Part shown: one piece after another, positions 1 to 64,000 of the stretch
How the letters are laid out: each line of letters opens with the position of its first letter
Position numbering within the stretch: position 1 is the first letter of the stretch
NCBI RefSeq assembly: GCF_003967015.1
Contig: NZ_AP017561.1
Location: 124,001 to 188,000, forward strand
DNA: 64,000 bases
From: Pseudanabaena sp. ABRG5-3
GTDB lineage: Bacteria > Cyanobacteriota > Cyanobacteriia > Pseudanabaenales > Pseudanabaenaceae
Direction: 5' to 3'
The notes under the pieces: generated by a model
Told to the model about the DNA's origin: nothing
Databases searched by the model: none
The model's input: only the letters and a program-made list of their open reading frames with translations
Translations under genes and position numbers: made by a program

Positions 1-605
1 ACCTTGATATTAAAAGGACTAGAGGTATTTAGGCGATCGCTCCCTCCTGACGCATATTTATAATCCCGCACATCGCGCATCCCCACCAAAGCAACTGACT
101 GCGGAAATCCCTGCGGACGGTTAGGAAAACCAGAGCGAATCTGCCGAAGTACAGAAATTAACGTTTCATCACTTAAGGCATCAATTTCATCCAAAAACAC
201 CACTAACGGACGAGAAGATTGTTCAGCCCAGTTGCTCAAGCTTGTCCCAATTCTTGCTCCTGCTTCAGAATCTAACCACTCTTGAGGTTGTAAATCTTTG
301 GGCAAACGAAACCTTATCGATTGCTTCCACTCCCCTAAAATAGCTAGTTCGGCTGCTCCCAAATCATCAGAGAAAGCAGCCCCCACTTCCAGAGACAACA
401 TCACCGCCGTATATTGCCCACTCGCCGTTAGCTCTTGGGCAAGTGTCAGCATTGCTGTAGTCTTACCCACTTGCCTCGGCGCATGAATTACGAAATAGTT
501 TTCTTGAGCAATTAACTGTTTGATTTCAGGCAAGCGCTCTGTAGCTGACAGCATGTAGTGAATATCAGGCTTACAGGGACCAGCAGTATTAAACCATTTG
601 GGCAT
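1..605 (-). CDS. AAA-like domain ATPase, 3' end outside window
   Basis: Minus-strand reading frame beginning MPKWFNTAGPCKPDIHYML at 605 and staying open to the window edge, so only the first 201 residues are seen. It has a Walker A-like P-loop (APRQVGKTTAML, about residue 42), a Walker B (LVVFLDEIDAL, about residue 130) and a sensor-like segment VALVGMRDVRDYKYASGG. This is the pattern of the AAA-like ATPases common in cyanobacteria, STAND/AAA relatives in which an N-terminal NTPase precedes repeat or effector domains. The C-terminal part that would reveal its output is missing. It is transcribed away from the CHAT array, and the DNA between them is decayed, so a functional link is not shown. 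Family-level call is fairly sure; biological role unknown. Confidence 0.8.
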   Translation of the reverse strand, partial: MPKWFNTAGPCKPDIHYMLSATERLPEIKQLIAQENYFVIHAPRQVGKTTAMLTLAQELTASGQYTAVMLSLEVGAAFSDDLGAAELAILGEWKQSIRFRLPKDLQPQEWLDSEAGARIGTSLSNWAEQSSRPLVVFLDEIDALSDETLISVLRQIRSGFPNRPQGFPQSVALVGMRDVRDYKYASGGSDRLNTSSPFNIK

Positions 606-812
606 GACGACAACTAAACTAACGGGCAGATACCCCTTCAATATATCGCAACGTGCCAAGCAAAGTTTCCAAACCTAGAATTTACGTTGACAGTAATGAG
701 TATTTATACTTATTTATATAAAATTTACAACAAATAAATGACAATTATTTGCTCTAAGATGTTTCTGTGACAAGTTAGGGTTTCGATCTTGATTTTACGA
801 TTTAAGCTTGAC

Positions 813-845
813 ACCATAAGTTTGCCACAGCGGCAAACTTATGGT
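813..845. repeat. Perfect 14-bp inverted repeat (hairpin)
   Basis: ACCATAAGTTTGCC at 813-826 is exactly complementary to GGCAAACTTATGGT at 832-845, with loop ACAGC. There is no T-run after it, so a simple intrinsic terminator is unlikely. The right arm plus its flank (832-852) recurs with two mismatches at 1036-1056, which suggests a decayed mobile palindrome rather than a regulatory site. Confidence 0.75.
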
Positions 846-1184
846 CATAATCTGGAGGAATGGAATCTGACACATAGCCAATCTACTTTTTGAGAAAATG
901 GGCGCGTGTCCACAAATCTCATCTCTTTAAGCCATTTATCTAAGTCCCAAGCAGAATTTACGTAGGGTTGGAGTGGTCAAACCAGTATGGGCGACGAATC
1001 AACCCTAATATTGGCAAGTTTATAGTGTTACTAGTGGCAAATTTATGATCATAATCAAATTTTTCACGTTGACTTACACTCATCAGAAATAGGGCTTCGA
1101 TAAAGTCTAAGCTTCATATATTCTTTAAAGGTGACTGCACAGCCATAGCAACTCGAAATTTGGACAAACATTGCCAGTCAGGGT

Positions 1185-1433
1185 TTAGTCGTTAGCCCTG
1201 AGAGGATGGAGTGTGTTTGTCACGGTATGCTCTACTAGGTTATAGAGCCATGCTTGAACCTGTTGGAGTTTATGCCCATCTTCATGAATGCCAGCAGCGA
1301 TACGAGCGCGTGTAGCTGTGGTAAGTTGGTTGGAGATCTTGGGGTTGAGTTTTTCTTAAATTTGTTTGTCCATTCCTTGAGCTAGGGCACGGAGTTGTTT
1401 AGCTTTGGTATTTATATTTGTGAGTGTTGGCAT
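1185..1433 (-). pseudogene. Broken small conserved gene with in-frame stop
   Basis: From ATG at 1433 the frame reads MPTLTNINTKAKQLRALAQ, then GMDKQI, a TAA stop, then EKLNPKISNQ and ATRARIAAGIHEDGHKLQQ before a final TAA at 1185. The two halves are in the same frame, so a single substitution (probably GAA to TAA) explains the break. It resembles the start of a short charged, helical protein seen in cyanobacteria, but I cannot name a function. With an 83-codon span and an internal stop it is best treated as a relic. Confidence 0.5.
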
Positions 1434-1565
1434 TGTTCAACTCCACTCACATGGGCGCTAGTGCTCAGCATAATTGAATTACACTTGTAATAAAAAGTGT
1501 TTAGACTTGTATATTAATAATTAATATACCTTGCAAAATTCTTAGCAATTAGTAGGAACTGATCA

Positions 1566-1910
1566 ATGAGCTTATCTCCCTATGAAGCTAATATTCTCGA
1601 TTTTGTTAATCTTGTCGATAAACAACCCGATCTCCTATCTGACAAGGATTATAACAATCTAGTTGAACTCCTAAAAACACTACCAGATGATGTTGAAGAA
1701 ATTTCTGATGCACTAGCTCTTTGGTATGATGACCGCCCTAAGATGCTAAATGCTATCCTCGAAATGACTCCTAGTGATGATGGTGTACGTGCTCCTGGAG
1801 GACGTGACACTCGTTTAACTGCTGCTGAAGTTAAGGAACTATTAAAAAATGTTGTTCGCCAAAGCTCACTACCTACTTCTCTCCCCCTAGCTCCACCATC
1901 TAATCCATGA
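1566..1910 (+). CDS. Small acidic helical protein, first gene of a coupled pair
   Basis: A 114-residue protein starting MSLSPYEANILDFVNLVD. Residues 1-70 look like a compact acidic helical bundle (LLKTLPDDVEEISDALALWYD); after it come a glycine/arginine turn (APGGRDTR), a short helix (AAEVKELLKNVV) and a Pro/Ser-rich tail. No signal peptide or membrane segment. I do not recognise the family. Its size and fold type would suit a small adaptor or effector-associated domain, but that is inference. Its stop overlaps the start of the next gene by four bases (ATGA, 1907-1910), so the two are almost certainly co-translated and probably act together. Confidence 0.8.
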   Translation: MSLSPYEANILDFVNLVDKQPDLLSDKDYNNLVELLKTLPDDVEEISDALALWYDDRPKMLNAILEMTPSDDGVRAPGGRDTRLTAAEVKELLKNVVRQSSLPTSLPLAPPSNP

Positions 1911-3352
1911 ATCATGCTAATTTACAACTAGAGAATCCGAGTCTCACTCTCTATGCTTTCCATCTACGCAATCGACTTGGACAAGTCCGCGAAGAGGTGA
2001 CCCCTGATGCTGAAAAAATTTGGCAGGAGATGGTGAAATTAGGGCAGAGCCTTCGCATTGACAAATTGGAGGCATTACCTCAATCTTTGATTTGCTATCA
2101 GCGTGGTGAATATTCTCCATCAGCGGAAAACCGTTATTGGGCACAATCAAGTAGGTTATCTCTCTTGAGTTCTGGAAATAACTTAGATTTTCAGTATATC
2201 TCCCAAGACTCTGATCTAGAAATGAAAGGGACAATCACACCTTTCTGTGTACATGACACTTATCTAATCGACCTGACGTTCAGTTCTCAAAATCTAGTTT
2301 CTCTTAACCAAATTCATCAACTTAACCCCAAAGGTTTTGATAGCATCAAGACATCTTTGGGGCAAACATTTATATTTTATGCAGAACTTCCTGATGGTGA
2401 GAAATCCTGCAATCTCTTCTTAGCAGATCAATGTGTTAAGCGACTCATGCCTGCCAGTACATCCCTTAAATTTGTTGCTCAAGACTTACTTTTGGACAAT
2501 CCTATCTTTGAATATGACAATGGGGAGACTGACCCTGCTCAACGCCAGCAGATTTTGCTATGGTTTAACTGTAATCATCTGCCTCTTGATGGCAAATTTG
2601 ATAAAGCAGTAGAACATCTTGTTTTACTATTATGGGGACAAAAAAAAATTCTCTATGCCTACACACAGGCAAATTATTGTGTTGAGCAAGGACTATCTTT
2701 TTACTCAAATGTTGAACAAAATACACAGAATTTTCCTCAAATTGCTAATGAAAGCGATCGCCTAGATAAATTTAAAAAAATCCTCATCGAATTACCTCAA
2801 AAATCCGTGAATTATGCTGTGCAACTCAGAGACCTTAAAGATCACAAACAAACGATTGAAATTAATATCCAAAACTACCAGCGACAACTTGAAAAACTAC
2901 AAATCTTATCCAGTAGTAATTTGCAATTCTTAGAACAATTCCCAAGTGGTAAGTTCTGTCATCAAGTACAGGTAGAACAGAATCACTTAGAGGTTGGCTA
3001 TGCACTCTACGAGAAATTAATTGAGAGTATTCGGAGTATTGTAGCAATTGATCAAGTGGAGAGCGACCAGCGCCATGAAGCAAAAGAGAAACAAGGCGAG
3101 CTAAACCTACAACTTACCTTAGCTGGGTTTGGTGCGGGTTTTGCAGTTAGTGGTATCTCCTCCCAAGTATTAAATACTCCATTGGAAAAACTTCAGGGGC
3201 AAGAACTACCGAAAGCACCACCAATAGAGGTAATTAAATCTACTAGTGCTAATGTTCTGATACATATTGGGATAGGACTAACAGCAGGTTTAATTGCTGT
3301 TATGCTAGTTCTGTTGATAAACTGGTTATTGCGATCGCTCAAGCCTAAATAA
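1907..3352 (+). CDS. Coiled-coil protein with two C-terminal membrane helices
   Basis: 481 residues. The first about 290 form a soluble region of no recognised family. About residues 305-335 are a probable coiled coil (DLKDHKQTIEINIQ followed by NYQRQLEKLQIL), and residues 370-400 are a charged helix (DQRHEAKEKQGELN). The C-terminus has a small-residue hydrophobic segment (about 401-420, LAGFGAGFAVSGISS), a short polar loop and a strong membrane helix (about 450-473, GIGLTAGLIAVMLVLLINWLL) ending in a basic tail. This soluble-sensor/coiled-coil/two-TM layout is like CorA-type or pore-forming effectors of conflict systems, though that is inference. Translationally coupled to the gene at 1566 and just upstream of the CHAT protease array, so it is a possible protease target or partner. 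Confidence 0.8.
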   Translation: MNHANLQLENPSLTLYAFHLRNRLGQVREEVTPDAEKIWQEMVKLGQSLRIDKLEALPQSLICYQRGEYSPSAENRYWAQSSRLSLLSSGNNLDFQYISQDSDLEMKGTITPFCVHDTYLIDLTFSSQNLVSLNQIHQLNPKGFDSIKTSLGQTFIFYAELPDGEKSCNLFLADQCVKRLMPASTSLKFVAQDLLLDNPIFEYDNGETDPAQRQQILLWFNCNHLPLDGKFDKAVEHLVLLLWGQKKILYAYTQANYCVEQGLSFYSNVEQNTQNFPQIANESDRLDKFKKILIELPQKSVNYAVQLRDLKDHKQTIEINIQNYQRQLEKLQILSSSNLQFLEQFPSGKFCHQVQVEQNHLEVGYALYEKLIESIRSIVAIDQVESDQRHEAKEKQGELNLQLTLAGFGAGFAVSGISSQVLNTPLEKLQGQELPKAPPIEVIKSTSANVLIHIGIGLTAGLIAVMLVLLINWLLRSLKPK

Positions 3353-3375
3353 AAACGCTCAAGCCTAAATAAAAA
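3336..3375. repeat. Tandem 20-bp duplication spanning a stop codon
   Basis: CGCTCAAGCCTAAATAAAAA occurs twice head to tail (3336-3355 and 3356-3375). The first copy contains the last codons and the stop of the 481-aa gene. It is a simple replication-slippage duplication. Confidence 0.85.
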
Positions 3376-3452
3376 GTATTTATCCAAAGGGGGAAATTAT
3401 TCTAACGGTAGGATATAAGGATTTATCATTCAGCCTAACATTACTTGATCAG

Positions 3453-3554
3453 ATACCGAAGACAAGTCTCAAGCACAGGCTGAATCAAACACGGGATAAA
3501 GATATTCTTTTAAATTCGCCATTTTATTGGGCAGTGGAAAACGCTTCAGGTTAG
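3453..3554 (+). pseudogene. C-terminal relic of a lost CHAT gene
   Basis: In one frame the DNA reads IPKTSLKHRLNQTRD, then LLNSPFYWAVENASG and a TAG stop at 3552-3554. This lines up with the conserved tails of the intact CHAT proteins, for example LKISLARRFRQN and FQSPFYWAAFCAVG in the next gene. Only the last about 33 codons survive. The next gene starts three bases after this stop. So the array once had a further member on its left, and the start at 3527 suggested by the open frame is an artefact of this relic. Confidence 0.7.
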
Positions 3555-3556
3555 TT

Positions 3557-6500
3557 ATGAATCCTAAAGTTCCCTCTAATCCCGATGACTATCTCAAATT
3601 TCTCCAGTTAATTTTAAAAACTGTGCAACAGAGCGATCTCAACCCCCAGATCGTCTACTCCCTACTGCAAGCCAATCTGGATAAATTGGATAACACTTTA
3701 ATTAAAATATTGCGTGATTGGGCAATAACTACTTGGTCTGGAGTACAGCCAATAGAAGCATTAATCTATGCAGAAGCAATTGTTAATTTTAGTAATCTAA
3801 TTCGGAGTTTTCCCCACGGGAACGTCGCTACCAATTTGGAGATTGCGATCGCAGGCTGTGAGATTGTCGCCCCAATTTTAAACTGTGAGGCATTTCCAGA
3901 GTTTTGGGCAACAACTCAAAATATGCTAGGTGCAGTTTACCGCATTCGGCTCGCAGGCAATCGCGCCCAAAACATAGAACAGGCGATCGTTTGCTATCAG
4001 AATGCCTTACAAGTCCGTACCCAACAGAATTTACCCGAACAATGGGCAGAAACCCAAAATAATCTCGGAAATGCGTATAATGACCGAATACTTGGGGAGC
4101 GAGCAAAGAACGTAGAAGCAGCGATTACTTGCTTCCAAGCAGCGCTAAAGGTTCGCAGCCGCACTGCATTTCCGGTGGAATGGGCAACAACCCAGAATAA
4201 TTTGGGGATTGGTTACTACAATCGACTCAAAGGCGATCGCGCCCAAAATCTAGAGCAAGCAATTATTTGTTATCAGAACGCCTTACAAATTCGTACTCAG
4301 ACGGATTTTCCCGAAAAATGGGCAGAAACCCAAAATAACCTTGCCAACGCCTACGGTGAAAGGATAAAGGGCGACAGAGCAGAAAATATTGAAGCTGCAA
4401 TTACCGCCTTTCAAGCAGCGGTACAAATCTACACTCGCTCTAGCTTTCCCCAAGATTGGGCGATGATACAAAACAACCTGGGCGAAGCTTACCGCGAGCG
4501 AATTAATAGCATCTCCACAGAAAATTTGTTAAAAGCTATTTCTGCCTATGAAGCCGCTTTGCAAGTTTATACTCGTCAAGAGTTTCCTGAAAAGTGGGCT
4601 ATTGTGCAAAACAACCTGGGGATTGCCTATCAAAGCCTGCAACAGGACAATCGCGCCGAGAACTTAGAGCGGGCGATTTCTTGTTATCATAAGGCATTAC
4701 AAGTTCGCACTCAAACAGATTTTCCCGAACAATGGGCAGATACCCAAAATAACCTTGGTAATACTTACAGCGATAGAATGTATGGTAGCCGAGAAGAAAA
4801 TCTAGACTTAGCAAGCCGTGCCTATCAATTAGTCTTCCAAGTCTATAATCGGGAAGATTTTTCAGCAAAATGGGCAAAAACCCACAATAATTTAGGGCTA
4901 GTTTACCGCGATCTAGGACAGAGTTTCGAGGCAATTAGATGTTTTCAATCAGCTTTGGAAGTTTACACTCCCACGGCCTTTCCAGTTGAATGTCTTGTTT
5001 CCGGACGCAACTTGGGCAATACAGCTTATACAATTAAAGACTGGGATAAAGCGATCGCAGGTTATAGTGCTGCTATTGAGGCTGTAGAACAAAGTCGCAG
5101 TTGGGCAAACACCGACAAACGCAGGCAGGAAATTTTATCGGCGGCGATCGATGTTTATGCCAAGATGGTACAAGTGTGCATCAATACCGACCGAAGCGAT
5201 CGCGCGTTGGAATATGTTGAACGCAGCAAAGCCCGAAATTTAGTCGAACTTCTAGCTGCACGCGATATCTATCCCAAAGGTAACTTCCCACAAACTGTTA
5301 TCGAGGAATTGGATCGGTTGCGGCGAGAGCTTGTTACGGAACAACGTCGGATTGAAATGCGATCGGGAGTCGGTGAGATAGCCAATCTGGAGACGTTACC
5401 CGATCTAGCTGCGTTTCAGGATTCTCGCACCTACCTGAACCAACTCCAACAAGAACTGGATGAATTGATTCGGCGGGACATCCAACCCTACGATCCCACC
5501 TTCAGACTGACTCAAAGAGTTGAACCTATCACCTTTGAGCAGATGCGAAATTTGCTCCCCAATTCCCAAACGGCACTAATTGAGTGGTATATCGCTGAGG
5601 AGGTATTTCTTGCTTTTATTGTCGCGCCGCACAGTCAAACTCCCTTCGTCTGGCAGTCATCAACCCAAGACTACCAAGCACTGATGGCGTGGATTAGCAC
5701 TTATCTTACGACCTACTACGATAACAAGCAGCACTGGCAAAGCACTCTAGATGAGGAACTTCAGCAACTTGCTATCATTCTGCACTTGGATTATCTCCTC
5801 TCTGTTATCCCCTCGGACTGTTCTCAACTGATTCTCATCCCCCACCGATTTTTGCATCTGTTTCCGCTTCATGCCCTGCCTGTGGGCGAGGGGCGATCGC
5901 CAGTGGTAAGCGGAAAGCAACCTTCTGAAACTCTCTGCTTGCTTGATAAGTTTCCCGACGGCGTGCGCTATGCTCCCAGTTGTCAGCTATTGCAGTTAAC
6001 CCAAAGTTGGAACCGCACCAACTTCAGCCATCTATTTGGGGTGCAAAACCCAACCCTAGATTTGGCTTACAGTGATATCGAGATGGCAATTGTCCGACAG
6101 GCTTTTCATCCCCACGCGGAGATTTTGGTGAAAGCAGAGGCGCGGAAAGAGGAGATCGGCAATCAGCGTTTGCAAGCGGCTCACTGCGTCCACTTTGCTT
6201 GTCACGGCATTTTCGATCTAGAATCTCCATTACGCTCTGCCTTGGTGCTGGCAGGTGTGGATCTGAAGGCTCTTGAGTTAGAAAGTTGTCTGACGCTGGG
6301 GGAAATTTTTGGACTAAATCTGAGTCAGTGCCGTTTGGTGGTTCTCTCTGCCTGCGAGACAGGTTTGACCGATCCAACTTCTCTCAGCGATGAGTACGTT
6401 GGTTTACCCAGCGGGTTTCTGTATGCAGGGAGTCCCAGCGTCGTCAGTTCGCTGTGGACGATTAGCGATATATCTACAACATTCTTGGTAGCCAAGTTTT

Positions 6501-6721
6501 ACCAGAATTTGCAACAGGGGTCATCTGTGGCAGTAGCACTCAATCAGGCTCAACGCTGGTTGCGAGATGCTACTTGCGATGAGTTACAACAGTGGATGGA
6601 GGAACAACAGTTGCCGTTGGCTCCAACGCTGAAGATTTCACTGGCACGACGGTTCCGACAGAATCGACAGCCGTTTCAGTCTCCTTTTTATTGGGCAGCG
6701 TTTTGTGCAGTAGGAAAGTGA
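3557..6721 (+). CDS. TPR-CHAT caspase-like protein 1
   Basis: 1054 residues if started at ATG 3557 (MNPKVPSNPDDYL); an earlier in-frame start at 3527 lies in the preceding relic. Order: about 90-residue helical module 2 (ILKTVQQSDLNPQIVYSLLQ) without the first module found in its sisters; about eight 46-residue TPR-like repeats (RAxNLEqAIxCYQnALQV then QNNLGnAY), residues 90-505; hinge YVERSKARNLVELLAARD near 552; coiled segment; C-terminal CHAT domain about 690-1054. The catalytic dyad expected for CHAT (caspase HetF associated with TPRs) is visible: His883 in HFACHG and Cys933 in SACETG. It is therefore a probable cysteine protease activated through its TPR scaffold. Presumably cytoplasmic; no signal or membrane segment. 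Substrate unknown. Confidence 0.9.
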   Translation: MNPKVPSNPDDYLKFLQLILKTVQQSDLNPQIVYSLLQANLDKLDNTLIKILRDWAITTWSGVQPIEALIYAEAIVNFSNLIRSFPHGNVATNLEIAIAGCEIVAPILNCEAFPEFWATTQNMLGAVYRIRLAGNRAQNIEQAIVCYQNALQVRTQQNLPEQWAETQNNLGNAYNDRILGERAKNVEAAITCFQAALKVRSRTAFPVEWATTQNNLGIGYYNRLKGDRAQNLEQAIICYQNALQIRTQTDFPEKWAETQNNLANAYGERIKGDRAENIEAAITAFQAAVQIYTRSSFPQDWAMIQNNLGEAYRERINSISTENLLKAISAYEAALQVYTRQEFPEKWAIVQNNLGIAYQSLQQDNRAENLERAISCYHKALQVRTQTDFPEQWADTQNNLGNTYSDRMYGSREENLDLASRAYQLVFQVYNREDFSAKWAKTHNNLGLVYRDLGQSFEAIRCFQSALEVYTPTAFPVECLVSGRNLGNTAYTIKDWDKAIAGYSAAIEAVEQSRSWANTDKRRQEILSAAIDVYAKMVQVCINTDRSDRALEYVERSKARNLVELLAARDIYPKGNFPQTVIEELDRLRRELVTEQRRIEMRSGVGEIANLETLPDLAAFQDSRTYLNQLQQELDELIRRDIQPYDPTFRLTQRVEPITFEQMRNLLPNSQTALIEWYIAEEVFLAFIVAPHSQTPFVWQSSTQDYQALMAWISTYLTTYYDNKQHWQSTLDEELQQLAIILHLDYLLSVIPSDCSQLILIPHRFLHLFPLHALPVGEGRSPVVSGKQPSETLCLLDKFPDGVRYAPSCQLLQLTQSWNRTNFSHLFGVQNPTLDLAYSDIEMAIVRQAFHPHAEILVKAEARKEEIGNQRLQAAHCVHFACHGIFDLESPLRSALVLAGVDLKALELESCLTLGEIFGLNLSQCRLVVLSACETGLTDPTSLSDEYVGLPSGFLYAGSPSVVSSLWTISDISTTFLVAKFYQNLQQGSSVAVALNQAQRWLRDATCDELQQWMEEQQLPLAPTLKISLARRFRQNRQPFQSPFYWAAFCAVGK

Positions 6722-7034
6722 TGAGCAATCAATAGATGATCGGTGAAGAAAGCCACAATTTTTCTCCTCTAAAAGCTCAAAATCATATTGTATAGCTACA
6801 GTCACTTGTCCTAAGACAAGTGACTGTAGCTATAATAATCCTACTTTTCCCGTTATCTTTTTGTTCTAGCATAACCGCCAACATCCCTAACTCTACAAGC
6901 CTTATTCCACCGTTACATATTGTCATTAAGTAAGCCTTGTTGCGAATATGGCTAATACCAGAATCCTTGCCTAGAAAGAGTTTCAGGGATAAAATGAAAA
7001 GTAAGATAATAATGAGTTATCAAACATATTGAAT
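6722..7034. other. Intergenic region with a long hairpin
   Basis: 313 bases between CHAT-1 and CHAT-2 with no gene. The notable content is the 20-bp-stem palindrome at 6791-6834. The following about 190 bases are AT-rich and must contain the CHAT-2 leader. No clear Shine-Dalgarno precedes 7035. Confidence 0.6.
6791..6834. terminator. Perfect 20-bp hairpin, terminator-like or mobile palindrome
   Basis: TATAGCTACAGTCACTTGTC (6791-6810) pairs perfectly with GACAAGTGACTGTAGCTATA (6815-6834) around the loop CTAA. It lies 70 bases after the CHAT-1 stop. There is no strong U-tract directly after it, so it could be a transcript-end stabiliser or a small mobile palindrome as easily as a terminator. 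Confidence 0.5.
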
Positions 7035-10000
7035 ATGATGAATACACAACGGCAAGAAGCGTATATAAATTTAATTCTTACACTGCTCGATTGTTCTAGT
7101 GGAGAGGAAGTGAAAGTTTTATCTGCGAACCAACGATTAGTAGATGCTGGTTTAGTGCAGACAATGCTCAGGGTGGCAAACGAGCAGATAACTCTGGGCA
7201 AACTAGATGCTGCTAATTTCTTAATGAATCTTGCAGGGCAGTTGTTGGGAGCTTATAGTAATACGCCTTTACATACGTCATCGATTAGTACTTCTTCTTC
7301 AGTTTCACAGTCTGAGTCCCAACGTCGTTTTCTCTTGCGGTTATTGCAGGCAACTGACAAAAGCAAAGGCAATCCCCAAGTCGTGTACCCATTGCTGCAA
7401 GGGGATCTAGACTTACTAGATGATAACTTTGCTCAAGTTCTAAAAAACTGGGCAACTGATACTCTTTCAACGGTAAAGTTAGATACAGCACGTGCTACCG
7501 CAGTAGCTATTTTGAGTTTTAGTAACTTGATTGGGCAGTTTCCACTAGGGAAACGGATGATAAATTTGGAGATTGCGATCGCTGGTTACGAGGCAATTAT
7601 CCTGTTTTTTACCAATGGGGCTTTTCCTTTTGAATTGGCACTTACTCAAATGAATTTGGGGAATGTTTATATTGATAGAATTAGGGGAGAGAAAGCCGAG
7701 AATATCGAACGGACAATTCAATGCTATCAACAAGCTTTATTGGTTTTTACCCGCGAAGTTTTTCCAACTAATTGGGCAGAAACTCAAACTAATTTGGGAT
7801 GTGCTTATAGCAACAGGATCGTAGGAAAGAAGGCTGACAATTTTGAACAAGCAATTCGCTGCCACCAGCAAGCTTTATCAGTTCTCACCCGCGAAGCATT
7901 CCCCATCGGTTGGGCAAGGACTCAAAATAATTTGGGTCTTGCTTACCGCGAAAGAATTAGAGGAGATAAAGCTGAAAATCTCGAAGAGGCAATTAACAGC
8001 CATCAGCAGACTTTATCAGTTCTTACCCGTGAAGCGTTTCCCGCAGATTGGGCAGGGATTCAAATGAATTTGGCAAGTGCTTATCGCGAAAGAATAAAGG
8101 GAGAGAAAGCTGAGAATCTCGAACGCTCAATTCAGGCTTACCAAGAGGTTTTATTAGTTCTTACCCGTGAAGCGTTCCCTATGGATTGGGCAGGGGGTCA
8201 AATGAATTTGGTAGGCGCTTACAGCAATAGAATAAGGGGGGAGAAAGCTGAGAACATTGAACGGGCAATTCAAGCCTGCCAGCAGGCTTTATCGGTATTC
8301 ACCCGCGAAGCATCTCCCACAAATTGGGCAATGACTCAAACTAATTTGGGAAGTGCTTACAGCGGCAGAATAAGGGGAGAGAAAGTTGAGAATATCGAAC
8401 TGGCAATTCAATGCTATCAGCAAGCTTTATCAGTATTCACCCGCGAAGCATTTCCCTTTAACTGGGCAGAGATTCAAGATAATTTGGGAATCGCTTACTT
8501 ACAAAGAAGAAGAGGAGAGAAAGCTGAGAATATTGAACTGGCAATTCAAGCCTGCCAGCAGGCTTTATCGGTATTCACCCGTGAGTCATTTCCCACTGAC
8601 TGGGCAATGACTCAAATAAATTTGGGAAGTGCTTACAGCGGCAGAATAAGGGGAGAGAAAGCTGAGAATATCGAACTGGCAATTCAAGTTCACCAACTGG
8701 CTTTATCGGTGTTTACCCGTGAAGCGTTTCCCACTGATTGGGCAAGGAATCAAAATAATTTGGGACTTGCTTACCTCCAAAGAATCGGGGGGGGAAAAGC
8801 CAAGAATCTTGAACGGGCAATTCAAGCTTACCAACAGGCTTTATCAGTTCGTACCCGCGATGCTTTTCCTCAGAACAATGTCCAAACTTTATTTAATCTC
8901 GGAATAGCTTATCAAACCTCTAATCAATTACAACTAGCCTATGACACCTTTGAGTCAGGCATTGAAACCTTAGAATTACTGCGAGACGATATTCATTCTG
9001 GCGATGATATTAAACAGAAGCTAGCTGAAGAATGGACTGGGTTGTATCACAGGATAGTAGCAGTTTGCTTGGGAATGAGCCGTGAAACGGAAGCGATAGA
9101 ATACGTCGAGCGCAGCAAAACTCGCAACCTCGTAGAACTTATTCTCACCCGAGATCGCCACACTATTTTCTCCGCAGAAGTAGTAACTCAACTAGATATA
9201 CTTCGAGACGAAATCGCCAGCGGTCAGTACGAACTTCAAAATGCCACAGCAGAAGATCCAACTGCACTAGCTCAACATCTCCAACAGCTTCGACAGCAGC
9301 GCAACAAATTACAAGATCGATATCTGCCTATCGGTTCTGGTTTTCAGTTTGAGCAATTCCGATCAACTTTGAGCGATCGCACTGCAATTGTTGAGTTTTA
9401 CATTACAACTGATAAGCTACTCGTTTTCATTATTACCAAGCAAACCCAACAACCAATTGTTTTATCACCAGATTTGATAGACCTGAACAAATTAGCAAAT
9501 TGGGCAAACAGCTATCTGAAAGCCTATAGTAACAAAAAAGCTCACTGGCAGCGTCGTTTAACTACCCGCCTACATCTGCTGGCAAAAATTCTGCACATTG
9601 ATGAGATTATTGAGCAAATTCCAACAGAGTGCGACAAGTTAATTTTAATTCCGCATCGCTACTTACATTTGCTGCCACTTCATGCTTTGCCACTGGCGGG
9701 AGACAGTCTTTTTGATAGATTTCCTGAAGGAGTCAGCTATGCCCCTAGCTGCCAACTGTTGCAACTTGCCCAAAACCGACAACGCCCCGAATTTACTCGC
9801 CTGTTTGCCGTTCAAAACCCCACTGGCGACCTTTCTTACACTGATATTGAAGTCGAAACTATCCAAAGCTATTTCAGCACCACTAATCTTCTCAAACAGA
9901 AAATAGCAACTAAAGAAGCTGTTGAGGATACTTCTCTTAATACTGTTCACTGCGCTCACTTTAGCTGTCACGGCTACTTTAACGGAACCGAACCTCGCAA

Positions 10001-10550
10001 ATCTGCCCTCATTCTAGCCAATGCCCAGCTAAATTCTGCACCGACACAACCCGATACAGAAAACTATCTCAGTTTGGGAAATGGTGGTGTACTTGACCTC
10101 AATAAATGTCTTACTTTAGATAGCATTTTCACTCTGAATTTAGAACAATGTCGCCTCGTCACTCTATCCGCTTGTGAAACCGGATTGATTGATTTTCACA
10201 ATACCAGCGATGAATATATTGGGTTGCCCAGTGGTTTCCTTTATGCAGGGGCTTCTAGTGTTGTTAGTTCTCTATGGACAGTAAATGATTTTTCGACTGC
10301 TTTTTTGATGATTTGGTTTTATCAAAACCTTCAAAAGGGGCTGGCTGTGGGTTTAGCTCTCAATCAGGCTCAAATCTGGTTAAAGGATTTGACTAAGGGG
10401 GCTTTGGAAACATGGATTGAAGAAAACCAGTTACAATTGAAACCAGCAGTTAGGATGAACTTGCGTCGTCGTCTTTATAAGTTGGAGGAGGATGCTAAAC
10501 CATTTGAATCGCCTTTTTACTGGGCAGCATTTTCTGCGCTCGGTCAGTAA
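7035..10550 (+). CDS. TPR-CHAT caspase-like protein 2
   Basis: About 1171 residues from ATG 7035; an in-frame TTG at 7029 is less likely because sister proteins begin at the equivalent of MNTQRQEAY. Module 1 (residues about 1-75, NLILTLLDCSSGEEVKVL); module 2 (about 98-190, LLQATDKSKGNPQVVYPLLQ); ten 46-residue TPR-like repeats (about 175-630); hinge YVERSKTRNLVELILTRD near 690; CHAT domain with His979 (HFSCHG) and Cys1047 (SACETG). The His-Cys spacing is longer than in the sisters because of an insert (QLNSAPTQPDTENYLSLG). The middle repeats are nearly identical in DNA, so repeat number may vary. CHAT-3 follows after 18 bases, so they probably share a transcript. Confidence 0.9.
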   Translation: MMNTQRQEAYINLILTLLDCSSGEEVKVLSANQRLVDAGLVQTMLRVANEQITLGKLDAANFLMNLAGQLLGAYSNTPLHTSSISTSSSVSQSESQRRFLLRLLQATDKSKGNPQVVYPLLQGDLDLLDDNFAQVLKNWATDTLSTVKLDTARATAVAILSFSNLIGQFPLGKRMINLEIAIAGYEAIILFFTNGAFPFELALTQMNLGNVYIDRIRGEKAENIERTIQCYQQALLVFTREVFPTNWAETQTNLGCAYSNRIVGKKADNFEQAIRCHQQALSVLTREAFPIGWARTQNNLGLAYRERIRGDKAENLEEAINSHQQTLSVLTREAFPADWAGIQMNLASAYRERIKGEKAENLERSIQAYQEVLLVLTREAFPMDWAGGQMNLVGAYSNRIRGEKAENIERAIQACQQALSVFTREASPTNWAMTQTNLGSAYSGRIRGEKVENIELAIQCYQQALSVFTREAFPFNWAEIQDNLGIAYLQRRRGEKAENIELAIQACQQALSVFTRESFPTDWAMTQINLGSAYSGRIRGEKAENIELAIQVHQLALSVFTREAFPTDWARNQNNLGLAYLQRIGGGKAKNLERAIQAYQQALSVRTRDAFPQNNVQTLFNLGIAYQTSNQLQLAYDTFESGIETLELLRDDIHSGDDIKQKLAEEWTGLYHRIVAVCLGMSRETEAIEYVERSKTRNLVELILTRDRHTIFSAEVVTQLDILRDEIASGQYELQNATAEDPTALAQHLQQLRQQRNKLQDRYLPIGSGFQFEQFRSTLSDRTAIVEFYITTDKLLVFIITKQTQQPIVLSPDLIDLNKLANWANSYLKAYSNKKAHWQRRLTTRLHLLAKILHIDEIIEQIPTECDKLILIPHRYLHLLPLHALPLAGDSLFDRFPEGVSYAPSCQLLQLAQNRQRPEFTRLFAVQNPTGDLSYTDIEVETIQSYFSTTNLLKQKIATKEAVEDTSLNTVHCAHFSCHGYFNGTEPRKSALILANAQLNSAPTQPDTENYLSLGNGGVLDLNKCLTLDSIFTLNLEQCRLVTLSACETGLIDFHNTSDEYIGLPSGFLYAGASSVVSSLWTVNDFSTAFLMIWFYQNLQKGLAVGLALNQAQIWLKDLTKGALETWIEENQLQLKPAVRMNLRRRLYKLEEDAKPFESPFYWAAFSALGQ
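7686..8870 (+). repeat. 138-bp coding tandem repeats in CHAT-2
   Basis: About nine tandem units of 138 bases (46 codons) encode the TPR-like repeats KAENIELAIQxxQQALSVFT and REAFPTDWAxTQxNLGSAY. Units near 8230-8370, 8370-8500, 8510-8650 and 8650-8780 share long identical stretches, including GAATATCGAACTGGCAATTC and GCCTGCCAGCAGGCTTTATC. This is much higher DNA identity than between repeats of the neighbouring CHAT genes, and indicates recent internal duplication or gene conversion. Confidence 0.8.
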
Positions 10551-10568
10551 TTTTAGCAATGTCATATA

Positions 10569-13500
10569 ATGGATGAAGAACGCCAAAAAGCTTATTTAAC
10601 TCTAATTAATTCCTTGCTCAACTCCCCCAGTAGCAAGGCAAATTCAATTTTGAATGCTAACCAGGTGTTAGTTGATGCTGGTCTAGTACAAACAATGGAA
10701 CAGGTAGCATCTTTAATGGCAGAGCAAGGCTACCTGTACGCTGCCAATTTTTTAATGGATGTTGCTTGTCAACTGCCTGAAATAATTAATTCGTCAAGAA
10801 ATGTTACCAATATGGCAGTGGGTCAAGGCGAGTCGTTAGCAAAAACTCAACAGGAAGAATACCTGATTTTTCTAGATAAGGTATATGAGGCAACTGCACA
10901 AAGCAATAGTAACCCACAAGTGGTTTACCCATTGCTTGCAGAGAATCTGGAGAAGCTGAACGATGATTTTGCTGTGCTGTTACGTCAAGTTATAATCGAC
11001 ACCCTATCGCAAGTGAACCCAGAACAAGCCCAGAGCATTGCAGCAGTCATTGGAAATTTCAGCGATCTGATGCGTGAGTTCCCCCAAGGCGACAGAGCTA
11101 GCAATTTGGAGATTGCTATTGCTGGTGCTGAGGTTGCAGCCACAATTTTTACTCGCGCTCGTTTCCCAAACGATTGGGCAACGAACCGCAATAATCTGGC
11201 AGCCGCATATACTAAAAGGGTGCAGGGCGATCGTGAAGAAAATCTAGAACGAGCAATTGCAGCTTACGAAGAAGCTTTGCAAGTCTACACTCAAAGCAAG
11301 TTTCCTCAAGAATGGGCTAAAACCAAAAGCAATCTGGGTAATGCTTACAGCGACCGCATACGCAGCGATCAAAAAGAGAATTTAGAGCAAGCCATTCGCT
11401 GTTACTTAGCAGCTTTGCAAGTCCGCATTCAAAAAGCATTTCCCTACGAATGGGCTACAACCCAAAATAATTTAGGTGCTGCCTATTGGAATAGAATTGA
11501 GGGCGAACGGGCACAAAACTTAGAGTTAGCGATTGCTGCTTTTCAATCGGCGCTACAGGTTTACACCCAACAAGCCTTTCCTGAAGATTTGGCTAGAACC
11601 CAAAACAACTTGGGCGTAGTCTATCGGGATAGAATTCAGGGCAACCGACGGACAAACTTAGAAGAAGCGATTTCTCATTTTCGGGCAGCTTTACAAGTTT
11701 ATACCCAAACAGCTTTTCCCCAATACTGGGCAACGATTCAAAATAATCTGGGTGCAGTTTACTTGGAATTGGAACAAATTTCGGCAGCAATTAGTTCTTT
11801 CCGATCAGCTTTAGAAGTTTACACGCCTACCGCTTTCCCCTTAGAGTGTTTTGGCACTGGACAAAACTTTGGCAATACTGCCAGAGTATCTCAACAGTGG
11901 GCAGATGCTATTGAAGGCTATCACTTTGCTATTGAAGCTGTCGAACAAAGTCGCTCTTGGACTATTAGCGATACTAGGCGGCAAGAGATTCTGTCAGGAG
12001 CAATTGATGTTTACGCCAACATAGTGGAAGCTTACATCAAAACCAACAACCCATATCGGGCACTTGAATACGTTGAACGCAGCAAAGCTCGAAACTTAGT
12101 TGACATACTCTCCACCCGTGACATATACCCTAAAGGCAATATTTCAGAACCTATTATCAATGAACTGAGGCGATTAAGGCGAGAAACGGTGACAGAACAG
12201 CGTCGTTTGGAAATTGTAGATCAAAATCGCTCGACTGGTATACTTTATAACGCAAGTGAATTAAGCACCGATACAACTGCTTGGCTAAAAGACCGCGATC
12301 GCCTAAATCAATTGCTTCAACAACTAGATAATCTCATTATCACCGAAATAGATCCTATAGACCCTAGTTTTAGAGCTACCCAACAAGTTAAACCCATCTC
12401 CTATATCGAGATTCAAAACCTTGTGGATGATCGTACCGCTATTGTTGAGTGGTATATCACCGATGATAACTTTTACACTTTCATTATCACTCACAAATCT
12501 CAGCATCCTCAAGTCTGGTTCACCTCAGCAGAGGAGCAACAAGCTTTTTTAGATTGGCAAGAGGAATATTTGCAAGACTACCAGCAAAACCGAAAACAAT
12601 GGATTGAGAAACTCTCAGAACGCCTCAACCGCCTCTCAGAAACCCTGCATATTGAGGAAATTATTAATAGCCTCCCCAGTAACTACGACCAAATCATCTT
12701 AATTCCCCATCGCTTTTTGCACCTAATACCCCTCCATGCTTTACCTCTATCTGAAGGGGATTACCTTCTAGATCGCTTCCCTAGAGGTGTACATTATGCC
12801 CCCTCCTGTCAGCTACTGCAACTCACTCAAAACCAAGAACGGACTAATTTTGAGCGCTTCTTAGCTATTCAAAATCCTACCAAAGACTTAGGTTATACAA
12901 CTGTTGAAGTTGGAACTATCCAGCATTATTTTTCCCACGCTGATGTTTTTGTGGAAAATGCGGTCCAAAAAGCCACTCTTGTAAAAGTCAAGACTAAAGA
13001 TGATGGGACGAGAGAGGTTATCCAAAATCCCCAACTCAGTTTGGCAAACTGCGCTCACTTTTCCTGTCATGGCGAGTTTAATTTTGAATCCCCTTTAGCA
13101 TCAGCACTGCTATTAGCAGATGGAGAACGTCTAACCCTTGGCGAAATGTTTGACCTAGACCTTCCACAATGTCGTCTGGTTACTCTTTCAGCCTGCGAAA
13201 CAGGGCTAACTAATTACAAAATCCTCAGTGATGAATACGTTGGGATTCCCAGTAGCTTTCTCTATGCAGGAAGTCCTAGTGTTGTCAGTAGTTTATGGCA
13301 GGTTCAGGATATCTCAACAGCTTTTTTAATGATTAAATTCTACCAAAATCTGCTGTCGTATGAAACGGTAGCGATCGCACTCAACCAAGCTCAACTTTGG
13401 CTCCGAAACTTGACCAAAAAGAACCTGCAAGAATGGATTTCCGAAAATAAAATCTCTCTATCTCTAGATGCAACTCTCAACATTAGTTTGCGTCGCAGGC

Positions 13501-13577
13501 TACATAAAATATCAGATAACGAGCAACCTTTTAAATCACCATTTCACTGGGCGGCTTTTTGCGCTATAGGTCAATGA
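10569..13577 (+). CDS. TPR-CHAT caspase-like protein 3
   Basis: 1002 residues from ATG 10569 (MDEERQKAYLTLINSLL). Module 1, about 1-75 (NANQVLVDAGLVQTMEQVAS); module 2, about 95-185 (YEATAQSNSNPQVVYPLLAE); five full 46-residue TPR-like repeats and one degenerate repeat, about 175-450; hinge YVERSKARNLVDILSTRD near 501; CHAT domain with His834 (HFSCHG) and Cys876 (SACETG). This is one of the shorter members. It sits 18 bases after CHAT-2, and its TGA overlaps the CHAT-4 ATG (ATGA, 13574-13577), so CHAT-2, -3 and -4 look like one translation-coupled operon. The products may co-assemble through their TPRs, which is inference. Confidence 0.9.
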   Translation: MDEERQKAYLTLINSLLNSPSSKANSILNANQVLVDAGLVQTMEQVASLMAEQGYLYAANFLMDVACQLPEIINSSRNVTNMAVGQGESLAKTQQEEYLIFLDKVYEATAQSNSNPQVVYPLLAENLEKLNDDFAVLLRQVIIDTLSQVNPEQAQSIAAVIGNFSDLMREFPQGDRASNLEIAIAGAEVAATIFTRARFPNDWATNRNNLAAAYTKRVQGDREENLERAIAAYEEALQVYTQSKFPQEWAKTKSNLGNAYSDRIRSDQKENLEQAIRCYLAALQVRIQKAFPYEWATTQNNLGAAYWNRIEGERAQNLELAIAAFQSALQVYTQQAFPEDLARTQNNLGVVYRDRIQGNRRTNLEEAISHFRAALQVYTQTAFPQYWATIQNNLGAVYLELEQISAAISSFRSALEVYTPTAFPLECFGTGQNFGNTARVSQQWADAIEGYHFAIEAVEQSRSWTISDTRRQEILSGAIDVYANIVEAYIKTNNPYRALEYVERSKARNLVDILSTRDIYPKGNISEPIINELRRLRRETVTEQRRLEIVDQNRSTGILYNASELSTDTTAWLKDRDRLNQLLQQLDNLIITEIDPIDPSFRATQQVKPISYIEIQNLVDDRTAIVEWYITDDNFYTFIITHKSQHPQVWFTSAEEQQAFLDWQEEYLQDYQQNRKQWIEKLSERLNRLSETLHIEEIINSLPSNYDQIILIPHRFLHLIPLHALPLSEGDYLLDRFPRGVHYAPSCQLLQLTQNQERTNFERFLAIQNPTKDLGYTTVEVGTIQHYFSHADVFVENAVQKATLVKVKTKDDGTREVIQNPQLSLANCAHFSCHGEFNFESPLASALLLADGERLTLGEMFDLDLPQCRLVTLSACETGLTNYKILSDEYVGIPSSFLYAGSPSVVSSLWQVQDISTAFLMIKFYQNLLSYETVAIALNQAQLWLRNLTKKNLQEWISENKISLSLDATLNISLRRRLHKISDNEQPFKSPFHWAAFCAIGQ

Positions 13578-16500
13578 TAAACAAACAACGTCAAGAAGCT
13601 TATCTGAATCTGATTCAATCGCTGCTAAGTTGTCCCAGTGGCGAGGAATCGCAAATTTTGAAAGCCCACTCAGATTTAATAGATCGCGAATTGTTACAGG
13701 CGATCGTTCAGGTGATTGAGGTATTGAAAGAGGACGGAGAGCAAAATGCAGCCGATTTTTTAAGCAGCCTGGCTAATGAACTAACAGGAGTATTAGGATT
13801 GTCCGCATTAGATTTGACTTCCAATCACGATGACGATACTCGATTTGCTTTACTGATGCAGGTATTGCAGGCAACTGCAGACGGGGACTCACAAACCTTT
13901 TATCAACGGCTGCAAGAGAATCTAGACAAACTGGACAATAAATTTGTAGCGGTTCTACGAGAATGGGCAGAAACTACTCTATCAGACATTGAGAAAGGTT
14001 TGGAAATTGCCCCTGTTTTAGGAAATTTCAGCAGCTTGATATCGCAGTTCCCACTTGGTAATCGAAGTATCAACCAAGAAATTGCTTTGGTAGGATATCA
14101 AGCGCTTACCCAAGTTTTTACACGCGATGTTTTACCTGAATATTGGGCTATGAATCAAGGAAATTTGGGTAATGCTTGCTATTATCGAATTTGTGGGAAT
14201 AGAGCCGACAACTTAGAGAGGGCAATTCAATATTATGAGGCTGCGTTAGAAGTTTATACTCGGCAAGATTTCCCTCAAGAATGGGCAAACATTCAAAGCA
14301 ACTTGGGAGATGCTTACCGCAACCGAATTGAGGGAGAAAAAACTGATAATTTAGAGGTAGCTATTCGCTGCGGAAAGTCAGCGTTGGAAGTGCGTACTTA
14401 TAGAGATTTTCCCGAACAGTGGGCAGCGACGCAAAATAATCTAGGACTTGCTTATTGGGAGCGCATTTGGGGCGAGAAAGCAGAAAACTTAGAGGTAGCG
14501 ATTTCTTGTTATCAAGTCGCCCTTAAAGCACGCACGCGAGAAGAATATCCCCAACACTGGGCAGATACCCAGAATAACATGGGATTGATTTACAGCGAGC
14601 GTATTCGAGGAGAACAGGAGGAAAACTTAGAGACAGCTATCCGTTGTTATCAAGCAGCACTAGAAATTCGTACCCTCGAAGCATCTCCCTTTGCTTGGGC
14701 AGAAACCCAAAATAATTTGGGAATTGCTTATTATCGTTGTCAGAACGAATGGGCTGACAATTTAGATAAGGCTATCCGATGCTACAGAGAAGCGTTGCGA
14801 GTTTATACTCGTGAACCATTGCCCGAACAGTGGGCAATGGTTCAGAACAATCTGGGGGAAGCATATCGAAATCGGATTTATGGGGACAAAGCTGAAAACA
14901 TCGAAGAAGCGAGATCATATTTTTCAGAGGCTTTGAAAGTCTACACCCGCGAAGCTTTTCCTAAAGACTGGGCAATGGTTCAAAACGGTTTAGGAATTGC
15001 TTACTTAAATCGGCTTCGTGGAGAAGAATTAGAAAATTTACATCTAGCTATTGACCATCTTGCAAAGGCGTTGGAAATTCATACCCGCGAAGCTTTTCCT
15101 CAAGACTATTTGGTGACGCAATTCAATTTGGGAGTTGCCTATCAGGATGTCCAGCAACTTCCGCAAGCTCTTGATACTTTTGTAGCAGCGATCAATACAG
15201 TAGAGTTTCTGCGGGGTGAAATTTTCTCTGGTGTAGGCATAGAAATTGATAAAACTAAACTAGCTGAATCGTGGAATGACCTTTACCGCCGCACCGTAGA
15301 GGTTTGCTTAAGATTGGGTTACAACGACAAAGCCCTGGAATATGTAGAATGCAGCAAAACTCGCAATTTAGTAGAACTAATCTTTAGTCGCGACTTTAAT
15401 AGCCTATTTCCTTCACAAATTGCTACTCAACTCCAGCAGCTTCAGCAAGAGATTACCAGCAGTCAATCTCGTCTGCAAACTGGGACTGCCGATGAACCAA
15501 CTGTTTTGGTACAGCGACTCCAGCATTTGAGACAGCAACAGAAAGCACTACAGGATATTTATTTTCCCATTGGTGCTGGGTTTAAGCTTGAACCGTTTAG
15601 GCAAACGCTTGGGGAGACTACCGCGATTATCCAGTGGTACTTCACCAGTGAGGGATTTCAAACATTTATTATCACCTGCCACAGTAGCCAACCGATTGTT
15701 TTGTCCTACGATGCGATGGCTATGGAGCATTTAGAAAAGTGGGCGAAAGCTTATTTGCGGCTTTACAATCGGCAAAATAGTCAGTGGTGGCGTATTCAAC
15801 TCCAAAGTCGCCTTCAAAAACTGACTGAGATTTTGCGTTTCGATGACATTCTAACTAAGTTGCCCCATAATTGTGATGAATTGATCTTGGTTCCTCATCA
15901 GGCATTGCATCTATTGCCACTTCACGCCTTACCAGTAAGGGGACAATCTTGCCTGCTGGATTGCTTTTCTAAAGGGATACGTTACACTCCCAGTTGTCAA
16001 TTACTGCAACTGGCTCAGGCGCGACAGCGCAACGATTTTACTCATCTGTTTGCAGTACAAAATCCGACAAACGACCTTAGTTATTCAAATGTGGAGATAG
16101 ATGCAATTAGAGGTTATTTTGAAACGGCTGACGTTTTGAAGCAAACAGCAGCAACTAAAGTATCATTGCTGGAAAGTTCTCTTAAAAAATCTCACTGCAT
16201 TCACTTCTCTTGTCACGGCTATTTTGATTTGGACAATCCACTGGAGTCTGGGTTAAAGTTAACGGATGCACCGATGACTTTGGGGGAAATCTTACAACTA
16301 GACTTAGGGCAATGTCGTCTAGTGACACTCTCTGCTTGCGAAACAGGGTTTATAGATTTTACTAGCCTTAGCGATGAGTACATTGGTTTGCCCAATGGCT
16401 TTTTGTATGCTGGTAGTCCCAGCGTAGTTAGCAGTCTTTGGATGGTGAACGACCTATCTACCGCTTTTTTAATGATTAAGTTTTACCAGAATCTGCAAAG

Positions 16501-16714
16501 CGTTCATTCAGTTGTAGTTGCTCTCAATCAAGCTCAACTCTGGCTGAGAGATATCACAAAGGCTGAATTAAAAGCACTGATAACATCTAGTTCGCTACCA
16601 CTCGACCCTACAATGCGGCAGAATCTCAATAAAAGGCTGCACAAGTTGCAAGATGACCAAAAACCCTTTCAAGACCCGATTCATTGGGCGGCGTTTTGCG
16701 CGATCGGTAAGTAG
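13574..16714 (+). CDS. TPR-CHAT caspase-like protein 4
   Basis: 1046 residues from ATG 13574, which overlaps the previous stop by ATGA; a TTG at 13559 is also in frame but would lie inside CHAT-3. Module 1 (INKQRQEAYLNLIQSLLSC), module 2 (LQATADGDSQTFYQRLQENL), about eight 46-residue TPR-like repeats, then the hinge, here with Cys in place of Arg (YVECSKTRNLVELIFSRD), then CHAT with His881 (HFSCHG) and Cys922 (SACETG). The last about 70 residues (LWLRDITKAELKAL, MRQNLNKRLHKLQDDQKPFQ) are much closer to CHAT-7 than to the neighbouring genes. The DNA after the stop is also shared with CHAT-7, which indicates a duplicated or converted 3' segment. Confidence 0.9.
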   Translation: MINKQRQEAYLNLIQSLLSCPSGEESQILKAHSDLIDRELLQAIVQVIEVLKEDGEQNAADFLSSLANELTGVLGLSALDLTSNHDDDTRFALLMQVLQATADGDSQTFYQRLQENLDKLDNKFVAVLREWAETTLSDIEKGLEIAPVLGNFSSLISQFPLGNRSINQEIALVGYQALTQVFTRDVLPEYWAMNQGNLGNACYYRICGNRADNLERAIQYYEAALEVYTRQDFPQEWANIQSNLGDAYRNRIEGEKTDNLEVAIRCGKSALEVRTYRDFPEQWAATQNNLGLAYWERIWGEKAENLEVAISCYQVALKARTREEYPQHWADTQNNMGLIYSERIRGEQEENLETAIRCYQAALEIRTLEASPFAWAETQNNLGIAYYRCQNEWADNLDKAIRCYREALRVYTREPLPEQWAMVQNNLGEAYRNRIYGDKAENIEEARSYFSEALKVYTREAFPKDWAMVQNGLGIAYLNRLRGEELENLHLAIDHLAKALEIHTREAFPQDYLVTQFNLGVAYQDVQQLPQALDTFVAAINTVEFLRGEIFSGVGIEIDKTKLAESWNDLYRRTVEVCLRLGYNDKALEYVECSKTRNLVELIFSRDFNSLFPSQIATQLQQLQQEITSSQSRLQTGTADEPTVLVQRLQHLRQQQKALQDIYFPIGAGFKLEPFRQTLGETTAIIQWYFTSEGFQTFIITCHSSQPIVLSYDAMAMEHLEKWAKAYLRLYNRQNSQWWRIQLQSRLQKLTEILRFDDILTKLPHNCDELILVPHQALHLLPLHALPVRGQSCLLDCFSKGIRYTPSCQLLQLAQARQRNDFTHLFAVQNPTNDLSYSNVEIDAIRGYFETADVLKQTAATKVSLLESSLKKSHCIHFSCHGYFDLDNPLESGLKLTDAPMTLGEILQLDLGQCRLVTLSACETGFIDFTSLSDEYIGLPNGFLYAGSPSVVSSLWMVNDLSTAFLMIKFYQNLQSVHSVVVALNQAQLWLRDITKAELKALITSSSLPLDPTMRQNLNKRLHKLQDDQKPFQDPIHWAAFCAIGK

Positions 16715-16758
16715 TAAATTAGAGCATCTTAATAGGTGTTTCGGGGAGTTACTTTAAC
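16712..16758 (+). repeat. 3' flank shared with CHAT-7 (copy A)
   Basis: From the stop codon, the bases TAGTAAATTAGAGC, AATAGGTG and GGGAGTTACTTTAAC recur in order at 34253-34299, after CHAT-7, with only a few substitutions. Together with the matching protein tails this marks a segment copied between the two genes. The remaining DNA to 16898 shows no gene. Confidence 0.75.
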
Positions 16759-16908
16759 TCTGAGGATAATTTGATTTGGGGCATAGAAGATGATCTTCAT
16801 CCCGCTACGATTCCCTTGGCTTTGGTACTTCTTATTTTGAGTTTTCTTATGCCTAGCTAGGGCTTGCTGAAAAAGAGACTAAGCGGAAAGTAGTAGGTAA
16901 AGAGGAAG

Positions 16909-18417
16909 CTTACTTTTCCCGTTAAGTGTGAGTTTGAGCAAGAAGCCAACCTTGGCAAAGTTCACGTAGATTAGACCAACCACGCCAGAGGACTTGAATG
17001 CCAATGGAAGATTTACGACGATGTTCAAGATATCCGCCAAGGAAAGCAATCGACTCGATAGCCCAAGCAACGGTTAAAACAGGAGGAGATTTGGGGAATC
17101 TAGCTTGTAAGACCTGAATTTGGACAGGAGAAAGAATCTCAACGGCAGGAGCATCAGGTTGATTGCGATGAAGATAAGTAACCTGTAAAAGCTCGACCGC
17201 ACAGACACTTAAAAAGCCGAGCAAAGTCTTCATCCCTTCAGCAGCAAGCCGATAGCGTTCACACTGACAGCCAGACTTAAAGATTTTATGAAAATCTTCC
17301 ACACGCCAACGGTAAGTATACCAACGTAAAATCTTAAGAGCGGTTTCTAGCTCTTCTACGACTTCAGTGGTCAGGAGCATCCATTCCAAAGGGGTTTCAC
17401 CTTCAGGACAATCGATTTCCATTGCATAAACAGCATAAACTGGTAATGGGTCACGATTGTCAAAACGATAGGGAACCCGTAGTAGAACCTTAGAGAATCG
17501 TACTGCTAATTTGGCAATACGGGCTTTACGTTTACCAGTTTCTGGTACTTTGATTTCCTGTTCAAATCTTACAGGTTGCGACTCCAGTTTTTGCCATAGA
17601 CGTTCGCTATTTTGGTCTAAGCTACGGTCATGGGCTGCTCGTACTAATACGCCTGTATGTTGCAGTTGTCGTACTTGGTCGAAGACTTCAGTAATATCTC
17701 CTTCACGGTCGAAAATATGAATTACATGGGTGCTACTACTGACTTGATGCTCGACTTCGGTCATCGCTTCTACCCATCGATAAGATTCTTTATCTTTGAA
17801 TAACCTTTGTCGGGCTGCTTTTCGGGCAAGCGCCTGTCGCTGTTTTTTTGCTTCTGCGGTTTCATCTTGCGGTGGCTTTGCTTTCGGTTCGCGGTTCCAC
17901 AGTTTCTGCCATAGCAACCCGATTACTTGTCCTTGTTCGGGGGCGATCGCTAAGGCACTATGCAAAATTAATCCATTCCCACCGTTTCCTGTTGGTCCAT
18001 AACCTTCCCGTTTCGCTTTAATCTTGCCATAATCATCTAGATACGTTGTATCTCCTACGCATAAGACCAATTCTTGTTCTTCCACGGCTTCACTGGTCAT
18101 TTCACAGTGCGGTTTTATGATCTTGCTAAATTCTGTTTTGCGATTGGCGAAAACTCATAAGCTCTTTTTAACTCAGAACCACTTTTGAATATCTCGGACA
18201 ACGCTTTCCCAAATCCTTCACTTATTTTTTTGCCGATTGAGTACGCTCTGTCGCTTAGTCTCTCATCCCCTAATTCACAACTTGCAAAATTCTTGTCCCA
18301 CCAGTTCATCATTTTTCTTTCCTCCTTTTACTTGATTTTTTATACTGTAACCTCATCTGTAACCTTTCCTCGAAAGGCTCTTCTGTTATACCTTTCAAAG
18401 ATACCGTGAAAAGTAAG
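16909..18417 (-). mobile_element. IS4-family insertion sequence with 10-bp target duplication
   Basis: A 1509-bp element bounded by imperfect inverted ends: CTTACTTTTCCCG at 16909 and, inverted, CGTGAAAAGTAAG at 18417. The direct repeat AAAGAGGAAG flanks both ends (16899-16908 and 18418-18427). A 10-bp duplication is within the range reported for IS4-family elements. It carries one transposase, split by a frameshift. Confidence 0.85.
16922..18312 (-). pseudogene. IS4-family transposase, frameshifted
   Basis: The frame opens at ATG 18312 (MMNWWDKNFASCELGDERLS), with a good GGAGGA ribosome site just upstream, and ends at a TAA near 18115. The body continues in another frame (MTSEAVEEQELVLCVGDTTY from 18100) to 16922. 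Reading one extra T in the TTTT run at 18150-18153 joins them as AYEFFANRKTEFSKIIKPHC, so this is a one-base loss, or just possibly -1 slippage. The IS4-type DDE residues are visible: VGDTTYLD, HIFDREGD and the YREK-like YRWRVEDFHKIFKSG. Apart from the frameshift the gene is full length (about 460 residues). Confidence 0.85.
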
Positions 18418-18427
18418 AAAGAGGAAG

Positions 18428-18675
18428 AGAGTAACACTTTGACTGTCTACTAGGAAATAGCCAAGAAAGAGAACTAAAGCTAAAGAGTTGTTTCCCAGAA
18501 GGAAGAACCAAGAGTTGCCAGCAAAACATAAGCAAAGAAAAACAGAAAAAAACAAGCCGCTTGAGCAGCGATTCCAAATTCATCACCAAGTATCAAGTGA
18601 CAATGGAATAGGTGGGTCAAACAACACAATTGTCGGATTTTCCTAGATTTAAGCTGCGGGCAATCCAACCGGGAA
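18428..18675. other. Non-coding stretch between IS4 and istA
   Basis: About 250 AT-rich bases after the IS4 target duplication, with no supported gene. They probably contain the left end of the IS21-family element; TGTCGGATTTTCC at about 18632 begins with the TG expected for such an end, but I could not match it to a right end. Confidence 0.4.
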
Positions 18676-18711
18676 GTGAGAAAAAAAAGGTTGCCAGTAG
18701 CCCACAAAAAA

Positions 18712-20487
18712 ATGACACTAATAAATCTCCAAAATCAAAGAGAAAAACTAGTGTCAAGAAAAGCAATCCATATATACCAGAGCAAAGCCTATATGAAAGC
18801 AAGAGAAATTGGCTTGCCCCAATCGAAAGCGGCTTATATTGCCGAAATATCAGAACGAACGGGTCAACGAATCGAATCAGGAGAACACCAACCGAATCGA
18901 GGGAAAGTGAATGAAAACAACAGCAAAGCCCCATTAGGAGGGATCTGGGAAAAAGAGCTGGAGCCAATGCTGAAAAAGGAACCACGCTTAAAGCCAATGA
19001 CCTTGTTCGAGTATATTCAAGATACCTACCCAGGTAAATACCCAAATGTACTCCGCACGATCCAGAGACGGGTGCAGACGTGGAAAGCATTGTATGGACC
19101 GAGTCCAGAAGTAATGTTCGAGTTACGGCATGAACCAGGGATGATGGGGCTTTCAGACTTTACCGAGCTAAAAGGAATGACGGTAACAATTGCAGGGAAA
19201 GCATTTGAACATTTGTTATACCATTATCGCCTCGCCTACAGTGGTTGGCAATATGCCCAGATCATTCGAGGAGGAGAAAGCTTCATCGGCTTATCAGAGG
19301 GGCTACAGAACGCGCTAGCCGCCTGTGGTGGAGTACCAAAACAACATCGTACCGATAGTTTGAGTGCAGCCTATAAGAATTTGGGAGGGAATAAAGCCTT
19401 AACTAGTTTGTATGACGAACTTTACGACCATTATCGATTGCAGCCAACTCGCAATAATACTGGGATTGCTCACGAAAATGGTGCAATAGAATCGCCCCAT
19501 GGTCATCTTAAAAATCGGATCGAACAAGCGATCTATCTGAGAGGGAGCAACGATTTCGGGAGTCTGGAAGAATATCGATTGTTGATTGAAGCCGTCGTCG
19601 CCAAATTAAATCAGCAATGCCAAGCAAAATTTGAAGAGGAGAAAAAACATCTTCAACCACTACCAAAATACCGTGTCCCCGACTATGAAATGCTCACCGC
19701 TCGTGTCAGCCGCCATAGCACTGTAGAAGTCCGATGTGTCCTTTATACAGTACCATCTAGACTGATTGGTCGTCAATTAGAATTACGCCTTTATCATGAC
19801 CGCATATTAGGCTATTTGGGTAATCATCAAGTTGTAGAGCCGCCCCGTGTGCGGGTCACAGACCCAGATAAACGGCGGGGTCGTTGTATCAACTACAGAC
19901 ATGTGATTGAAGGTTTACGGCGCAAACCCAGAGCCTTTATTTATTGTACTTGGCAGGAAGATTTACTCCCCACTACTCACTTTCGGGAGTTGTGGGTGAA
20001 ATTAAAAGCTCAGTTTGACCTAGATACAGCCGCTGTATTGATCGTGGAAGCCTTGTATATTGCTGCTACCCAGAACCTAGAAGAGCCGATCGCTGAATAT
20101 CTCGAACGAGAACTAATCGCTCAAACCCTAAGTCTCAAAAGACTTAAACAACAATTTGTTCGGGACTGCTCCCAAAGTTTTCCTCCACTAACTATTGAAC
20201 AACACGCTCTCGCAAGCTATGACCAACTCTTTGAATCTAGCTCCATCAGCCACGATAGCCCTGAGTCCTTACCAGAATCTCAGTCAGCATCTGAAGCAAC
20301 TCCGCCTGTCCCATATTCTCACCCAATGGGAATCTATAGAACACCAAACGCTACAGGAGCAATGGTCTTACTCCAGATTTTTATTAACATTATGCGAGCT
20401 GGAAGCGATTCAACGCCACGATCTCCGACTGAGACGAGCTCTCACCGAGACTCAACTTCCCACCGCAAAAAGTTTTTCCAACTTTGA
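18712..20487 (+). CDS. istA: IS21-family transposase IstA
   Basis: About 591 residues from ATG 18712; an in-frame GTG at 18676 and an internal ATG before KAREIGLPQSKAA are alternatives. It has an N-terminal HTH (IGLPQSKAAYIAEISERTGQ) and an rve/DDE integrase core: Asp in GLSDFTELKG, Asp in HRTDSLSAAY, Glu in HENGAIESPHGH. After about residue 495 the sequence turns low-complexity (SSSISHDSPESLPESQSAS) and reads out of frame across istB for nearly 300 bases, so the native C-terminus was probably shorter and this tail comes from a small indel. The catalytic core itself looks intact. Its partner ATPase is deleted, so transposition in cis is doubtful. Confidence 0.85.
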   Translation: MTLINLQNQREKLVSRKAIHIYQSKAYMKAREIGLPQSKAAYIAEISERTGQRIESGEHQPNRGKVNENNSKAPLGGIWEKELEPMLKKEPRLKPMTLFEYIQDTYPGKYPNVLRTIQRRVQTWKALYGPSPEVMFELRHEPGMMGLSDFTELKGMTVTIAGKAFEHLLYHYRLAYSGWQYAQIIRGGESFIGLSEGLQNALAACGGVPKQHRTDSLSAAYKNLGGNKALTSLYDELYDHYRLQPTRNNTGIAHENGAIESPHGHLKNRIEQAIYLRGSNDFGSLEEYRLLIEAVVAKLNQQCQAKFEEEKKHLQPLPKYRVPDYEMLTARVSRHSTVEVRCVLYTVPSRLIGRQLELRLYHDRILGYLGNHQVVEPPRVRVTDPDKRRGRCINYRHVIEGLRRKPRAFIYCTWQEDLLPTTHFRELWVKLKAQFDLDTAAVLIVEALYIAATQNLEEPIAEYLERELIAQTLSLKRLKQQFVRDCSQSFPPLTIEQHALASYDQLFESSSISHDSPESLPESQSASEATPPVPYSHPMGIYRTPNATGAMVLLQIFINIMRAGSDSTPRSPTETSSHRDSTSHRKKFFQL

Positions 20488-20774
20488 CTTTGAAGCTCGA
20501 TCGCTTTGACTTACTGATTCTTGATGATTTGGGCTATGTCAAAAAGTCTGACGCTGAAACCTCGGTCCTGTTTGAGTTGATTGCTTATCGCTATGAGCGT
20601 AAAAGTCTACTCATTACTGCTAATCAGCCTTTCAGTCAATGGGATTCCATCTTTTCTGACTCAATGATGACGGTTGCGGCTGTCGATAGACTTGTTCATC
20701 ACGCTGTGATCCTCGAAATCAAGTCTGATAGCTATCGTCGTCAGGTTGCTTCTACTCGCGCTCAGGCAACTTAA
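20219..20774 (+). pseudogene. istB: IstB ATPase with internal deletion removing Walker A
   Basis: Two pieces of an IstB/DnaA-like AAA+ helper. The N-terminal piece from 20219 reads MTNSLNLAPSATIALSPYQN and then QHLKQLRLSHILTQWESIEH up to KSFSNFDFE, then hits a stop near 20509. The C-terminal piece from 20484 reads KLDRFDLLILDDLGYVKKSD (Walker B) to QVASTRAQAT. The about 80 residues between, including the GxxGxGKT loop, are missing, and the join at about 20490 is out of frame. The normal family length is about 250 residues, so this copy cannot be functional. Confidence 0.85.
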
Positions 20775-20779
20775 CTTTC

Positions 20780-20905
20780 CATTTTTGTGTCTCTCTCTCA
20801 GCGATCTGTTCTTGTCGTTGCGATCTGTTCTTGGCACGAATTAATGTTTGCGATCTGAACTGCTCTTTCGCGTCAACTACCCGACTTTATTCTGTCGCGT
20901 CACGA
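20780..20905. repeat. Short repeats at the right end of the IS21 element
   Basis: GCGATCTGTTCTTG occurs twice (at about 20800 and 20819), and a third partial GCGATCTGAACTG follows at about 20849. Sub-terminal repeats of this kind are typical transposase-binding sites of IS21-like ends. The exact outer end is not resolved. Confidence 0.5.
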
Positions 20906-22620
20906 CAAAACCCGGTTCTTCCGAGCTTTTGGTGAAAGTGGACAATTGATTGATCGAGGGGACAAGACCAGCTACTGAGCCAAAATAAAACGTTTAGTGA
21001 GTAACTCTAGTCCAGCACGTCCGTACATCTGTCGCTTCAGCATTTTCAAGCGATTATTCAAACCTTCAACTGGAGCATTGCTCACGGTTGTCATCATACT
21101 GGCGAGTACCGCAGCGTAGTCCTCAAACAGACCTTCGGCAAACTGCACAAAGGGCTTAAGCGAACTTTTAAGAGCCTTCATTAACCAATCATCAAAATCC
21201 TCAGCTCGTTGCTGCCGCAGTAGCTGTAAAAACTCATCTGCCAACTCGACTGCTAACGCCAGGGCTGAGTGCTGTGCAACGATCTGAGTGAGGAGTTTGG
21301 TATCGTCAGAGTCTCGATTCTCCACCCGCTTCACAATCAAATAGGCAGCCCGACTTTTAGTTAAAGGCGGGGATTGAGGATCGCTCACTTGAGCTAAACC
21401 AGGAATGGGCTTCACCCGTGTTGGTGGTAAGCCTTGAGCTGCTCTTACCGCGCTCAGATAGCGAGTCAGAGTGCGCGCACTGCCCGTGTATCCTTTCTGC
21501 TGCAATAGGATCATCAGCACCTGTGGCTGTCGGATCTGTGCATTCCACCACTCTAAAAGTGACTGTTTGTAAGGCTCTAGTAGACTTCGACCCAACGAGC
21601 CGTTTAGCGAAGCTGTCTCTGGCAAGTCAGGCACACTGAGAAGACGTTGTACGGTTCGCACACTGACACCGACTGCTTGGGCGATCGCAATCTGAGACCA
21701 TTGTTGCTGACTGAGCTTTCTGATTTCTTGCTGTTGTTGAACTCGGTGTTGATAGTTCACGAGTTTTTGAGCTTGTAGCTCCGCTGTCGTAGTTGGTTTG
21801 GAAATTACGACTACGGTCTCGGTTGTAACTGAAATCTGACGTTGCTGTTGCTCGACTGCTTTCAGCTCATTGCCATAGTTGCTGAGAACTTTTTCTAAGG
21901 TTTCTTCCAAGTTTTGCACCAGATGAAATCGATCGGCTACTTGGATGGCTGCTGGTGCCCCTTTATCCATCCCACTTTTGTAAGTCTTGGAGCGATCGCG
22001 TGAGAGTATTTCTACTCCAGGATGTTGCATTAACCAATCTGTTAGAGTCTCCGCTTTCCGGTCTGCAAGTAAGGCAATCGGTTGATTTCGCTCCAAATCG
22101 ACTAAGATCGTGCCGTATCGCTGACCCTTGCAAAAAGCAAAATCATCCACTCCCAGAATTTTGGGTATCGTGAATTCAGGCAAGGATAACTTTTTAAGGT
22201 GATTCAAGAGCGTACTTCCACAAGCCACAATACCGATTTGATGACAGAGGAGAGCACCTGCTGCACCACCTAATGCTAATCCAATCTTCTGTAATCGCTG
22301 ACCTAATCTTTCCGTCTTTCTTGCCCAAGGCTTGCTCACTTCAGGTATCCTCTCTGTGAAAACCCGCCGAATACATTCGGTATTATCACAAAAGAACTTG
22401 CTTACTTGCATCACCAATGTCAAGCTATAGTTGGCGCAGGGCAAATCTAAAAGCGTTCGTTCGTAACGGCTGTGGATGCGTGTTGTTGGATTAGCACAAA
22501 TCGGGCACTGCACTAATGTTTGGGTTGAGGATACATTCAAAGTGAGGTGATAGTTATCTGTGTCGATTTCCTCGTGTTCCAACCGCAGTAGGTTGAAACC
22601 AGGGAGTAGGTATTGGAGAA

Positions 22621-23619
22621 AACGCGATGTGCAACTAAGAATTAAGAAACAACCAAGTCTTCAAACTGTAAAGGATGAAGAGAATGGCGGTTGAGCCAAA
22701 AACACATAGTATGAGCAAGGATTTTACGATTAAGACGACTAGAAAGATGCCAGATGTCCCTAGCCCACACCTTATCAAGATGAAAACGCCCCACTAACTG
22801 ACCAATGACAGTCTCAATTAATCGACGCACCTTGATAATCAAACGCACCCACCAACGAGGACGAGAATCATGCATATTCGAGCGCAGAGACGTTTGTAAA
22901 TCAACAGCAAAGGTCTGTAAATCTTGCTTGAGGGATTGACTGAGATAGCCTTTGTCCCCAATCAGGAAGCCATGAATATTCGAGACTAAATCCCAAAGAG
23001 TTTCCCGTTCATCGCCATTAGCAGAAGTAAGGGCAAACTGGGTAATTACACCACTACCACTAAGGAGAACATGACCATGAAAGCCATAGTAATGCATGTC
23101 CTTAGCGGCACAGTAGCCATAGTCAGCCATATCTTTAAAGCTCCGACAACGGGATGCACGGCAGAGGTAACACAGAGGTATTGGTACTCCATCAATCAGA
23201 TGTACATCATCATCTAAAGCACCCAACTGAGCGGCTAGTTTTTCTTGCAGCATCGCTTTGTACTGCCATAGATTGGCGGCTTGTCGGACGAAAGTGGTGC
23301 GACTTTTTAAGGCGGGGAACCATTCTTGCCAATGCTCGCGAAAATATTGCCAGATCCCTACATCGGTGGCTATTCCTCGATACTCGGCGACGATTTCCAT
23401 CGTTATCACTTCACTATCGCTTAAGGCTGGCTCAAACCCTTTGGTTCTCACTTTCTGACTCTCAGTTATTTCTTTGAGCAGTTCATCGATCTTACAAAAT
23501 ACCGCAATGATAAAATATTCTATAGGAAACATAATGCTCACCGCTAATGGCGTTAGTCCTATTTTCTAACACTCTCTGCTGTGAGTTTTTTTTGCAGTTT
23601 CTTAGTTGCACATCGCGTT
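22621..23619 (-). mobile_element. IS982-family insertion sequence, intact, nested
   Basis: 999 bp with perfect 21-bp terminal inverted repeats (22621-22641, AACGCGATGTGCAACTAAGA plus one base, and 23599-23619). It is flanked by the 9-bp direct repeat ATTGGAGAA (22612-22620 and 23620-23628), which was a single copy in the ISL3 transposase gene. Intact ends, gene and target duplication indicate a recent insertion. Confidence 0.95.
22642..23532 (-). CDS. IS982-family transposase
   Basis: 296 residues from ATG 23532 (MFPIEYFIIAVFCKIDELL), the usual IS982 N-terminus; a GTG nine bases upstream is also in frame. Full length with all catalytic positions visible: Asp in LIDGVPIPLCYLCRAS, Asp in GFLIGDKGYLS and Glu in RRLIETVIGQLVGRFHL. 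The stop lies directly at the inner edge of the left terminal repeat. No damage seen, so the element is probably active. Confidence 0.92.
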   Translation of the reverse strand: MFPIEYFIIAVFCKIDELLKEITESQKVRTKGFEPALSDSEVITMEIVAEYRGIATDVGIWQYFREHWQEWFPALKSRTTFVRQAANLWQYKAMLQEKLAAQLGALDDDVHLIDGVPIPLCYLCRASRCRSFKDMADYGYCAAKDMHYYGFHGHVLLSGSGVITQFALTSANGDERETLWDLVSNIHGFLIGDKGYLSQSLKQDLQTFAVDLQTSLRSNMHDSRPRWWVRLIIKVRRLIETVIGQLVGRFHLDKVWARDIWHLSSRLNRKILAHTMCFWLNRHSLHPLQFEDLVVS

Positions 23620-23763
23620 ATTGGAGAAATTGTATAGTCATCTTACTCACAGCATAATCTCTTTCCTAGATTCCGATCTGTGGTGAAACTTCTCCCCTCG
23701 ATCAATCAATTGTCCACTTTCACCAAAAGCTCGGAAGAACCCAAAACCCTTGACATTTAATAG

Positions 23764-24036
23764 ACAGTAAATGACTTATCAACAGCTATATTAATGATTA
23801 AGTTTTATCAAAATCTACGTGCAGGTGTTTCAGTAGCGGTTAGTTTAAATCAAGCTCAGTGCTGGCTGCGAGATGTGACTAAAATACAGTTAGAGGAGTG
23901 GATTGCAGAGCATCAGTTAAGGTTGGATTTGACACTCAAGATGCAGCTACGCCGTTTGTCTTATCAAAAGCCTGATGGCTTTCAACCATTTCAATCGCCT
24001 TTCTATTGGGCAGCATTTTGTGCAATAGGTTACTAA
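23764..24036 (+). pseudogene. C-terminal stub of a CHAT gene beside the IS pile
   Basis: In-frame sequence from 23764 reads TVNDLSTAILMIKFYQN, then VSLNQAQCWLRDVTKIQ and PFQSPFYWAAFCAIG to a stop at 24036. These are the last about 90 residues of a CHAT domain. The protease dyad, TPRs and N-terminal modules are absent, and no matching front half remains on the other side of the insertion sequences. An ATG at 23794 would give an 80-aa peptide, but I treat it as a remnant left by an IS-associated deletion. Confidence 0.85.
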
Positions 24037-24081
24037 TTATATTTTTATGCTTATTTATCTGAAAATGACTGTTGAAGAAAT

Positions 24082-26874
24082 ATGGGAATACTAAATTGGT
24101 TACAAAGTATTAGCAGCAAATTACGTCCATTGATAGATGAATCAAAATCATGTTCAAGTTATGAATATTTCCTCGCTACTATTATAGAAGTAGTGGTAGA
24201 TAATGACAATAACCAAAAAATAGTTTATTCACTGTTGAAAAAAAACCTTGATAAACTAGACGATAATTTTGCTATCCTCTTACAAAATTTAGCAATAAAT
24301 ACCACTAATGTGGATTCAGATGACTCACAGGGTGTTGCTGCGGCGCTCACTTGTTTTAGTCTTCAGCTTCAACAGTTTCCTCTAGGCAGTAAAGATAATA
24401 ACCTAGAAATTGCAATTATTGGTTATCAAAAAGCCCTAGAGTTTTTTACTCGCAAAGATTTCCCAAATCAGTGGGCAGATATCTACAATAACCTTTCAGT
24501 AGCTTTGTGGGAGCGTATTAGAGGAGATAGAGCAGAGAATCTAGAATTTGCAATTATCTGCTGTGAAAATGCTCTGCTAGTCTACACTCCTGAAGTAGAT
24601 CCAGAGGGGTGGGCATTGGCACAAAGTAACTTGGCAAATGCTTACAGCCAACGCATTCAAGGAGATAAAGCCGAAAATTTGGAAAAAGCCATTATCTGCT
24701 GTGAAAATGCCTTGCAAGTCTATAGCCCCCAATCCCATCCCACAGATTGGTCTAGGACACAAATCAATTTAGCAAATGCTTACCTTTATCGTCTGCAAGG
24801 AGAGCAAGCCGAAAATTTAGAAAAAGTGATCACTCACTACCAAAATGCCCTACAGGTTATCGATCGCAAATCTTTTCCTGAACAGTGGGCATTGATTCAA
24901 CATAATTTAGTAGGTGCTTACATAGAGCGCATCTTCGGTAATCGAGCTGAAAATATTGAATTAGCAATCGCATGTGGTAAAAATGCTCTACAGGTATATC
25001 AGCCTCAAATATTCCCAGAGAGGTGGGCAACAATACACAATGAGTTGGCAATTAGTTACAGCAAACGCATTTTAGGAAATCATCATCAGAATCTCAAAAC
25101 AGCAATTAAACTTTTTAAAAAAGCCTTAAATATCCTTAACCCTGAAGCATTTCCACAAAGATATATTGGAACATTGACAAATTTGGGTTTTAGTTATCAA
25201 GGGCTAGGACAAGAACTTAATGCTTATAATGCATTTGCATCTGCAATTGATACTGTAGAATCTCTGCGGATTGATATTAGTTCTGGGGATGAAGCTAAAC
25301 GAAAACTAGCTGAGGAATACAATAGACTTTACCAAAGTATGGTGGAAGTCTGCGTTGCACTTGCTTGTGATGAACCTAGCTATGGTAGAAAAGCTGTTGA
25401 ATATGTCGAGCGAAGCAAAGCTCGTAACTTGGTTGAACTATTGGCTGACCGCGATCGCTATCCTAAAGGCATAACCCCAGAAGTTAGAAAACAACTCGAT
25501 CGACTGCGGCACGACATTAGAATAGAACAACAAAGATTAGATATTGAAGAAAAAAAACGCTCACTAGTTAGTACACTATCCTCTAGTGAGGAGTACGTTA
25601 ATCTAAGCAGTTTGTTTACACCTAAAATTCCAAGTCGTAGCCATCTGACTGAATTACAACAAAAGTTAGATCAGCTAATTACAAATGAGATCCAACCATT
25701 AGACTCCAGCTTCACTCTTACTCAAAAAGTTAAGCCGATTGCATTTCAAGAAATACCAAAATTACTACCTGATGCACAAACCACCTTGATAGAGTGGTAT
25801 ATATTGGATGAAGTCTTTCTTACTTTTATCATCACTGCACAATCAGTTCTTTATATATGGGTATCCGACCCCAATGACTTACAAGCACTATTAGATTGGA
25901 ACACAGAATATCTCAATTATTATTATAATCAAAACTCGCAATGGAAATCAAATCTAACATCTCAATTGGAAAGCCTAGCTAAAATTTTACACCTAAATGA
26001 GATTCTCAGTTATGTACCAGTAGAGTGCGATCGCTTAATTCTGATTCCCCATCGATTTCTGCATCTGTTTCCTCTCCATGCATTACCTTTGGTTAATGGT
26101 GATATCTTACTAGACCGTTTCGAGCGAGGCATTAGCTATGCTCCTAGCTGCCAACTACTGCAACTGACTCGAAAACAAACATCTCTCAATTTCAGCCGCT
26201 TTTTTGCAATTCAAAATCCCACAAGCGACCTGCCTTATAGCAATGTTGAAGTGGAAACTGTCTCCTCATTTTTCCCCTCAGTTGATGTTTTAGTAAAGCA
26301 AACAGCAACTAAAGCGGCTCTTAATGCAAGTATTAACTTGTCATTGACATCCTGCTATCATTTCTCTTGTCATGGTGAATTTAACCTCAGTTTTCCTCTC
26401 AAATCAGCACTGATTTTGGCAAACAATGAACGTCTCACTTTAGGGGAAATTTTTGAAATTAATCTCAATCAATGTAGCCTTGTTACTTTATCTGCTTGCG
26501 AAACAGGATTAACTGACTCCAGCAGCCTCAGTGATGAATATGTTGGTTTACATAGCGGTTTCCTTTATGCAGGCAGTCCTAATATTGTCAGTTCGCTGTG
26601 GACAGTAGATGACTTATCTACAGCATTTTTGATGATTAAGTTTTATCAGAATTTACACAAGGGTTTGGCTGTGGCTTTGGCGCTCAATCAAGCTCAACTC
26701 TGGTTAAAGGATTTGACCAAGGGGGATTTGGAAAAATGGATTGAACAAAACCAGTTACCATTACAACCAGCAGTTAGGATGGGTTTGCGTCGTCGTCTTT
26801 ATAAGTTGGCAGAGGATGTTAAGCCTTTTAAATCGCCTTTCTACTGGGGAGCATTTTGTGCGATTGGTCAGTAA
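24082..26874 (+). CDS. TPR-CHAT caspase-like protein 5
   Basis: 930 residues from ATG 24082 (MGILNWLQSISSKLRPLID), the shortest intact copy. It lacks module 1; a unique about 25-residue amphipathic start leads into module 2 (VVVDNDNNQKIVYSLLKKNL). Six 46-residue TPR-like repeats follow (about 105-385), then the hinge YVERSKARNLVELLADRD and the CHAT domain with His764 (HFSCHG) and Cys806 (SACETG). The tail (LWLKDLTKGDLEKWIEQNQL) resembles CHAT-2. It lies 45 bases after the truncated CHAT stub, so its native promoter may have been lost or replaced by sequences from the IS cluster. Confidence 0.9.
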   Translation: MGILNWLQSISSKLRPLIDESKSCSSYEYFLATIIEVVVDNDNNQKIVYSLLKKNLDKLDDNFAILLQNLAINTTNVDSDDSQGVAAALTCFSLQLQQFPLGSKDNNLEIAIIGYQKALEFFTRKDFPNQWADIYNNLSVALWERIRGDRAENLEFAIICCENALLVYTPEVDPEGWALAQSNLANAYSQRIQGDKAENLEKAIICCENALQVYSPQSHPTDWSRTQINLANAYLYRLQGEQAENLEKVITHYQNALQVIDRKSFPEQWALIQHNLVGAYIERIFGNRAENIELAIACGKNALQVYQPQIFPERWATIHNELAISYSKRILGNHHQNLKTAIKLFKKALNILNPEAFPQRYIGTLTNLGFSYQGLGQELNAYNAFASAIDTVESLRIDISSGDEAKRKLAEEYNRLYQSMVEVCVALACDEPSYGRKAVEYVERSKARNLVELLADRDRYPKGITPEVRKQLDRLRHDIRIEQQRLDIEEKKRSLVSTLSSSEEYVNLSSLFTPKIPSRSHLTELQQKLDQLITNEIQPLDSSFTLTQKVKPIAFQEIPKLLPDAQTTLIEWYILDEVFLTFIITAQSVLYIWVSDPNDLQALLDWNTEYLNYYYNQNSQWKSNLTSQLESLAKILHLNEILSYVPVECDRLILIPHRFLHLFPLHALPLVNGDILLDRFERGISYAPSCQLLQLTRKQTSLNFSRFFAIQNPTSDLPYSNVEVETVSSFFPSVDVLVKQTATKAALNASINLSLTSCYHFSCHGEFNLSFPLKSALILANNERLTLGEIFEINLNQCSLVTLSACETGLTDSSSLSDEYVGLHSGFLYAGSPNIVSSLWTVDDLSTAFLMIKFYQNLHKGLAVALALNQAQLWLKDLTKGDLEKWIEQNQLPLQPAVRMGLRRRLYKLAEDVKPFKSPFYWGAFCAIGQ

Positions 26875-27185
26875 TTTTAGCTATAAAGCCACGAGTTGAA
26901 ATTTTCAAGCTAGAGTATTAAATAAAAATCCAACAGAATTGGTTTGAGAGACTGTTTGAAAAGGTTTTCCTCTATCGAATATCACCTAAGGATCATGATT
27001 TGTTGTGATTTTAATCATATTCTAGTTCAGGTCGATAAACTCAATTACTACCATAGGGTTAAATACACTACTTTCAGCCCTATGATGACACAGGAAAAAA
27101 GACAAAAAACATAAAAAAATTTGATTGTTGTCCGAGTCTGGATATGCCCAAAACTTTTCAAACAGTCTCTGAGGGGTTATGCTTA
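26875..27185. other. Intergenic region upstream of CHAT-6
   Basis: About 310 AT-rich bases with no gene. A small inverted repeat CATAGGG (27052-27058) / CCCTATG (27078-27084) lies about 100 bases before the chosen start of CHAT-6 and could belong to its control region, but this is weak. The longest gap inside the right half of the array, it probably contains a promoter. Confidence 0.5.
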
Positions 27186-30100
27186 ATGGATGAAAGTCGT
27201 CTTAAAGGCTATCTTAACCTAATTCAATCACTACTTGACTGTAAAAGTGGCGAGGAGTTGGCGCTGTTACAAAATAATCAAGAGTTGATTGACATTGATT
27301 TTATTCAAGTGATGGAACAGGTTGCAACTCAGGCTGAAGAAGAAGGACAACAAAAAGCGGCAGATTTTTTACAGACTTTAGTTAAGCAATTAAAAAAAGC
27401 TTTTGCAGTAGCAGAATCAACATATAATTCTCAAGAGCAAGGTGAAAATAATCAAGCTTATCACAACTTAATAGAAGCACTATTGTCTTGTCCTAATAGT
27501 CAAAAAGGGCAAATTTTGAAGGATAATTTTGATTTGCTTGATTTAGGCCTGTCAGAGACGATGAAGCAGGTTGCAGAAACCCTCATGGAAGAGGGTGAGG
27601 AAGATACATCTGAGTGGTTACTAAATGTTGCTTCTCAAGTGAGGGTTGTTGTAGCAGCTCGCCTATTCGATAAAGGTAATCAATATTACCATCTTAACAA
27701 TTTTGCAGCAGCCGAGCAATCATGGCAAGAGGCTCTAGCTTTATATCAGGAAATTGGCGATCGCCAAAGGGAAGCAGAATTGTTAAATAGCCTTGGTATT
27801 GCTTGTTACTTTATGGGACGATATCAGACTGCTATTGATTACTGCCAGCAATCACTTAAAATTCAAAAGGATATTGGCGATTCTCCAGAGGAGAGGCTTC
27901 GCCAACGCACAGGAGAAGCAGGTTCTCTGATCAATATTGGTAATGCTCTTTACTCTTCAGGCAAATATGATGTAGCTATCGATTACTATCAGCAGTCACT
28001 TGCAATTAAAAGGGAGATAGGGGAGCGTAGAGGGGAAGCGACTGCGTTAATGAATATAGGTAATGCTTTGTACTCAACTGCAAAATACGATTTAGCTATA
28101 GACTATTATCAAAAGTCACTGGCAATTCAAGAGGAAATAGACGATCGCAAAGAAGAGGCGAAATCTAGGGGTAATTTAGGTGCGGCTTATATTGCTCTGG
28201 GACAGTACAAAAAAGCAATCGACTTTTATGAACAACAACTAGCGATTGCACGAGAAATAGGAGATCGTCTTGGAGAGGCTAACGCACTAAATAATTTAGG
28301 TACTCTGTATGACGCATTAGGTCAATATGAGTTGGATATTAAATACCAAAAGCAGTCACTAGCAATTTACCAGGAGATAAAATATCGCCATGGGGAAGCT
28401 TGCTCTCTTGGAAACTTAAGTTGTGCTTATCGTGCATTAGGTCAGTACAATTTGGATATTGATTATCAGCAGCAATCACTAGCTATAACACGAGAACTTG
28501 GCGACTTGCAAGGAGAAGCAACATCTCTTGGTAGTTTGGGTAATACTTACTTATTGCTGGGGGAGTATGATGCTGCTGTTGACTATTATCAGCAGTGGCT
28601 GAAAACTTCTCAAGAAATCGGCGATCGCAGAGGAGAAGCCAAATCAATGGCGGGTTTAGGTATTGCTTATGATTATTTAGAAAAATACCAGCAAGCTATT
28701 GACTATCATCGGAATTCACTTAAAGTTGCTGAAGAGATTGGTGATTTTGATAGCCAAGGAACCGCATTGAATAATTTAGGGTACTCTCTTTTTAAATCAG
28801 ATCAAATAGAAGAAGCCGAAACAAAACTTCAAGAGGGAATAAAAATTAGAGAATCTTTACGTTTAGATCTAAAAGACTCTGATAAAATATCAATTTTTGA
28901 AGACCAAGCTCGTACTTATCGGCTGTTGCAAGAAGTGTTAATTTATCAAAATAAATTTTCAGAAGCTTTAGAAATTTCCGAGCGCGGTCGTACTCGTGCA
29001 TTTGTAGATTTGTTAGCTGAACGTTTATTTAAACAAACCAATACACAAAACCTCGCTAATCCCATAACCTATCTTCAGGTTCAACAAGTTGCTCAATTAC
29101 AAAATTCAATCCTAGTCGAATACTCAATTATTGATGAAAATAAACTATTGTTTATTTGGGTTATTAAACCAACAGGCGAAATAAATTTTTCTCAAGTAGA
29201 CCTGAGATTTCTCAAACAAGAATACACATCACTATCTAACTTAATTACACAAGCTCGTGCATCTTTAGGTATTTTAGAAAGTAAAAGTGATATATCAAAT
29301 CATACAGTTTTTGAAGATTGTAATAAATTCATTGAGTTAAAGCAACTTTATAAAATTCTTATTCAACCAATCTCTCACCTACTACCAACTGACCCTAAAA
29401 TTCCTGTTTTCTTCATTCCGCAAGATACCCTTTTCTTAATTCCCTTCCCTGCGCTGCAAGACGCAGAAGGCAAATTCCTTATAGAAAAACACACTATTGT
29501 TACTGCTCTTTCCATTCAAATACTGGAGTTAACCCAAAAACGAAGTGTAGAAGTACCAGAAACTTCTTTAGAAGCTCTGGTTGTGGGAAATCCGAAAATG
29601 CCAACTATTCCCTTAACTGATCCACCTGCACAGTTATCGGATTTAGCTTGGGCAAAAATTGAAGCGCAAGCGATCGCACCCCTTCTTAATACCCAAGCCA
29701 TCATGGGTGCAAATGCAACCAAAGCACATATAACACAGCTTTTTCCCAAAGCGCGATTGATACACTTCGCAACTCACGGATTATTAGATGATATCCGACA
29801 ACTGGGCATACCTGGGGCGATCGCTCTTGCTCCCAGCGATGGTGATCATGGTTTTCTCACGGCTGGCGAAATCTACGACATGAAACTAAATGCCGAACTG
29901 GTTGTGCTGAGTGCTTGCAATACAGGACAGGGTAAAATTACTGGCGATGGCGTGATTGGACTATCCCGTTGTTTGATAGCTGCTGGGGTAAAAAGTGTAA
30001 TTGTGTCTCTGTGGTCGGTAGAGGATTTATCCACTACCTTATTGATGGTGAAATTTTACCAAATTTTCCAACAGGGAGTAACGTCTACCGTCGCTCTTAA

Positions 30101-30287
30101 CGATGCTCAACGCTGGTTGTTGGGAGTTACGAAAACAGAATTAGAAGTTTGGCTAAAAACTAACGAGAGATTTTTTAATGCTACGTTAAAAATTAACCTG
30201 CGCCGCAGGTTGCATCAGTTAGATGATAACGCCAAACTATTTCAACACCCCCGATATTGGGCGGCATTTTGTGCGATCGGTCAGTAA
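27186..30287 (+). CDS. TPR-CHAT caspase-like protein 6, divergent type
   Basis: 1033 residues from ATG 27186 (MDESRLKGYLNLIQSLLDC), chosen because the sister proteins start at this point; an ATG at 27144 is in frame. Module 1 is present twice in tandem (about 1-75 and 96-165, NLIEALLSCPNSQKGQIL), and module 2 is absent. About ten standard 40-residue TPRs (GNALYSxAKYDLAIDYYQ, QSLAIxxEIGDRxGEA) follow, about 170-560. The hinge is different (SERGRTRAFVDLLAERL). The CHAT domain is of the common type: His864 in HFATHG, Cys911 in SACNTG. This is a different CHAT lineage that has acquired the same N-terminal module as its neighbours. A short in-frame insertion at 27882-27908 looks like an interspersed repeat. 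Confidence 0.9.
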   Translation: MDESRLKGYLNLIQSLLDCKSGEELALLQNNQELIDIDFIQVMEQVATQAEEEGQQKAADFLQTLVKQLKKAFAVAESTYNSQEQGENNQAYHNLIEALLSCPNSQKGQILKDNFDLLDLGLSETMKQVAETLMEEGEEDTSEWLLNVASQVRVVVAARLFDKGNQYYHLNNFAAAEQSWQEALALYQEIGDRQREAELLNSLGIACYFMGRYQTAIDYCQQSLKIQKDIGDSPEERLRQRTGEAGSLINIGNALYSSGKYDVAIDYYQQSLAIKREIGERRGEATALMNIGNALYSTAKYDLAIDYYQKSLAIQEEIDDRKEEAKSRGNLGAAYIALGQYKKAIDFYEQQLAIAREIGDRLGEANALNNLGTLYDALGQYELDIKYQKQSLAIYQEIKYRHGEACSLGNLSCAYRALGQYNLDIDYQQQSLAITRELGDLQGEATSLGSLGNTYLLLGEYDAAVDYYQQWLKTSQEIGDRRGEAKSMAGLGIAYDYLEKYQQAIDYHRNSLKVAEEIGDFDSQGTALNNLGYSLFKSDQIEEAETKLQEGIKIRESLRLDLKDSDKISIFEDQARTYRLLQEVLIYQNKFSEALEISERGRTRAFVDLLAERLFKQTNTQNLANPITYLQVQQVAQLQNSILVEYSIIDENKLLFIWVIKPTGEINFSQVDLRFLKQEYTSLSNLITQARASLGILESKSDISNHTVFEDCNKFIELKQLYKILIQPISHLLPTDPKIPVFFIPQDTLFLIPFPALQDAEGKFLIEKHTIVTALSIQILELTQKRSVEVPETSLEALVVGNPKMPTIPLTDPPAQLSDLAWAKIEAQAIAPLLNTQAIMGANATKAHITQLFPKARLIHFATHGLLDDIRQLGIPGAIALAPSDGDHGFLTAGEIYDMKLNAELVVLSACNTGQGKITGDGVIGLSRCLIAAGVKSVIVSLWSVEDLSTTLLMVKFYQIFQQGVTSTVALNDAQRWLLGVTKTELEVWLKTNERFFNATLKINLRRRLHQLDDNAKLFQHPRYWAAFCAIGQ
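27882..27908. repeat. Interspersed GCGAAGCC-type repeat inside CHAT-6
   Basis: The stretch containing GAGAGGCTTCGCCAACGC matches a short repeat widespread in cyanobacterial genomes (complement GCGTTGGCGAAGCCTCTC). It breaks the regular 40-residue TPR spacing by adding about nine residues (SPEERLRQR) in frame. Confidence 0.6.
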
Positions 30288-30373
30288 TAAACATTGTTCT
30301 TGATCGCAAAAGTAAGCAACATCTTCGACTCAATAGCCCCGCATCATCATAGCAAATTAACCCACGATCAGCG

Positions 30374-33300
30374 ATGAATTCCCCATCCAGTCAAGCACAA
30401 TTGAAATTAATTATACAACTCCTTGCGTGTCCTAGTGGGCAAGAACCAGAACTGCTGGCTGCGAATATAACGTTAGTAAATACCGATTTGGTTGAGATGA
30501 TGATGCAGATAGCTGGGAATTTGCCGCAGCAGGCTGGGAAAAAAGATGCTGAATGGTTGGTTGATTTAGCACGAAAATTAGCAGAATTTCCCAGCCTTAT
30601 GTCGCAAGAAGATACAGGGTCTGCCGATTCATCAAACTGGACAGATCGACATCGATTTTTCATGCAAGTCTTGGAAGCAATTATTGAAAGTAGAGGCAAT
30701 TTACAGGATATCTATCCTTTAATAGAACATAACTTACATCTAGTTGACATTAATTGGATTGATTTGTTGCAGAACTGGCTCTCTAGTATTATCCAACAGA
30801 ATAAGATTGAGAAAAATGCTACTGGTCGGGCTGAAATCGTTGCGGCAGTTCTTTACAATATGGGGAATTTATTCTTAGATTTTCCACAAGGTTCTCTGTC
30901 TCTTAATCTGGAAATTGCCATTGCAAGTTATCAGTTGGCTTTGGATATCTATCGTCAATTAGGACTGCAACAGAACTTGTTTCAGACTCTCACTAATTTA
31001 GGGAGTGTCTACAGTAAAAAAGCAGAAACGGGAATTTATCCCCCTGCCAATTTGCAAGCAATTGAATGCTATATAGAGGCCAGCCAAATTTTACGTGCAT
31101 TAGGTTTGCCGGAAAGTTTATCACTCACTCTAACTAACTTAGGAATTGCATATTGCGATCGCGCAGATTTCGGAATCGATCCAGCCACTAACTTAGAGCA
31201 GGCGATCACATCTCACTTAGAAGCAGTCGAAATTCGTCGTCAACTTGGTTTGTCATTGGATTTATCAGTAACTTTCACAAATTTGGGGAATGCTTATCTT
31301 GCTCAAGCAGAATTAGGTATTGAACCTGTTAATAATCTCAAAAAAACGATAGATGCTTATCTAGAGTCTATCAAGATTCGCCGAAAATTGAAACTAGAAA
31401 AAAGTTTATCTGCACCCCTCATTAACTTAGGAAATGCTTACCGCACCCAAGCTCAAATGGGAATTGAGCCTGTTCTCAATCTGCAACGAGCGATCGAGAC
31501 TTATAAAGAAGCTGTTTCTATCCTGCGTCAACATAGACAAGAACGAGATTTATCCACAGTTCTCAACAGTTTAGCTAATACCTACCGAACTCAAGCAGAG
31601 TTAGGAATTGAGCCTGTTCTCAATCTGCAACGGGCGATCAAGACCTATACAGAAGCCACTCAAATCCTCTCTCAATCAGAACTGCAACGAGACTTGTGTC
31701 AAACTTTGAATAATTTAGGTATTGCTTATCGTACTCAAGCTAATTTAGGAATCGATCCTGTTATAAATCTGAACAAAGCTATTCGCACTTATCAAGAAGC
31801 CGCCCAAGTTCTTCGTCAACTGGGGCTTCAACGAGATTTGTCTGCGACACTCAATAATCTAGGTATTGCTTATCGTACTCAAGCTGAATTGGGGATAGAA
31901 CCTGCTGCAAATTTGCAATGGGCGATCAACACCTATACAGAAGCAGCCAAAATTTTCCAGCAATTAAAATTGGATCGCGAGTTAAGTCATACCCTCAATA
32001 ATTTGGGAGGTGCTTACTACATGAAAGCCGAATTTGGGATAGAACCTGCTGTTAGTTTACTGGAGGCGATCAATACCTATATCAAAGCAGTTGCAATCCG
32101 TCGTCATCTTGGATGGGAACGGGATCTATCCCAAACCCTGAATAATCTGGGAACGGCATACCTTACCCAAGCTCAACTACAAATCGATCCAGTTATTAAT
32201 CTACAACGAGCGATCAGTACCTATACAGAAGCCGCGCAAATTCTTCAGTCAGATCTGGAATGGGAATTGTCCACAATTTTAGACAACTTAGGAACAACTT
32301 ATCGCACCCAAGCCCAACAGCAAATAGAGCCTGACATCAATCTACAACGAGCGATTGAAGCCTACACCCAAGCCGTCCAAATTCGTCGCAGGGCTGGGTT
32401 TGAGCGAGGTTTATCTCAAACACTTAACAACTTAGCCACGGCTTACCGCACTCAAGTTGAATTAGGGATCGACCCCGATGTAAATCGTCAGTCCGCAGTT
32501 GTGGCGTATCGAGAGGCTTTACAGACTTTTGACCCTCAAGTTTTGCCAGTGGATTGTCTCAGAACAGGGCGTAATTTGGGTAATTTTGCTTTATCTCAAG
32601 AATGGTGGGAAATCGCGATCGAAGGCTACACTCCCGCCATTAATGCTGTCGAGCAAACTCGTTTTTCGTCGCTCTCTGAATCTCGGAAAAAAGAAGTAAC
32701 AGAAGGAGCGATTCAGGTCTATCGCAACATCGTTCAAACGTATATCCAACTTCAGCAATACGATAAAGCCCTAGAATATGTCGATCGCAGCAAAACCCGC
32801 AACCTCGTCGAACTCCTTACCACACGCGATCTTACACCTAAAGGAGACATTCCCTCCGACACGCTCCATCATCTGCAAACTCTACGGCAAGAACTCCTAA
32901 TTGCAGAACGCCGCCTCAATCCCGATCTAGAACGACTCAATACTTTACGTCAGGAACTGGATACTTACATTCAAACATATATCCAGCCGATCGACCCCAG
33001 TTTCTCACTCACCCAAAAAGTCAACCCGATCAACTTTGCTACCATGCGAGAAACACTAACTGACTATCGCTCTGCACTTGTAGCTTGGTATGTTATGGGT
33101 GATCGCATACTCACCTTTATTGTCACCCGTCAAACGTATCGACCTCATCTCATTGAATTGGCAAAAGATTCACGCCAAGCCTTGATCGAGCTGGCAAACC
33201 AATATCTCAACTGTTATACCAAAGATAAAACAGCTTGGAAAACCCAATTACCCGATTTTTTGCAAGAAATTGCCACTTTACTCAATCTTTCATCTGTACT

Positions 33301-34255
33301 TCAGCATATCCCCGATACGTGCGATCAGCTCATTCTAGTTCCTCATCTATTTCTGCATTTGTTGCCCCTCCATGCCTTGCCTATTGAAGAGGAGGGAGGG
33401 AAATCTTACTTGCTCGATCGCTTTCCTCATGGCCTTCACTATGCTCCCAGCATTCAATTACTACAACTGAGCCAAACCTGGAGCCGCCCATCATTCCAAC
33501 GTTTTTTCGGTGTGCAGAATCCCACAGAAGATCTCAGTTTTACCGATCTAGAAGTAGCAACTATCCGCACCAGCTTTCATCCTTACGACGAAGTATTAGA
33601 GCGACACCAAGCCCAGAAAGAATCTCTAACCTCAGAACGTCTTGCCCAAACCAATATCGCTCATTTCTCCTGTCATGGTTATTTTAACCTTGAAACACCC
33701 AGTCAGTCTGCTCTGCTTTTGGCAGGAAGCAACACCAGATCTGCGACGATTTCTAACGATCAAACGCACTTTTGGGCGAGTCGCGATGGAGGTGAAATTG
33801 ACCTAGAAAAATGCCTTACTCTCGGTGATATCTTTGCCTTAGATCTGCGCCAATGTCGCCTCACTACCCTTTCTGCCTGTGAAACAGGTCTGACGGATTT
33901 TAAATCTCTCAGTGATGAATATATTGGTTTACCCAGTGGTTTTCTCTATGCAGGCAGCCCCAGTGTAGTCAGCAGTCTTTGGACAGTTAACGATCTATCG
34001 ACAGCTTTTTTGATGATTAAGTTTTATCAAAATATACAAGCTGTTCATTCAGTTGCAGTTGCCCTCAATCAAGCTCAACTTTGGCTGAGAGATATAACAA
34101 AGATTGAATTAAAAGCATGGATAACAGCTAAGTCACTTCCGCTTGATCCGACCATGCGACAGAACCTTGCAAAAAGACTACACAAGTTGCAAGATGACCA
34201 AAAACCCTTTCAAACCCCGTTTCATTGGGCGGCATTTTGCGCGATCGGGAAGTAG
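30374..34255 (+). CDS. TPR-CHAT caspase-like protein 7
   Basis: 1293 residues, the largest of the array, from ATG 30374 (MNSPSSQAQLKLIIQLLAC). Module 1 (about 1-75, LACPSGQEPELLAANITL), module 2 (about 95-190, LEAIIESRGNLQDIYPLIEH). About eleven 48-residue repeats of a distinct subtype follow (NLQRAIxTYTEAAQILxQ, LNNLGIAYRTQAELGIEPV), about 175-740. Hinge YVDRSKTRNLVELLTTRD near 802. CHAT domain with His1101 (HFSCHG) and Cys1169 (SACETG), and an insert between them (TRSATISNDQTHFWASRDGG). The repeats are highly regular, suggesting recent expansion. Its C-terminus and 3' flank match CHAT-4. It closes the array; the DNA after it is IS debris. Confidence 0.9.
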   Translation: MNSPSSQAQLKLIIQLLACPSGQEPELLAANITLVNTDLVEMMMQIAGNLPQQAGKKDAEWLVDLARKLAEFPSLMSQEDTGSADSSNWTDRHRFFMQVLEAIIESRGNLQDIYPLIEHNLHLVDINWIDLLQNWLSSIIQQNKIEKNATGRAEIVAAVLYNMGNLFLDFPQGSLSLNLEIAIASYQLALDIYRQLGLQQNLFQTLTNLGSVYSKKAETGIYPPANLQAIECYIEASQILRALGLPESLSLTLTNLGIAYCDRADFGIDPATNLEQAITSHLEAVEIRRQLGLSLDLSVTFTNLGNAYLAQAELGIEPVNNLKKTIDAYLESIKIRRKLKLEKSLSAPLINLGNAYRTQAQMGIEPVLNLQRAIETYKEAVSILRQHRQERDLSTVLNSLANTYRTQAELGIEPVLNLQRAIKTYTEATQILSQSELQRDLCQTLNNLGIAYRTQANLGIDPVINLNKAIRTYQEAAQVLRQLGLQRDLSATLNNLGIAYRTQAELGIEPAANLQWAINTYTEAAKIFQQLKLDRELSHTLNNLGGAYYMKAEFGIEPAVSLLEAINTYIKAVAIRRHLGWERDLSQTLNNLGTAYLTQAQLQIDPVINLQRAISTYTEAAQILQSDLEWELSTILDNLGTTYRTQAQQQIEPDINLQRAIEAYTQAVQIRRRAGFERGLSQTLNNLATAYRTQVELGIDPDVNRQSAVVAYREALQTFDPQVLPVDCLRTGRNLGNFALSQEWWEIAIEGYTPAINAVEQTRFSSLSESRKKEVTEGAIQVYRNIVQTYIQLQQYDKALEYVDRSKTRNLVELLTTRDLTPKGDIPSDTLHHLQTLRQELLIAERRLNPDLERLNTLRQELDTYIQTYIQPIDPSFSLTQKVNPINFATMRETLTDYRSALVAWYVMGDRILTFIVTRQTYRPHLIELAKDSRQALIELANQYLNCYTKDKTAWKTQLPDFLQEIATLLNLSSVLQHIPDTCDQLILVPHLFLHLLPLHALPIEEEGGKSYLLDRFPHGLHYAPSIQLLQLSQTWSRPSFQRFFGVQNPTEDLSFTDLEVATIRTSFHPYDEVLERHQAQKESLTSERLAQTNIAHFSCHGYFNLETPSQSALLLAGSNTRSATISNDQTHFWASRDGGEIDLEKCLTLGDIFALDLRQCRLTTLSACETGLTDFKSLSDEYIGLPSGFLYAGSPSVVSSLWTVNDLSTAFLMIKFYQNIQAVHSVAVALNQAQLWLRDITKIELKAWITAKSLPLDPTMRQNLAKRLHKLQDDQKPFQTPFHWAAFCAIGK

Positions 34256-34299
34256 TAAATTAGAGCGTCTAAATAGGTGATTCAGGGAGTTACTTTAAC
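34253..34299 (+). repeat. 3' flank shared with CHAT-4 (copy B)
   Basis: Second copy of the segment at 16712-16758; identity begins in the last codons of the gene and ends abruptly at TTACTTTAAC. It marks one boundary of a duplication or gene-conversion tract. Confidence 0.75.
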
Positions 34300-34380
34300 C
34301 AATACTTCGGACACTTTTTTAATGCGCCTATAAGGCTTGCAGGGTAATAATTTGATTGAATTGACTGCCAGCTAAAACGG

Positions 34381-34476
34381 GCACTGGTCAGCTAAATCGG
34401 GATCGACGTATTTGCGTCTTTTTTGTCGGCATGAAATGGACGTTTCAGAACCCATCCCACATTAGCCGACCAGTGC
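34381..34476. repeat. Imperfect 15-bp inverted repeat in the gap after the array
   Basis: GCACTGGTCAGCTAA (34381-34395) and TTAGCCGACCAGTGC (34462-34476) are complementary except for one base, 66 bases apart. A partial direct repeat, CAGCTAAAACGGG / CAGCTAAATCGGG, adjoins the left arm. The 34300-34485 gap contains no gene; this looks like a decayed insertion end or MITE. Confidence 0.5.
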
Positions 34477-34485
34477 CGCCTAAAG

Positions 34486-34964
34486 TTATCGACAAATACG
34501 AATTTGTGGAATAACAACAAACCAATCTTGCAAGATTTCACCAGTTACGGGATCGGTTTGTATGTGTCTGTAAATGCCTCTTATCGTTGTTTCCCCATCT
34601 TTAAATACAAAGCTATTAGGGCTAATACCTTTTTTTTGTATTAACTCTTGACTTTTGCTTCTAGATAAAGCTCCAATTTTTATATTGTCTGTAGTACGGA
34701 TATCCCAGCTATTACCCCAATTAGACACCTTGAGCAATAAGCGATCGCCTTCATGGAGATTTTTAATAATTTCTTGTTTATTTTGAGTGTCTAGATCACC
34801 TAAGTTAATATCTCTTGGGGTCATGTCTGCATAATAAATAAATTGAGGTAAATCGATAGTTGGAAGCCTCATGGGATAGGGCGTAGCTTCAGCCTCCCTC
34901 ACAAATTGACTATCCGAAGTCCTAGTTATGATTAGTTTCTCTTTAGCGCGAGTCATGCCAACAT
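34486..34964 (-). pseudogene. C-terminal fragment of the Exo-RecQ-UvrD protein
   Basis: The separated tail of the helicase gene, starting within target-duplicated DNA as VG-MTRAKEKLIITRTSDSQF. MTRAKEKL is the second half of UvrD motif VI; its first half (RRLFYVG) ends the 5' portion at 36276 on the far side of the IS element. About 150 residues follow, including HEGDRLLLKVSNWGNSWDI and RGIYRHIQTDPVTGE, a small possibly beta-rich C-terminal domain I cannot name. The ATG inside motif VI could allow separate translation, but the fragment has no ATPase core. Confidence 0.85.
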
Positions 34965-36275
34965 CTGATTGACTGACAAAAGTCTAGGAAGTACAGTCGA
35001 GAGTAGAAACATAGAACTCAATACGAAAGCTCTTCTGACAATGTTTTGGACGAGAAGCAATAGCAGGATCGGAGTCCAGATAAGAAGTAAAAGAGTAAGA
35101 AGGGAAGAAAGCCCAGTTTTTCGTAAGAGCTGAGTGAATCCAGTTCCAGCCAATCTTGAGATAACTAAGCCCACGAAACCAATGAGGATCAACCAAACGA
35201 CGAAAGCCAGAATTGGCAACTGCTAGCCCTTGAGCAGTCAAAAACAAAGTGGTCATGGCAACAACGAAACAAAGGCGGGAAATAGCAGGAGCCGAACGTA
35301 AACGCGAAGATTCCAAGTCAAAGCCATTGGATTTGTCATCCAAGAAATTCTCCTCAATATCGAATCTGAGACCATACTCCCAAAAAGTCTGGATTGATGT
35401 GGGTTCAGTGCTGAGAATATACCAATGCTCTCGGCTATGGGATTCCCAAGCCGCCGCAATATGCATATTGGTAAGACGCTTGGACTCAGTTTTATGGACT
35501 TGGACATTGTGGAGCAACTTGGCTTCACCAAGACGAAGATGTAATTGGTTGACAGTTTGCCAGCGATTCTTGGGGTGATGTATCCAGAAATTCCCTTTGA
35601 TCCTAATCCGACATTGCCACTTTAATTCACTTACATAGCGCACCAATTCTGGATTAGCAAATCCTCGGTCAGCTAATAAAATTACTTTGACATTCACGGG
35701 TAACAGTTTTGATGCACGTTGAAACATGTCCCGATAGCTACTCATATCCACACTGCTACTGCGATGTTCGATAACACGCCAACATAAGGGCAAGGCTCTT
35801 CCCCGATGCACTACACACAATCGAATTATGCAGTATTCTTTCCACAGTTGGCTCGTATCAAAACTTAGATAGATTTCTTGCTCTTTCCAGTTTGACAATA
35901 ACTCTTTAATCACTGGACTGTAGAGCTTGGCGGGATTGATCCGTGGATTATTTAGCCATCTTGACAGTTGCCTTTGTGTACTTTGAGCGATTAATGCTTT
36001 GGTGTTGATGTGGCTTAGCCATTTTGTTAAATTTACACTCCCTGTGGCGATCATTCCCACCATCATCCACACCATTACTCCTAAATGGCGCACATCTGAC
36101 CAGTCACTGTATTGACTCCCGAATTTTGTTAGTTCATTATAGATACGTGAGGCGTTTTGGGGCATTTGTCCTATGCTCTTTCTTTGATAAAAACAGCATA
36201 CGCCTCTTTCTTCTCAATTCTACTCTCTGTATACTTTCTCGCTACTTCTAGTTCTACTTTTGTCAGTCAATCAGG
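34965..36275 (-). mobile_element. IS4-family insertion sequence in the helicase gene
   Basis: About 1311 bp with perfect 19-bp inverted ends (34965-34983, CTGATTGACTGACAAAAGT, and 36256-36274), plus one extra G at the right edge. The flanking 8-bp direct repeat GCCAACAT (34957-34964 and 36276-36283) is the target duplication. Different sequence and ends from the IS4-family element at 16909. Confidence 0.93.
34984..36165 (-). CDS. IS4-family transposase
   Basis: 393 residues, MPQNASRIYNELTKFGSQYS, apparently intact. DDE triad: Asp in LSFDTSQLWK, Asp in LLADRGFANP, Glu in the YREK signature (YGLRFDIEENFLDDK, a Y-x2-R-x3-E-x6-K pattern). Fills the element almost from end to end, so the copy is probably functional and recent. 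Confidence 0.9.
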   Translation of the reverse strand: MPQNASRIYNELTKFGSQYSDWSDVRHLGVMVWMMVGMIATGSVNLTKWLSHINTKALIAQSTQRQLSRWLNNPRINPAKLYSPVIKELLSNWKEQEIYLSFDTSQLWKEYCIIRLCVVHRGRALPLCWRVIEHRSSSVDMSSYRDMFQRASKLLPVNVKVILLADRGFANPELVRYVSELKWQCRIRIKGNFWIHHPKNRWQTVNQLHLRLGEAKLLHNVQVHKTESKRLTNMHIAAAWESHSREHWYILSTEPTSIQTFWEYGLRFDIEENFLDDKSNGFDLESSRLRSAPAISRLCFVVAMTTLFLTAQGLAVANSGFRRLVDPHWFRGLSYLKIGWNWIHSALTKNWAFFPSYSFTSYLDSDPAIASRPKHCQKSFRIEFYVSTLDCTS

Positions 36276-39200
36276 GCCAACATAGAATAGTCTTCGCTCT
36301 GACTCAATTTGGTCTCTACGCTCAGAGAAACCATCGGCAATTAAGATGACATAGCGAAACTCAAGCCCTTTTGCTCCATGACATGTGGTAACTAATATTT
36401 CATCATGTTCGATCGAAACATCAGGGCTTTCATTGAATTCGTAAATTGAGGTAATAATCTCACTAATCGTAATTGGAGTAGATAAATCTTCAAAGCCGTA
36501 TCCTCTTTCCTTATCAATATCCTCAGCAATTTTAATTAGTGTCTTAACAGTTGGCTCGGATAAATTTCGGCTAGTTTTTTCAAAGAATTGAACAAAGTAA
36601 GATTGCACTGACTCTTGATTAGAAATGACATGATGAGGGTTTTCTTCTAGGTAAGTAATTAAAAGTTGAGTTGATAGATTGCGAATTAATTTTATCCCAA
36701 CGCTTTTAAGAGAATAAGTAGGTATTCCAGCATTAAGATCTAGTAAGACTCTTACTTCATTGAGGTAGTCCCAGTTTCTGGCTAAAATGGCAATTTCGTT
36801 GTATTGAACGCCTAAATCTAGCCATTTTTTCACTTGTAGCATGATGTATTTTGCTTGATGGGCAACACTGTCAAATCTTAGATCTTGAGCTTCTAGTTCG
36901 CTTTGTACTACTCGGTCATTGTCAATTCTGACCTGTTGATCTTCACCACTTTTTAAGCGATCGCTATTATGTAGAATTAATCGATTTGATACAGCAATAA
37001 TCGGCTCAGTAGAGCGGTAGTTCTCGGTTAGTAAAAACTGCTTAGCTTGATATTCGGCTTGGAAAGATCGGATATATCTATTGCTAGTGCCGCGCCATTC
37101 ATAGATGTTTTGATCGTCATCGCCAATTACACAAATATTAGTTTGAACTGAGCGAGATTGCTCTTCAGCGCTTTGATTTTGCAATCCCGCAATTAGTTTT
37201 ACCAAGCGATATTCTTGCTCGGCAACATCTTGATATTCATCTACAAAGAGATACTCAGTACAGCCTAGAAGCTTGATAATCTGTAATTGTCGATCTTCAT
37301 CTTCTATATCTTCCTCAATTAAATCGCAGGCATCTTTTATTAGATTGGCGAAAAGACCATTTGAATCTTGTGAAGAAATGCTCGTTGGATCGACGGTACG
37401 ACCAAGAATAGCTAAGGCTAGTCCATGAAAAGTATTAACCCTAAGTCGAGAAGCTGCGGCTCCAATCAGAGTCTGTAAACGCATTCTTAGCTCTCGAACA
37501 GCGTTTCGGTTATAAGCTAAAGCAATAATACGAGCGGGATCTACTCTTTTGACTTTAACTAGATAGGCTATACGGTGGACGATGGTGCGAGTTTTACCAG
37601 AGCCTGGTCCTGCGATGACCGATATTGCTGAAGCTTCAGACAAGACTATTTCATGCTGAACGGGATTAAGTGGACTGATAATAAGATCGTAATCTTGCTG
37701 AGTAACTGGTCGCTTAGCGGCATCGTCATCGGTGTTGGGATAAGCGGTTGTAAATTCTGAACGTGAGAGAGAAAAATATTTCTCTATATACTCCTGTGGG
37801 TCGCAATCTTTTTGTTTGTGCCGTTCGCCATAGTCAAGCATGAGGTGAGTTCGGCGGACTTGCTCTTCGTAATGAAGCTTGACCGTTCTTGGATATTCTC
37901 TTTCGATTTTTGTTACCTTAGCAGTCTTAATTACTCTAACTTTCATAGATTGCTGAAACAGGTTTAAGCCATCGGCAATTCTTACGATTCTATGGCGATG
38001 CATCCAAGCTAAGGCTTTTTCTAAATCCTGCAATTCCCATACCATAGGACTAGAAAGCTGATTTACTGCTGAAAGCAATTGAACTAAATCTTGTCTTAGA
38101 TGAAGCTTAGATCCACTAAGTTCGCCAAGAGATGAATATATGACCTCGATTATCTTTTCAATAAAAATTCTATGGGTATCTAAATGTTCGGGTACAGAAA
38201 AATTATTTACTATCACCACATCGCGATTAAACTGTTTTAAATCCAGCCATTTTAGGGATTTCCACCCCTCTAAAATTTCCAGAATTTTCCCCGCACTCAA
38301 TTTTTGATTATGAGATGGATCTAGTCTTGTAGCCAGTCCTTTACAGTTGATTTGCCTTTGTTCGCGATTGCCTATGAGATTTACGATTTCTTCAACGATC
38401 TGCTTTTCTAAAGTTTTATACTTTTCGTAAATGTTTCTGGCATCATTCTTCCTATTACCTCTATCAATTTTAGTGATGAGTAGAGTAATTGGGATCTTGG
38501 ATGTGCATACATTTGCAATATCCAATTCTTTAATAAATTTCTTTAATACTTTGATATTGATACCTGCGCGTTCGCTCAACTGTTCTAGGGGATAAGGTGC
38601 AGTTTTATCTTGGCAGTAAGCTTTAGCGATGTGCATAGCTGAAATCAATCTGTGAAACTCTTCTGTGCGTTCCTTGGGTAAATTATTAGCACGAGCATAG
38701 AGATCGAATACTTTATGAGAATCTTCAGGAGATTGTTGAAGAAGTTCAAATTCTACGAAAGTAGACTGGTTTTCTGCCCGTTCGACCATGCCGAAGGCTT
38801 CGAGATATTGTAGTGCTACTTTGATTTTTGTATCTTTCTGCTCGTACTCTAAAGCGAATTCTTCGTCGAGGTCGCTACTTTGGAATATTTCATTTACCGA
38901 CACCCAGAAATAATCTTCTGAAACTTTCCCAGTTTGAATGCGATCGCGGAGAGAGCGAACGGCAATAAATAAGTTACGTAAATCGGTTTCTGATAGCTGA
39001 TTTAGACTCTGAAGAAAGAAAGTCGTGTCAGCATCTTGAGGGTCAAATAGTAAGGTGCAGATAGCTGGGTGCTCGTCTCGCCCTGCCCTTCCTGCTTCTT
39101 GGACGTATGACTCTAAATTACCAGATATACTGTGATGAATAACCGATCTCACATCTGGGCGATCGATTCCCATACCAAAAGCACAAGTCGCCACAATTAC

Positions 39201-40961
39201 ATTTACTTCTTTGGCTTTAAACTTTTCTAAAATTTCTTGCTTATCTTCTCTTGAGATTTTGCCGTGATAAAATCTTGCATCAATTTGATTTTCGTTGAGC
39301 AAACCTGCTATTTTCTCAGTGTTTTTACGAGTTGCTGTATAGACTAGAATCGCTCCATCCTGTGAGAGCGCACTTCTAACTTGTTCGATGGCTAATCTAT
39401 CTTTATCTTGCTTATTAGCAGATACAATCCGATATTTTAGATTTTTCCGAATGCTGCTTGAGGATATTTCGGTAATCTTGATGTCATATTTTTCAAATAG
39501 TTTTTTGATATCTGACCTTACATCAAGTGTAGCAGTTGCGGTCAAAAATGCCATTAGAGGTAGATCGCGCTTTTGCTCTTGATAGAGTTCGACAATAAAT
39601 TTAGGAGCATAACGATAATCTGGTCTAAAATCATGTCCCCACTGGCTGATACAGTGTGCCTCGTCAAACACGATTAGGGATGGCAAACGCTCTTCAAGCA
39701 AAGATCTGATGCTAAGCGATCGCAATTGTTCGGGGCTGATAAAGAGTAGATCTTTTCCTCCATTCCGTAATTCATCTAATCTCTCTCGTCTTTCAGACGC
39801 TGTAATATTCCCATTGATAAAGGTAGAAAAAATAAACCCTTTTTCTTCGAGTCCTTTTACTTGGTCTTCCATTAATGCCTGAAGAGGCGAGATAACGATA
39901 GTAAAGCCTTTTTGCCTCTGAGATAGCATCCAAGCAGGAAGCTGATAGCAAAGGGATTTGCCGCCGCCAGTTGCCATCAAGATTAGAGGGTTTTTACCTG
40001 CAAGAATATCTTGTATGGCTTTTTCTTGGATAGAACGAAAGCTTGAAACCTTAAAGTCTTTTAAATATGGTTGATAAGTAAATTCTCGTGGAAATTTAAC
40101 TGGGCGTAACTGGTTGAAAATAGAAGGGAAATCTGGGAGTCGGCTTATCCATCCTCCTAACGGCTGTTTTGTTTTAGTGATGTTAGATTCATAATTCCAA
40201 GCAAGTATTCCAGCTACACATAACTTTTGGTCAAAACTGAGTGTGGTTGCTTGATCAATAAAGCTAATGAAGTTTTCGATATCTAGCTCGGCGATCACCT
40301 CTGGTGGTAGCTCATTGGTATTAGGTAACAAGCATTTATCTATACCAAAAAATTGACGATATGCCTCACTTGCTGAGTCTTCTCCGCAACTGAACAAATA
40401 AGCGTATATATCCAAAAGTTTTGCTGGCTTAGTCTTCAGAGCATTTAAAATTGCCTCTAATAGGCTTCTAGTCGCGAGAGCATCTTCAAGGGGATTATTG
40501 GTTGCATATTCGCTGAGCTTGTAGTCTTTGTTGAGTTTGTGCGATCGTTCTAAGGGAAATGCGATGATCGATAGCTCTAAAGTGTCGATAATTACCCAAG
40601 GATCGAGCGTCGGAAACTGAGTAATTAGATATTTATAATCAAAGCGACGAAAATTATGCCCACAAATATGTAAGCCTTGTTCGCGTAAAGACTCTAGGCT
40701 TGTTTGAGCAGATTTAATTACTTTAAAGTCTTGCTCCAGAATTAAAGATGCTAAACCTATTCGATGAATTTCTTCTTTTAGATCTACTTCAAGATCGATA
40801 TAAGCGTATTCTCTGAGGATCTTATCTATACTGCTACCAAGAAAAATCTTATCTGGAATAGAACTATCGCTAGGTAAAATGTCGATCATGTCATTTAAGT
40901 GATTATCTAAATTTGGAAAAATATGGCGTTGCACATATTCATAATGGTTATTCAAACACAT
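36267..40961 (-). pseudogene. DEDDh exonuclease-RecQ-UvrD fusion, truncated by IS
   Basis: 1564 residues seen from ATG 40961 ([15 protein letters not shown]). Domain order: DEDDh 3'-5' exonuclease-like (about 50-180: YIDLEVD with Asp56/Glu58, [21 protein letters not shown]); RecQ helicase (about 300-760: [14 protein letters not shown] near 328, [32 protein letters not shown]); linker; UvrD/PcrA helicase (about 1090-1564: [16 protein letters not shown] near 1117, [41 protein letters not shown]). The IS at 34965-36275 cuts it after RRLFYVG, so UvrD motif VI is lost and a PD tail is added. Exonuclease and RecQ parts could still work. It is downstream of the WYL gene by 99 bases, likely co-transcribed. 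The intact protein would have been about 1720 residues. Confidence 0.9.
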
Positions 40962-41060
40962 TAGGCTAAAATCTATGGCCAGCAGGCTTTTAAGCGTAAT
41001 TCTTGGGCTGTTGATACTTGATCATTATGAATATATGCAAGACCATAAATTATCAACCAA

Positions 41061-42266
41061 TTATTTACAGCAAGAATCTTTCTGATATCTTTCCAATAAT
41101 TTCTGTGCAGCTTCCTTATGGACTTGAACTAACTTACTGGGAGCCATAACTTGAGCGTAGTTCATATGACGAAATACCCAAAGACTAAACTCTTTAAAAG
41201 ATCTTTCTGGTAGCTTGATAATATAATCGACATAAGTTGGCTGACCTGTTCTCTTATCTTTATATCCTTTAATAATTTTGTGCTTAGCATGGCGGCGATC
41301 ACCTTCCATAATAAAATCTATTGCTGGCGGGAAAAATCTTACTTTCACGGTTTCAAATATAGACTTGCCTACTAATTCTTGTTGTTGCTCTTCAACTGAT
41401 CCTAGATATAATCCCCATCCATTTTCGCGCAATTTATGAGCATCTTGAAGTCTCTTGTGTTGTTCATTTATAGTGCGGGTTTTGCTGCTTAGAACTTTAC
41501 AATAATTTGTAAATCTATTAACTCTTCTAATCGCTAAATGATTATTGTCGCAGTATTCGTAAATAATATACCAAGCGATATCGTAATAAATTAATTGCAA
41601 TGGGAAAACCTGTAAGTAGCCAATTCGACCAGTGCCATAGGAGTCTTTAGTGCGATGTATTTCAATAGCGTGCCCATTCATGATTGCGGCTTCCACTGTT
41701 TCTATTTTGTGAAAAAGATTGTTCTGGTTCTCACCCAGTCTAATCATCTCTTCTGGATCTGTATGACCAACTGAACGATTGAGTGTTTGCCTAATTGGAT
41801 AGAGAAATTTACCTTGGTTTTCTAGGTCTATGCCCTTTAATCTCTTGGTTACAGTTTCATAAATACGTCTAGATTGAGCATCTCCTTGATATTGAGCTTG
41901 TGAGGATAACGCATTGAGAGCTGATTGGAGTTCATCTAAGCTCATAACTCCTGTGCCAACATAATAGCCCCAACGATACATTCGTTTATCTAAGATACCG
42001 CGTTGCCTTAAATATTCCAGATCCTTACGGATAGTTGGTAATGATGGATAACCTTCAGGCAAAGAGATGTGATGAGATTTTGCTGTTTCCCAAAATTTTA
42101 TTTGCAATTCTTTAATCGCATTATGATGTTCTTTTTTCTCAGATTCAAATGAATCTGGGGCAGAATATCCCACTCCTGGATTGTGTATCAGAGTAGCGAT
42201 CAGTAAAATCAATCGATCAAATGCTTGGCGATCACTATAGGGAAAGTTAGTATCTTTTTTGATCAT
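41061..42266 (-). CDS. WYL-domain transcriptional regulator
   Basis: 401 residues from ATG 42266. An N-terminal helix-turn-helix region (about 1-110, LPTIRKDLEYLRQRGILDKR) is followed by a WYL domain (about 200-260; FPLQLIYYDIAWYIIYEYCD and HLAIRRVNRF hold the usual Trp-Tyr and Arg positions) and a WCX-type C-terminal region (FKEFSLWVFRHMNYAQVMAP). WYL regulators such as BrxR and CapW are known repressors of phage-defence operons that respond to nucleic-acid ligands. Here it is the first gene of the minus-strand pair with the exonuclease-RecQ-UvrD gene and faces the NGN-domain/helicase operon across a 209-bp AT-rich gap, so it most likely controls both directions. Confidence 0.9.
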   Translation of the reverse strand: MIKKDTNFPYSDRQAFDRLILLIATLIHNPGVGYSAPDSFESEKKEHHNAIKELQIKFWETAKSHHISLPEGYPSLPTIRKDLEYLRQRGILDKRMYRWGYYVGTGVMSLDELQSALNALSSQAQYQGDAQSRRIYETVTKRLKGIDLENQGKFLYPIRQTLNRSVGHTDPEEMIRLGENQNNLFHKIETVEAAIMNGHAIEIHRTKDSYGTGRIGYLQVFPLQLIYYDIAWYIIYEYCDNNHLAIRRVNRFTNYCKVLSSKTRTINEQHKRLQDAHKLRENGWGLYLGSVEEQQQELVGKSIFETVKVRFFPPAIDFIMEGDRRHAKHKIIKGYKDKRTGQPTYVDYIIKLPERSFKEFSLWVFRHMNYAQVMAPSKLVQVHKEAAQKLLERYQKDSCCK

Positions 42267-42381
42267 AATGTGATGTCAAGCAAAAGAAAATATTATGTTT
42301 AAATAATTTTAAGCCTAAAAAGCTATTCAAACAAAACAATTTAGTATTTGTTGATTTATATATCATATTTTCTTTTTGTGG

Positions 42382-42408
42382 AATATTAAAGTATTTTTTG
42401 TTAATATT
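42382..42408. promoter_or_regulatory. Candidate WYL operator (inverted repeat) in the divergent gap
   Basis: AATATTAA (42382-42389) and TTAATATT (42401-42408) form an 8-bp palindrome with an 11-base spacer in the centre-right of the 42267-42475 divergent region. The composition is very AT-rich, so chance occurrence is quite possible. The position fits an operator for the adjacent WYL protein. Confidence 0.3.
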
Positions 42409-42475
42409 TAGAGATACAAATTATTTAAGTAATCAATAACATAGCCACAAGCAAAGAAAAATTACTGGGGGTAAT

Positions 42476-45361
42476 ATGGATTTTACAAGTTCTAGAGATA
42501 CATGCGCTTTATGGGAGGAAATGATATTACCGTTCTGGAGGCACAGAAATCGCTGCATTGGACAAAGATTTTTAGGTAGCTTGATAATTGATCAAGAGAA
42601 CTCCCAACGTATGTTAAATATTGTTGGTGCTAATTTAAGAGCGCATCTTGATCGTGGGAATAGAATGACGTATCTCTCACTCACTCGAAAATTTGAGACA
42701 AGAAAAAATTGGATCAAGATTTTAACTGCTGCTTTTTCTGAATATGCCTACTATTACTCAACTTCTAAACAGGGATTTTGGCAAGGTTTTTGCAATCAGG
42801 AGTTGATTGGAATTCCTTATGATCCAAGAACAGAAATTGCTTTTCGAGAAATTATTAGAGAAGGAATTGAACTATTAGGGTTAGTTAAAGCTAGACAAGG
42901 TCATACTTTTGTGTCAACTTTATGGCTACAAAGTGGCATTCCACAGAGAAATCTTGCACAGTTTGCAGAACTTGTACAGGGAATAGCTAGTGAGTATGGT
43001 TGGTGGGAATTAGCTCACACCGATGAGAAGCTTTTATCTCAAGAACTACTAGAATTTTGCCAAGAAAAATATGGATTATGGAATATATTGATTAATTTTC
43101 TAAAAGTCAGTTGTTCCGATACTGACGACGTAGAACCAATTTCGGGTCAATTAGTTCAAGGTATAGCTGCGGTAGCACTTGAACTTGAGCGTAATAACCA
43201 AGAGCCAGATATTTTAAAAGATGAAAATCAAAGAGAAAATATTCTAAGAAATTATGATTTGCCCAAACATTTTTTTCTTAGAGATTGGGGGGATTTAGTT
43301 CAAGTCTTAAAGAAAACAAAACGTCAAGGGAGATATAGTGGCAAAACTATTAAACCTCGTAAAAAGTCTCTGTCATTGACCTTAGATATCTTTGGCTCTG
43401 GAAATATTCAGCTTGCGTTACCCCAACAAAATCTTCGAGAACCAAATTGGTCAAGGCTACTAGGCTGTTATTGTCACATTTCAGTATCATCACACACTAT
43501 ATGGGAGGGAAATATACCTCGCTCTAATTCAGAATTTTTAGAAGTTCCTGAACAGATTATTGATATTAAAAGTGCAGAAAAACAATGGAGTTTACGATTG
43601 TTGGCTCATGATAAGAGCGAATTAGTCACTTGGCATCAAGAAGGAATTACAGATACATTGCCCTGCCTGATATTTGATGCAAATATAGGTACAAACATTT
43701 CTCTAGATGCTGCTAATCCAGTAATTTCTAAAACTAATGAAATAATTTGTTTTATTCCAAAAGATATCAAGCTAAAACTGAATAATGAGATAGATATATT
43801 GAGTAGCTATGTTCCATGTAGTATTTCTGGTTGGTATGGTCAACATATTCAATTACTGAGTCATAATTCTGAAATAGCACTCATTCAGTCAGAGTCAAGG
43901 CAAAACTCTCCAATCTTGATCGCATGGCAGATTTCTGATAGTCAGCAGGCAGTTTTGCGTGGACTAATGATCAAAGGGAAAAAGGAAGTTTACCTAGAAG
44001 CCCCGACCTTGTGGCATCCCCCCGCATCTCAAAATCTATCATTTAATATTTCGGTTGAAAATCTTACTATTCAGGAAATAACTGCTAGAACGTCGATAGA
44101 GATTTTGGCAAGTGATCGCTGGCAGAGTATTTCACTGCAACAGATGATTTCAACTTCAGGCAAGTATCTAGTTCGTTTTTGGGATGAAAATCTACGATAT
44201 TCATATCAGTTTGAACTAAAATCTCAACATCTAATTTCTGAAGTATCAAATCTTAATACTTTACAAGTTTTTAAAGGAAATAGAGATATTATTGAGAGTT
44301 TGCCAATTCAATGCGATCGCTTAGAGCAATTTTGGGCAGAGACTATCACGATACAAGGACTTTGGACTCTCGAAAAGGTCACGCTTACCCTATCTAATGG
44401 AAAAGGTCAAATTTCTTATGTGATTTATGCTGACAAGTCTGGGACTGTCATGATTAGTCTAGCGACTCTACATGGAAAACTATCTGATTCGGATTGGTAT
44501 GCTCTAAACTTTCAGCGTTCAGGGATGGAAACGCAAAGGTTGGTTGAGTTAGTTTCGAGCCAGCCAATCAGTTGCACATGGGATAGTCAAGCTATTTATC
44601 TTTCAGGACTTCAATCAAATCAAAATTATTCATTGATTTGTTGGAATCTTTTAACACCTCATCAGGAACCTAAAAGAATTAGATTACAAAATCTAGAGCA
44701 AGACACGATCACTTTTCCCTTAAGTTTAAATGCTGGAATTTATCATATTCAGATTCAAGGGCGATCTCTTCAAGATTTAGGATGTTGGTGTAGTAGCGAT
44801 CAAAATGATTTGCCTAGCTTAGCTAATGAAGATGAGGATTTAGCGAATTACTGCTACACCATTCTTGGTAATGAGTCTACACAAAGTTTTATAGCGGCCA
44901 GCCAAAAACTACCAATCAATTGTCAAAGAATCAAGTCAATGCTTTCTAGTCTGCAAGTAAATCCTTATATTTTCCCTAACTGGCTAAATCCAATATCTTT
45001 GCAGGAAAAGTTAGAAGCGTTTCTAAAAAGCTCATCTCCACCTGAACTTATTTCAGAGCCAACGCCGCCACCACCACTACCGACTCCAATAGTTGAGAAT
45101 TGGTATCTAATTCATGTAGCTCCTTACAGAAGAGAGACTTTTCATACACTTCTCAAAAGCAGACTTAGTTCTAACGAGTTTACAGTTTTAATTTTGGAAA
45201 TTGGAGTTCCTCAAGATTCTGTTTACCGAGATCTTATGCTCGTTAGATCTCCTAGTTTTAAAAATGTAAGGAATATTCTTAGCCAAATTGCTGGTTTTCA
45301 AAAAATCGAACCTAAACCAATTACGACGGATCAAGTAAATAGAATGTTGGGGCGTAAATAG
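42476..45361 (+). CDS. Large protein with NusG-NGN-like C-terminal domain
   Basis: 961 residues from ATG 42476, preceded by a GGGGG stretch five bases upstream. Residues about 1-300 are helical (LILPFWRHRNRC-type start, FLRDWGDLVQVLKK), about 300-850 are beta-rich with Ig/jelly-roll-like segments (TSGKYLVRFWDENLRYSYQF; LTLSNGKGQISYVIYADKSG), 860-873 are a proline linker (SEPTPPPPLPTPIV), and 874-961 resemble the NusG N-terminal domain: NWYLIHVAPYRRETFHTLL, then DLMLVRSPSFKNVRNI and IAGFQKI..ITTDQVNRML, like the WYV..H, VRN.PGV and EEV.RIL positions of NusG/RfaH. No membrane segment. First gene of a three-gene operon with the 310-aa and 2082-aa proteins. It may stand where DruH or similar unknowns stand in DUF1998-helicase systems; that is inference. 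Confidence 0.75.
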   Translation: MDFTSSRDTCALWEEMILPFWRHRNRCIGQRFLGSLIIDQENSQRMLNIVGANLRAHLDRGNRMTYLSLTRKFETRKNWIKILTAAFSEYAYYYSTSKQGFWQGFCNQELIGIPYDPRTEIAFREIIREGIELLGLVKARQGHTFVSTLWLQSGIPQRNLAQFAELVQGIASEYGWWELAHTDEKLLSQELLEFCQEKYGLWNILINFLKVSCSDTDDVEPISGQLVQGIAAVALELERNNQEPDILKDENQRENILRNYDLPKHFFLRDWGDLVQVLKKTKRQGRYSGKTIKPRKKSLSLTLDIFGSGNIQLALPQQNLREPNWSRLLGCYCHISVSSHTIWEGNIPRSNSEFLEVPEQIIDIKSAEKQWSLRLLAHDKSELVTWHQEGITDTLPCLIFDANIGTNISLDAANPVISKTNEIICFIPKDIKLKLNNEIDILSSYVPCSISGWYGQHIQLLSHNSEIALIQSESRQNSPILIAWQISDSQQAVLRGLMIKGKKEVYLEAPTLWHPPASQNLSFNISVENLTIQEITARTSIEILASDRWQSISLQQMISTSGKYLVRFWDENLRYSYQFELKSQHLISEVSNLNTLQVFKGNRDIIESLPIQCDRLEQFWAETITIQGLWTLEKVTLTLSNGKGQISYVIYADKSGTVMISLATLHGKLSDSDWYALNFQRSGMETQRLVELVSSQPISCTWDSQAIYLSGLQSNQNYSLICWNLLTPHQEPKRIRLQNLEQDTITFPLSLNAGIYHIQIQGRSLQDLGCWCSSDQNDLPSLANEDEDLANYCYTILGNESTQSFIAASQKLPINCQRIKSMLSSLQVNPYIFPNWLNPISLQEKLEAFLKSSSPPELISEPTPPPPLPTPIVENWYLIHVAPYRRETFHTLLKSRLSSNEFTVLILEIGVPQDSVYRDLMLVRSPSFKNVRNILSQIAGFQKIEPKPITTDQVNRMLGRK

Positions 45362-45363
45362 AT

Positions 45364-46296
45364 ATGAAAGACACAATTATTTTGCTACTTAGTCAACATC
45401 GACAGCCTACAAATTCATCTCTGCCTTTGGCTTTAACTATTAGCCAAATTACCTCCTTGCTTAAATCAACGATCGCGCCCGATCGCAATCTAAATACTGA
45501 GACTCTTAGGCAAGACTTAAATGAACTAGAAGCAATGGGTGAAATCTTGGCAGGAGATCGCAATCAATACTGTATAGCTCCACCCACGCTACTAGCACTT
45601 GATGAAGACAACTTGACTAGTTTGCTATTTACAGGTGATCGCACTTATTTGTCGTTAGTTCATCAAACTCTTGAAAGCGATCCAACAGATCTTGATAATT
45701 TGCGAATTCGCCCTAAGAAACAGAATCTTTCATGGATTAGATCTCATATAGAACAAATTGGTGTGAGGCTATGGACTGTTGCAGATAGCTTGGCAATCTT
45801 GCCAATTCCACAAAAGCCCGATCGAGTAGTTCTGCGATCGCCTTTGACTCGCAATCCATTTGAGAACGACAATTGGAGAACAGATCAAGACATTTTACAA
45901 TATCTACCTCGTCCCAATTTGTCGTTACAAACAGCGCGATGGCAACCAGCCAACTATGTCCAAATCTTGACTCAAAACTTATCTCCATTAATACGATTTC
46001 CAACGGGAGAGTATATCTGGATGGATGGCACAGAATTTTATGAAATCGAGCCAGATGTAGCCATGCTCACGATGTTTGCTTTGGATACAGAAGCAAATGC
46101 AAATCTCAAAATTATTTGGGATGAACCACAGGGCAGATTGAATTTGCAAGGAATAAATCTCCCCAGTGACTATGCGAGATGGTTGTGGCGAGTTTCAGAA
46201 CCAGTTGACGATATGTATCGCACTCGATACTTTGAGCCACTCAAACGCCCACTCATGAAAAAAGCTTTAAATAAATTAGGATGTGAACTCGTATGA
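45364..46296 (+). CDS. Winged-helix-like protein of the helicase operon
   Basis: 310 residues, starting two bases after the preceding stop. Residues about 1-75 look like a winged helix (TISQITSLLKSTI, NTETLRQDLNELEAMGEILA, NQYCIAPP). The rest has no family I recognise; it contains SWIRSHIEQIGVRLWTVADS and an aromatic-rich part (FPTGEYIWMDGTEFYEIEPD; RWLWRVSEPVDDMYRTRYFE). Its stop overlaps the helicase start (ATGA, 46293-46296), so it is made in step with the helicase and may be a DNA-recognition or loading subunit. Function is otherwise unknown. Confidence 0.8.
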   Translation: MKDTIILLLSQHRQPTNSSLPLALTISQITSLLKSTIAPDRNLNTETLRQDLNELEAMGEILAGDRNQYCIAPPTLLALDEDNLTSLLFTGDRTYLSLVHQTLESDPTDLDNLRIRPKKQNLSWIRSHIEQIGVRLWTVADSLAILPIPQKPDRVVLRSPLTRNPFENDNWRTDQDILQYLPRPNLSLQTARWQPANYVQILTQNLSPLIRFPTGEYIWMDGTEFYEIEPDVAMLTMFALDTEANANLKIIWDEPQGRLNLQGINLPSDYARWLWRVSEPVDDMYRTRYFEPLKRPLMKKALNKLGCELV

Positions 46297-49200
46297 AATA
46301 CCTCGACCCCATTAAGGCAATTACTAACCCTCGTGAAGACTTTATTCGCTACTTACTTACGGCTTATCCACTACGCGATCGCAACCTCCGCGAAAAGCTA
46401 AAAGAAAAACTCCAAGAACCAGGAATTGTCTGGCAACAGCCTTATCTTGAGGGTTCACAACCTTATCAATCTGCTGGTAGTGTTAGAAATTTAGTTGAAC
46501 AATCGATTTTGCATCCTCGGATGACAGAACTATCTGTACCAAGCGATCGCCGTCTTTATGAGCATCAGCAAAGGGCAATTGAAGCAGTCAATAATGGCGA
46601 AAATATCATCGTAGCGACAGGAACTGGTTCTGGCAAAACAGAATGCTTTCTAATTCCCATGTTGGATATATTGCTGAAAGAGGGAAATGATTTACGCGAT
46701 CGCGGAGTTAGGGCGTTAATCCTTTACCCAATGAATGCTCTGGTAAACGATCAGGTGAAACGCTTACGTCAGTTACTTTGCCGTCAAAATCCACAGCAGC
46801 CATTGATTAAGTTTGGTTTCTATACTAGCCGTACTGAAACTGAGCATGAAGACGCAGAAGAATCATTGCGGAAGGAACTAGAGACTTATGAGAGTTCAGA
46901 ATTACAAGATTTGTTTACAAGCCTTGACAAGATAAATCTGAGTACCCGCGATCGCTTGATTGAAGAAGCAGTCAAGAAGATCCAGACAATTCAAGCCATT
47001 TCCCGCGAAGATATTTGGGAAAGTCCGCCACATATTCTCGTTACCAACTACTCAATGCTTGAGCATATGTTGATTCGTCCTACTGAGCGAAAACAGGTGT
47101 TTGAAGCTTCGAGTGCAAAATTTAAAATGTTAGTTCTGGATGAAGCTCATACTTACAATGGCTCTACAGGGTCAGAAGTATCTATGCTCCTCAAACGTTT
47201 GAAAGCATCTATGTCAATATCTGATGGCACTATTCGTTGCATTGCCACCAGTGCCAGTTTAGGAGAGGCGGCGATCGATGGGCAGGTCATGACTTTTGCT
47301 GGGGAGCTTTTTGGCGAAACATTTAGTCAAGTCATTCGTGGTAATCGCGTTACGGCTTTAGAGCGTTTAGGTACTCCCTACGATTTGGCTCCCGATCACA
47401 GTGATGCTGACGTTTTGGAATATCTGAGTACGATGGAGTTACCTGAAACTGAGGCGATCTCTGACTGGCGTGATCGACTACTCTTAGTTGTACCAACAAA
47501 CCACCTTGAGATCGCTGAATCTCAAGCACAGAATGATTTTCATCGCTTACTTTGGTTTGCGCTTAAGGGACATCCACTTATCCATCGCTTGATCAATATT
47601 CTCAGAAATGCACCTCAACCTTGGGATGACATTGCCAAATCAGCACATCTATGGAATATAGATCTACCCACTTCATTAGATGGAAGCCTTGACGTAAATA
47701 TTGTAGAAAAAGCTAAAAAAGCTCTAGCTCGTCTTTTGCAACTGGGTACATTAGCGCGTGAAAATACTGATGATTTGCCATTACTTCCAGTAAGATTACA
47801 TTTGCTGTTCCGTAGTCTAGAAGGAATTTATAGCTGTATTAATCCAACTTGTCGCAAACTCTATTTAAACGAAAAGCAAATTTGCGATGACTGCCAATCA
47901 CCTGTTTTGGAGTTGGGTAGCTGCTCTCAGTGCGGTCAAGATTACGCTTTTACACAACTAAATAGAAATACTAGACAGTTAGAACCCTTACCTCGCTCTA
48001 ATCAAGCGGTAAAAGAAAATACTAAAATCTACACCTTAACTCTCAATCCTCTGTTCAGTAACACTGAGGATGAAGACAATAATGAAGAAGATGAAGATCA
48101 AAATTCTGATCTGATGAGTTCGTTAAGCTTTTCGCTAAATCAAACTCATGGATGGATTGGTAATCCCTCAAGCAATCCTCTTGGAGCAATCTCCACACCT
48201 CCTAATTCATCTTCAGAGAGAACTTTTCAACTTCAATGGCATAGAGCTAGAGGACAAAACAATCAAGAAGGATGCTATTTACCTAAATGTGCTGCCTGTG
48301 GTGCTAGACCAAACCGATCGCTTGCCATTAACCGCTTTGTTGCCTATACAGATGCGCCTCTAGAGGCAATGGTAGATAGCTTGTTTGATTTACTGCCCGA
48401 ACCTATGCGATCGGATGAAAGTTTATCAAAACGAAAACTCTTGACATTCTCAGATGGTCGTCAAGATGCAGCTTTCTTTGCTTCTGACTATCAACGCACT
48501 CATACAGAGATGCTCTATCGTCAGATGGTTTGGCAAGCATTTCAATCAGCTAATGAAAATGATGGTGGTATTGCTAATGTAAATCAAATTACTGATCACT
48601 TGCAGCAAATTTTCTTAGAGCGATCTATTCCTCATCCTGATAGAGACTCTGAAAGAAACTACAGAAGCTATTGTCCTCAAGATCCTATTGATGGAAGACA
48701 GGCACAAAGCAGTTGTGAAGTTTGGGCTAAAAAGAGAGCTAAAGAACTTTTACTTAGAGAATTTGCAATCCCCTTTGCTCGTCGTTCTTCTTTAGAAGCT
48801 TTTGCTATACTCGCTTGTCACATAGAACTATCGGAAACTGATCCTTTACTTGATGGGATTGCAGAACTGTTTGGCGTAACAAATTCTGAAGCATATATTT
48901 TCTTGATTGGACTTACAGATATTATTCGCCGTACTGGAATTGTCAGTATTTCTGGAGCATCAAATTATTTCCCAGAAACAGGTGGAGTTGAAGGCGCTCG
49001 TCCTGAGATGGTGGATGCACAAGGCAGATCAAAGAACTATCTATTTTTAGAACAAAGTCCGCAAGAAGCTAGAAGATTTCCCGATTCTCCTTCTTTTTTG
49101 CCAAGATGGACTAATTCAGGTCAAGTTAGCCAACGTCTAAATCGTCTGGGTTGGTTTTATGCTCAAATGTTTGGGGATAATTTCCCGACCCGCGAAAGTT

Positions 49201-52200
49201 TTATATCACTATTTCATCAGCTTGAAAGATCTGGGCTTCTCGTAAAGGCGCAGTATGGTCATCAACTAAATTGGGATTTGCTCAATGTGATGGAAACAGC
49301 AGATAACTGGCATCAGTGCGATCGCTGTCAGCAAGTTGTTCATGTCCCAAATTTGAATGAGCTTAGAGCTACAACTCCTAACCCTAGTTTAAATGTCTAT
49401 TCTTGTCGTGCTTTCAAATGTAAAGGAACACTACACCCATACGAACCAGAACAACTACAACAAGCAGAATCTGAACACTATCAACAGTATTTGATTAAAA
49501 ATCGAGAGCCATTGGCATTGCGATCGCAAGAACATACTGCCCAACTTGGTACAGAAGAACTAGCAAAGCGGGAAAATGGCTTTCGGCGCGGACAGATTAA
49601 CCTGCTCAGTTGTTCGACAACCCTAGAAATGGGTGTAGATATCGGTGAATTGCAAGCAGTAGTTCTCCGTAATTTTCCCCCTCATGTGAGCAACTATCAA
49701 CAACGAGCAGGACGAGCAGGACGACGTACCGATGGTGTAGCGATTACGCTGATGTATGGACAACGCCGCCCTCACGATCACTTTTATTTTGAGCAACCCG
49801 ATAAACTGATCGCGGGTTCTAATCAAATTCCAAGAGTAGATGCTGGCAACTGGCAAATCCAACAGCGACATATTCGTGCTGAGTTATTGGCTGAATTTCT
49901 GAGTGGCTATCCTCAAGGTAATAATCAAGGGGCTGAAAAAGTTAAGATTCAAGACTTTTTAGAATTGCCTGATCCTCTTACCTTTTCTGTATTCACTACA
50001 CCAGCAACAGCAATGGTTTGCACTTTACAACAATGGCTAAACAATAATAGGGCTAACGAGTTAGCGCAAGGTTGGATTGATCGATTAAATGCCTCTGGAA
50101 CTGCTAGAAGTCTGTTAGATGATTTCTGTCAAAAAATTGATGAGTTTCAGCAAGAGCAATGTCAAGACTGGAACGATCTAGCGTTACCTCTATCAGAAAT
50201 CAATTCGGATATTGTTACTGCTTTAAGCAATCCTCAAAATGGAGGTAACGTAAATAGTTTAATTAATAGAAGAACAAGAATCCAGTCTGAACTACAAAAA
50301 GTTGCATCCCGCAAACTTCATGATGAGCTAGTGCAAGCAAGTATCCTGCCTATCTATGGATTCCCCATTGATGTTGTTCGCTTGCTCACAGGCGAAAGCA
50401 ACGAGCGTAACTCCTCACAAGGTAAACATCGACTAGAACGCGATCGCCGTCTAGCATTGGGCGAATACGCCCCTGGTCAAGATGTGGTGGTTGATGATCG
50501 TGTTTATCGAAGCGTAGGTATTAATCGCCCAAGAGATCCTGAGAGAAATTACTACTGGGTCTGTAAAAATTGCAATTATTTTGAGGCATTTAGCACTCGA
50601 AACAATCAAGTCGAAGAATGTCGTAAATGTAAGCACAAACCAACATTAGCAGTTGATAAAGCAATTAACGAGTATTGGGTTCCCAAAGCATTTGTAACAG
50701 ATTGGGCAGCAACGGCAAAGGTCACGCCTTATCTCAAACCAATTCGCCAACTCACATCACAAGTTTTTCTAGCACATTCAGGAGATCCCAAACAAGATCT
50801 ATCAGTAGAAAATATTTGCCAACTTACGGTAAGTCAAAACGGAACTTTTTTCTTGGCAAATAAAGGACAGAGAAGCTTCACTAATCAAGGCTTCTACATC
50901 TGTGAGAGTTGTGGATTAGACATGAGTGAGAAAGTTCGTAAATGGCAAGAAGCTTCAAGAACTCCTAGGTCAGGGAGAAGATCTAATACCACACCGCCCG
51001 CTAGACCTACGCATAATCATCCTCTTAATGGAAAAAATTGCACAGGATCTTGGTCACAGAACCCCATTCATTTAGGACATGAATTTAAAACTGACTTTCT
51101 CAAAATCCAATTTGATCGCGCCACCAACCCATCACGATTATTCGTTACTGATGCTGTCACTCATACGGTTGAAGATAGAGTAATCGCCTCAGATGCAGAG
51201 ACTTCAAATAATCGTGTTGATTTTTGGCGATCGCTCACCTATGCCTTACTTGCCGCCGCCGCTCAAGTGATTGATGTGCGCCGAGAAGAACTTGATGGCT
51301 TATTCAGACCATTAGAAAATGGACAAGCAGAAATAGTCATTTACGATAATGTTCCAGGTGGAGCAGGCTATAGCCAACGCATTGCCGATGATTTTCAGGA
51401 AATCCTGATTGAAGCTTATCGGTTAACTGATTCTTGTAGCTGCGAAAGTAGTTGCTACGACTGCCTGAGAACCTATTCTAATCAAATATTTCACCACGAA
51501 CTAGATCGAAAAGAGGTTGTCAGGTTTCTACGTCCAATTATCGAAATTGTGGAACCTGACGAAGTATTACAGAATTTTGCCCCTAGTTCTAGTCGGGTGC
51601 GGTTAGAGATAGTCGCTAATGACTTAGCCTCTCATTGTCGCATGGCTACAACTGGCAGCATGATTTACTTGCCAACCCTAAGCGATCGCTTTCGTCTAGA
51701 TCGTGGTGAGCCAATGTCTTGGCTAAAGAAAATTACCGAAATGGTCAAAAAATGTGAGCCTTTAACTATTATTTTGCATGAACTACCTCAGCCTAATTGC
51801 GACCAAAATCTAGTTTTACGCAAGCGCCTATCACAATGGATCGATCAAGGATCGGTCAATCTCTATCAAACCGATGTAGATAAGTTGCCAATTTTCTATT
51901 TCCAAACCTCACCCCAAAATCGTATCGCCCTTGGATTACATCGAGAACCTGACAACCAAATGGTATGGCTCCAAACTCGCAGCGCAGAAGGTGTTCAAAC
52001 TATTCAAGCAAGGTTAAATGATTTGGTGTCGAATGCTAGAGAAGTAGAAGCGATTGAATTAGAAGATCCAAATACTCAGGTGATAGAACCCGATCCATCT
52101 TGGGGCAGTCTCAGCTTGGCAGAGTTACGCCAAAGACTAGGACTAGAGACAGTTTTGATGGGTAGCCCAGTTGCAAAGGTTACTTATCGCGATCGCTATC

Positions 52201-52541
52201 TCAATTTTGCAGGAGCAAGACATCTAGTTGACCTATTGCAAGGAGATTGGTTACAAGGCGCTGAGGTTATTGTAAATATCCTTGAAGATCCTGATAAACC
52301 AGACCGTTTAGAGGAAATTAAAGAACGATTCGCCACAATTTCAGGTCATGTTGTCCAACAAGCCTATAGATCGGGTGTAAGTTCTAGCGATCGCTTTATC
52401 CATGCGCGTTCCTTAGAAATTCAAAAACAAGATGGACAACGCTTTAGAATTCTATTTGATAAAGGGATGGACTTTATAAGTAAGTCAGTGGATCAAACTT
52501 ATAAAATTAATGAGGCAACCTATGTTGTTATTACACGCTAA
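46293..52541 (+). CDS. Giant DUF1998 superfamily 2 helicase
   Basis: 2082 residues. Helicase lobe 1: VATGTGSGKTECF (about 107-119), LVTNYSMLEHMLIRP, DEAH box VLDEAHTYNG (about 282), TSASL. An inserted zinc-ribbon region (about 510-560, INPTCRKLYLNEKQICDDCQ, CSQCGQDY) and an acidic stretch. Lobe 2: CSTTLEMGVDIGELQAVVLR and the arginine-finger motif QRAGRAGRRTDG (about 1136). DUF1998 (about 1640-1760): YDNVPGGAGYSQRI and the four-cysteine cluster CSCESSCYDCLRTYSNQ. The last about 110 residues end SSDRFIHARSLEIQKQ..RILFDKGMDFIS, reminiscent of inactive PLD-fold MIT_C domains. Size and layout recall DruE of Druantia, DrmA/B of DISARM, DpdJ and MrfA. Third gene of the operon; its 3' end overlaps the opposing gene by 11 bases. 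Confidence 0.88.
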   Translation: MKYLDPIKAITNPREDFIRYLLTAYPLRDRNLREKLKEKLQEPGIVWQQPYLEGSQPYQSAGSVRNLVEQSILHPRMTELSVPSDRRLYEHQQRAIEAVNNGENIIVATGTGSGKTECFLIPMLDILLKEGNDLRDRGVRALILYPMNALVNDQVKRLRQLLCRQNPQQPLIKFGFYTSRTETEHEDAEESLRKELETYESSELQDLFTSLDKINLSTRDRLIEEAVKKIQTIQAISREDIWESPPHILVTNYSMLEHMLIRPTERKQVFEASSAKFKMLVLDEAHTYNGSTGSEVSMLLKRLKASMSISDGTIRCIATSASLGEAAIDGQVMTFAGELFGETFSQVIRGNRVTALERLGTPYDLAPDHSDADVLEYLSTMELPETEAISDWRDRLLLVVPTNHLEIAESQAQNDFHRLLWFALKGHPLIHRLINILRNAPQPWDDIAKSAHLWNIDLPTSLDGSLDVNIVEKAKKALARLLQLGTLARENTDDLPLLPVRLHLLFRSLEGIYSCINPTCRKLYLNEKQICDDCQSPVLELGSCSQCGQDYAFTQLNRNTRQLEPLPRSNQAVKENTKIYTLTLNPLFSNTEDEDNNEEDEDQNSDLMSSLSFSLNQTHGWIGNPSSNPLGAISTPPNSSSERTFQLQWHRARGQNNQEGCYLPKCAACGARPNRSLAINRFVAYTDAPLEAMVDSLFDLLPEPMRSDESLSKRKLLTFSDGRQDAAFFASDYQRTHTEMLYRQMVWQAFQSANENDGGIANVNQITDHLQQIFLERSIPHPDRDSERNYRSYCPQDPIDGRQAQSSCEVWAKKRAKELLLREFAIPFARRSSLEAFAILACHIELSETDPLLDGIAELFGVTNSEAYIFLIGLTDIIRRTGIVSISGASNYFPETGGVEGARPEMVDAQGRSKNYLFLEQSPQEARRFPDSPSFLPRWTNSGQVSQRLNRLGWFYAQMFGDNFPTRESFISLFHQLERSGLLVKAQYGHQLNWDLLNVMETADNWHQCDRCQQVVHVPNLNELRATTPNPSLNVYSCRAFKCKGTLHPYEPEQLQQAESEHYQQYLIKNREPLALRSQEHTAQLGTEELAKRENGFRRGQINLLSCSTTLEMGVDIGELQAVVLRNFPPHVSNYQQRAGRAGRRTDGVAITLMYGQRRPHDHFYFEQPDKLIAGSNQIPRVDAGNWQIQQRHIRAELLAEFLSGYPQGNNQGAEKVKIQDFLELPDPLTFSVFTTPATAMVCTLQQWLNNNRANELAQGWIDRLNASGTARSLLDDFCQKIDEFQQEQCQDWNDLALPLSEINSDIVTALSNPQNGGNVNSLINRRTRIQSELQKVASRKLHDELVQASILPIYGFPIDVVRLLTGESNERNSSQGKHRLERDRRLALGEYAPGQDVVVDDRVYRSVGINRPRDPERNYYWVCKNCNYFEAFSTRNNQVEECRKCKHKPTLAVDKAINEYWVPKAFVTDWAATAKVTPYLKPIRQLTSQVFLAHSGDPKQDLSVENICQLTVSQNGTFFLANKGQRSFTNQGFYICESCGLDMSEKVRKWQEASRTPRSGRRSNTTPPARPTHNHPLNGKNCTGSWSQNPIHLGHEFKTDFLKIQFDRATNPSRLFVTDAVTHTVEDRVIASDAETSNNRVDFWRSLTYALLAAAAQVIDVRREELDGLFRPLENGQAEIVIYDNVPGGAGYSQRIADDFQEILIEAYRLTDSCSCESSCYDCLRTYSNQIFHHELDRKEVVRFLRPIIEIVEPDEVLQNFAPSSSRVRLEIVANDLASHCRMATTGSMIYLPTLSDRFRLDRGEPMSWLKKITEMVKKCEPLTIILHELPQPNCDQNLVLRKRLSQWIDQGSVNLYQTDVDKLPIFYFQTSPQNRIALGLHREPDNQMVWLQTRSAEGVQTIQARLNDLVSNAREVEAIELEDPNTQVIEPDPSWGSLSLAELRQRLGLETVLMGSPVAKVTYRDRYLNFAGARHLVDLLQGDWLQGAEVIVNILEDPDKPDRLEEIKERFATISGHVVQQAYRSGVSSSDRFIHARSLEIQKQDGQRFRILFDKGMDFISKSVDQTYKINEATYVVITR

Positions 52542-55500
52542 GTGACTGAACTAGAGATTCTCCTCTAGAAAGATCGGACGATCTCAGTTCTATGACTTGC
52601 CACGGAGGATTAGAATTGCGAAGCCGATCGCGGATAAAGCGATCACGTCTAAGATTAATACCTTTATGGAAAGATGCACCATCAATGTAAATAGCTAATC
52701 GTTTTTCAGGTATTGCAAAGTCAGCGACTGAAATAGGGGTATTGCTATCACTAGGCATAATAGGAACTTGTTTCTGAGGATTAAATCCATACTTTTCAAA
52801 TAGTTTCAAGAATTTAAGTTCTAGAGGTGAACCGACACCAGCTTCATAAGCTTCAAGCCAAGGCGTGGGATCGTTAAGATCGCCAATTTGCTGAGTGCTA
52901 GGTTGAGGAGAATTTTGAACAATTTCTTCAAGGGTTGGTACAACAGATAACCAGTTAAGGTGTTCATGGTAGCGCTGGTTTTGATAGGTTTTGAGACATC
53001 TATAGCAAGCAGTTTCACAATTTGGATGATCTAGATGCTCAAGCGCACGTTTGGCAACCAAATCAAATTGTGAGGCAATTCGTTGCAGATAACCGCTTCC
53101 ACCAAGGCTAGGATCGATGAATGTTAAAGAGACCAGTCGATATTGTCTACCTTCATGATCAACTTTCCAAGACCCCTCAAATTCAAACTCAATTTCGGAA
53201 CCATCGAGCATATAGTAATGTTGCATTCCCATCTTTAGCGCATAGCCGAGGGATAGTCCCCATGACATGATTTGAGTGTCTTGCGTATCATGAGGTACGG
53301 GTAGCATCAATCTTAAAGTTTCTGCTTTTTCTGCTGTCACGATCGCTAGCGGAATTGGTGGTTGACTGGCGAGATGACAGTCAAGGCTATGTCCGTAGAC
53401 ATTCTGGCTGCTATTATTTCTAGTCGTCCGCCTACCGCGATTGTTTTTAGAATTGCTTTGAGATTCAATATTGGGATCTTTTAGCATCCTGCCACAGGAA
53501 CTACAGATTGGATAGCCTTTTGCTTTGTTATGTAGGATAGGGATACCTGACTGCATCTCGGTACTAGTCGGGGGTAAACCTTCGTTTAGCCAACGGACTT
53601 CTTCATCTTGGCGCAAAACTAAAGACCATCCAGTTGCGACAGTCCATCGTCCAGTAACTAGACCATCCCACTGTGGTTGAATACTTACTAAGTTGCGTGC
53701 AGCATAGCGCTCTTCTTCATCCAGAATTGGGCTTTCGTCAGGTTGAGCTAGAAAGCCAGCAAATTCAGAAGCAGGAAGAGATTTACCTATTTCATCAGAC
53801 TTGCAGCGCGGACAAGCAGGGTGATCGGCATCAAATTTCAGATTGCAGGTACGACATATTCTGTAGTTCCAGCTAGGGGAATCAGATTTTGGATTCCAAG
53901 GCGAAGCATTATCTAAACCAATAACTTTCCATCGCTTTGTGCGTGCATAAACATTGGCATTAGGACGGAATTGGTTAATGCCTAATCTTCTAGCAACAGT
54001 TACTGGATCATCTTCATGGCGATCGCCTAATAGTCTTAAACTAGATGGCTGGGTAGGAAACTCATATCCTGGTAAGATTCCGAATTCGGCAAAGCGCCTT
54101 AATGGATATCCTGCGGAGCGATCGTCTGATTCAGTCTGATTGTTTTGTTTATTATTTGGTATGCCTAGTATCCTTGCGACCAAATCGGCGGCACGGGTTG
54201 CAGGATACTTACCGATTAATTCTTGGTAATAAGATTCCAGAGCCTTCCGCAATTCGATGACTTGTCTGGCTGTGCGATCGATGATGTCTTGAATCTTAGC
54301 GGGTAACTTTGCTAAGGAATCTCTAAGTTCTATTTCACCAATATGTGCTTCTACCAATACATGAGATTCCCAAGCAGCTAATGCTAGGGATATTGCCCGA
54401 TCGCTTTGAGCGTTAATTCCTGCAATCAGGGCATCAACTGCTTCTTGTTTAATTTCTCCATTTGCGGAAACATAATCTAGCATTTTTCCTGCTAAACCAG
54501 TCTCGGATAAGCCGAAGGCGATCGCATTGAGATGTCTAAAAATTACATCACGATTACCTAGAGCGAGAAAAGGGGCAGGAACTTCCCCAGAAATCATTTC
54601 TGTAGGCTTATCGTAGAAGTATTGATCGTGGGGAGTACTGCGGGCATACCCAACGACTAAGCCAACGCGAGTACGCCGTCCCGCCCGTCCACCTCTTTGG
54701 GCATAGTTATCAGGGCGTGGCGGGACATTGCGTAAAATCACCGCATCTAGCCCACCAACGTCAATCCCCATCTCTAAGGTGGGTGAGCAGGCAAGCAGAT
54801 TAATTTTAGACCCAACCGTAGATGCTTTAAAGTCTTCTTCAATCTGAATACGTTCGTCGTTAGGGATTTGGGCAGTGTGTTCCTTCGCTTCAAGGGGAAT
54901 CACTTCATCTAACATGATGCGCTTTACAGTGCGGTTGTTGTCAATATCGATATCGTGCCAACGGATGGTTTCCCCATGACATTGAGGACAAGGAAAACCA
55001 ATTTTTGCGCCTGAAAGTGGCGTTGCACAAACTCCACATTTCAATCGATGGTCTTGTTGTACTAGCTTTAGCCGCACGATCTCATGATTGACTTGCAAAA
55101 GTTTGGTTTTATCACTAGCACCGTATAAATCTGAAGCAACTAAATACTTCCCAGGTTCAATGAGAAACTCCAGCAAGTCAATCATCATCTCTTCATTCAT
55201 GTGATTCACGTCATTCACGCCACCCATGCGACTGATTAGATGTTTGAGAATGCGCTCTAAGCTAGGACTGCGCCCCCCTGCTTTGGGTTTGCGCCAAGCG
55301 TTATTGTTTCTAATCCCATGCGCGATCGCTGCTTGGTCTAGATTAGCTAGCGGTTGTCCGTCTTTAGAAGCGGCATAACCACTTGGTTGTTTCATTCTGC
55401 GTTCCCAATCAGCCGCACGGATATAGTCTGGACAACTGGGATGGGAAGGGTGATAGCGCAACAGATCGCGAGAAAGACAGCCTCTAGTACGGATTTCATC

Positions 55501-58221
55501 TAATAGGCATCGGCTGATATACGCTAACTGCTCTAAACTTATGCCAAGTTGCTTGGCGATCGCACCGCCACACTGTTGCACATACTCATCTAGTCGCTCA
55601 TATTCGATCGCTACTAGCCCCAAATTAACTAGCGTCGCTCGATATCCCGCATTAACGGAAATTTCGTCAAGAAGGGGTGCTTCTTCCCAAGCTTGGACTC
55701 TTTTTCGTACTTCGTCAGTTAACCATGAGTTCCCTGCTTTTCCTTGATACCGAGGATTGTCATTTTCCTTTACACCAATTTCTCCTAACAGTTCCACGGC
55801 TCGTTGAATCGTCAATGAGTTTTCCTGTTGGAGTAGCTTGAGCAGTCTGCGCCGCAAGCGATCGTAACGACTAGCAAATATGATAAATCTGGCTTGGTGA
55901 GCAGCATCCTGACGGCTATCACTAAAGACTAGTAGGCGTTCCTTCCCATCGTGATTTGGTTGATTTTTATGGGCTTTGGCAAGAGTTTCGACTAATCCTT
56001 CACTCAATACTTTGATTGCCGCCGATGTCCCCAGCGCTACGGGCGTAATCACACTCCGACTACCTGCTGTTCCTCCACAGCAAAGACAGCGATTTCGTGC
56101 AGGTGCAAGGGTTACGCGAAGGGGGTAATCGGATTCTGTGGCACTAAAGGTTAAATTTCTTGGCTCGAAAGAACCCGTCACGATCGGACGACCGCGCATT
56201 TGCTTGGTACTTTTGCGATTTTTACCGCTTGCATCTACGTCTAGACTTTCATCGTCATCTTCGTCAATGTTATTTGTAGCCTCAAATCTACTAGGGTCAT
56301 AAAGCATCCATTCATGTTCATCAGCATGATCGCTACTGGGACGGAGAATTCCTTCACTCGGATCGACAGGATTTTCGCCAACAAAACGTAGATAGTGAGC
56401 GCCACAATTACGGCAAAGGTAGAGAGGTGCTGTTTTGCAACCACATTCACATTGCTCTTCGCCCATAGGATAGAGCTTGCCACAGGTCGGACTAACACAA
56501 CGATGAAACTGCCAACCACCTCTAATCAAACAATGGGCGCGTAGACGTAAGGCTCCCTTAGCATCATCAGTATCGTCTGGTAATGCTGCACCTGCAATGA
56601 GGGTAGCTTTAACTTCTCTTTCGATCGCATTATGATCAAATTGCTGACGCTCTGGTACTTCAAAACGCACGCGATCGACGATTTGACTAATCGACATAGG
56701 AGCGCGAATTAACCAACGATTGAGATCCCACAATAATTTGTGGCGATGGATTGGATTAGGAAGTGGTTTATGGTCAGGATGTAGCGGATATTTGGCTTCA
56801 GGAGGTATTTGGATCTCGGCAAGCTGTTCGCCAATCACATGAATAGTCTTGGGGTCTGCACCTGTGAGCTTGCTAAAAAAGTCTTGGACAGCGAGATCGC
56901 GTTGACGAATCTGTTCATCATGGCTAATGGATTCTGATGTGACACTTTTAATCGTGGCGGAAGTACCAACGGGAATGAGTTGACGATAGCGCCGATCGCG
57001 AATTGTCTCTACAGGATCGGCGAACCAATCTTGACGGGCATTGGCTAAATGGGCTTGAAGGCGGCGAATTAGGAGAGCTATATTGCTGCCTAATGTCCCG
57101 CGATAGGTATGCACCTCATCAAGGACTAGAAAGCGACAGCGATGGTTAGCAAATATATTTTCGCGATCGGCAGGACGCACCAATAAATATTCCAACATCA
57201 TGTAGTTGGTGAGGAGAATATGGGGCGGATTTTCGCGTAGTTGCTGCCGTTCGGCTTGTTTGGTGCTGCGATCGTACTTGTCAACGGTAACTGTGCCTGC
57301 CCAGCCCGATTCTGTAAGATATTCTTTGATCCGAATTAGCTGATCGTTGGCTAAGGCATTCATGGGATAAATCAATATTGCTGTCAATCCAGATTTTTTA
57401 AACTGAATGGCATCTTCGATCGCATTTTGAATGACTGGAAGAAGAAAGGTCTCCGTTTTGCCGCTACCTGTGCCTGTGGTGACTACTAGAGGTGAAGCAT
57501 CAGCTCCTAACAGATGGGCGATCGCTTCTGATTGATGCAAATAGGCTTGGTTGTTGCTAGAGCGCTTTTGCATGACTCTGGCTAATTTGGGCTCAATGGG
57601 TAAGTCTCGCCATTTTCTTCCTAATTTAAAGGGGCGATGGGCTTGGTAAAAGGGTTCTTGAGCTAAAAATAATGGTCTTTCTAGAGCAGTTTCGAGGTCG
57701 GCTTTTAGTAGGGGATCTTTAGCTCGAAATTCTGTCAGCAAATAGTCTTTATACTCATCAATGACATCTTGAAGTACTTGAATAGGATTCAAGGTATTAA
57801 GACCTTCACCTTTCCTGCTGAGAGATAGAGAATTGCCTCCTAAATCCCCCAATTCTGGCGGACTTGAAGATTCTGTTCCCCCCCAACTTGGGGGGCTAGG
57901 GGGTCTTGAGTCTAGCTTTGAAGCTTTGCCCCCTAAATCCCCCAATTCTGGGGGACTTTGAGAGACTGCCCGATCGCCTATCCAGTTGAGTAATTGCGTA
58001 CCAAAACTAAAGGTGAGAGTGGGAGAGTCAATTACTTTCCCTAGCTCAACAAAATCCCATGTGTCAGGAATTTTAGAAAGCAATAGATTCAGTTGTGCTG
58101 GGGCGATCGCTTCTACACCTGTACAGTCGAGAATTGCCATACGCTGACTGAGAAAAATGCTGGCGGCGGCGATCGCTTCATCACCTTTGACTAATAATTC
58201 TGAGAGTTGGAGGACGGTCAT
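52531..58221 (-). CDS. DUF1998 helicase with C-terminal nuclease-like domain
   Basis: 1896 residues from ATG 58221. Residues 1-82 resemble a STAS-like fold (MAILDCTGVEAIAPAQLNLL); 83-140 are a linker made of PPELGDLGG repeats (90-98, 121-129); helicase lobe 1 with TTGTGSGKTETF (about 248) and DEVH box LVLDEVHTYRG (about 365); zinc region CVSPTCGKLY..CECGCKT..CRNCGAHY; lobe 2 with SPTLEMGIDVGGLDAVILRN and QRGGRAGRRTR (about 1177); DUF1998 with DPSLGGSGYLQRI and CETACYRCLKTYQNQ; a C-terminal PD-(D/E)xK-like domain (about 1815-1896) with SVADFAIPEKRLAIYIDG, where Tyr replaces the usual Glu before xD. Its start overlaps the preceding RelE-UvrD stop (ATGA), so the two are coupled. A DISARM DrmA-DrmB-like fusion is an alternative reading. 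Confidence 0.88.
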   Translation of the reverse strand: MTVLQLSELLVKGDEAIAAASIFLSQRMAILDCTGVEAIAPAQLNLLLSKIPDTWDFVELGKVIDSPTLTFSFGTQLLNWIGDRAVSQSPPELGDLGGKASKLDSRPPSPPSWGGTESSSPPELGDLGGNSLSLSRKGEGLNTLNPIQVLQDVIDEYKDYLLTEFRAKDPLLKADLETALERPLFLAQEPFYQAHRPFKLGRKWRDLPIEPKLARVMQKRSSNNQAYLHQSEAIAHLLGADASPLVVTTGTGSGKTETFLLPVIQNAIEDAIQFKKSGLTAILIYPMNALANDQLIRIKEYLTESGWAGTVTVDKYDRSTKQAERQQLRENPPHILLTNYMMLEYLLVRPADRENIFANHRCRFLVLDEVHTYRGTLGSNIALLIRRLQAHLANARQDWFADPVETIRDRRYRQLIPVGTSATIKSVTSESISHDEQIRQRDLAVQDFFSKLTGADPKTIHVIGEQLAEIQIPPEAKYPLHPDHKPLPNPIHRHKLLWDLNRWLIRAPMSISQIVDRVRFEVPERQQFDHNAIEREVKATLIAGAALPDDTDDAKGALRLRAHCLIRGGWQFHRCVSPTCGKLYPMGEEQCECGCKTAPLYLCRNCGAHYLRFVGENPVDPSEGILRPSSDHADEHEWMLYDPSRFEATNNIDEDDDESLDVDASGKNRKSTKQMRGRPIVTGSFEPRNLTFSATESDYPLRVTLAPARNRCLCCGGTAGSRSVITPVALGTSAAIKVLSEGLVETLAKAHKNQPNHDGKERLLVFSDSRQDAAHQARFIIFASRYDRLRRRLLKLLQQENSLTIQRAVELLGEIGVKENDNPRYQGKAGNSWLTDEVRKRVQAWEEAPLLDEISVNAGYRATLVNLGLVAIEYERLDEYVQQCGGAIAKQLGISLEQLAYISRCLLDEIRTRGCLSRDLLRYHPSHPSCPDYIRAADWERRMKQPSGYAASKDGQPLANLDQAAIAHGIRNNNAWRKPKAGGRSPSLERILKHLISRMGGVNDVNHMNEEMMIDLLEFLIEPGKYLVASDLYGASDKTKLLQVNHEIVRLKLVQQDHRLKCGVCATPLSGAKIGFPCPQCHGETIRWHDIDIDNNRTVKRIMLDEVIPLEAKEHTAQIPNDERIQIEEDFKASTVGSKINLLACSPTLEMGIDVGGLDAVILRNVPPRPDNYAQRGGRAGRRTRVGLVVGYARSTPHDQYFYDKPTEMISGEVPAPFLALGNRDVIFRHLNAIAFGLSETGLAGKMLDYVSANGEIKQEAVDALIAGINAQSDRAISLALAAWESHVLVEAHIGEIELRDSLAKLPAKIQDIIDRTARQVIELRKALESYYQELIGKYPATRAADLVARILGIPNNKQNNQTESDDRSAGYPLRRFAEFGILPGYEFPTQPSSLRLLGDRHEDDPVTVARRLGINQFRPNANVYARTKRWKVIGLDNASPWNPKSDSPSWNYRICRTCNLKFDADHPACPRCKSDEIGKSLPASEFAGFLAQPDESPILDEEERYAARNLVSIQPQWDGLVTGRWTVATGWSLVLRQDEEVRWLNEGLPPTSTEMQSGIPILHNKAKGYPICSSCGRMLKDPNIESQSNSKNNRGRRTTRNNSSQNVYGHSLDCHLASQPPIPLAIVTAEKAETLRLMLPVPHDTQDTQIMSWGLSLGYALKMGMQHYYMLDGSEIEFEFEGSWKVDHEGRQYRLVSLTFIDPSLGGSGYLQRIASQFDLVAKRALEHLDHPNCETACYRCLKTYQNQRYHEHLNWLSVVPTLEEIVQNSPQPSTQQIGDLNDPTPWLEAYEAGVGSPLELKFLKLFEKYGFNPQKQVPIMPSDSNTPISVADFAIPEKRLAIYIDGASFHKGINLRRDRFIRDRLRNSNPPWQVIELRSSDLSRGESLVQSLSV
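57831..57960. repeat. Palindromic CCCCCAATTCTGGGGG repeats inside a coding region
   Basis: Three units (about 57831-57869, 57876-57904, 57927-57960) of the C5-AATTCTG-G5 type, translated on the minus strand as PPELGDLGG, PPSPPSWGG and PPELGDLGG. The same element occurs outside genes at 60432-60512 and 60958-61150. Confidence 0.85.
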
Positions 58222-60329
58222 AGGATTTCTTGTCTTTGCCAGAGGGGTTCAATGAGTGATGTGAGAAACTGGGATGGTTGCGACCTAGAAGCGCATACCA
58301 TGAGCGATCGCATGGCACGGGTACAGCCCACATAAAAAAGCCGAAGCTGTTCGTCAATGATAGTCGGAATTTCTTCTTCAGGAACTCCGTTTTCGATCGC
58401 GGGAAATATCCCTTCCTGTAAACCCATAACTACGACAAAGGGAAATTCTAAACCCTTAGCAGAGTGGAGAGTCAAAACATTGATATAGGGACTGTTAATA
58501 TCGATTTTTTTGCCGATCGCAAACTTTGCTTGCAGTCCTGCATCCGATAACAACTTAGCGATCGCCCTTCCCATTTGTTGAGTAGGACAGAGGATCGCCC
58601 CTGCATGAACGGGTAGGCGAAATTGTTTGGCAGAGTCATGCAGGAAGTCACAAATTGCCGATACTTCTCGATCAGGCTCGCAATACAATATTTTGGGCGG
58701 ATTACCTATAAAAGGCGATGGTTGCTGATCGAGACATTCGCGATCGCCTGCGTTAGTATTTTGCAGAATACTGGCACTAGCAGCACTAATCTGTTGAGTA
58801 TTGCGATAGTTGCGTTTGAGCAGAATAGTCCGCCCCGCAACCTTGAGATCGCTGTGAATTTGTTTCCAACTAAATCCGCGTTGGTAGAGCGACTGAGAAG
58901 CATCGGCAGTGAGATATACACCTTGAAACGATGGCACAAGTGCTAATAAGAACCGTAGGGTAACGGGTGAAAGATCTTGAGCTTCGTCAATGACGATCGC
59001 TTGATAGGGTTTACTGGGTAATTTCAGGACAATTTCGAGGGCGCGGCGGCGCATTTGCTCCCATGTCACATATTTGTTGGCGGTCATAATCTGTTGCCAT
59101 TGCTGATACACCGCCCAGATTGCTTCGCGGATTGGTGCTTTGAGTGGAAGTCCGCGTCCGCGTCTTTCCAGTTGCAGGTATTCATCGAGGGAGTTAATGC
59201 CCCATGCTTCGATGACTGAGAGTATTTCTTGAAGTAAGTAAGACTGACCTAATTTTTCTAGGGTTTGGCGACGAACTTGTTGATCAAAAGGGTTAGTGGC
59301 AGGAATATCAGTGGTTTGGATGGCAGTGGCAAGACATTCTAAGCATTCTTCATTGCTGGCGGGATCGACTTTGCCATAGGTGCGAACATAGTAAAAAAAG
59401 ACCAGTCCATCAATGGTCGAGACTTTGACACCGAGGCTTTTGGGTGGTTGTCCGAGCAGTTGCTCTAGTAGTTGCTCAGAATAGGCGACGAGAGCGCTGG
59501 TGTAGGTGGTAAATAGAATTGAGGTATAGTCTTTTTCGATTAGTTGTTTGACTCGGTGGATGGCGAGGGTAGATTTGCCTGTACCAGCTCCACCTTTGAC
59601 GAGTACGGGGCCATCACTTCTAAAGTTGAGTAGGTTTTCTTGTTCGGTATCAAGTTTGAGTAGAAAGTCGGTGAGACTGCCTTCGGTAAAGCGTTCTAGG
59701 TCATCAATATTTTTAAGTAAATACTGTGGCTGGGCTTCGATTTCACTAAGGGGACGAGGATAGAGGTTATCAAGGATGCGACTGAGATATTTGTCAGGGA
59801 TGATTAATCCTAAGAGTGATTCGGCGTTAGTAATTTCTAGCAATTCTTGCCAGTATTGTTGAGGGATCTGCCATTGTTGCAAAATTTCGGTGGTAAGTGC
59901 ATAGGGAATCGGGGTGACTACAGTTTGAGAGATGCCCCCTAAATTTCCTGATTCTGGAGAACTTTGAGATTCAGTAACTCCTGTTTTCTCTAAGGTTGGG
60001 GGACTTGCTTCTAGGATGGCGCGATCGCCTAGGGGTGAGGTGGGTGTATCAAAATTTGGAGTCTCAGTTTCGTAGGTTCTTTCATCCCGTTTGCGGACAC
60101 TGAGCAGTTTGAGCCAGTTTTTCCCGATGGTATAAATTAGGCGATAGTCGCCAATACGGACACGATATTGGTTAGCGGTTCCTTTGATCTTTTTACAGTC
60201 CCCGTTGGCTGAGTAAGGATCGCTTTCTAATATTGCTAATTTCTTGAGGACTTGTTTGCTGATCTGTTTAGGTAGGTTCAGCAGTTCGTTAAGAAATGTA
60301 CTAGTGGGAGAGAGTGTCCAAGTGGTCAT
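58218..60329 (-). CDS. RelE-like toxin fused to UvrD-family helicase
   Basis: 703 residues from ATG 60329 (MTTWTLSPTSTFLNELLNLP); a TTG at 60335 is also in frame. Residues about 1-88 match the RelE/ParE fold (KQISKQVLKKLAILESDPYS, CKKIKGTANQYRVRIGDYRL, IYTIGKNW), normally an mRNA-cleaving toxin. A linker (about 95-150) contains degenerate copies of the GC-rich repeat (SPPTLEKTG, SSPESGNLGG). The rest is a short UvrD/Rep helicase: VLVKGGAGTGKSTLAIHR, IVIDEAQDLSPVT, TADASQSLYQRGFSW, KRNYRNTQQIS, LTLHSAKGLEFPFVVVMG and RLFYVGCTRAMRSLMV. All motifs present. There is no cognate antitoxin next to it. First gene of the minus-strand pair, coupled to the 1896-aa helicase. Confidence 0.9.
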   Translation of the reverse strand: MTTWTLSPTSTFLNELLNLPKQISKQVLKKLAILESDPYSANGDCKKIKGTANQYRVRIGDYRLIYTIGKNWLKLLSVRKRDERTYETETPNFDTPTSPLGDRAILEASPPTLEKTGVTESQSSPESGNLGGISQTVVTPIPYALTTEILQQWQIPQQYWQELLEITNAESLLGLIIPDKYLSRILDNLYPRPLSEIEAQPQYLLKNIDDLERFTEGSLTDFLLKLDTEQENLLNFRSDGPVLVKGGAGTGKSTLAIHRVKQLIEKDYTSILFTTYTSALVAYSEQLLEQLLGQPPKSLGVKVSTIDGLVFFYYVRTYGKVDPASNEECLECLATAIQTTDIPATNPFDQQVRRQTLEKLGQSYLLQEILSVIEAWGINSLDEYLQLERRGRGLPLKAPIREAIWAVYQQWQQIMTANKYVTWEQMRRRALEIVLKLPSKPYQAIVIDEAQDLSPVTLRFLLALVPSFQGVYLTADASQSLYQRGFSWKQIHSDLKVAGRTILLKRNYRNTQQISAASASILQNTNAGDRECLDQQPSPFIGNPPKILYCEPDREVSAICDFLHDSAKQFRLPVHAGAILCPTQQMGRAIAKLLSDAGLQAKFAIGKKIDINSPYINVLTLHSAKGLEFPFVVVMGLQEGIFPAIENGVPEEEIPTIIDEQLRLFYVGCTRAMRSLMVCASRSQPSQFLTSLIEPLWQRQEIL
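59932..60008. repeat. Degenerate copies of the GC-rich palindrome in the RelE-UvrD linker
   Basis: GCCCCCTAAATTTCCTGATT...CTGGAGAACTTTGAG and CTCTAAGGTTGGGGGACTTGC are diverged forms of the repeat at 57831-57960 and 60432-60512; they lie exactly in the linker between the two fused domains. Confidence 0.65.
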
Positions 60330-60431
60330 TGCCAATCCACAATCTGATTTTATTTAGAATCTATGGTAGCTGTTACGCGAAATTTTTAGTAACTATCTTG
60401 TATAAATGTTTGATTGAAGGCTGAAGGGATC

Positions 60432-60512
60432 TGCCCCCTAAATCCCCCAATTCTGGGGGACTTGAAGATTCAGAAACTCTTATTCCCCCCAGAATTGGGG
60501 GGCTAGGGGGGC
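60432..60512. repeat. Paired GC-rich palindromes upstream of the DUF559 gene
   Basis: CCCCCAATTCTGGGGG (about 60444-60459) and its inverted form CCCCCAGAATTGGGGG (about 60485-60501) lie 25 bases apart, so each can fold on itself and with the other. This intergenic copy separates the RelE-UvrD start from the divergent DUF559 gene. Confidence 0.85.
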
Positions 60513-60578
60513 TTAGATCGATTGAAACGCAGTCAAAACAATGTAGGTATAATATGTGCTTCTAGATTAAAGAGTGTT

Positions 60579-60968
60579 ATGGAAAGGGAAAAAGACTCTA
60601 ATAGAATTCGAGGCAGTACAAAGGAAATTGAAGCTGCCGCCCGTCGCTTACGGCAACAGTTAACGGTTGCTGAGACAATCTTGTGGCAAGCATTACGAGG
60701 TCGTCAAATGGGCGGACTTAAATTTCGCTGCCAGCATCCTGTGGGAAGATTTATTGTTGATTTTTATTGTCCCAGTTCCAAACTGGTTATAGAAGTTGAT
60801 GGCGATATTCATAATCAACAACAGGAATACGACCAAGTACGAACAGAACAATTGCAAGCATTTGGTTATACAGTTTTAAGATTTACCAATGATGAAGTGA
60901 TTAATGATTTATCTTCTGTTTTAAGCCGAATTGAGAGTTTATCAAAAGTTGGATTCTTGCCCCCCTAG
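60579..60968 (+). CDS. DUF559 (VSR-like) endonuclease-type protein
   Basis: 129 residues from ATG 60579 (MEREKDSNRIRGSTKEIEAA); a TTG at 60522 is in frame but lies close to the repeat and is less likely. It contains the DUF559 pattern: ARRLRQQLTVAETILWQALR, GLKFRCQHPVGRFIVDFYC and LVIEVDGDIH, with acidic residues Asp61, Glu72 and Asp74 placed as in the PD-(D/E)xK/VSR nuclease fold, then GYTVLRFTNDEV. Single-domain DUF559 proteins are common in cyanobacteria; the substrate is unknown. The stop codon and last residues (LPP) come from the adjoining palindromic repeat, so the native C-terminus may have been altered by its insertion. Confidence 0.85.
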   Translation: MEREKDSNRIRGSTKEIEAAARRLRQQLTVAETILWQALRGRQMGGLKFRCQHPVGRFIVDFYCPSSKLVIEVDGDIHNQQQEYDQVRTEQLQAFGYTVLRFTNDEVINDLSSVLSRIESLSKVGFLPP

Positions 60969-61150
60969 CCCCCCAATTCTGGGGGGAACAAGATAAGAGG
61001 AATGTTTCAAAGTCCCCCAGAATTGGGGGATTTAGGGGGCAGATCCCTTTTTGTAGATACAGTTATTTGCCCCCCTAGCCCCCCAATTCTGGGGGGAACA
61101 AGATAAGGGAAGTGTTTCAAAGTCCCCCAGAATTGGGGGATTTAGGGGGC
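60958..61150. repeat. Two tandem 83-bp copies of a double palindrome
   Basis: Unit 1 (60958-61040) and unit 2 (61068-61150) are nearly identical: TTGCCCCCCTAGCCCCCCAA, TTCTGGGGGGAACAAGATAA, a short spacer with TGTTTCAAAGT, then CCCCCAGAATTGGGGGATTT and AGGGGGC. Each unit carries a forward and an inverted palindrome, so strong stem-loops form on either strand. They fill the gap between the two convergent genes and may also terminate transcription. Confidence 0.9.
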
Positions 61151-61154
61151 TAGG

Positions 61155-64000
61155 CTATTTTTTTGATTTGCGTTTTTTGGGTTTGACTTCGTTGATGTGT
61201 TGGCTGGTGTCGAAGAGTTCAGAATCTTGGGGTGGGGTGATGGGGATGGGTAGGTTAATCACTGGCCGGGGTAAGTTTTCGTTGAGGGGGATGTCCCAAT
61301 AGGGGTCATATTTGCGGGTGAAGGTTTCTAAGCCGATCGCCTGTAATTCATCGAAGTAGTTGAGGCAGAGGTGAGGGGCTTGGGGATAGCTTTTGTGGCT
61401 GAAGGTGGAGAGGACATGGGCATATTGGGCGCGGGTGAGTCCATAGGCGGCGGCAACTACAGCGTCGATCGCGGATCTGATTTGCCAACGTTGGTCTTCT
61501 GTTTCTAATACTGGATAGGTAAATGCTTCTCGGTTTGGTTCTCTCCATTCTGTGCCTAGTTGTTCCCGCCAGAGGGGTTCGTAGCCTGAGTGGTTGCAGG
61601 TAAGGCGGAGAGCAGAATGAGCGAGAAAAGTATTGATTTCTTGATTGTGTGTGTCAGAAGAAAATTTATCAGCGAGTGATCCTAGCGGTAATGGCGCTCT
61701 AGTCAAGAAAAAGTAATTCACTGTTGAAGAAGAAACATAAAGTCTAAGACCAAAATCAAAAGCATATGAGTTAGTAAAAGAAACTAAAGTAAGCGCTTTT
61801 ACATTTGCCCTTAGATTAGGAGCCTGTTCAGTTGGACTTTTGTCACCAGTTGTTACTTTTGTTGGATGAATATTGAATATTGCAGTTCTCTCATTAGTCG
61901 AAGCTGATATAGTGCGATATGCGACTCTAAAATAGCAAGAATTCCTGATCCAAATATCTTTATCTACCAACTCTTTCATAGAAACTAGATATCTTGGACG
62001 ATCTTCCCAGTGATCAGTAAACTGATGAAATGTTTTTCCTTCGTGAAGAGTAAGATAACCCATTTCAAATAATCTTTCTGATATATCAGGATCGCGTGGA
62101 TCTTCAACATCAAGAATTTGTGAAGTAGGAGTAAAACGCCATGCGTCATCAGTCATGTTGAGTTCACGACCTAATCGAATATTGAAGCGATCGCATACTT
62201 TCCCAAAGTCTTCTCCATTAGCAAAACAAGTCTTAGCCACATCCAAATCTTGCAAAGATTGCAACTCTAAAAGACTCAGATATTCACCACCAGTTTTTTG
62301 AACAAAATCGAGGGAGTAAATGAGTGGTGGATGGGATTGGCGATCGCCAAACAACCATTCATCATCGTGTAGATAAAACGCACAAGGAAACTCGCTCGTT
62401 CTTCCATTTAAGCTTGCAATAACTGCGGCAAACTTAAATCTAGAGTCAATTTCAAATAGTTTTCGTCTATTCTCAAATGAATAGCAGCACTTGAGAGACA
62501 TCTCTTCTAAATAGAGCTTACGAATACCCGTAGCACCTTCATTAGCATGAAAAGCTGATGGCACAACCACACCCGTTAAGCCTTGTGAGTTCAATAGTTG
62601 AGCATTGCGTTCCATAAACACACGAAATGCATCTAATTTACCTATTGTTTTCTCACCATTTACAATCGCAATTTGATAGGAATAGATAGATTTGAGGACT
62701 TTTTCCGTATCACGAAACTCATTAATGTAAGATTGGTGACTCGCTGCAACTTCTGTATCTGCAAGCAATCTTTTTTCAATCGCCGAGCGTTCGCGTTTTG
62801 TAGGAGCATCCAAAATCGTAAAATCGTAAGCTGCAAAAAATTCTTTATCCGCAGGAAGCATTCGATCCCAAGGGGGATTACCTAAAACAACATCAAACCC
62901 TTGCCGATTCTGCAAATTACCATCAGGATAAAACACCTCCGCAAAAGTCAGATCATAAGGAAACGCAGGCACACAAACACCCGAAGCCAACAGCGCCAAC
63001 AACTCCTCACGACTAGCAGAAACCTCCGCCACACCCAAACCCTTCGCAATCATCTTCAATAACTTCGGCTCATCCGCCAAACTCTCAGGCAAATCGCCCG
63101 AACTCCCCACCACCTGCGCCAACCGCGAATAAGCAAGATCATCACAACCCTCCTTCCCCAACATCACCCCACCCGACCAAGCCGCCGCCACCACCTTAAA
63201 CGGCGCAAACGCCCGATCTAAACTCGCCTTAGCCGCCTCCTTCTTGATCAGGTCAGACAAACTAATCCCCACACTCGCCTCCAGATCCTGCACATAGCGC
63301 AAAGCCGCCGACATCGTATGGCGAAACTGTTGATTGATATCTTGATACAGCAACTTCTGCACATCATCCTGAGACAAAGGCTCCTTTAACAAATGCGAAA
63401 AGAAAGCCCCCGTCAGCGAATCTCCCAAAACCAAACGATGATCCAAAAAAGTCAAAGGCAAACCCTCAGCATGGGACTCAATCCATAAAGACAACTTCGC
63501 CAACTCCACCGCCAGAGGATTTTTGTCCACTCCATACAAACAATGCACCGCCACCAAACGCCGACACAAAGCCAAAGCCTCCGTTTGCGAATAGCCAGAC
63601 TCCAAACCCTCAGGAGCCGAACTCGGTAAATATTTCACCAACTTGTCATCAGGATCGGGCAGATCGATCACACGCTGACGATATAACCGCGCCTCCGCCA
63701 AAGCCGCCTCCCTTGCTTCAGGTTGAGCCGCCCTTTCTGCCCTTTGTTCCGCCGAGATCGCGAGATCGTCACACAACCGACAAGCCTCATACAACTTCTC
63801 ACCCAAAAAACGACAGGCTTCCACCAAGAAATGTCCACTACCCATCGCAGGATCTAACACCTTCAGCTTCAAAACCGCACAGGGATCGGGATTAGCTTGG
63901 GGACTACGTTCTGTAACCAACGCCCCCAAAGTCTCCTGCACCAAAAACCGCACAAAGGAATGTGGCGTATAGTAAGAGCCAGAAGCCTTTCGCCCCAAAC
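61155..64000 (-). CDS. Eco57I-like N6-adenine methyltransferase, 5' end outside window
   Basis: About 947 residues visible, open to the window edge; the first ATG/TTG seen is probably internal. It starts RKASGSYYTPHSFVRFLVQE, the usual entry to an N6-Mtase, then motif I VLDPAMGSGHFLVEACRFL and motif IV VVLGNPPWDRML (about residue 373 of the visible part), an amino-methyltransferase NPPW signature. The later region (about 600-900) is like the target-recognition part of type IIG/BREX/DISARM methylases. C-terminus basic (PKKRKSKK). Likely modifies adenine in host DNA, providing self-marking for the helicase/nuclease genes nearby; no nuclease motif is visible in this part, but the missing N-terminus could hold one. 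Confidence 0.85.
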   Translation of the reverse strand, partial: LGRKASGSYYTPHSFVRFLVQETLGALVTERSPQANPDPCAVLKLKVLDPAMGSGHFLVEACRFLGEKLYEACRLCDDLAISAEQRAERAAQPEAREAALAEARLYRQRVIDLPDPDDKLVKYLPSSAPEGLESGYSQTEALALCRRLVAVHCLYGVDKNPLAVELAKLSLWIESHAEGLPLTFLDHRLVLGDSLTGAFFSHLLKEPLSQDDVQKLLYQDINQQFRHTMSAALRYVQDLEASVGISLSDLIKKEAAKASLDRAFAPFKVVAAAWSGGVMLGKEGCDDLAYSRLAQVVGSSGDLPESLADEPKLLKMIAKGLGVAEVSASREELLALLASGVCVPAFPYDLTFAEVFYPDGNLQNRQGFDVVLGNPPWDRMLPADKEFFAAYDFTILDAPTKRERSAIEKRLLADTEVAASHQSYINEFRDTEKVLKSIYSYQIAIVNGEKTIGKLDAFRVFMERNAQLLNSQGLTGVVVPSAFHANEGATGIRKLYLEEMSLKCCYSFENRRKLFEIDSRFKFAAVIASLNGRTSEFPCAFYLHDDEWLFGDRQSHPPLIYSLDFVQKTGGEYLSLLELQSLQDLDVAKTCFANGEDFGKVCDRFNIRLGRELNMTDDAWRFTPTSQILDVEDPRDPDISERLFEMGYLTLHEGKTFHQFTDHWEDRPRYLVSMKELVDKDIWIRNSCYFRVAYRTISASTNERTAIFNIHPTKVTTGDKSPTEQAPNLRANVKALTLVSFTNSYAFDFGLRLYVSSSTVNYFFLTRAPLPLGSLADKFSSDTHNQEINTFLAHSALRLTCNHSGYEPLWREQLGTEWREPNREAFTYPVLETEDQRWQIRSAIDAVVAAAYGLTRAQYAHVLSTFSHKSYPQAPHLCLNYFDELQAIGLETFTRKYDPYWDIPLNENLPRPVINLPIPITPPQDSELFDTSQHINEVKPKKRKSKK

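What the first reader, a model, noticed from the sequence alone, without database searches (positions are those of the whole stretch)
42476..58221. Candidate undescribed system: two facing DUF1998 helicase operons
A coupled trio (NGN-domain protein, winged-helix protein, 2082-aa DUF1998 helicase) meets tail to tail, with 11 bases of overlap, a coupled pair (RelE-UvrD, 1896-aa DUF1998 helicase-nuclease). Flanking are WYL, Exo-RecQ-UvrD, DUF559 and an adenine methylase. Parts recall Druantia, DISARM and Dpd, but none of those contains this set as far as I know.
Basis: inference. Interest (0 to 1): 0.75.

Follow-up and report, generated by a model that had tools for sequence, protein, structure and literature searches.

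The report
Two neighbouring phage-defence helicase systems
Side by side in a cyanobacterium lie two separate helicase systems that probably protect the cell against viruses: one is a variant of a recently described system (ARMADA), the other is a relative of Druantia, so far seen only in cyanobacteria, whose probable sensor protein carries a domain related to a transcription factor.

Summary
In detail: coordinates, coupling, 11-base overlap and domains hold. The single-system reading fails: the two operons occur independently.

Right operon: an ARMADA homologue (ArmA and part of ArmB lie beyond the window; ArmD = RelE-UvrD; ArmC = DUF1998 helicase with Vsr-like end). ARMADA was described in a 2025 preprint. 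Order here is A-B-D-C, seen in one other cyanobacterium, not type II's A-B-C-D.

Left trio: found at 25 further loci, all cyanobacterial (18 uninterrupted), with a WYL gene upstream at 13. Its helicase is on the Druantia DruE side but forms its own clade; its tail aligns with the DruE-III PLD tail. The 310-aa protein has a winged helix and a perhaps DruD-like end. The 961-aa protein has a helical N-terminus (weakly DruH-like), Ig/fibronectin-like domains and a NusG-type NGN domain; it diverges faster than its partners, as expected of a sensor.

No PADLOC, Pfam or NCBIfam model names the 961- and 310-aa proteins. Rating: new variant of a known kind, a cyanobacterial Druantia type. The mechanism (sensor triggers a helicase-nuclease on phage DNA) is inferred from Druantia III, not shown.

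The parts
41061..42266 (-). WYL-domain regulator (401 aa), divergent from the trio; part of the left system
   Evidence: PADLOC WYL/Csx1 9.1e-52; Pfam WYL below cut-off. A homologue (44-92% identical) lies just upstream of the trio at 13 of 25 relatives.
42476..45361 (+). 961-aa candidate sensor: helical N-terminus (about 1-280), Ig/fibronectin-like domains (about 300-772), helical linker, NGN domain (874-960)
   Evidence: Model pLDDT 77.7, pTM 0.41; VIA-align to NGN Z up to 13.2 and to Ig/Fn3-type chains Z 7-8.8, which may mean only a common arrangement; 25 relatives. N-terminus weakly like DruH.
45095..45355 (+). NGN (NusG N-terminal-like) domain of the sensor, residues 874-960
   Evidence: 41-43% identical to three standalone NGN proteins of unnamed cyanobacterial family f7 and 40% to a fourth from another family; relatives L096 and L103 are 64-70% identical to the first three, L087 only 24-29%.
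45364..46296 (+). 310-aa winged-helix protein, C-terminus possibly DruD-like
   Evidence: Model, Foldseek; hhalign to one DruD P 1.4e-4, 0 of 200 column shuffles reach the score; no match to a DruD of another PADLOC model.
46293..52541 (+). 2082-aa YprA/DruE-type helicase (Walker A, DEAH, QRAGRAGR, DUF1998/MZB)
   Evidence: PADLOC DruE1 768 bits, DruE3 719 bits; motifs; own clade on the Druantia side.
51660..52538 (+). C-terminal stretch aligning with the PLD-like tail of DruE type III (limits approximate)
   Evidence: Alignment: shared DRYL and H(G/A)R...FDxG motifs, absent from the two DruE1 in it. That the DruE III tail is PLD-like is taken from PMC13192584 and PMC12458937.
52531..58221 (-). 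ArmC-like YprA/DUF1998 helicase, 1896 aa, Vsr-like C-terminus
   Evidence: ArmC side of the trees; Pfam MTES_1575 at 1830-1885, E 0.003, below cut-off; 62% relative in G306.
58218..60335 (-). ArmD-like RelE-UvrD fusion, 705 aa
   Evidence: Pfam ParE_toxin 5e-6, UvrD; 27% to E. coli ArmD; 51-59% relatives directly before ArmC in G116 and G093.
61155..64000 (-). ArmB-like PglX/DrmMI-type N6-adenine methylase, 1489 aa, continues past the window; an ArmA-like SNF2 helicase (1073 aa) follows outside at G000:C2:190504-193725
   Evidence: DrmMI 281 bits; DrmD/BrxHII for the ArmA-like gene; Eco57I. A PIN-domain gene lies between them.
60522..60968 (+). DUF559-like nuclease ORF on the opposite strand inside the ARMADA operon; role unknown, possibly a bystander
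Evidence: not among the matched ORFs of the G306 operon, where a different 295-aa ORF lies on the opposite strand between ArmB and ArmC.

Best explanation
The region holds two independent anti-phage systems placed tail to tail. Left: WYL + 961-aa + 310-aa + DruE-type helicase, a cyanobacterial Druantia lineage. Proposed mechanism: the 961-aa protein is the infection sensor (variable helical N-terminus, Ig-like scaffold, NGN domain that may dock on an RNA polymerase or on a phage protein that targets one); the winged-helix protein couples it to the helicase or to DNA; the DruE-type helicase then loads on 3' single-stranded DNA of phage intermediates, unwinds it and, through its PLD-like tail, cuts it. 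WYL controls expression. Right: an ARMADA operon (SNF2 helicase, adenine methylase, RelE-UvrD, YprA helicase with Vsr-like nuclease) that blocks phage replication directly, as reported for E. coli ARMADA II. Shown here: gene content, conservation, clades, predicted folds, separability. Inferred: every biochemical step, and that either locus defends this host.
For: Trio order is conserved at cyanobacterial loci: 25 found, 18 of 25 with all three ORFs uninterrupted. The Druantia side of the tree has SH-aLRT 100 and the trio helicases form one clade at 100. Tail motifs shared with DruE III. NGN and Ig/Fn3-like folds. DruD-like C-terminus against one DruD. The sensor is the least conserved gene in 6 of 6 pairs compared, e.g. 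window versus L080 68.0% against 91.6% (310 aa), 82.7% (helicase) and 91.8% (WYL); L083 versus L082 72.9% against 87.0%, 92.9% and 89.5%. This parallels DruH versus DruE in PMC13192584 (section 13). ARMADA: all four Arm genes present, and an A-B-...-D-C operon in G093. Separability.
Against: hhalign probabilities to DruH (4.2%, 1.3%, 0.6% whole length; 9.5% N-terminus) and DruD (52%) are below the usual standard, and the trimmed whole-length DruH comparison aligned another region; a DruD of another PADLOC model gave nothing; PADLOC DruH and DruD models do not hit. dN/dS of the sensor (0.24-0.44 for the whole gene) is no sign of positive selection, only of faster change. The sister group of the trio clade is weak (SH-aLRT 89; joining DruE III not rejected, p-AU 0.438); both trees are quick searches and the program warned of long branches meeting. 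The NGN fold is not clear in every relative's tail. By length the PLD-like tail is missing in 2 of the 18 uninterrupted trios (L091, L094). No expression or phage data exist.
Confidence: 0.7

Rival explanations
1. The two facing operons form one compound defence system with shared control.
For: They touch (11-base overlap); an E. coli plasmid (L051) carries a DruH-DruE pair next to an ARMADA II gene set, and PMC12458937 reports synergy of that pair of systems in E. coli.
Against: No ArmB, ArmC or ArmD relative as a best match at any of the 25 trio loci in the stretch held (up to about 10 kb upstream, mostly 2.4 kb or less downstream), nor in the longer stretches around the trios of G280 and G187. 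G306 has ArmA, ArmB and ArmC relatives but no trio helicase, and only a standalone NGN match to the sensor. The close relative L080 shows no ARMADA gene downstream of its trio (2.4 kb held).
Confidence: 0.07
2. The trio is simply a divergent Druantia type III (DruH-DruE) that gained a winged-helix gene; no separate type is needed.
For: Tail motifs shared with DruE III; DruH-like N-terminal stretch (0 of 200 shuffles); Ig-like scaffold as reported for DruH; joining DruE III not rejected (p-AU 0.438).
Against: No PADLOC DruH hit; best PADLOC model is DruE1, not DruE3; the tree prefers the type I/IV-like side at SH-aLRT 89; partner with a DruD-like end.
Confidence: 0.25
3. The trio is a DNA-repair or transcription-coupled repair module (YprA/MrfA helicases act in repair; NGN domains bind RNA polymerase), not phage defence.
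For: NGN domain; MrfA-type helicases act in repair (PMC12458937).
Against: Patchy: sensor in 4 of 386 genomes, also on plasmids and near integrase genes; helicase clade beside defence helicases; ARMADA and other defence-like genes nearby; fast, mosaic sensor.
Confidence: 0.06

Closest known systems
ARMADA (types I and II; Bell et al. 2025 preprint, PMC12458937)
   Same: All four Arm proteins: SNF2/BrxHII helicase, PglX-like methylase, YprA helicase with Vsr-like end, RelE-UvrD; A and B come first, as the preprint reports for many cyanobacteria and type II.
   Different: ArmC with that of G306 is its own long-branched lineage beside type I (SH-aLRT 85 and 91); ArmD precedes ArmC; ArmD is 27% identical to E. 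coli ArmD; a PIN-domain gene and an opposite-strand ORF are inserted.
Druantia type III (DruH + DruE)
   Same: DruE-side helicase, tail motifs, large partner with Ig-like domains that diverges faster, weak N-terminal likeness.
   Different: Extra winged-helix gene, NGN domain, WYL gene; partner not recognised by DruH models.
Druantia type I (DruA-DruB-DruC-DruD-DruE)
   Same: Best PADLOC helicase model is DruE1; the gene before the helicase is perhaps DruD-like and overlaps it by 4 bases, as in P. putida (L067).
   Different: No DruB or DruC match in the trio and no DruA-C model on the partners or WYL; the two DruE1 aligned lack the PLD-like tail.
DISARM and Dpd
   Same: YprA-family helicase; a methylase and SNF2 helicase resembling DrmMI and DrmD in the right operon.
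   Different: Helicase core and DUF1998 are one gene here (split in DISARM, per PMC12458937). A drmC-type gene and deazaguanine genes were not specifically searched for.

Membership tests
ARMADA | YprA homologue in the ARMADA clade | tested here: met
   ArmC side SH-aLRT 100 in both trees; long branch, position inside at 85 and 91
[quoted passage not shown]
ARMADA | C-terminal Vsr-type nuclease on the YprA protein | tested here: inconclusive
   MTES_1575 E 0.003, below Pfam cut-off; residues look right by eye
ARMADA type II | Strict order A-B-C-D | tested here: not met
   Order A-B-D-C; ArmC also apart from the type II rows
ARMADA type II | RelE-UvrD (ArmD) present | tested here: met
   but also directly before a type I ArmC in G116 and G093, so not diagnostic in cyanobacteria
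Druantia (any type) | DruE helicase | tested here: met
   Druantia side SH-aLRT 100; DruE models up to 768 bits
Druantia type III | DruH partner | tested here: inconclusive
   No PADLOC model hit (the library does hit E. coli DruH); hhalign of N-termini 27.0 against shuffle maximum 25.1
Druantia type III | Two C-terminal PLD domains on DruE | tested here: inconclusive
   Motifs of the last part of the tail are shared; the domains were not predicted or searched on their own, and catalytic competence was not tested
Druantia type III | Two-gene system | tested here: not met
   Three coupled genes, plus WYL at 13 of 25 relatives
Druantia type I | DruA, DruB, DruC genes | tested here: not met
Druantia type I | DruD | tested here: inconclusive
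   hhalign P 1.4e-4 to one DruD, nothing to another
Both | Protection against phage | not testable with these tools
   Needs bench work

The most novel reading that the evidence does not exclude
The trio is a distinct Druantia type that joins a DruH-like sensor, a DruD-like subunit and a DruE with a type-III tail, and the sensor's NGN domain is an integrated decoy: a copy of a host NGN protein (64-70% identical, in two relatives, to standalone NGN proteins of cyanobacterial genomes of family f7) that baits phage proteins aimed at the host transcription machinery, or ties DNA cutting to transcribed phage DNA.
Probability: 0.15. Interest if true: 0.8.

Novelty: new variant of a known kind. Interest (0 to 1): 0.5.

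Why it matters
Druantia types are reported to share only DruE, and how their other parts relate is open. A lineage that seems to combine a DruH-like sensor and a DruD-like subunit with one DruE would link types I and III, and its NGN-bearing sensor makes a concrete, testable proposal for what is sensed. It also extends ARMADA: RelE-UvrD beside type-I-like ArmC in cyanobacteria suggests that this fusion does not define type II. Finally, Druantia-type and ARMADA operons adjoin here as they do on an E. coli plasmid, an apparently independent juxtaposition of two kinds of system reported to act in synergy.

Tried and rejected
Whole-length profile comparison of the sensor with DruH: P 0.01 with small alignments, 0.039 with larger ones, probability 4.2% and 1.3%; trimmed alignments gave 0.6% and another region; only the N-terminal cut exceeds all 200 shuffles (27.0 against a maximum of 25.1), so I claim a lead, not homology. 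Its controls against seven other N-termini and the reversed DruH profile scored 11.9-17.8. Sensor against the N. watsonii 955-aa, P. putida DruC and Calothrix 565-aa proteins: nothing. 310-aa family against the Calothrix 449-aa protein (P 0.039 with the small alignment), N. watsonii DruD and the Nostoc 361-aa protein (6 of 100 shuffles reach the score): nothing convincing. DruD search in plasmids for more relatives: 1 and 5 records, too few for an alignment of the matching kind. Search of viral contigs with the sensor: 53 pattern matches, no relative. Foldseek with the 310-aa model: no match at E 0.001 or less. DruH itself (9tud) did not appear among the listed fold matches of the sensor; that library ends 2026-04-08, so this is no evidence either way. 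dN/dS did not indicate positive selection. Considered and dropped: the Exo-RecQ-UvrD gene as a part (no match to it beside the trio at L080 or in the G306 ARMADA locus; L093 alone has a RecQ-like ORF that matches it, and an SNF2-like one; L096 has an SNF2-like one); the DUF559 ORF as a conserved part.

Rows dropped: the tree omits the split G187 helicase used. The 25 loci include 7 with broken or partial genes (L088, L090, L097-L100, L102), counted as such. Alignments A5 and A7 hold 18 sequences each, not every one of the 25 loci.
Full report
What is there. The five ORFs stand at the stated coordinates with the stated couplings and an 11-base tail-to-tail overlap. Both large proteins are DEAD/DEAH helicases with the DUF1998/MZB zinc domain; the 705-aa protein is a ParE/RelE-UvrD fusion. 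The window is G000:C2:124001-188000; the closest named relative of the trio is a Pseudanabaena MAG (L080), so the host is probably a cyanobacterium of that group (inference).

Right operon. Beyond the window edge the methylase continues to 1489 aa and is followed by a PIN-domain gene, a 100-aa ORF and a 1073-aa SNF2-type helicase. PADLOC places these nearest DrmMI and DrmD/BrxHII. The set SNF2 helicase, PglX-like methylase, YprA helicase, RelE-UvrD is ARMADA, described in the preprint PMC12458937 (I read parts 1-4 of 8 of its text: abstract, introduction, results, conclusions and the start of the methods). Compared with an E. coli plasmid that carries Zorya II, DruH-DruE and a four-gene ARMADA II set (L051; the ARMADA label is mine, from the gene set), the window proteins give 27% (ArmD), 31% (ArmA) and 23% (ArmB and ArmC) identity over parts of their length. 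In trees of 25 and 32 helicases the window ArmC and that of G306 form a pair on the ARMADA side, next to type I with support 85 and 91, on a long branch (quick searches, with a warning that long branches meet). G306 has ArmA 66%, ArmB 68.5% and ArmC 62%, no RelE-UvrD gene between ArmB and ArmC, and is not among the 16 genomes with a RelE-UvrD match at E 1e-30.

RelE-UvrD in cyanobacteria. 16 of 386 genomes match at E 1e-30 or less. I looked at 10 of these loci: in G116 and G093 the relative (59% and 51%) directly precedes a type I ArmC, and G093 also shows ArmA (its C-terminal part, cut by the stretch) and ArmB upstream with four small ORFs between, so A-B-...-D-C recurs; in G284, G304 and G080 a 45-47% relative of E. 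coli ArmD sits beside a type II ArmC; in 5 loci no ArmC was found (two of them on contigs under 9 kb). The preprint's main text assigns this gene to type II.

Left operon. PADLOC gives the helicase DruE1 768 bits and DruE3 719 bits and gives the two partners nothing; Pfam and NCBIfam name neither partner above cut-off. A scan of one genome per GTDB species found 25 loci, all cyanobacterial by record title or strain name. In 24 of 25 a relative of the 310-aa protein is adjacent (not L090) and in 24 of 25 a DruE relative or fragment follows (not L099, with 1.9 kb held); 18 of 25 have three uninterrupted ORFs. A WYL relative lies directly upstream in 13 of 25, divergent in 11 and co-directed in 2 (L093, L095); 3 others (L081, L089, L104) have under 900 bases upstream. 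Plasmid copies were found in Tolypothrix (sensor gene in two ORFs; the same trio helicase in three near-identical records) and Nostoc linckia. In 386 genomes the sensor is in 4 (one of them, G334, degenerate); the other 23 of 27 matching genomes match only near its C-terminus, nearly all within the NGN tail.

Clade and tail. The trio helicases form one clade (100) within the Druantia side (100), sister to the DruE I/IV-like rows at 89; holding them with DruE III is not rejected (p-AU 0.438). Yet the C-terminus aligns with the PLD-like tail of DruE III and not with the two DruE1 in the alignment. By length two of the 18 uninterrupted trios lack that tail (L091, L094).

Partners. The 310-aa model is confident (88.8) with an N-terminal winged helix. 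Its C-terminal 83 columns match P. putida DruD (PADLOC DruD, 386 bits) with hhalign P 1.4e-4, probability 52%; 0 of 200 shuffles reach the score (maximum 22.9 against 36.8), but N. watsonii DruD (another DruD model) gave nothing. The sensor model is moderate (77.7, pTM 0.41): helical, then Ig/Fn3-like strands, then NGN (Z 13.2). DruH is reported as helical N-terminus plus three Ig-like domains and faster divergence than DruE (PMC13192584; abstract, sections 9 and 13 read, passages found elsewhere). N-terminal profiles of sensor and DruH score 27.0, above all 200 shuffles (maximum 25.1), but the hhalign probability is only 9.5%.

Sensor evolution. Window against L080: sensor 68.0%, 310-aa 91.6%, helicase 82.7%, WYL 91.8%; the sensor is the least conserved gene in 6 of 6 pairs. 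By region, window against L080: N-terminus 63% (dS 1.4), Ig 80% (dS 0.58), NGN 40% (dS 1.7); against L081 the NGN is 85% (dS 0.26) and the N-terminus again 63% (dS 1.8). Such uneven dS suggests mosaic exchange of the two ends (inference; dS above 1 is near saturation). Whole-gene dN/dS is 0.24-0.44, so no positive selection is shown. The NGN of L096 and L103 is 64-70% identical to three standalone 104-aa NGN proteins from unnamed family f7 (probably Nostocaceae, inference); the window's is 41-43%, L080's 38-40%, L087's 24-29%. Alignment of the C-terminal 105 residues shows clear NGN likeness in some relatives and doubtful homology in others. The window's own genome gave no standalone copy of this kind (its second match lies in residues 75-141); its one PF02357 match is on C1.

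Independence. None of the 25 trio loci has an ArmB, ArmC or ArmD relative as a best match in the held sequence; two (L093, L096) have a weak SNF2 match upstream. Downstream coverage there is mostly 2.4 kb or less; it is longer at G280 and G187 (about 6 and 18 kb, no window ARMADA protein matched beyond cross-matches of the trio helicase itself) and at the N. linckia plasmid (20 kb, no methylase gene annotated). A more distant ARMADA elsewhere is not excluded. ArmC relatives: 2 of 386 at E 1e-60; trio helicase: 4 of 386 at E 1e-100; only G000 has both.

What is in print. The searches listed no paper whose title or shown abstract describes this trio; PMC12458937 has no occurrence of NGN, NusG or winged and PMC13192584 none of NusG, winged or cyanobacteri. 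The preprint's 'Druantia type III-like' branch may already contain this helicase clade; its supplementary tables were not read. DruE III biochemistry (3'-tailed DNA, dimer, PLD domains) is from PMC13192584; the M. smegmatis study PMC13316683 was seen as abstract and outline only.

Verdict. One known kind in a variant arrangement (ARMADA) and one apparently unnamed Druantia-side type, side by side and separable. Defence function is inferred from family, neighbourhood and patchy distribution.

Noticed in passing
window 34486-40961: The Exo-RecQ-UvrD gene (36267-40961 -) stops short near its C-terminus; a transposase-like ORF (34984-36165 -) follows and then a 156-aa ORF that reads by eye like the missing UvrD end, so the gene looks interrupted by an insertion sequence.
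   Followed up: partly
ArmC, ArmD and ArmB genes of the window operon (ArmC residues about 86-130; ArmB residues 473-508): A proline/glycine-rich dispersed repeat (protein SPPELGDLGG-like; C-rich then G-rich DNA) sits in frame in ARMADA proteins; ArmB and ArmC copies are 64% identical over 36 residues, a similar stretch in ArmD is seen by eye.
   Followed up: partly
L006-L028, e.g. L041:12223-12537: Standalone ~104-aa NGN-like proteins in 23 of 386 cyanobacterial genomes, mostly of one family; an M20 peptidase gene lies beside them in the two cases scanned. Function unknown.
   Followed up: partly
L032:12819-19983 and L033: Beyond the ARMADA operon lies a further defence-like cluster: DUF2357 protein, AAA ATPase (PDC-M26A), wHTH protein, MkoA-like protein, AAA_11 helicase, and a 240-aa MZB/DUF1998 fragment.
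   Followed up: no
L072 (G306): The G306 ARMADA locus is followed by a Cap4-nuclease-like AAA/HEAT protein (1524 aa) and an AIPR protein.
   Followed up: no
L068 and L069 (Calothrix and Oscillatoria plasmids): Another cyanobacterial Druantia-type set: ~565-aa and ~445-aa proteins plus DruE-like helicase; the Calothrix 449-aa protein matches PADLOC DruL4.
   Followed up: partly
window 27144-34255: Two adjacent TPR-rich ORFs of 1047 and 1293 aa with CHAT-like C-termini (label by eye, not scanned); relatives of the first lie about 5 kb upstream of the trio in L082, L086, L092 (fragment) and L103.
   Followed up: no
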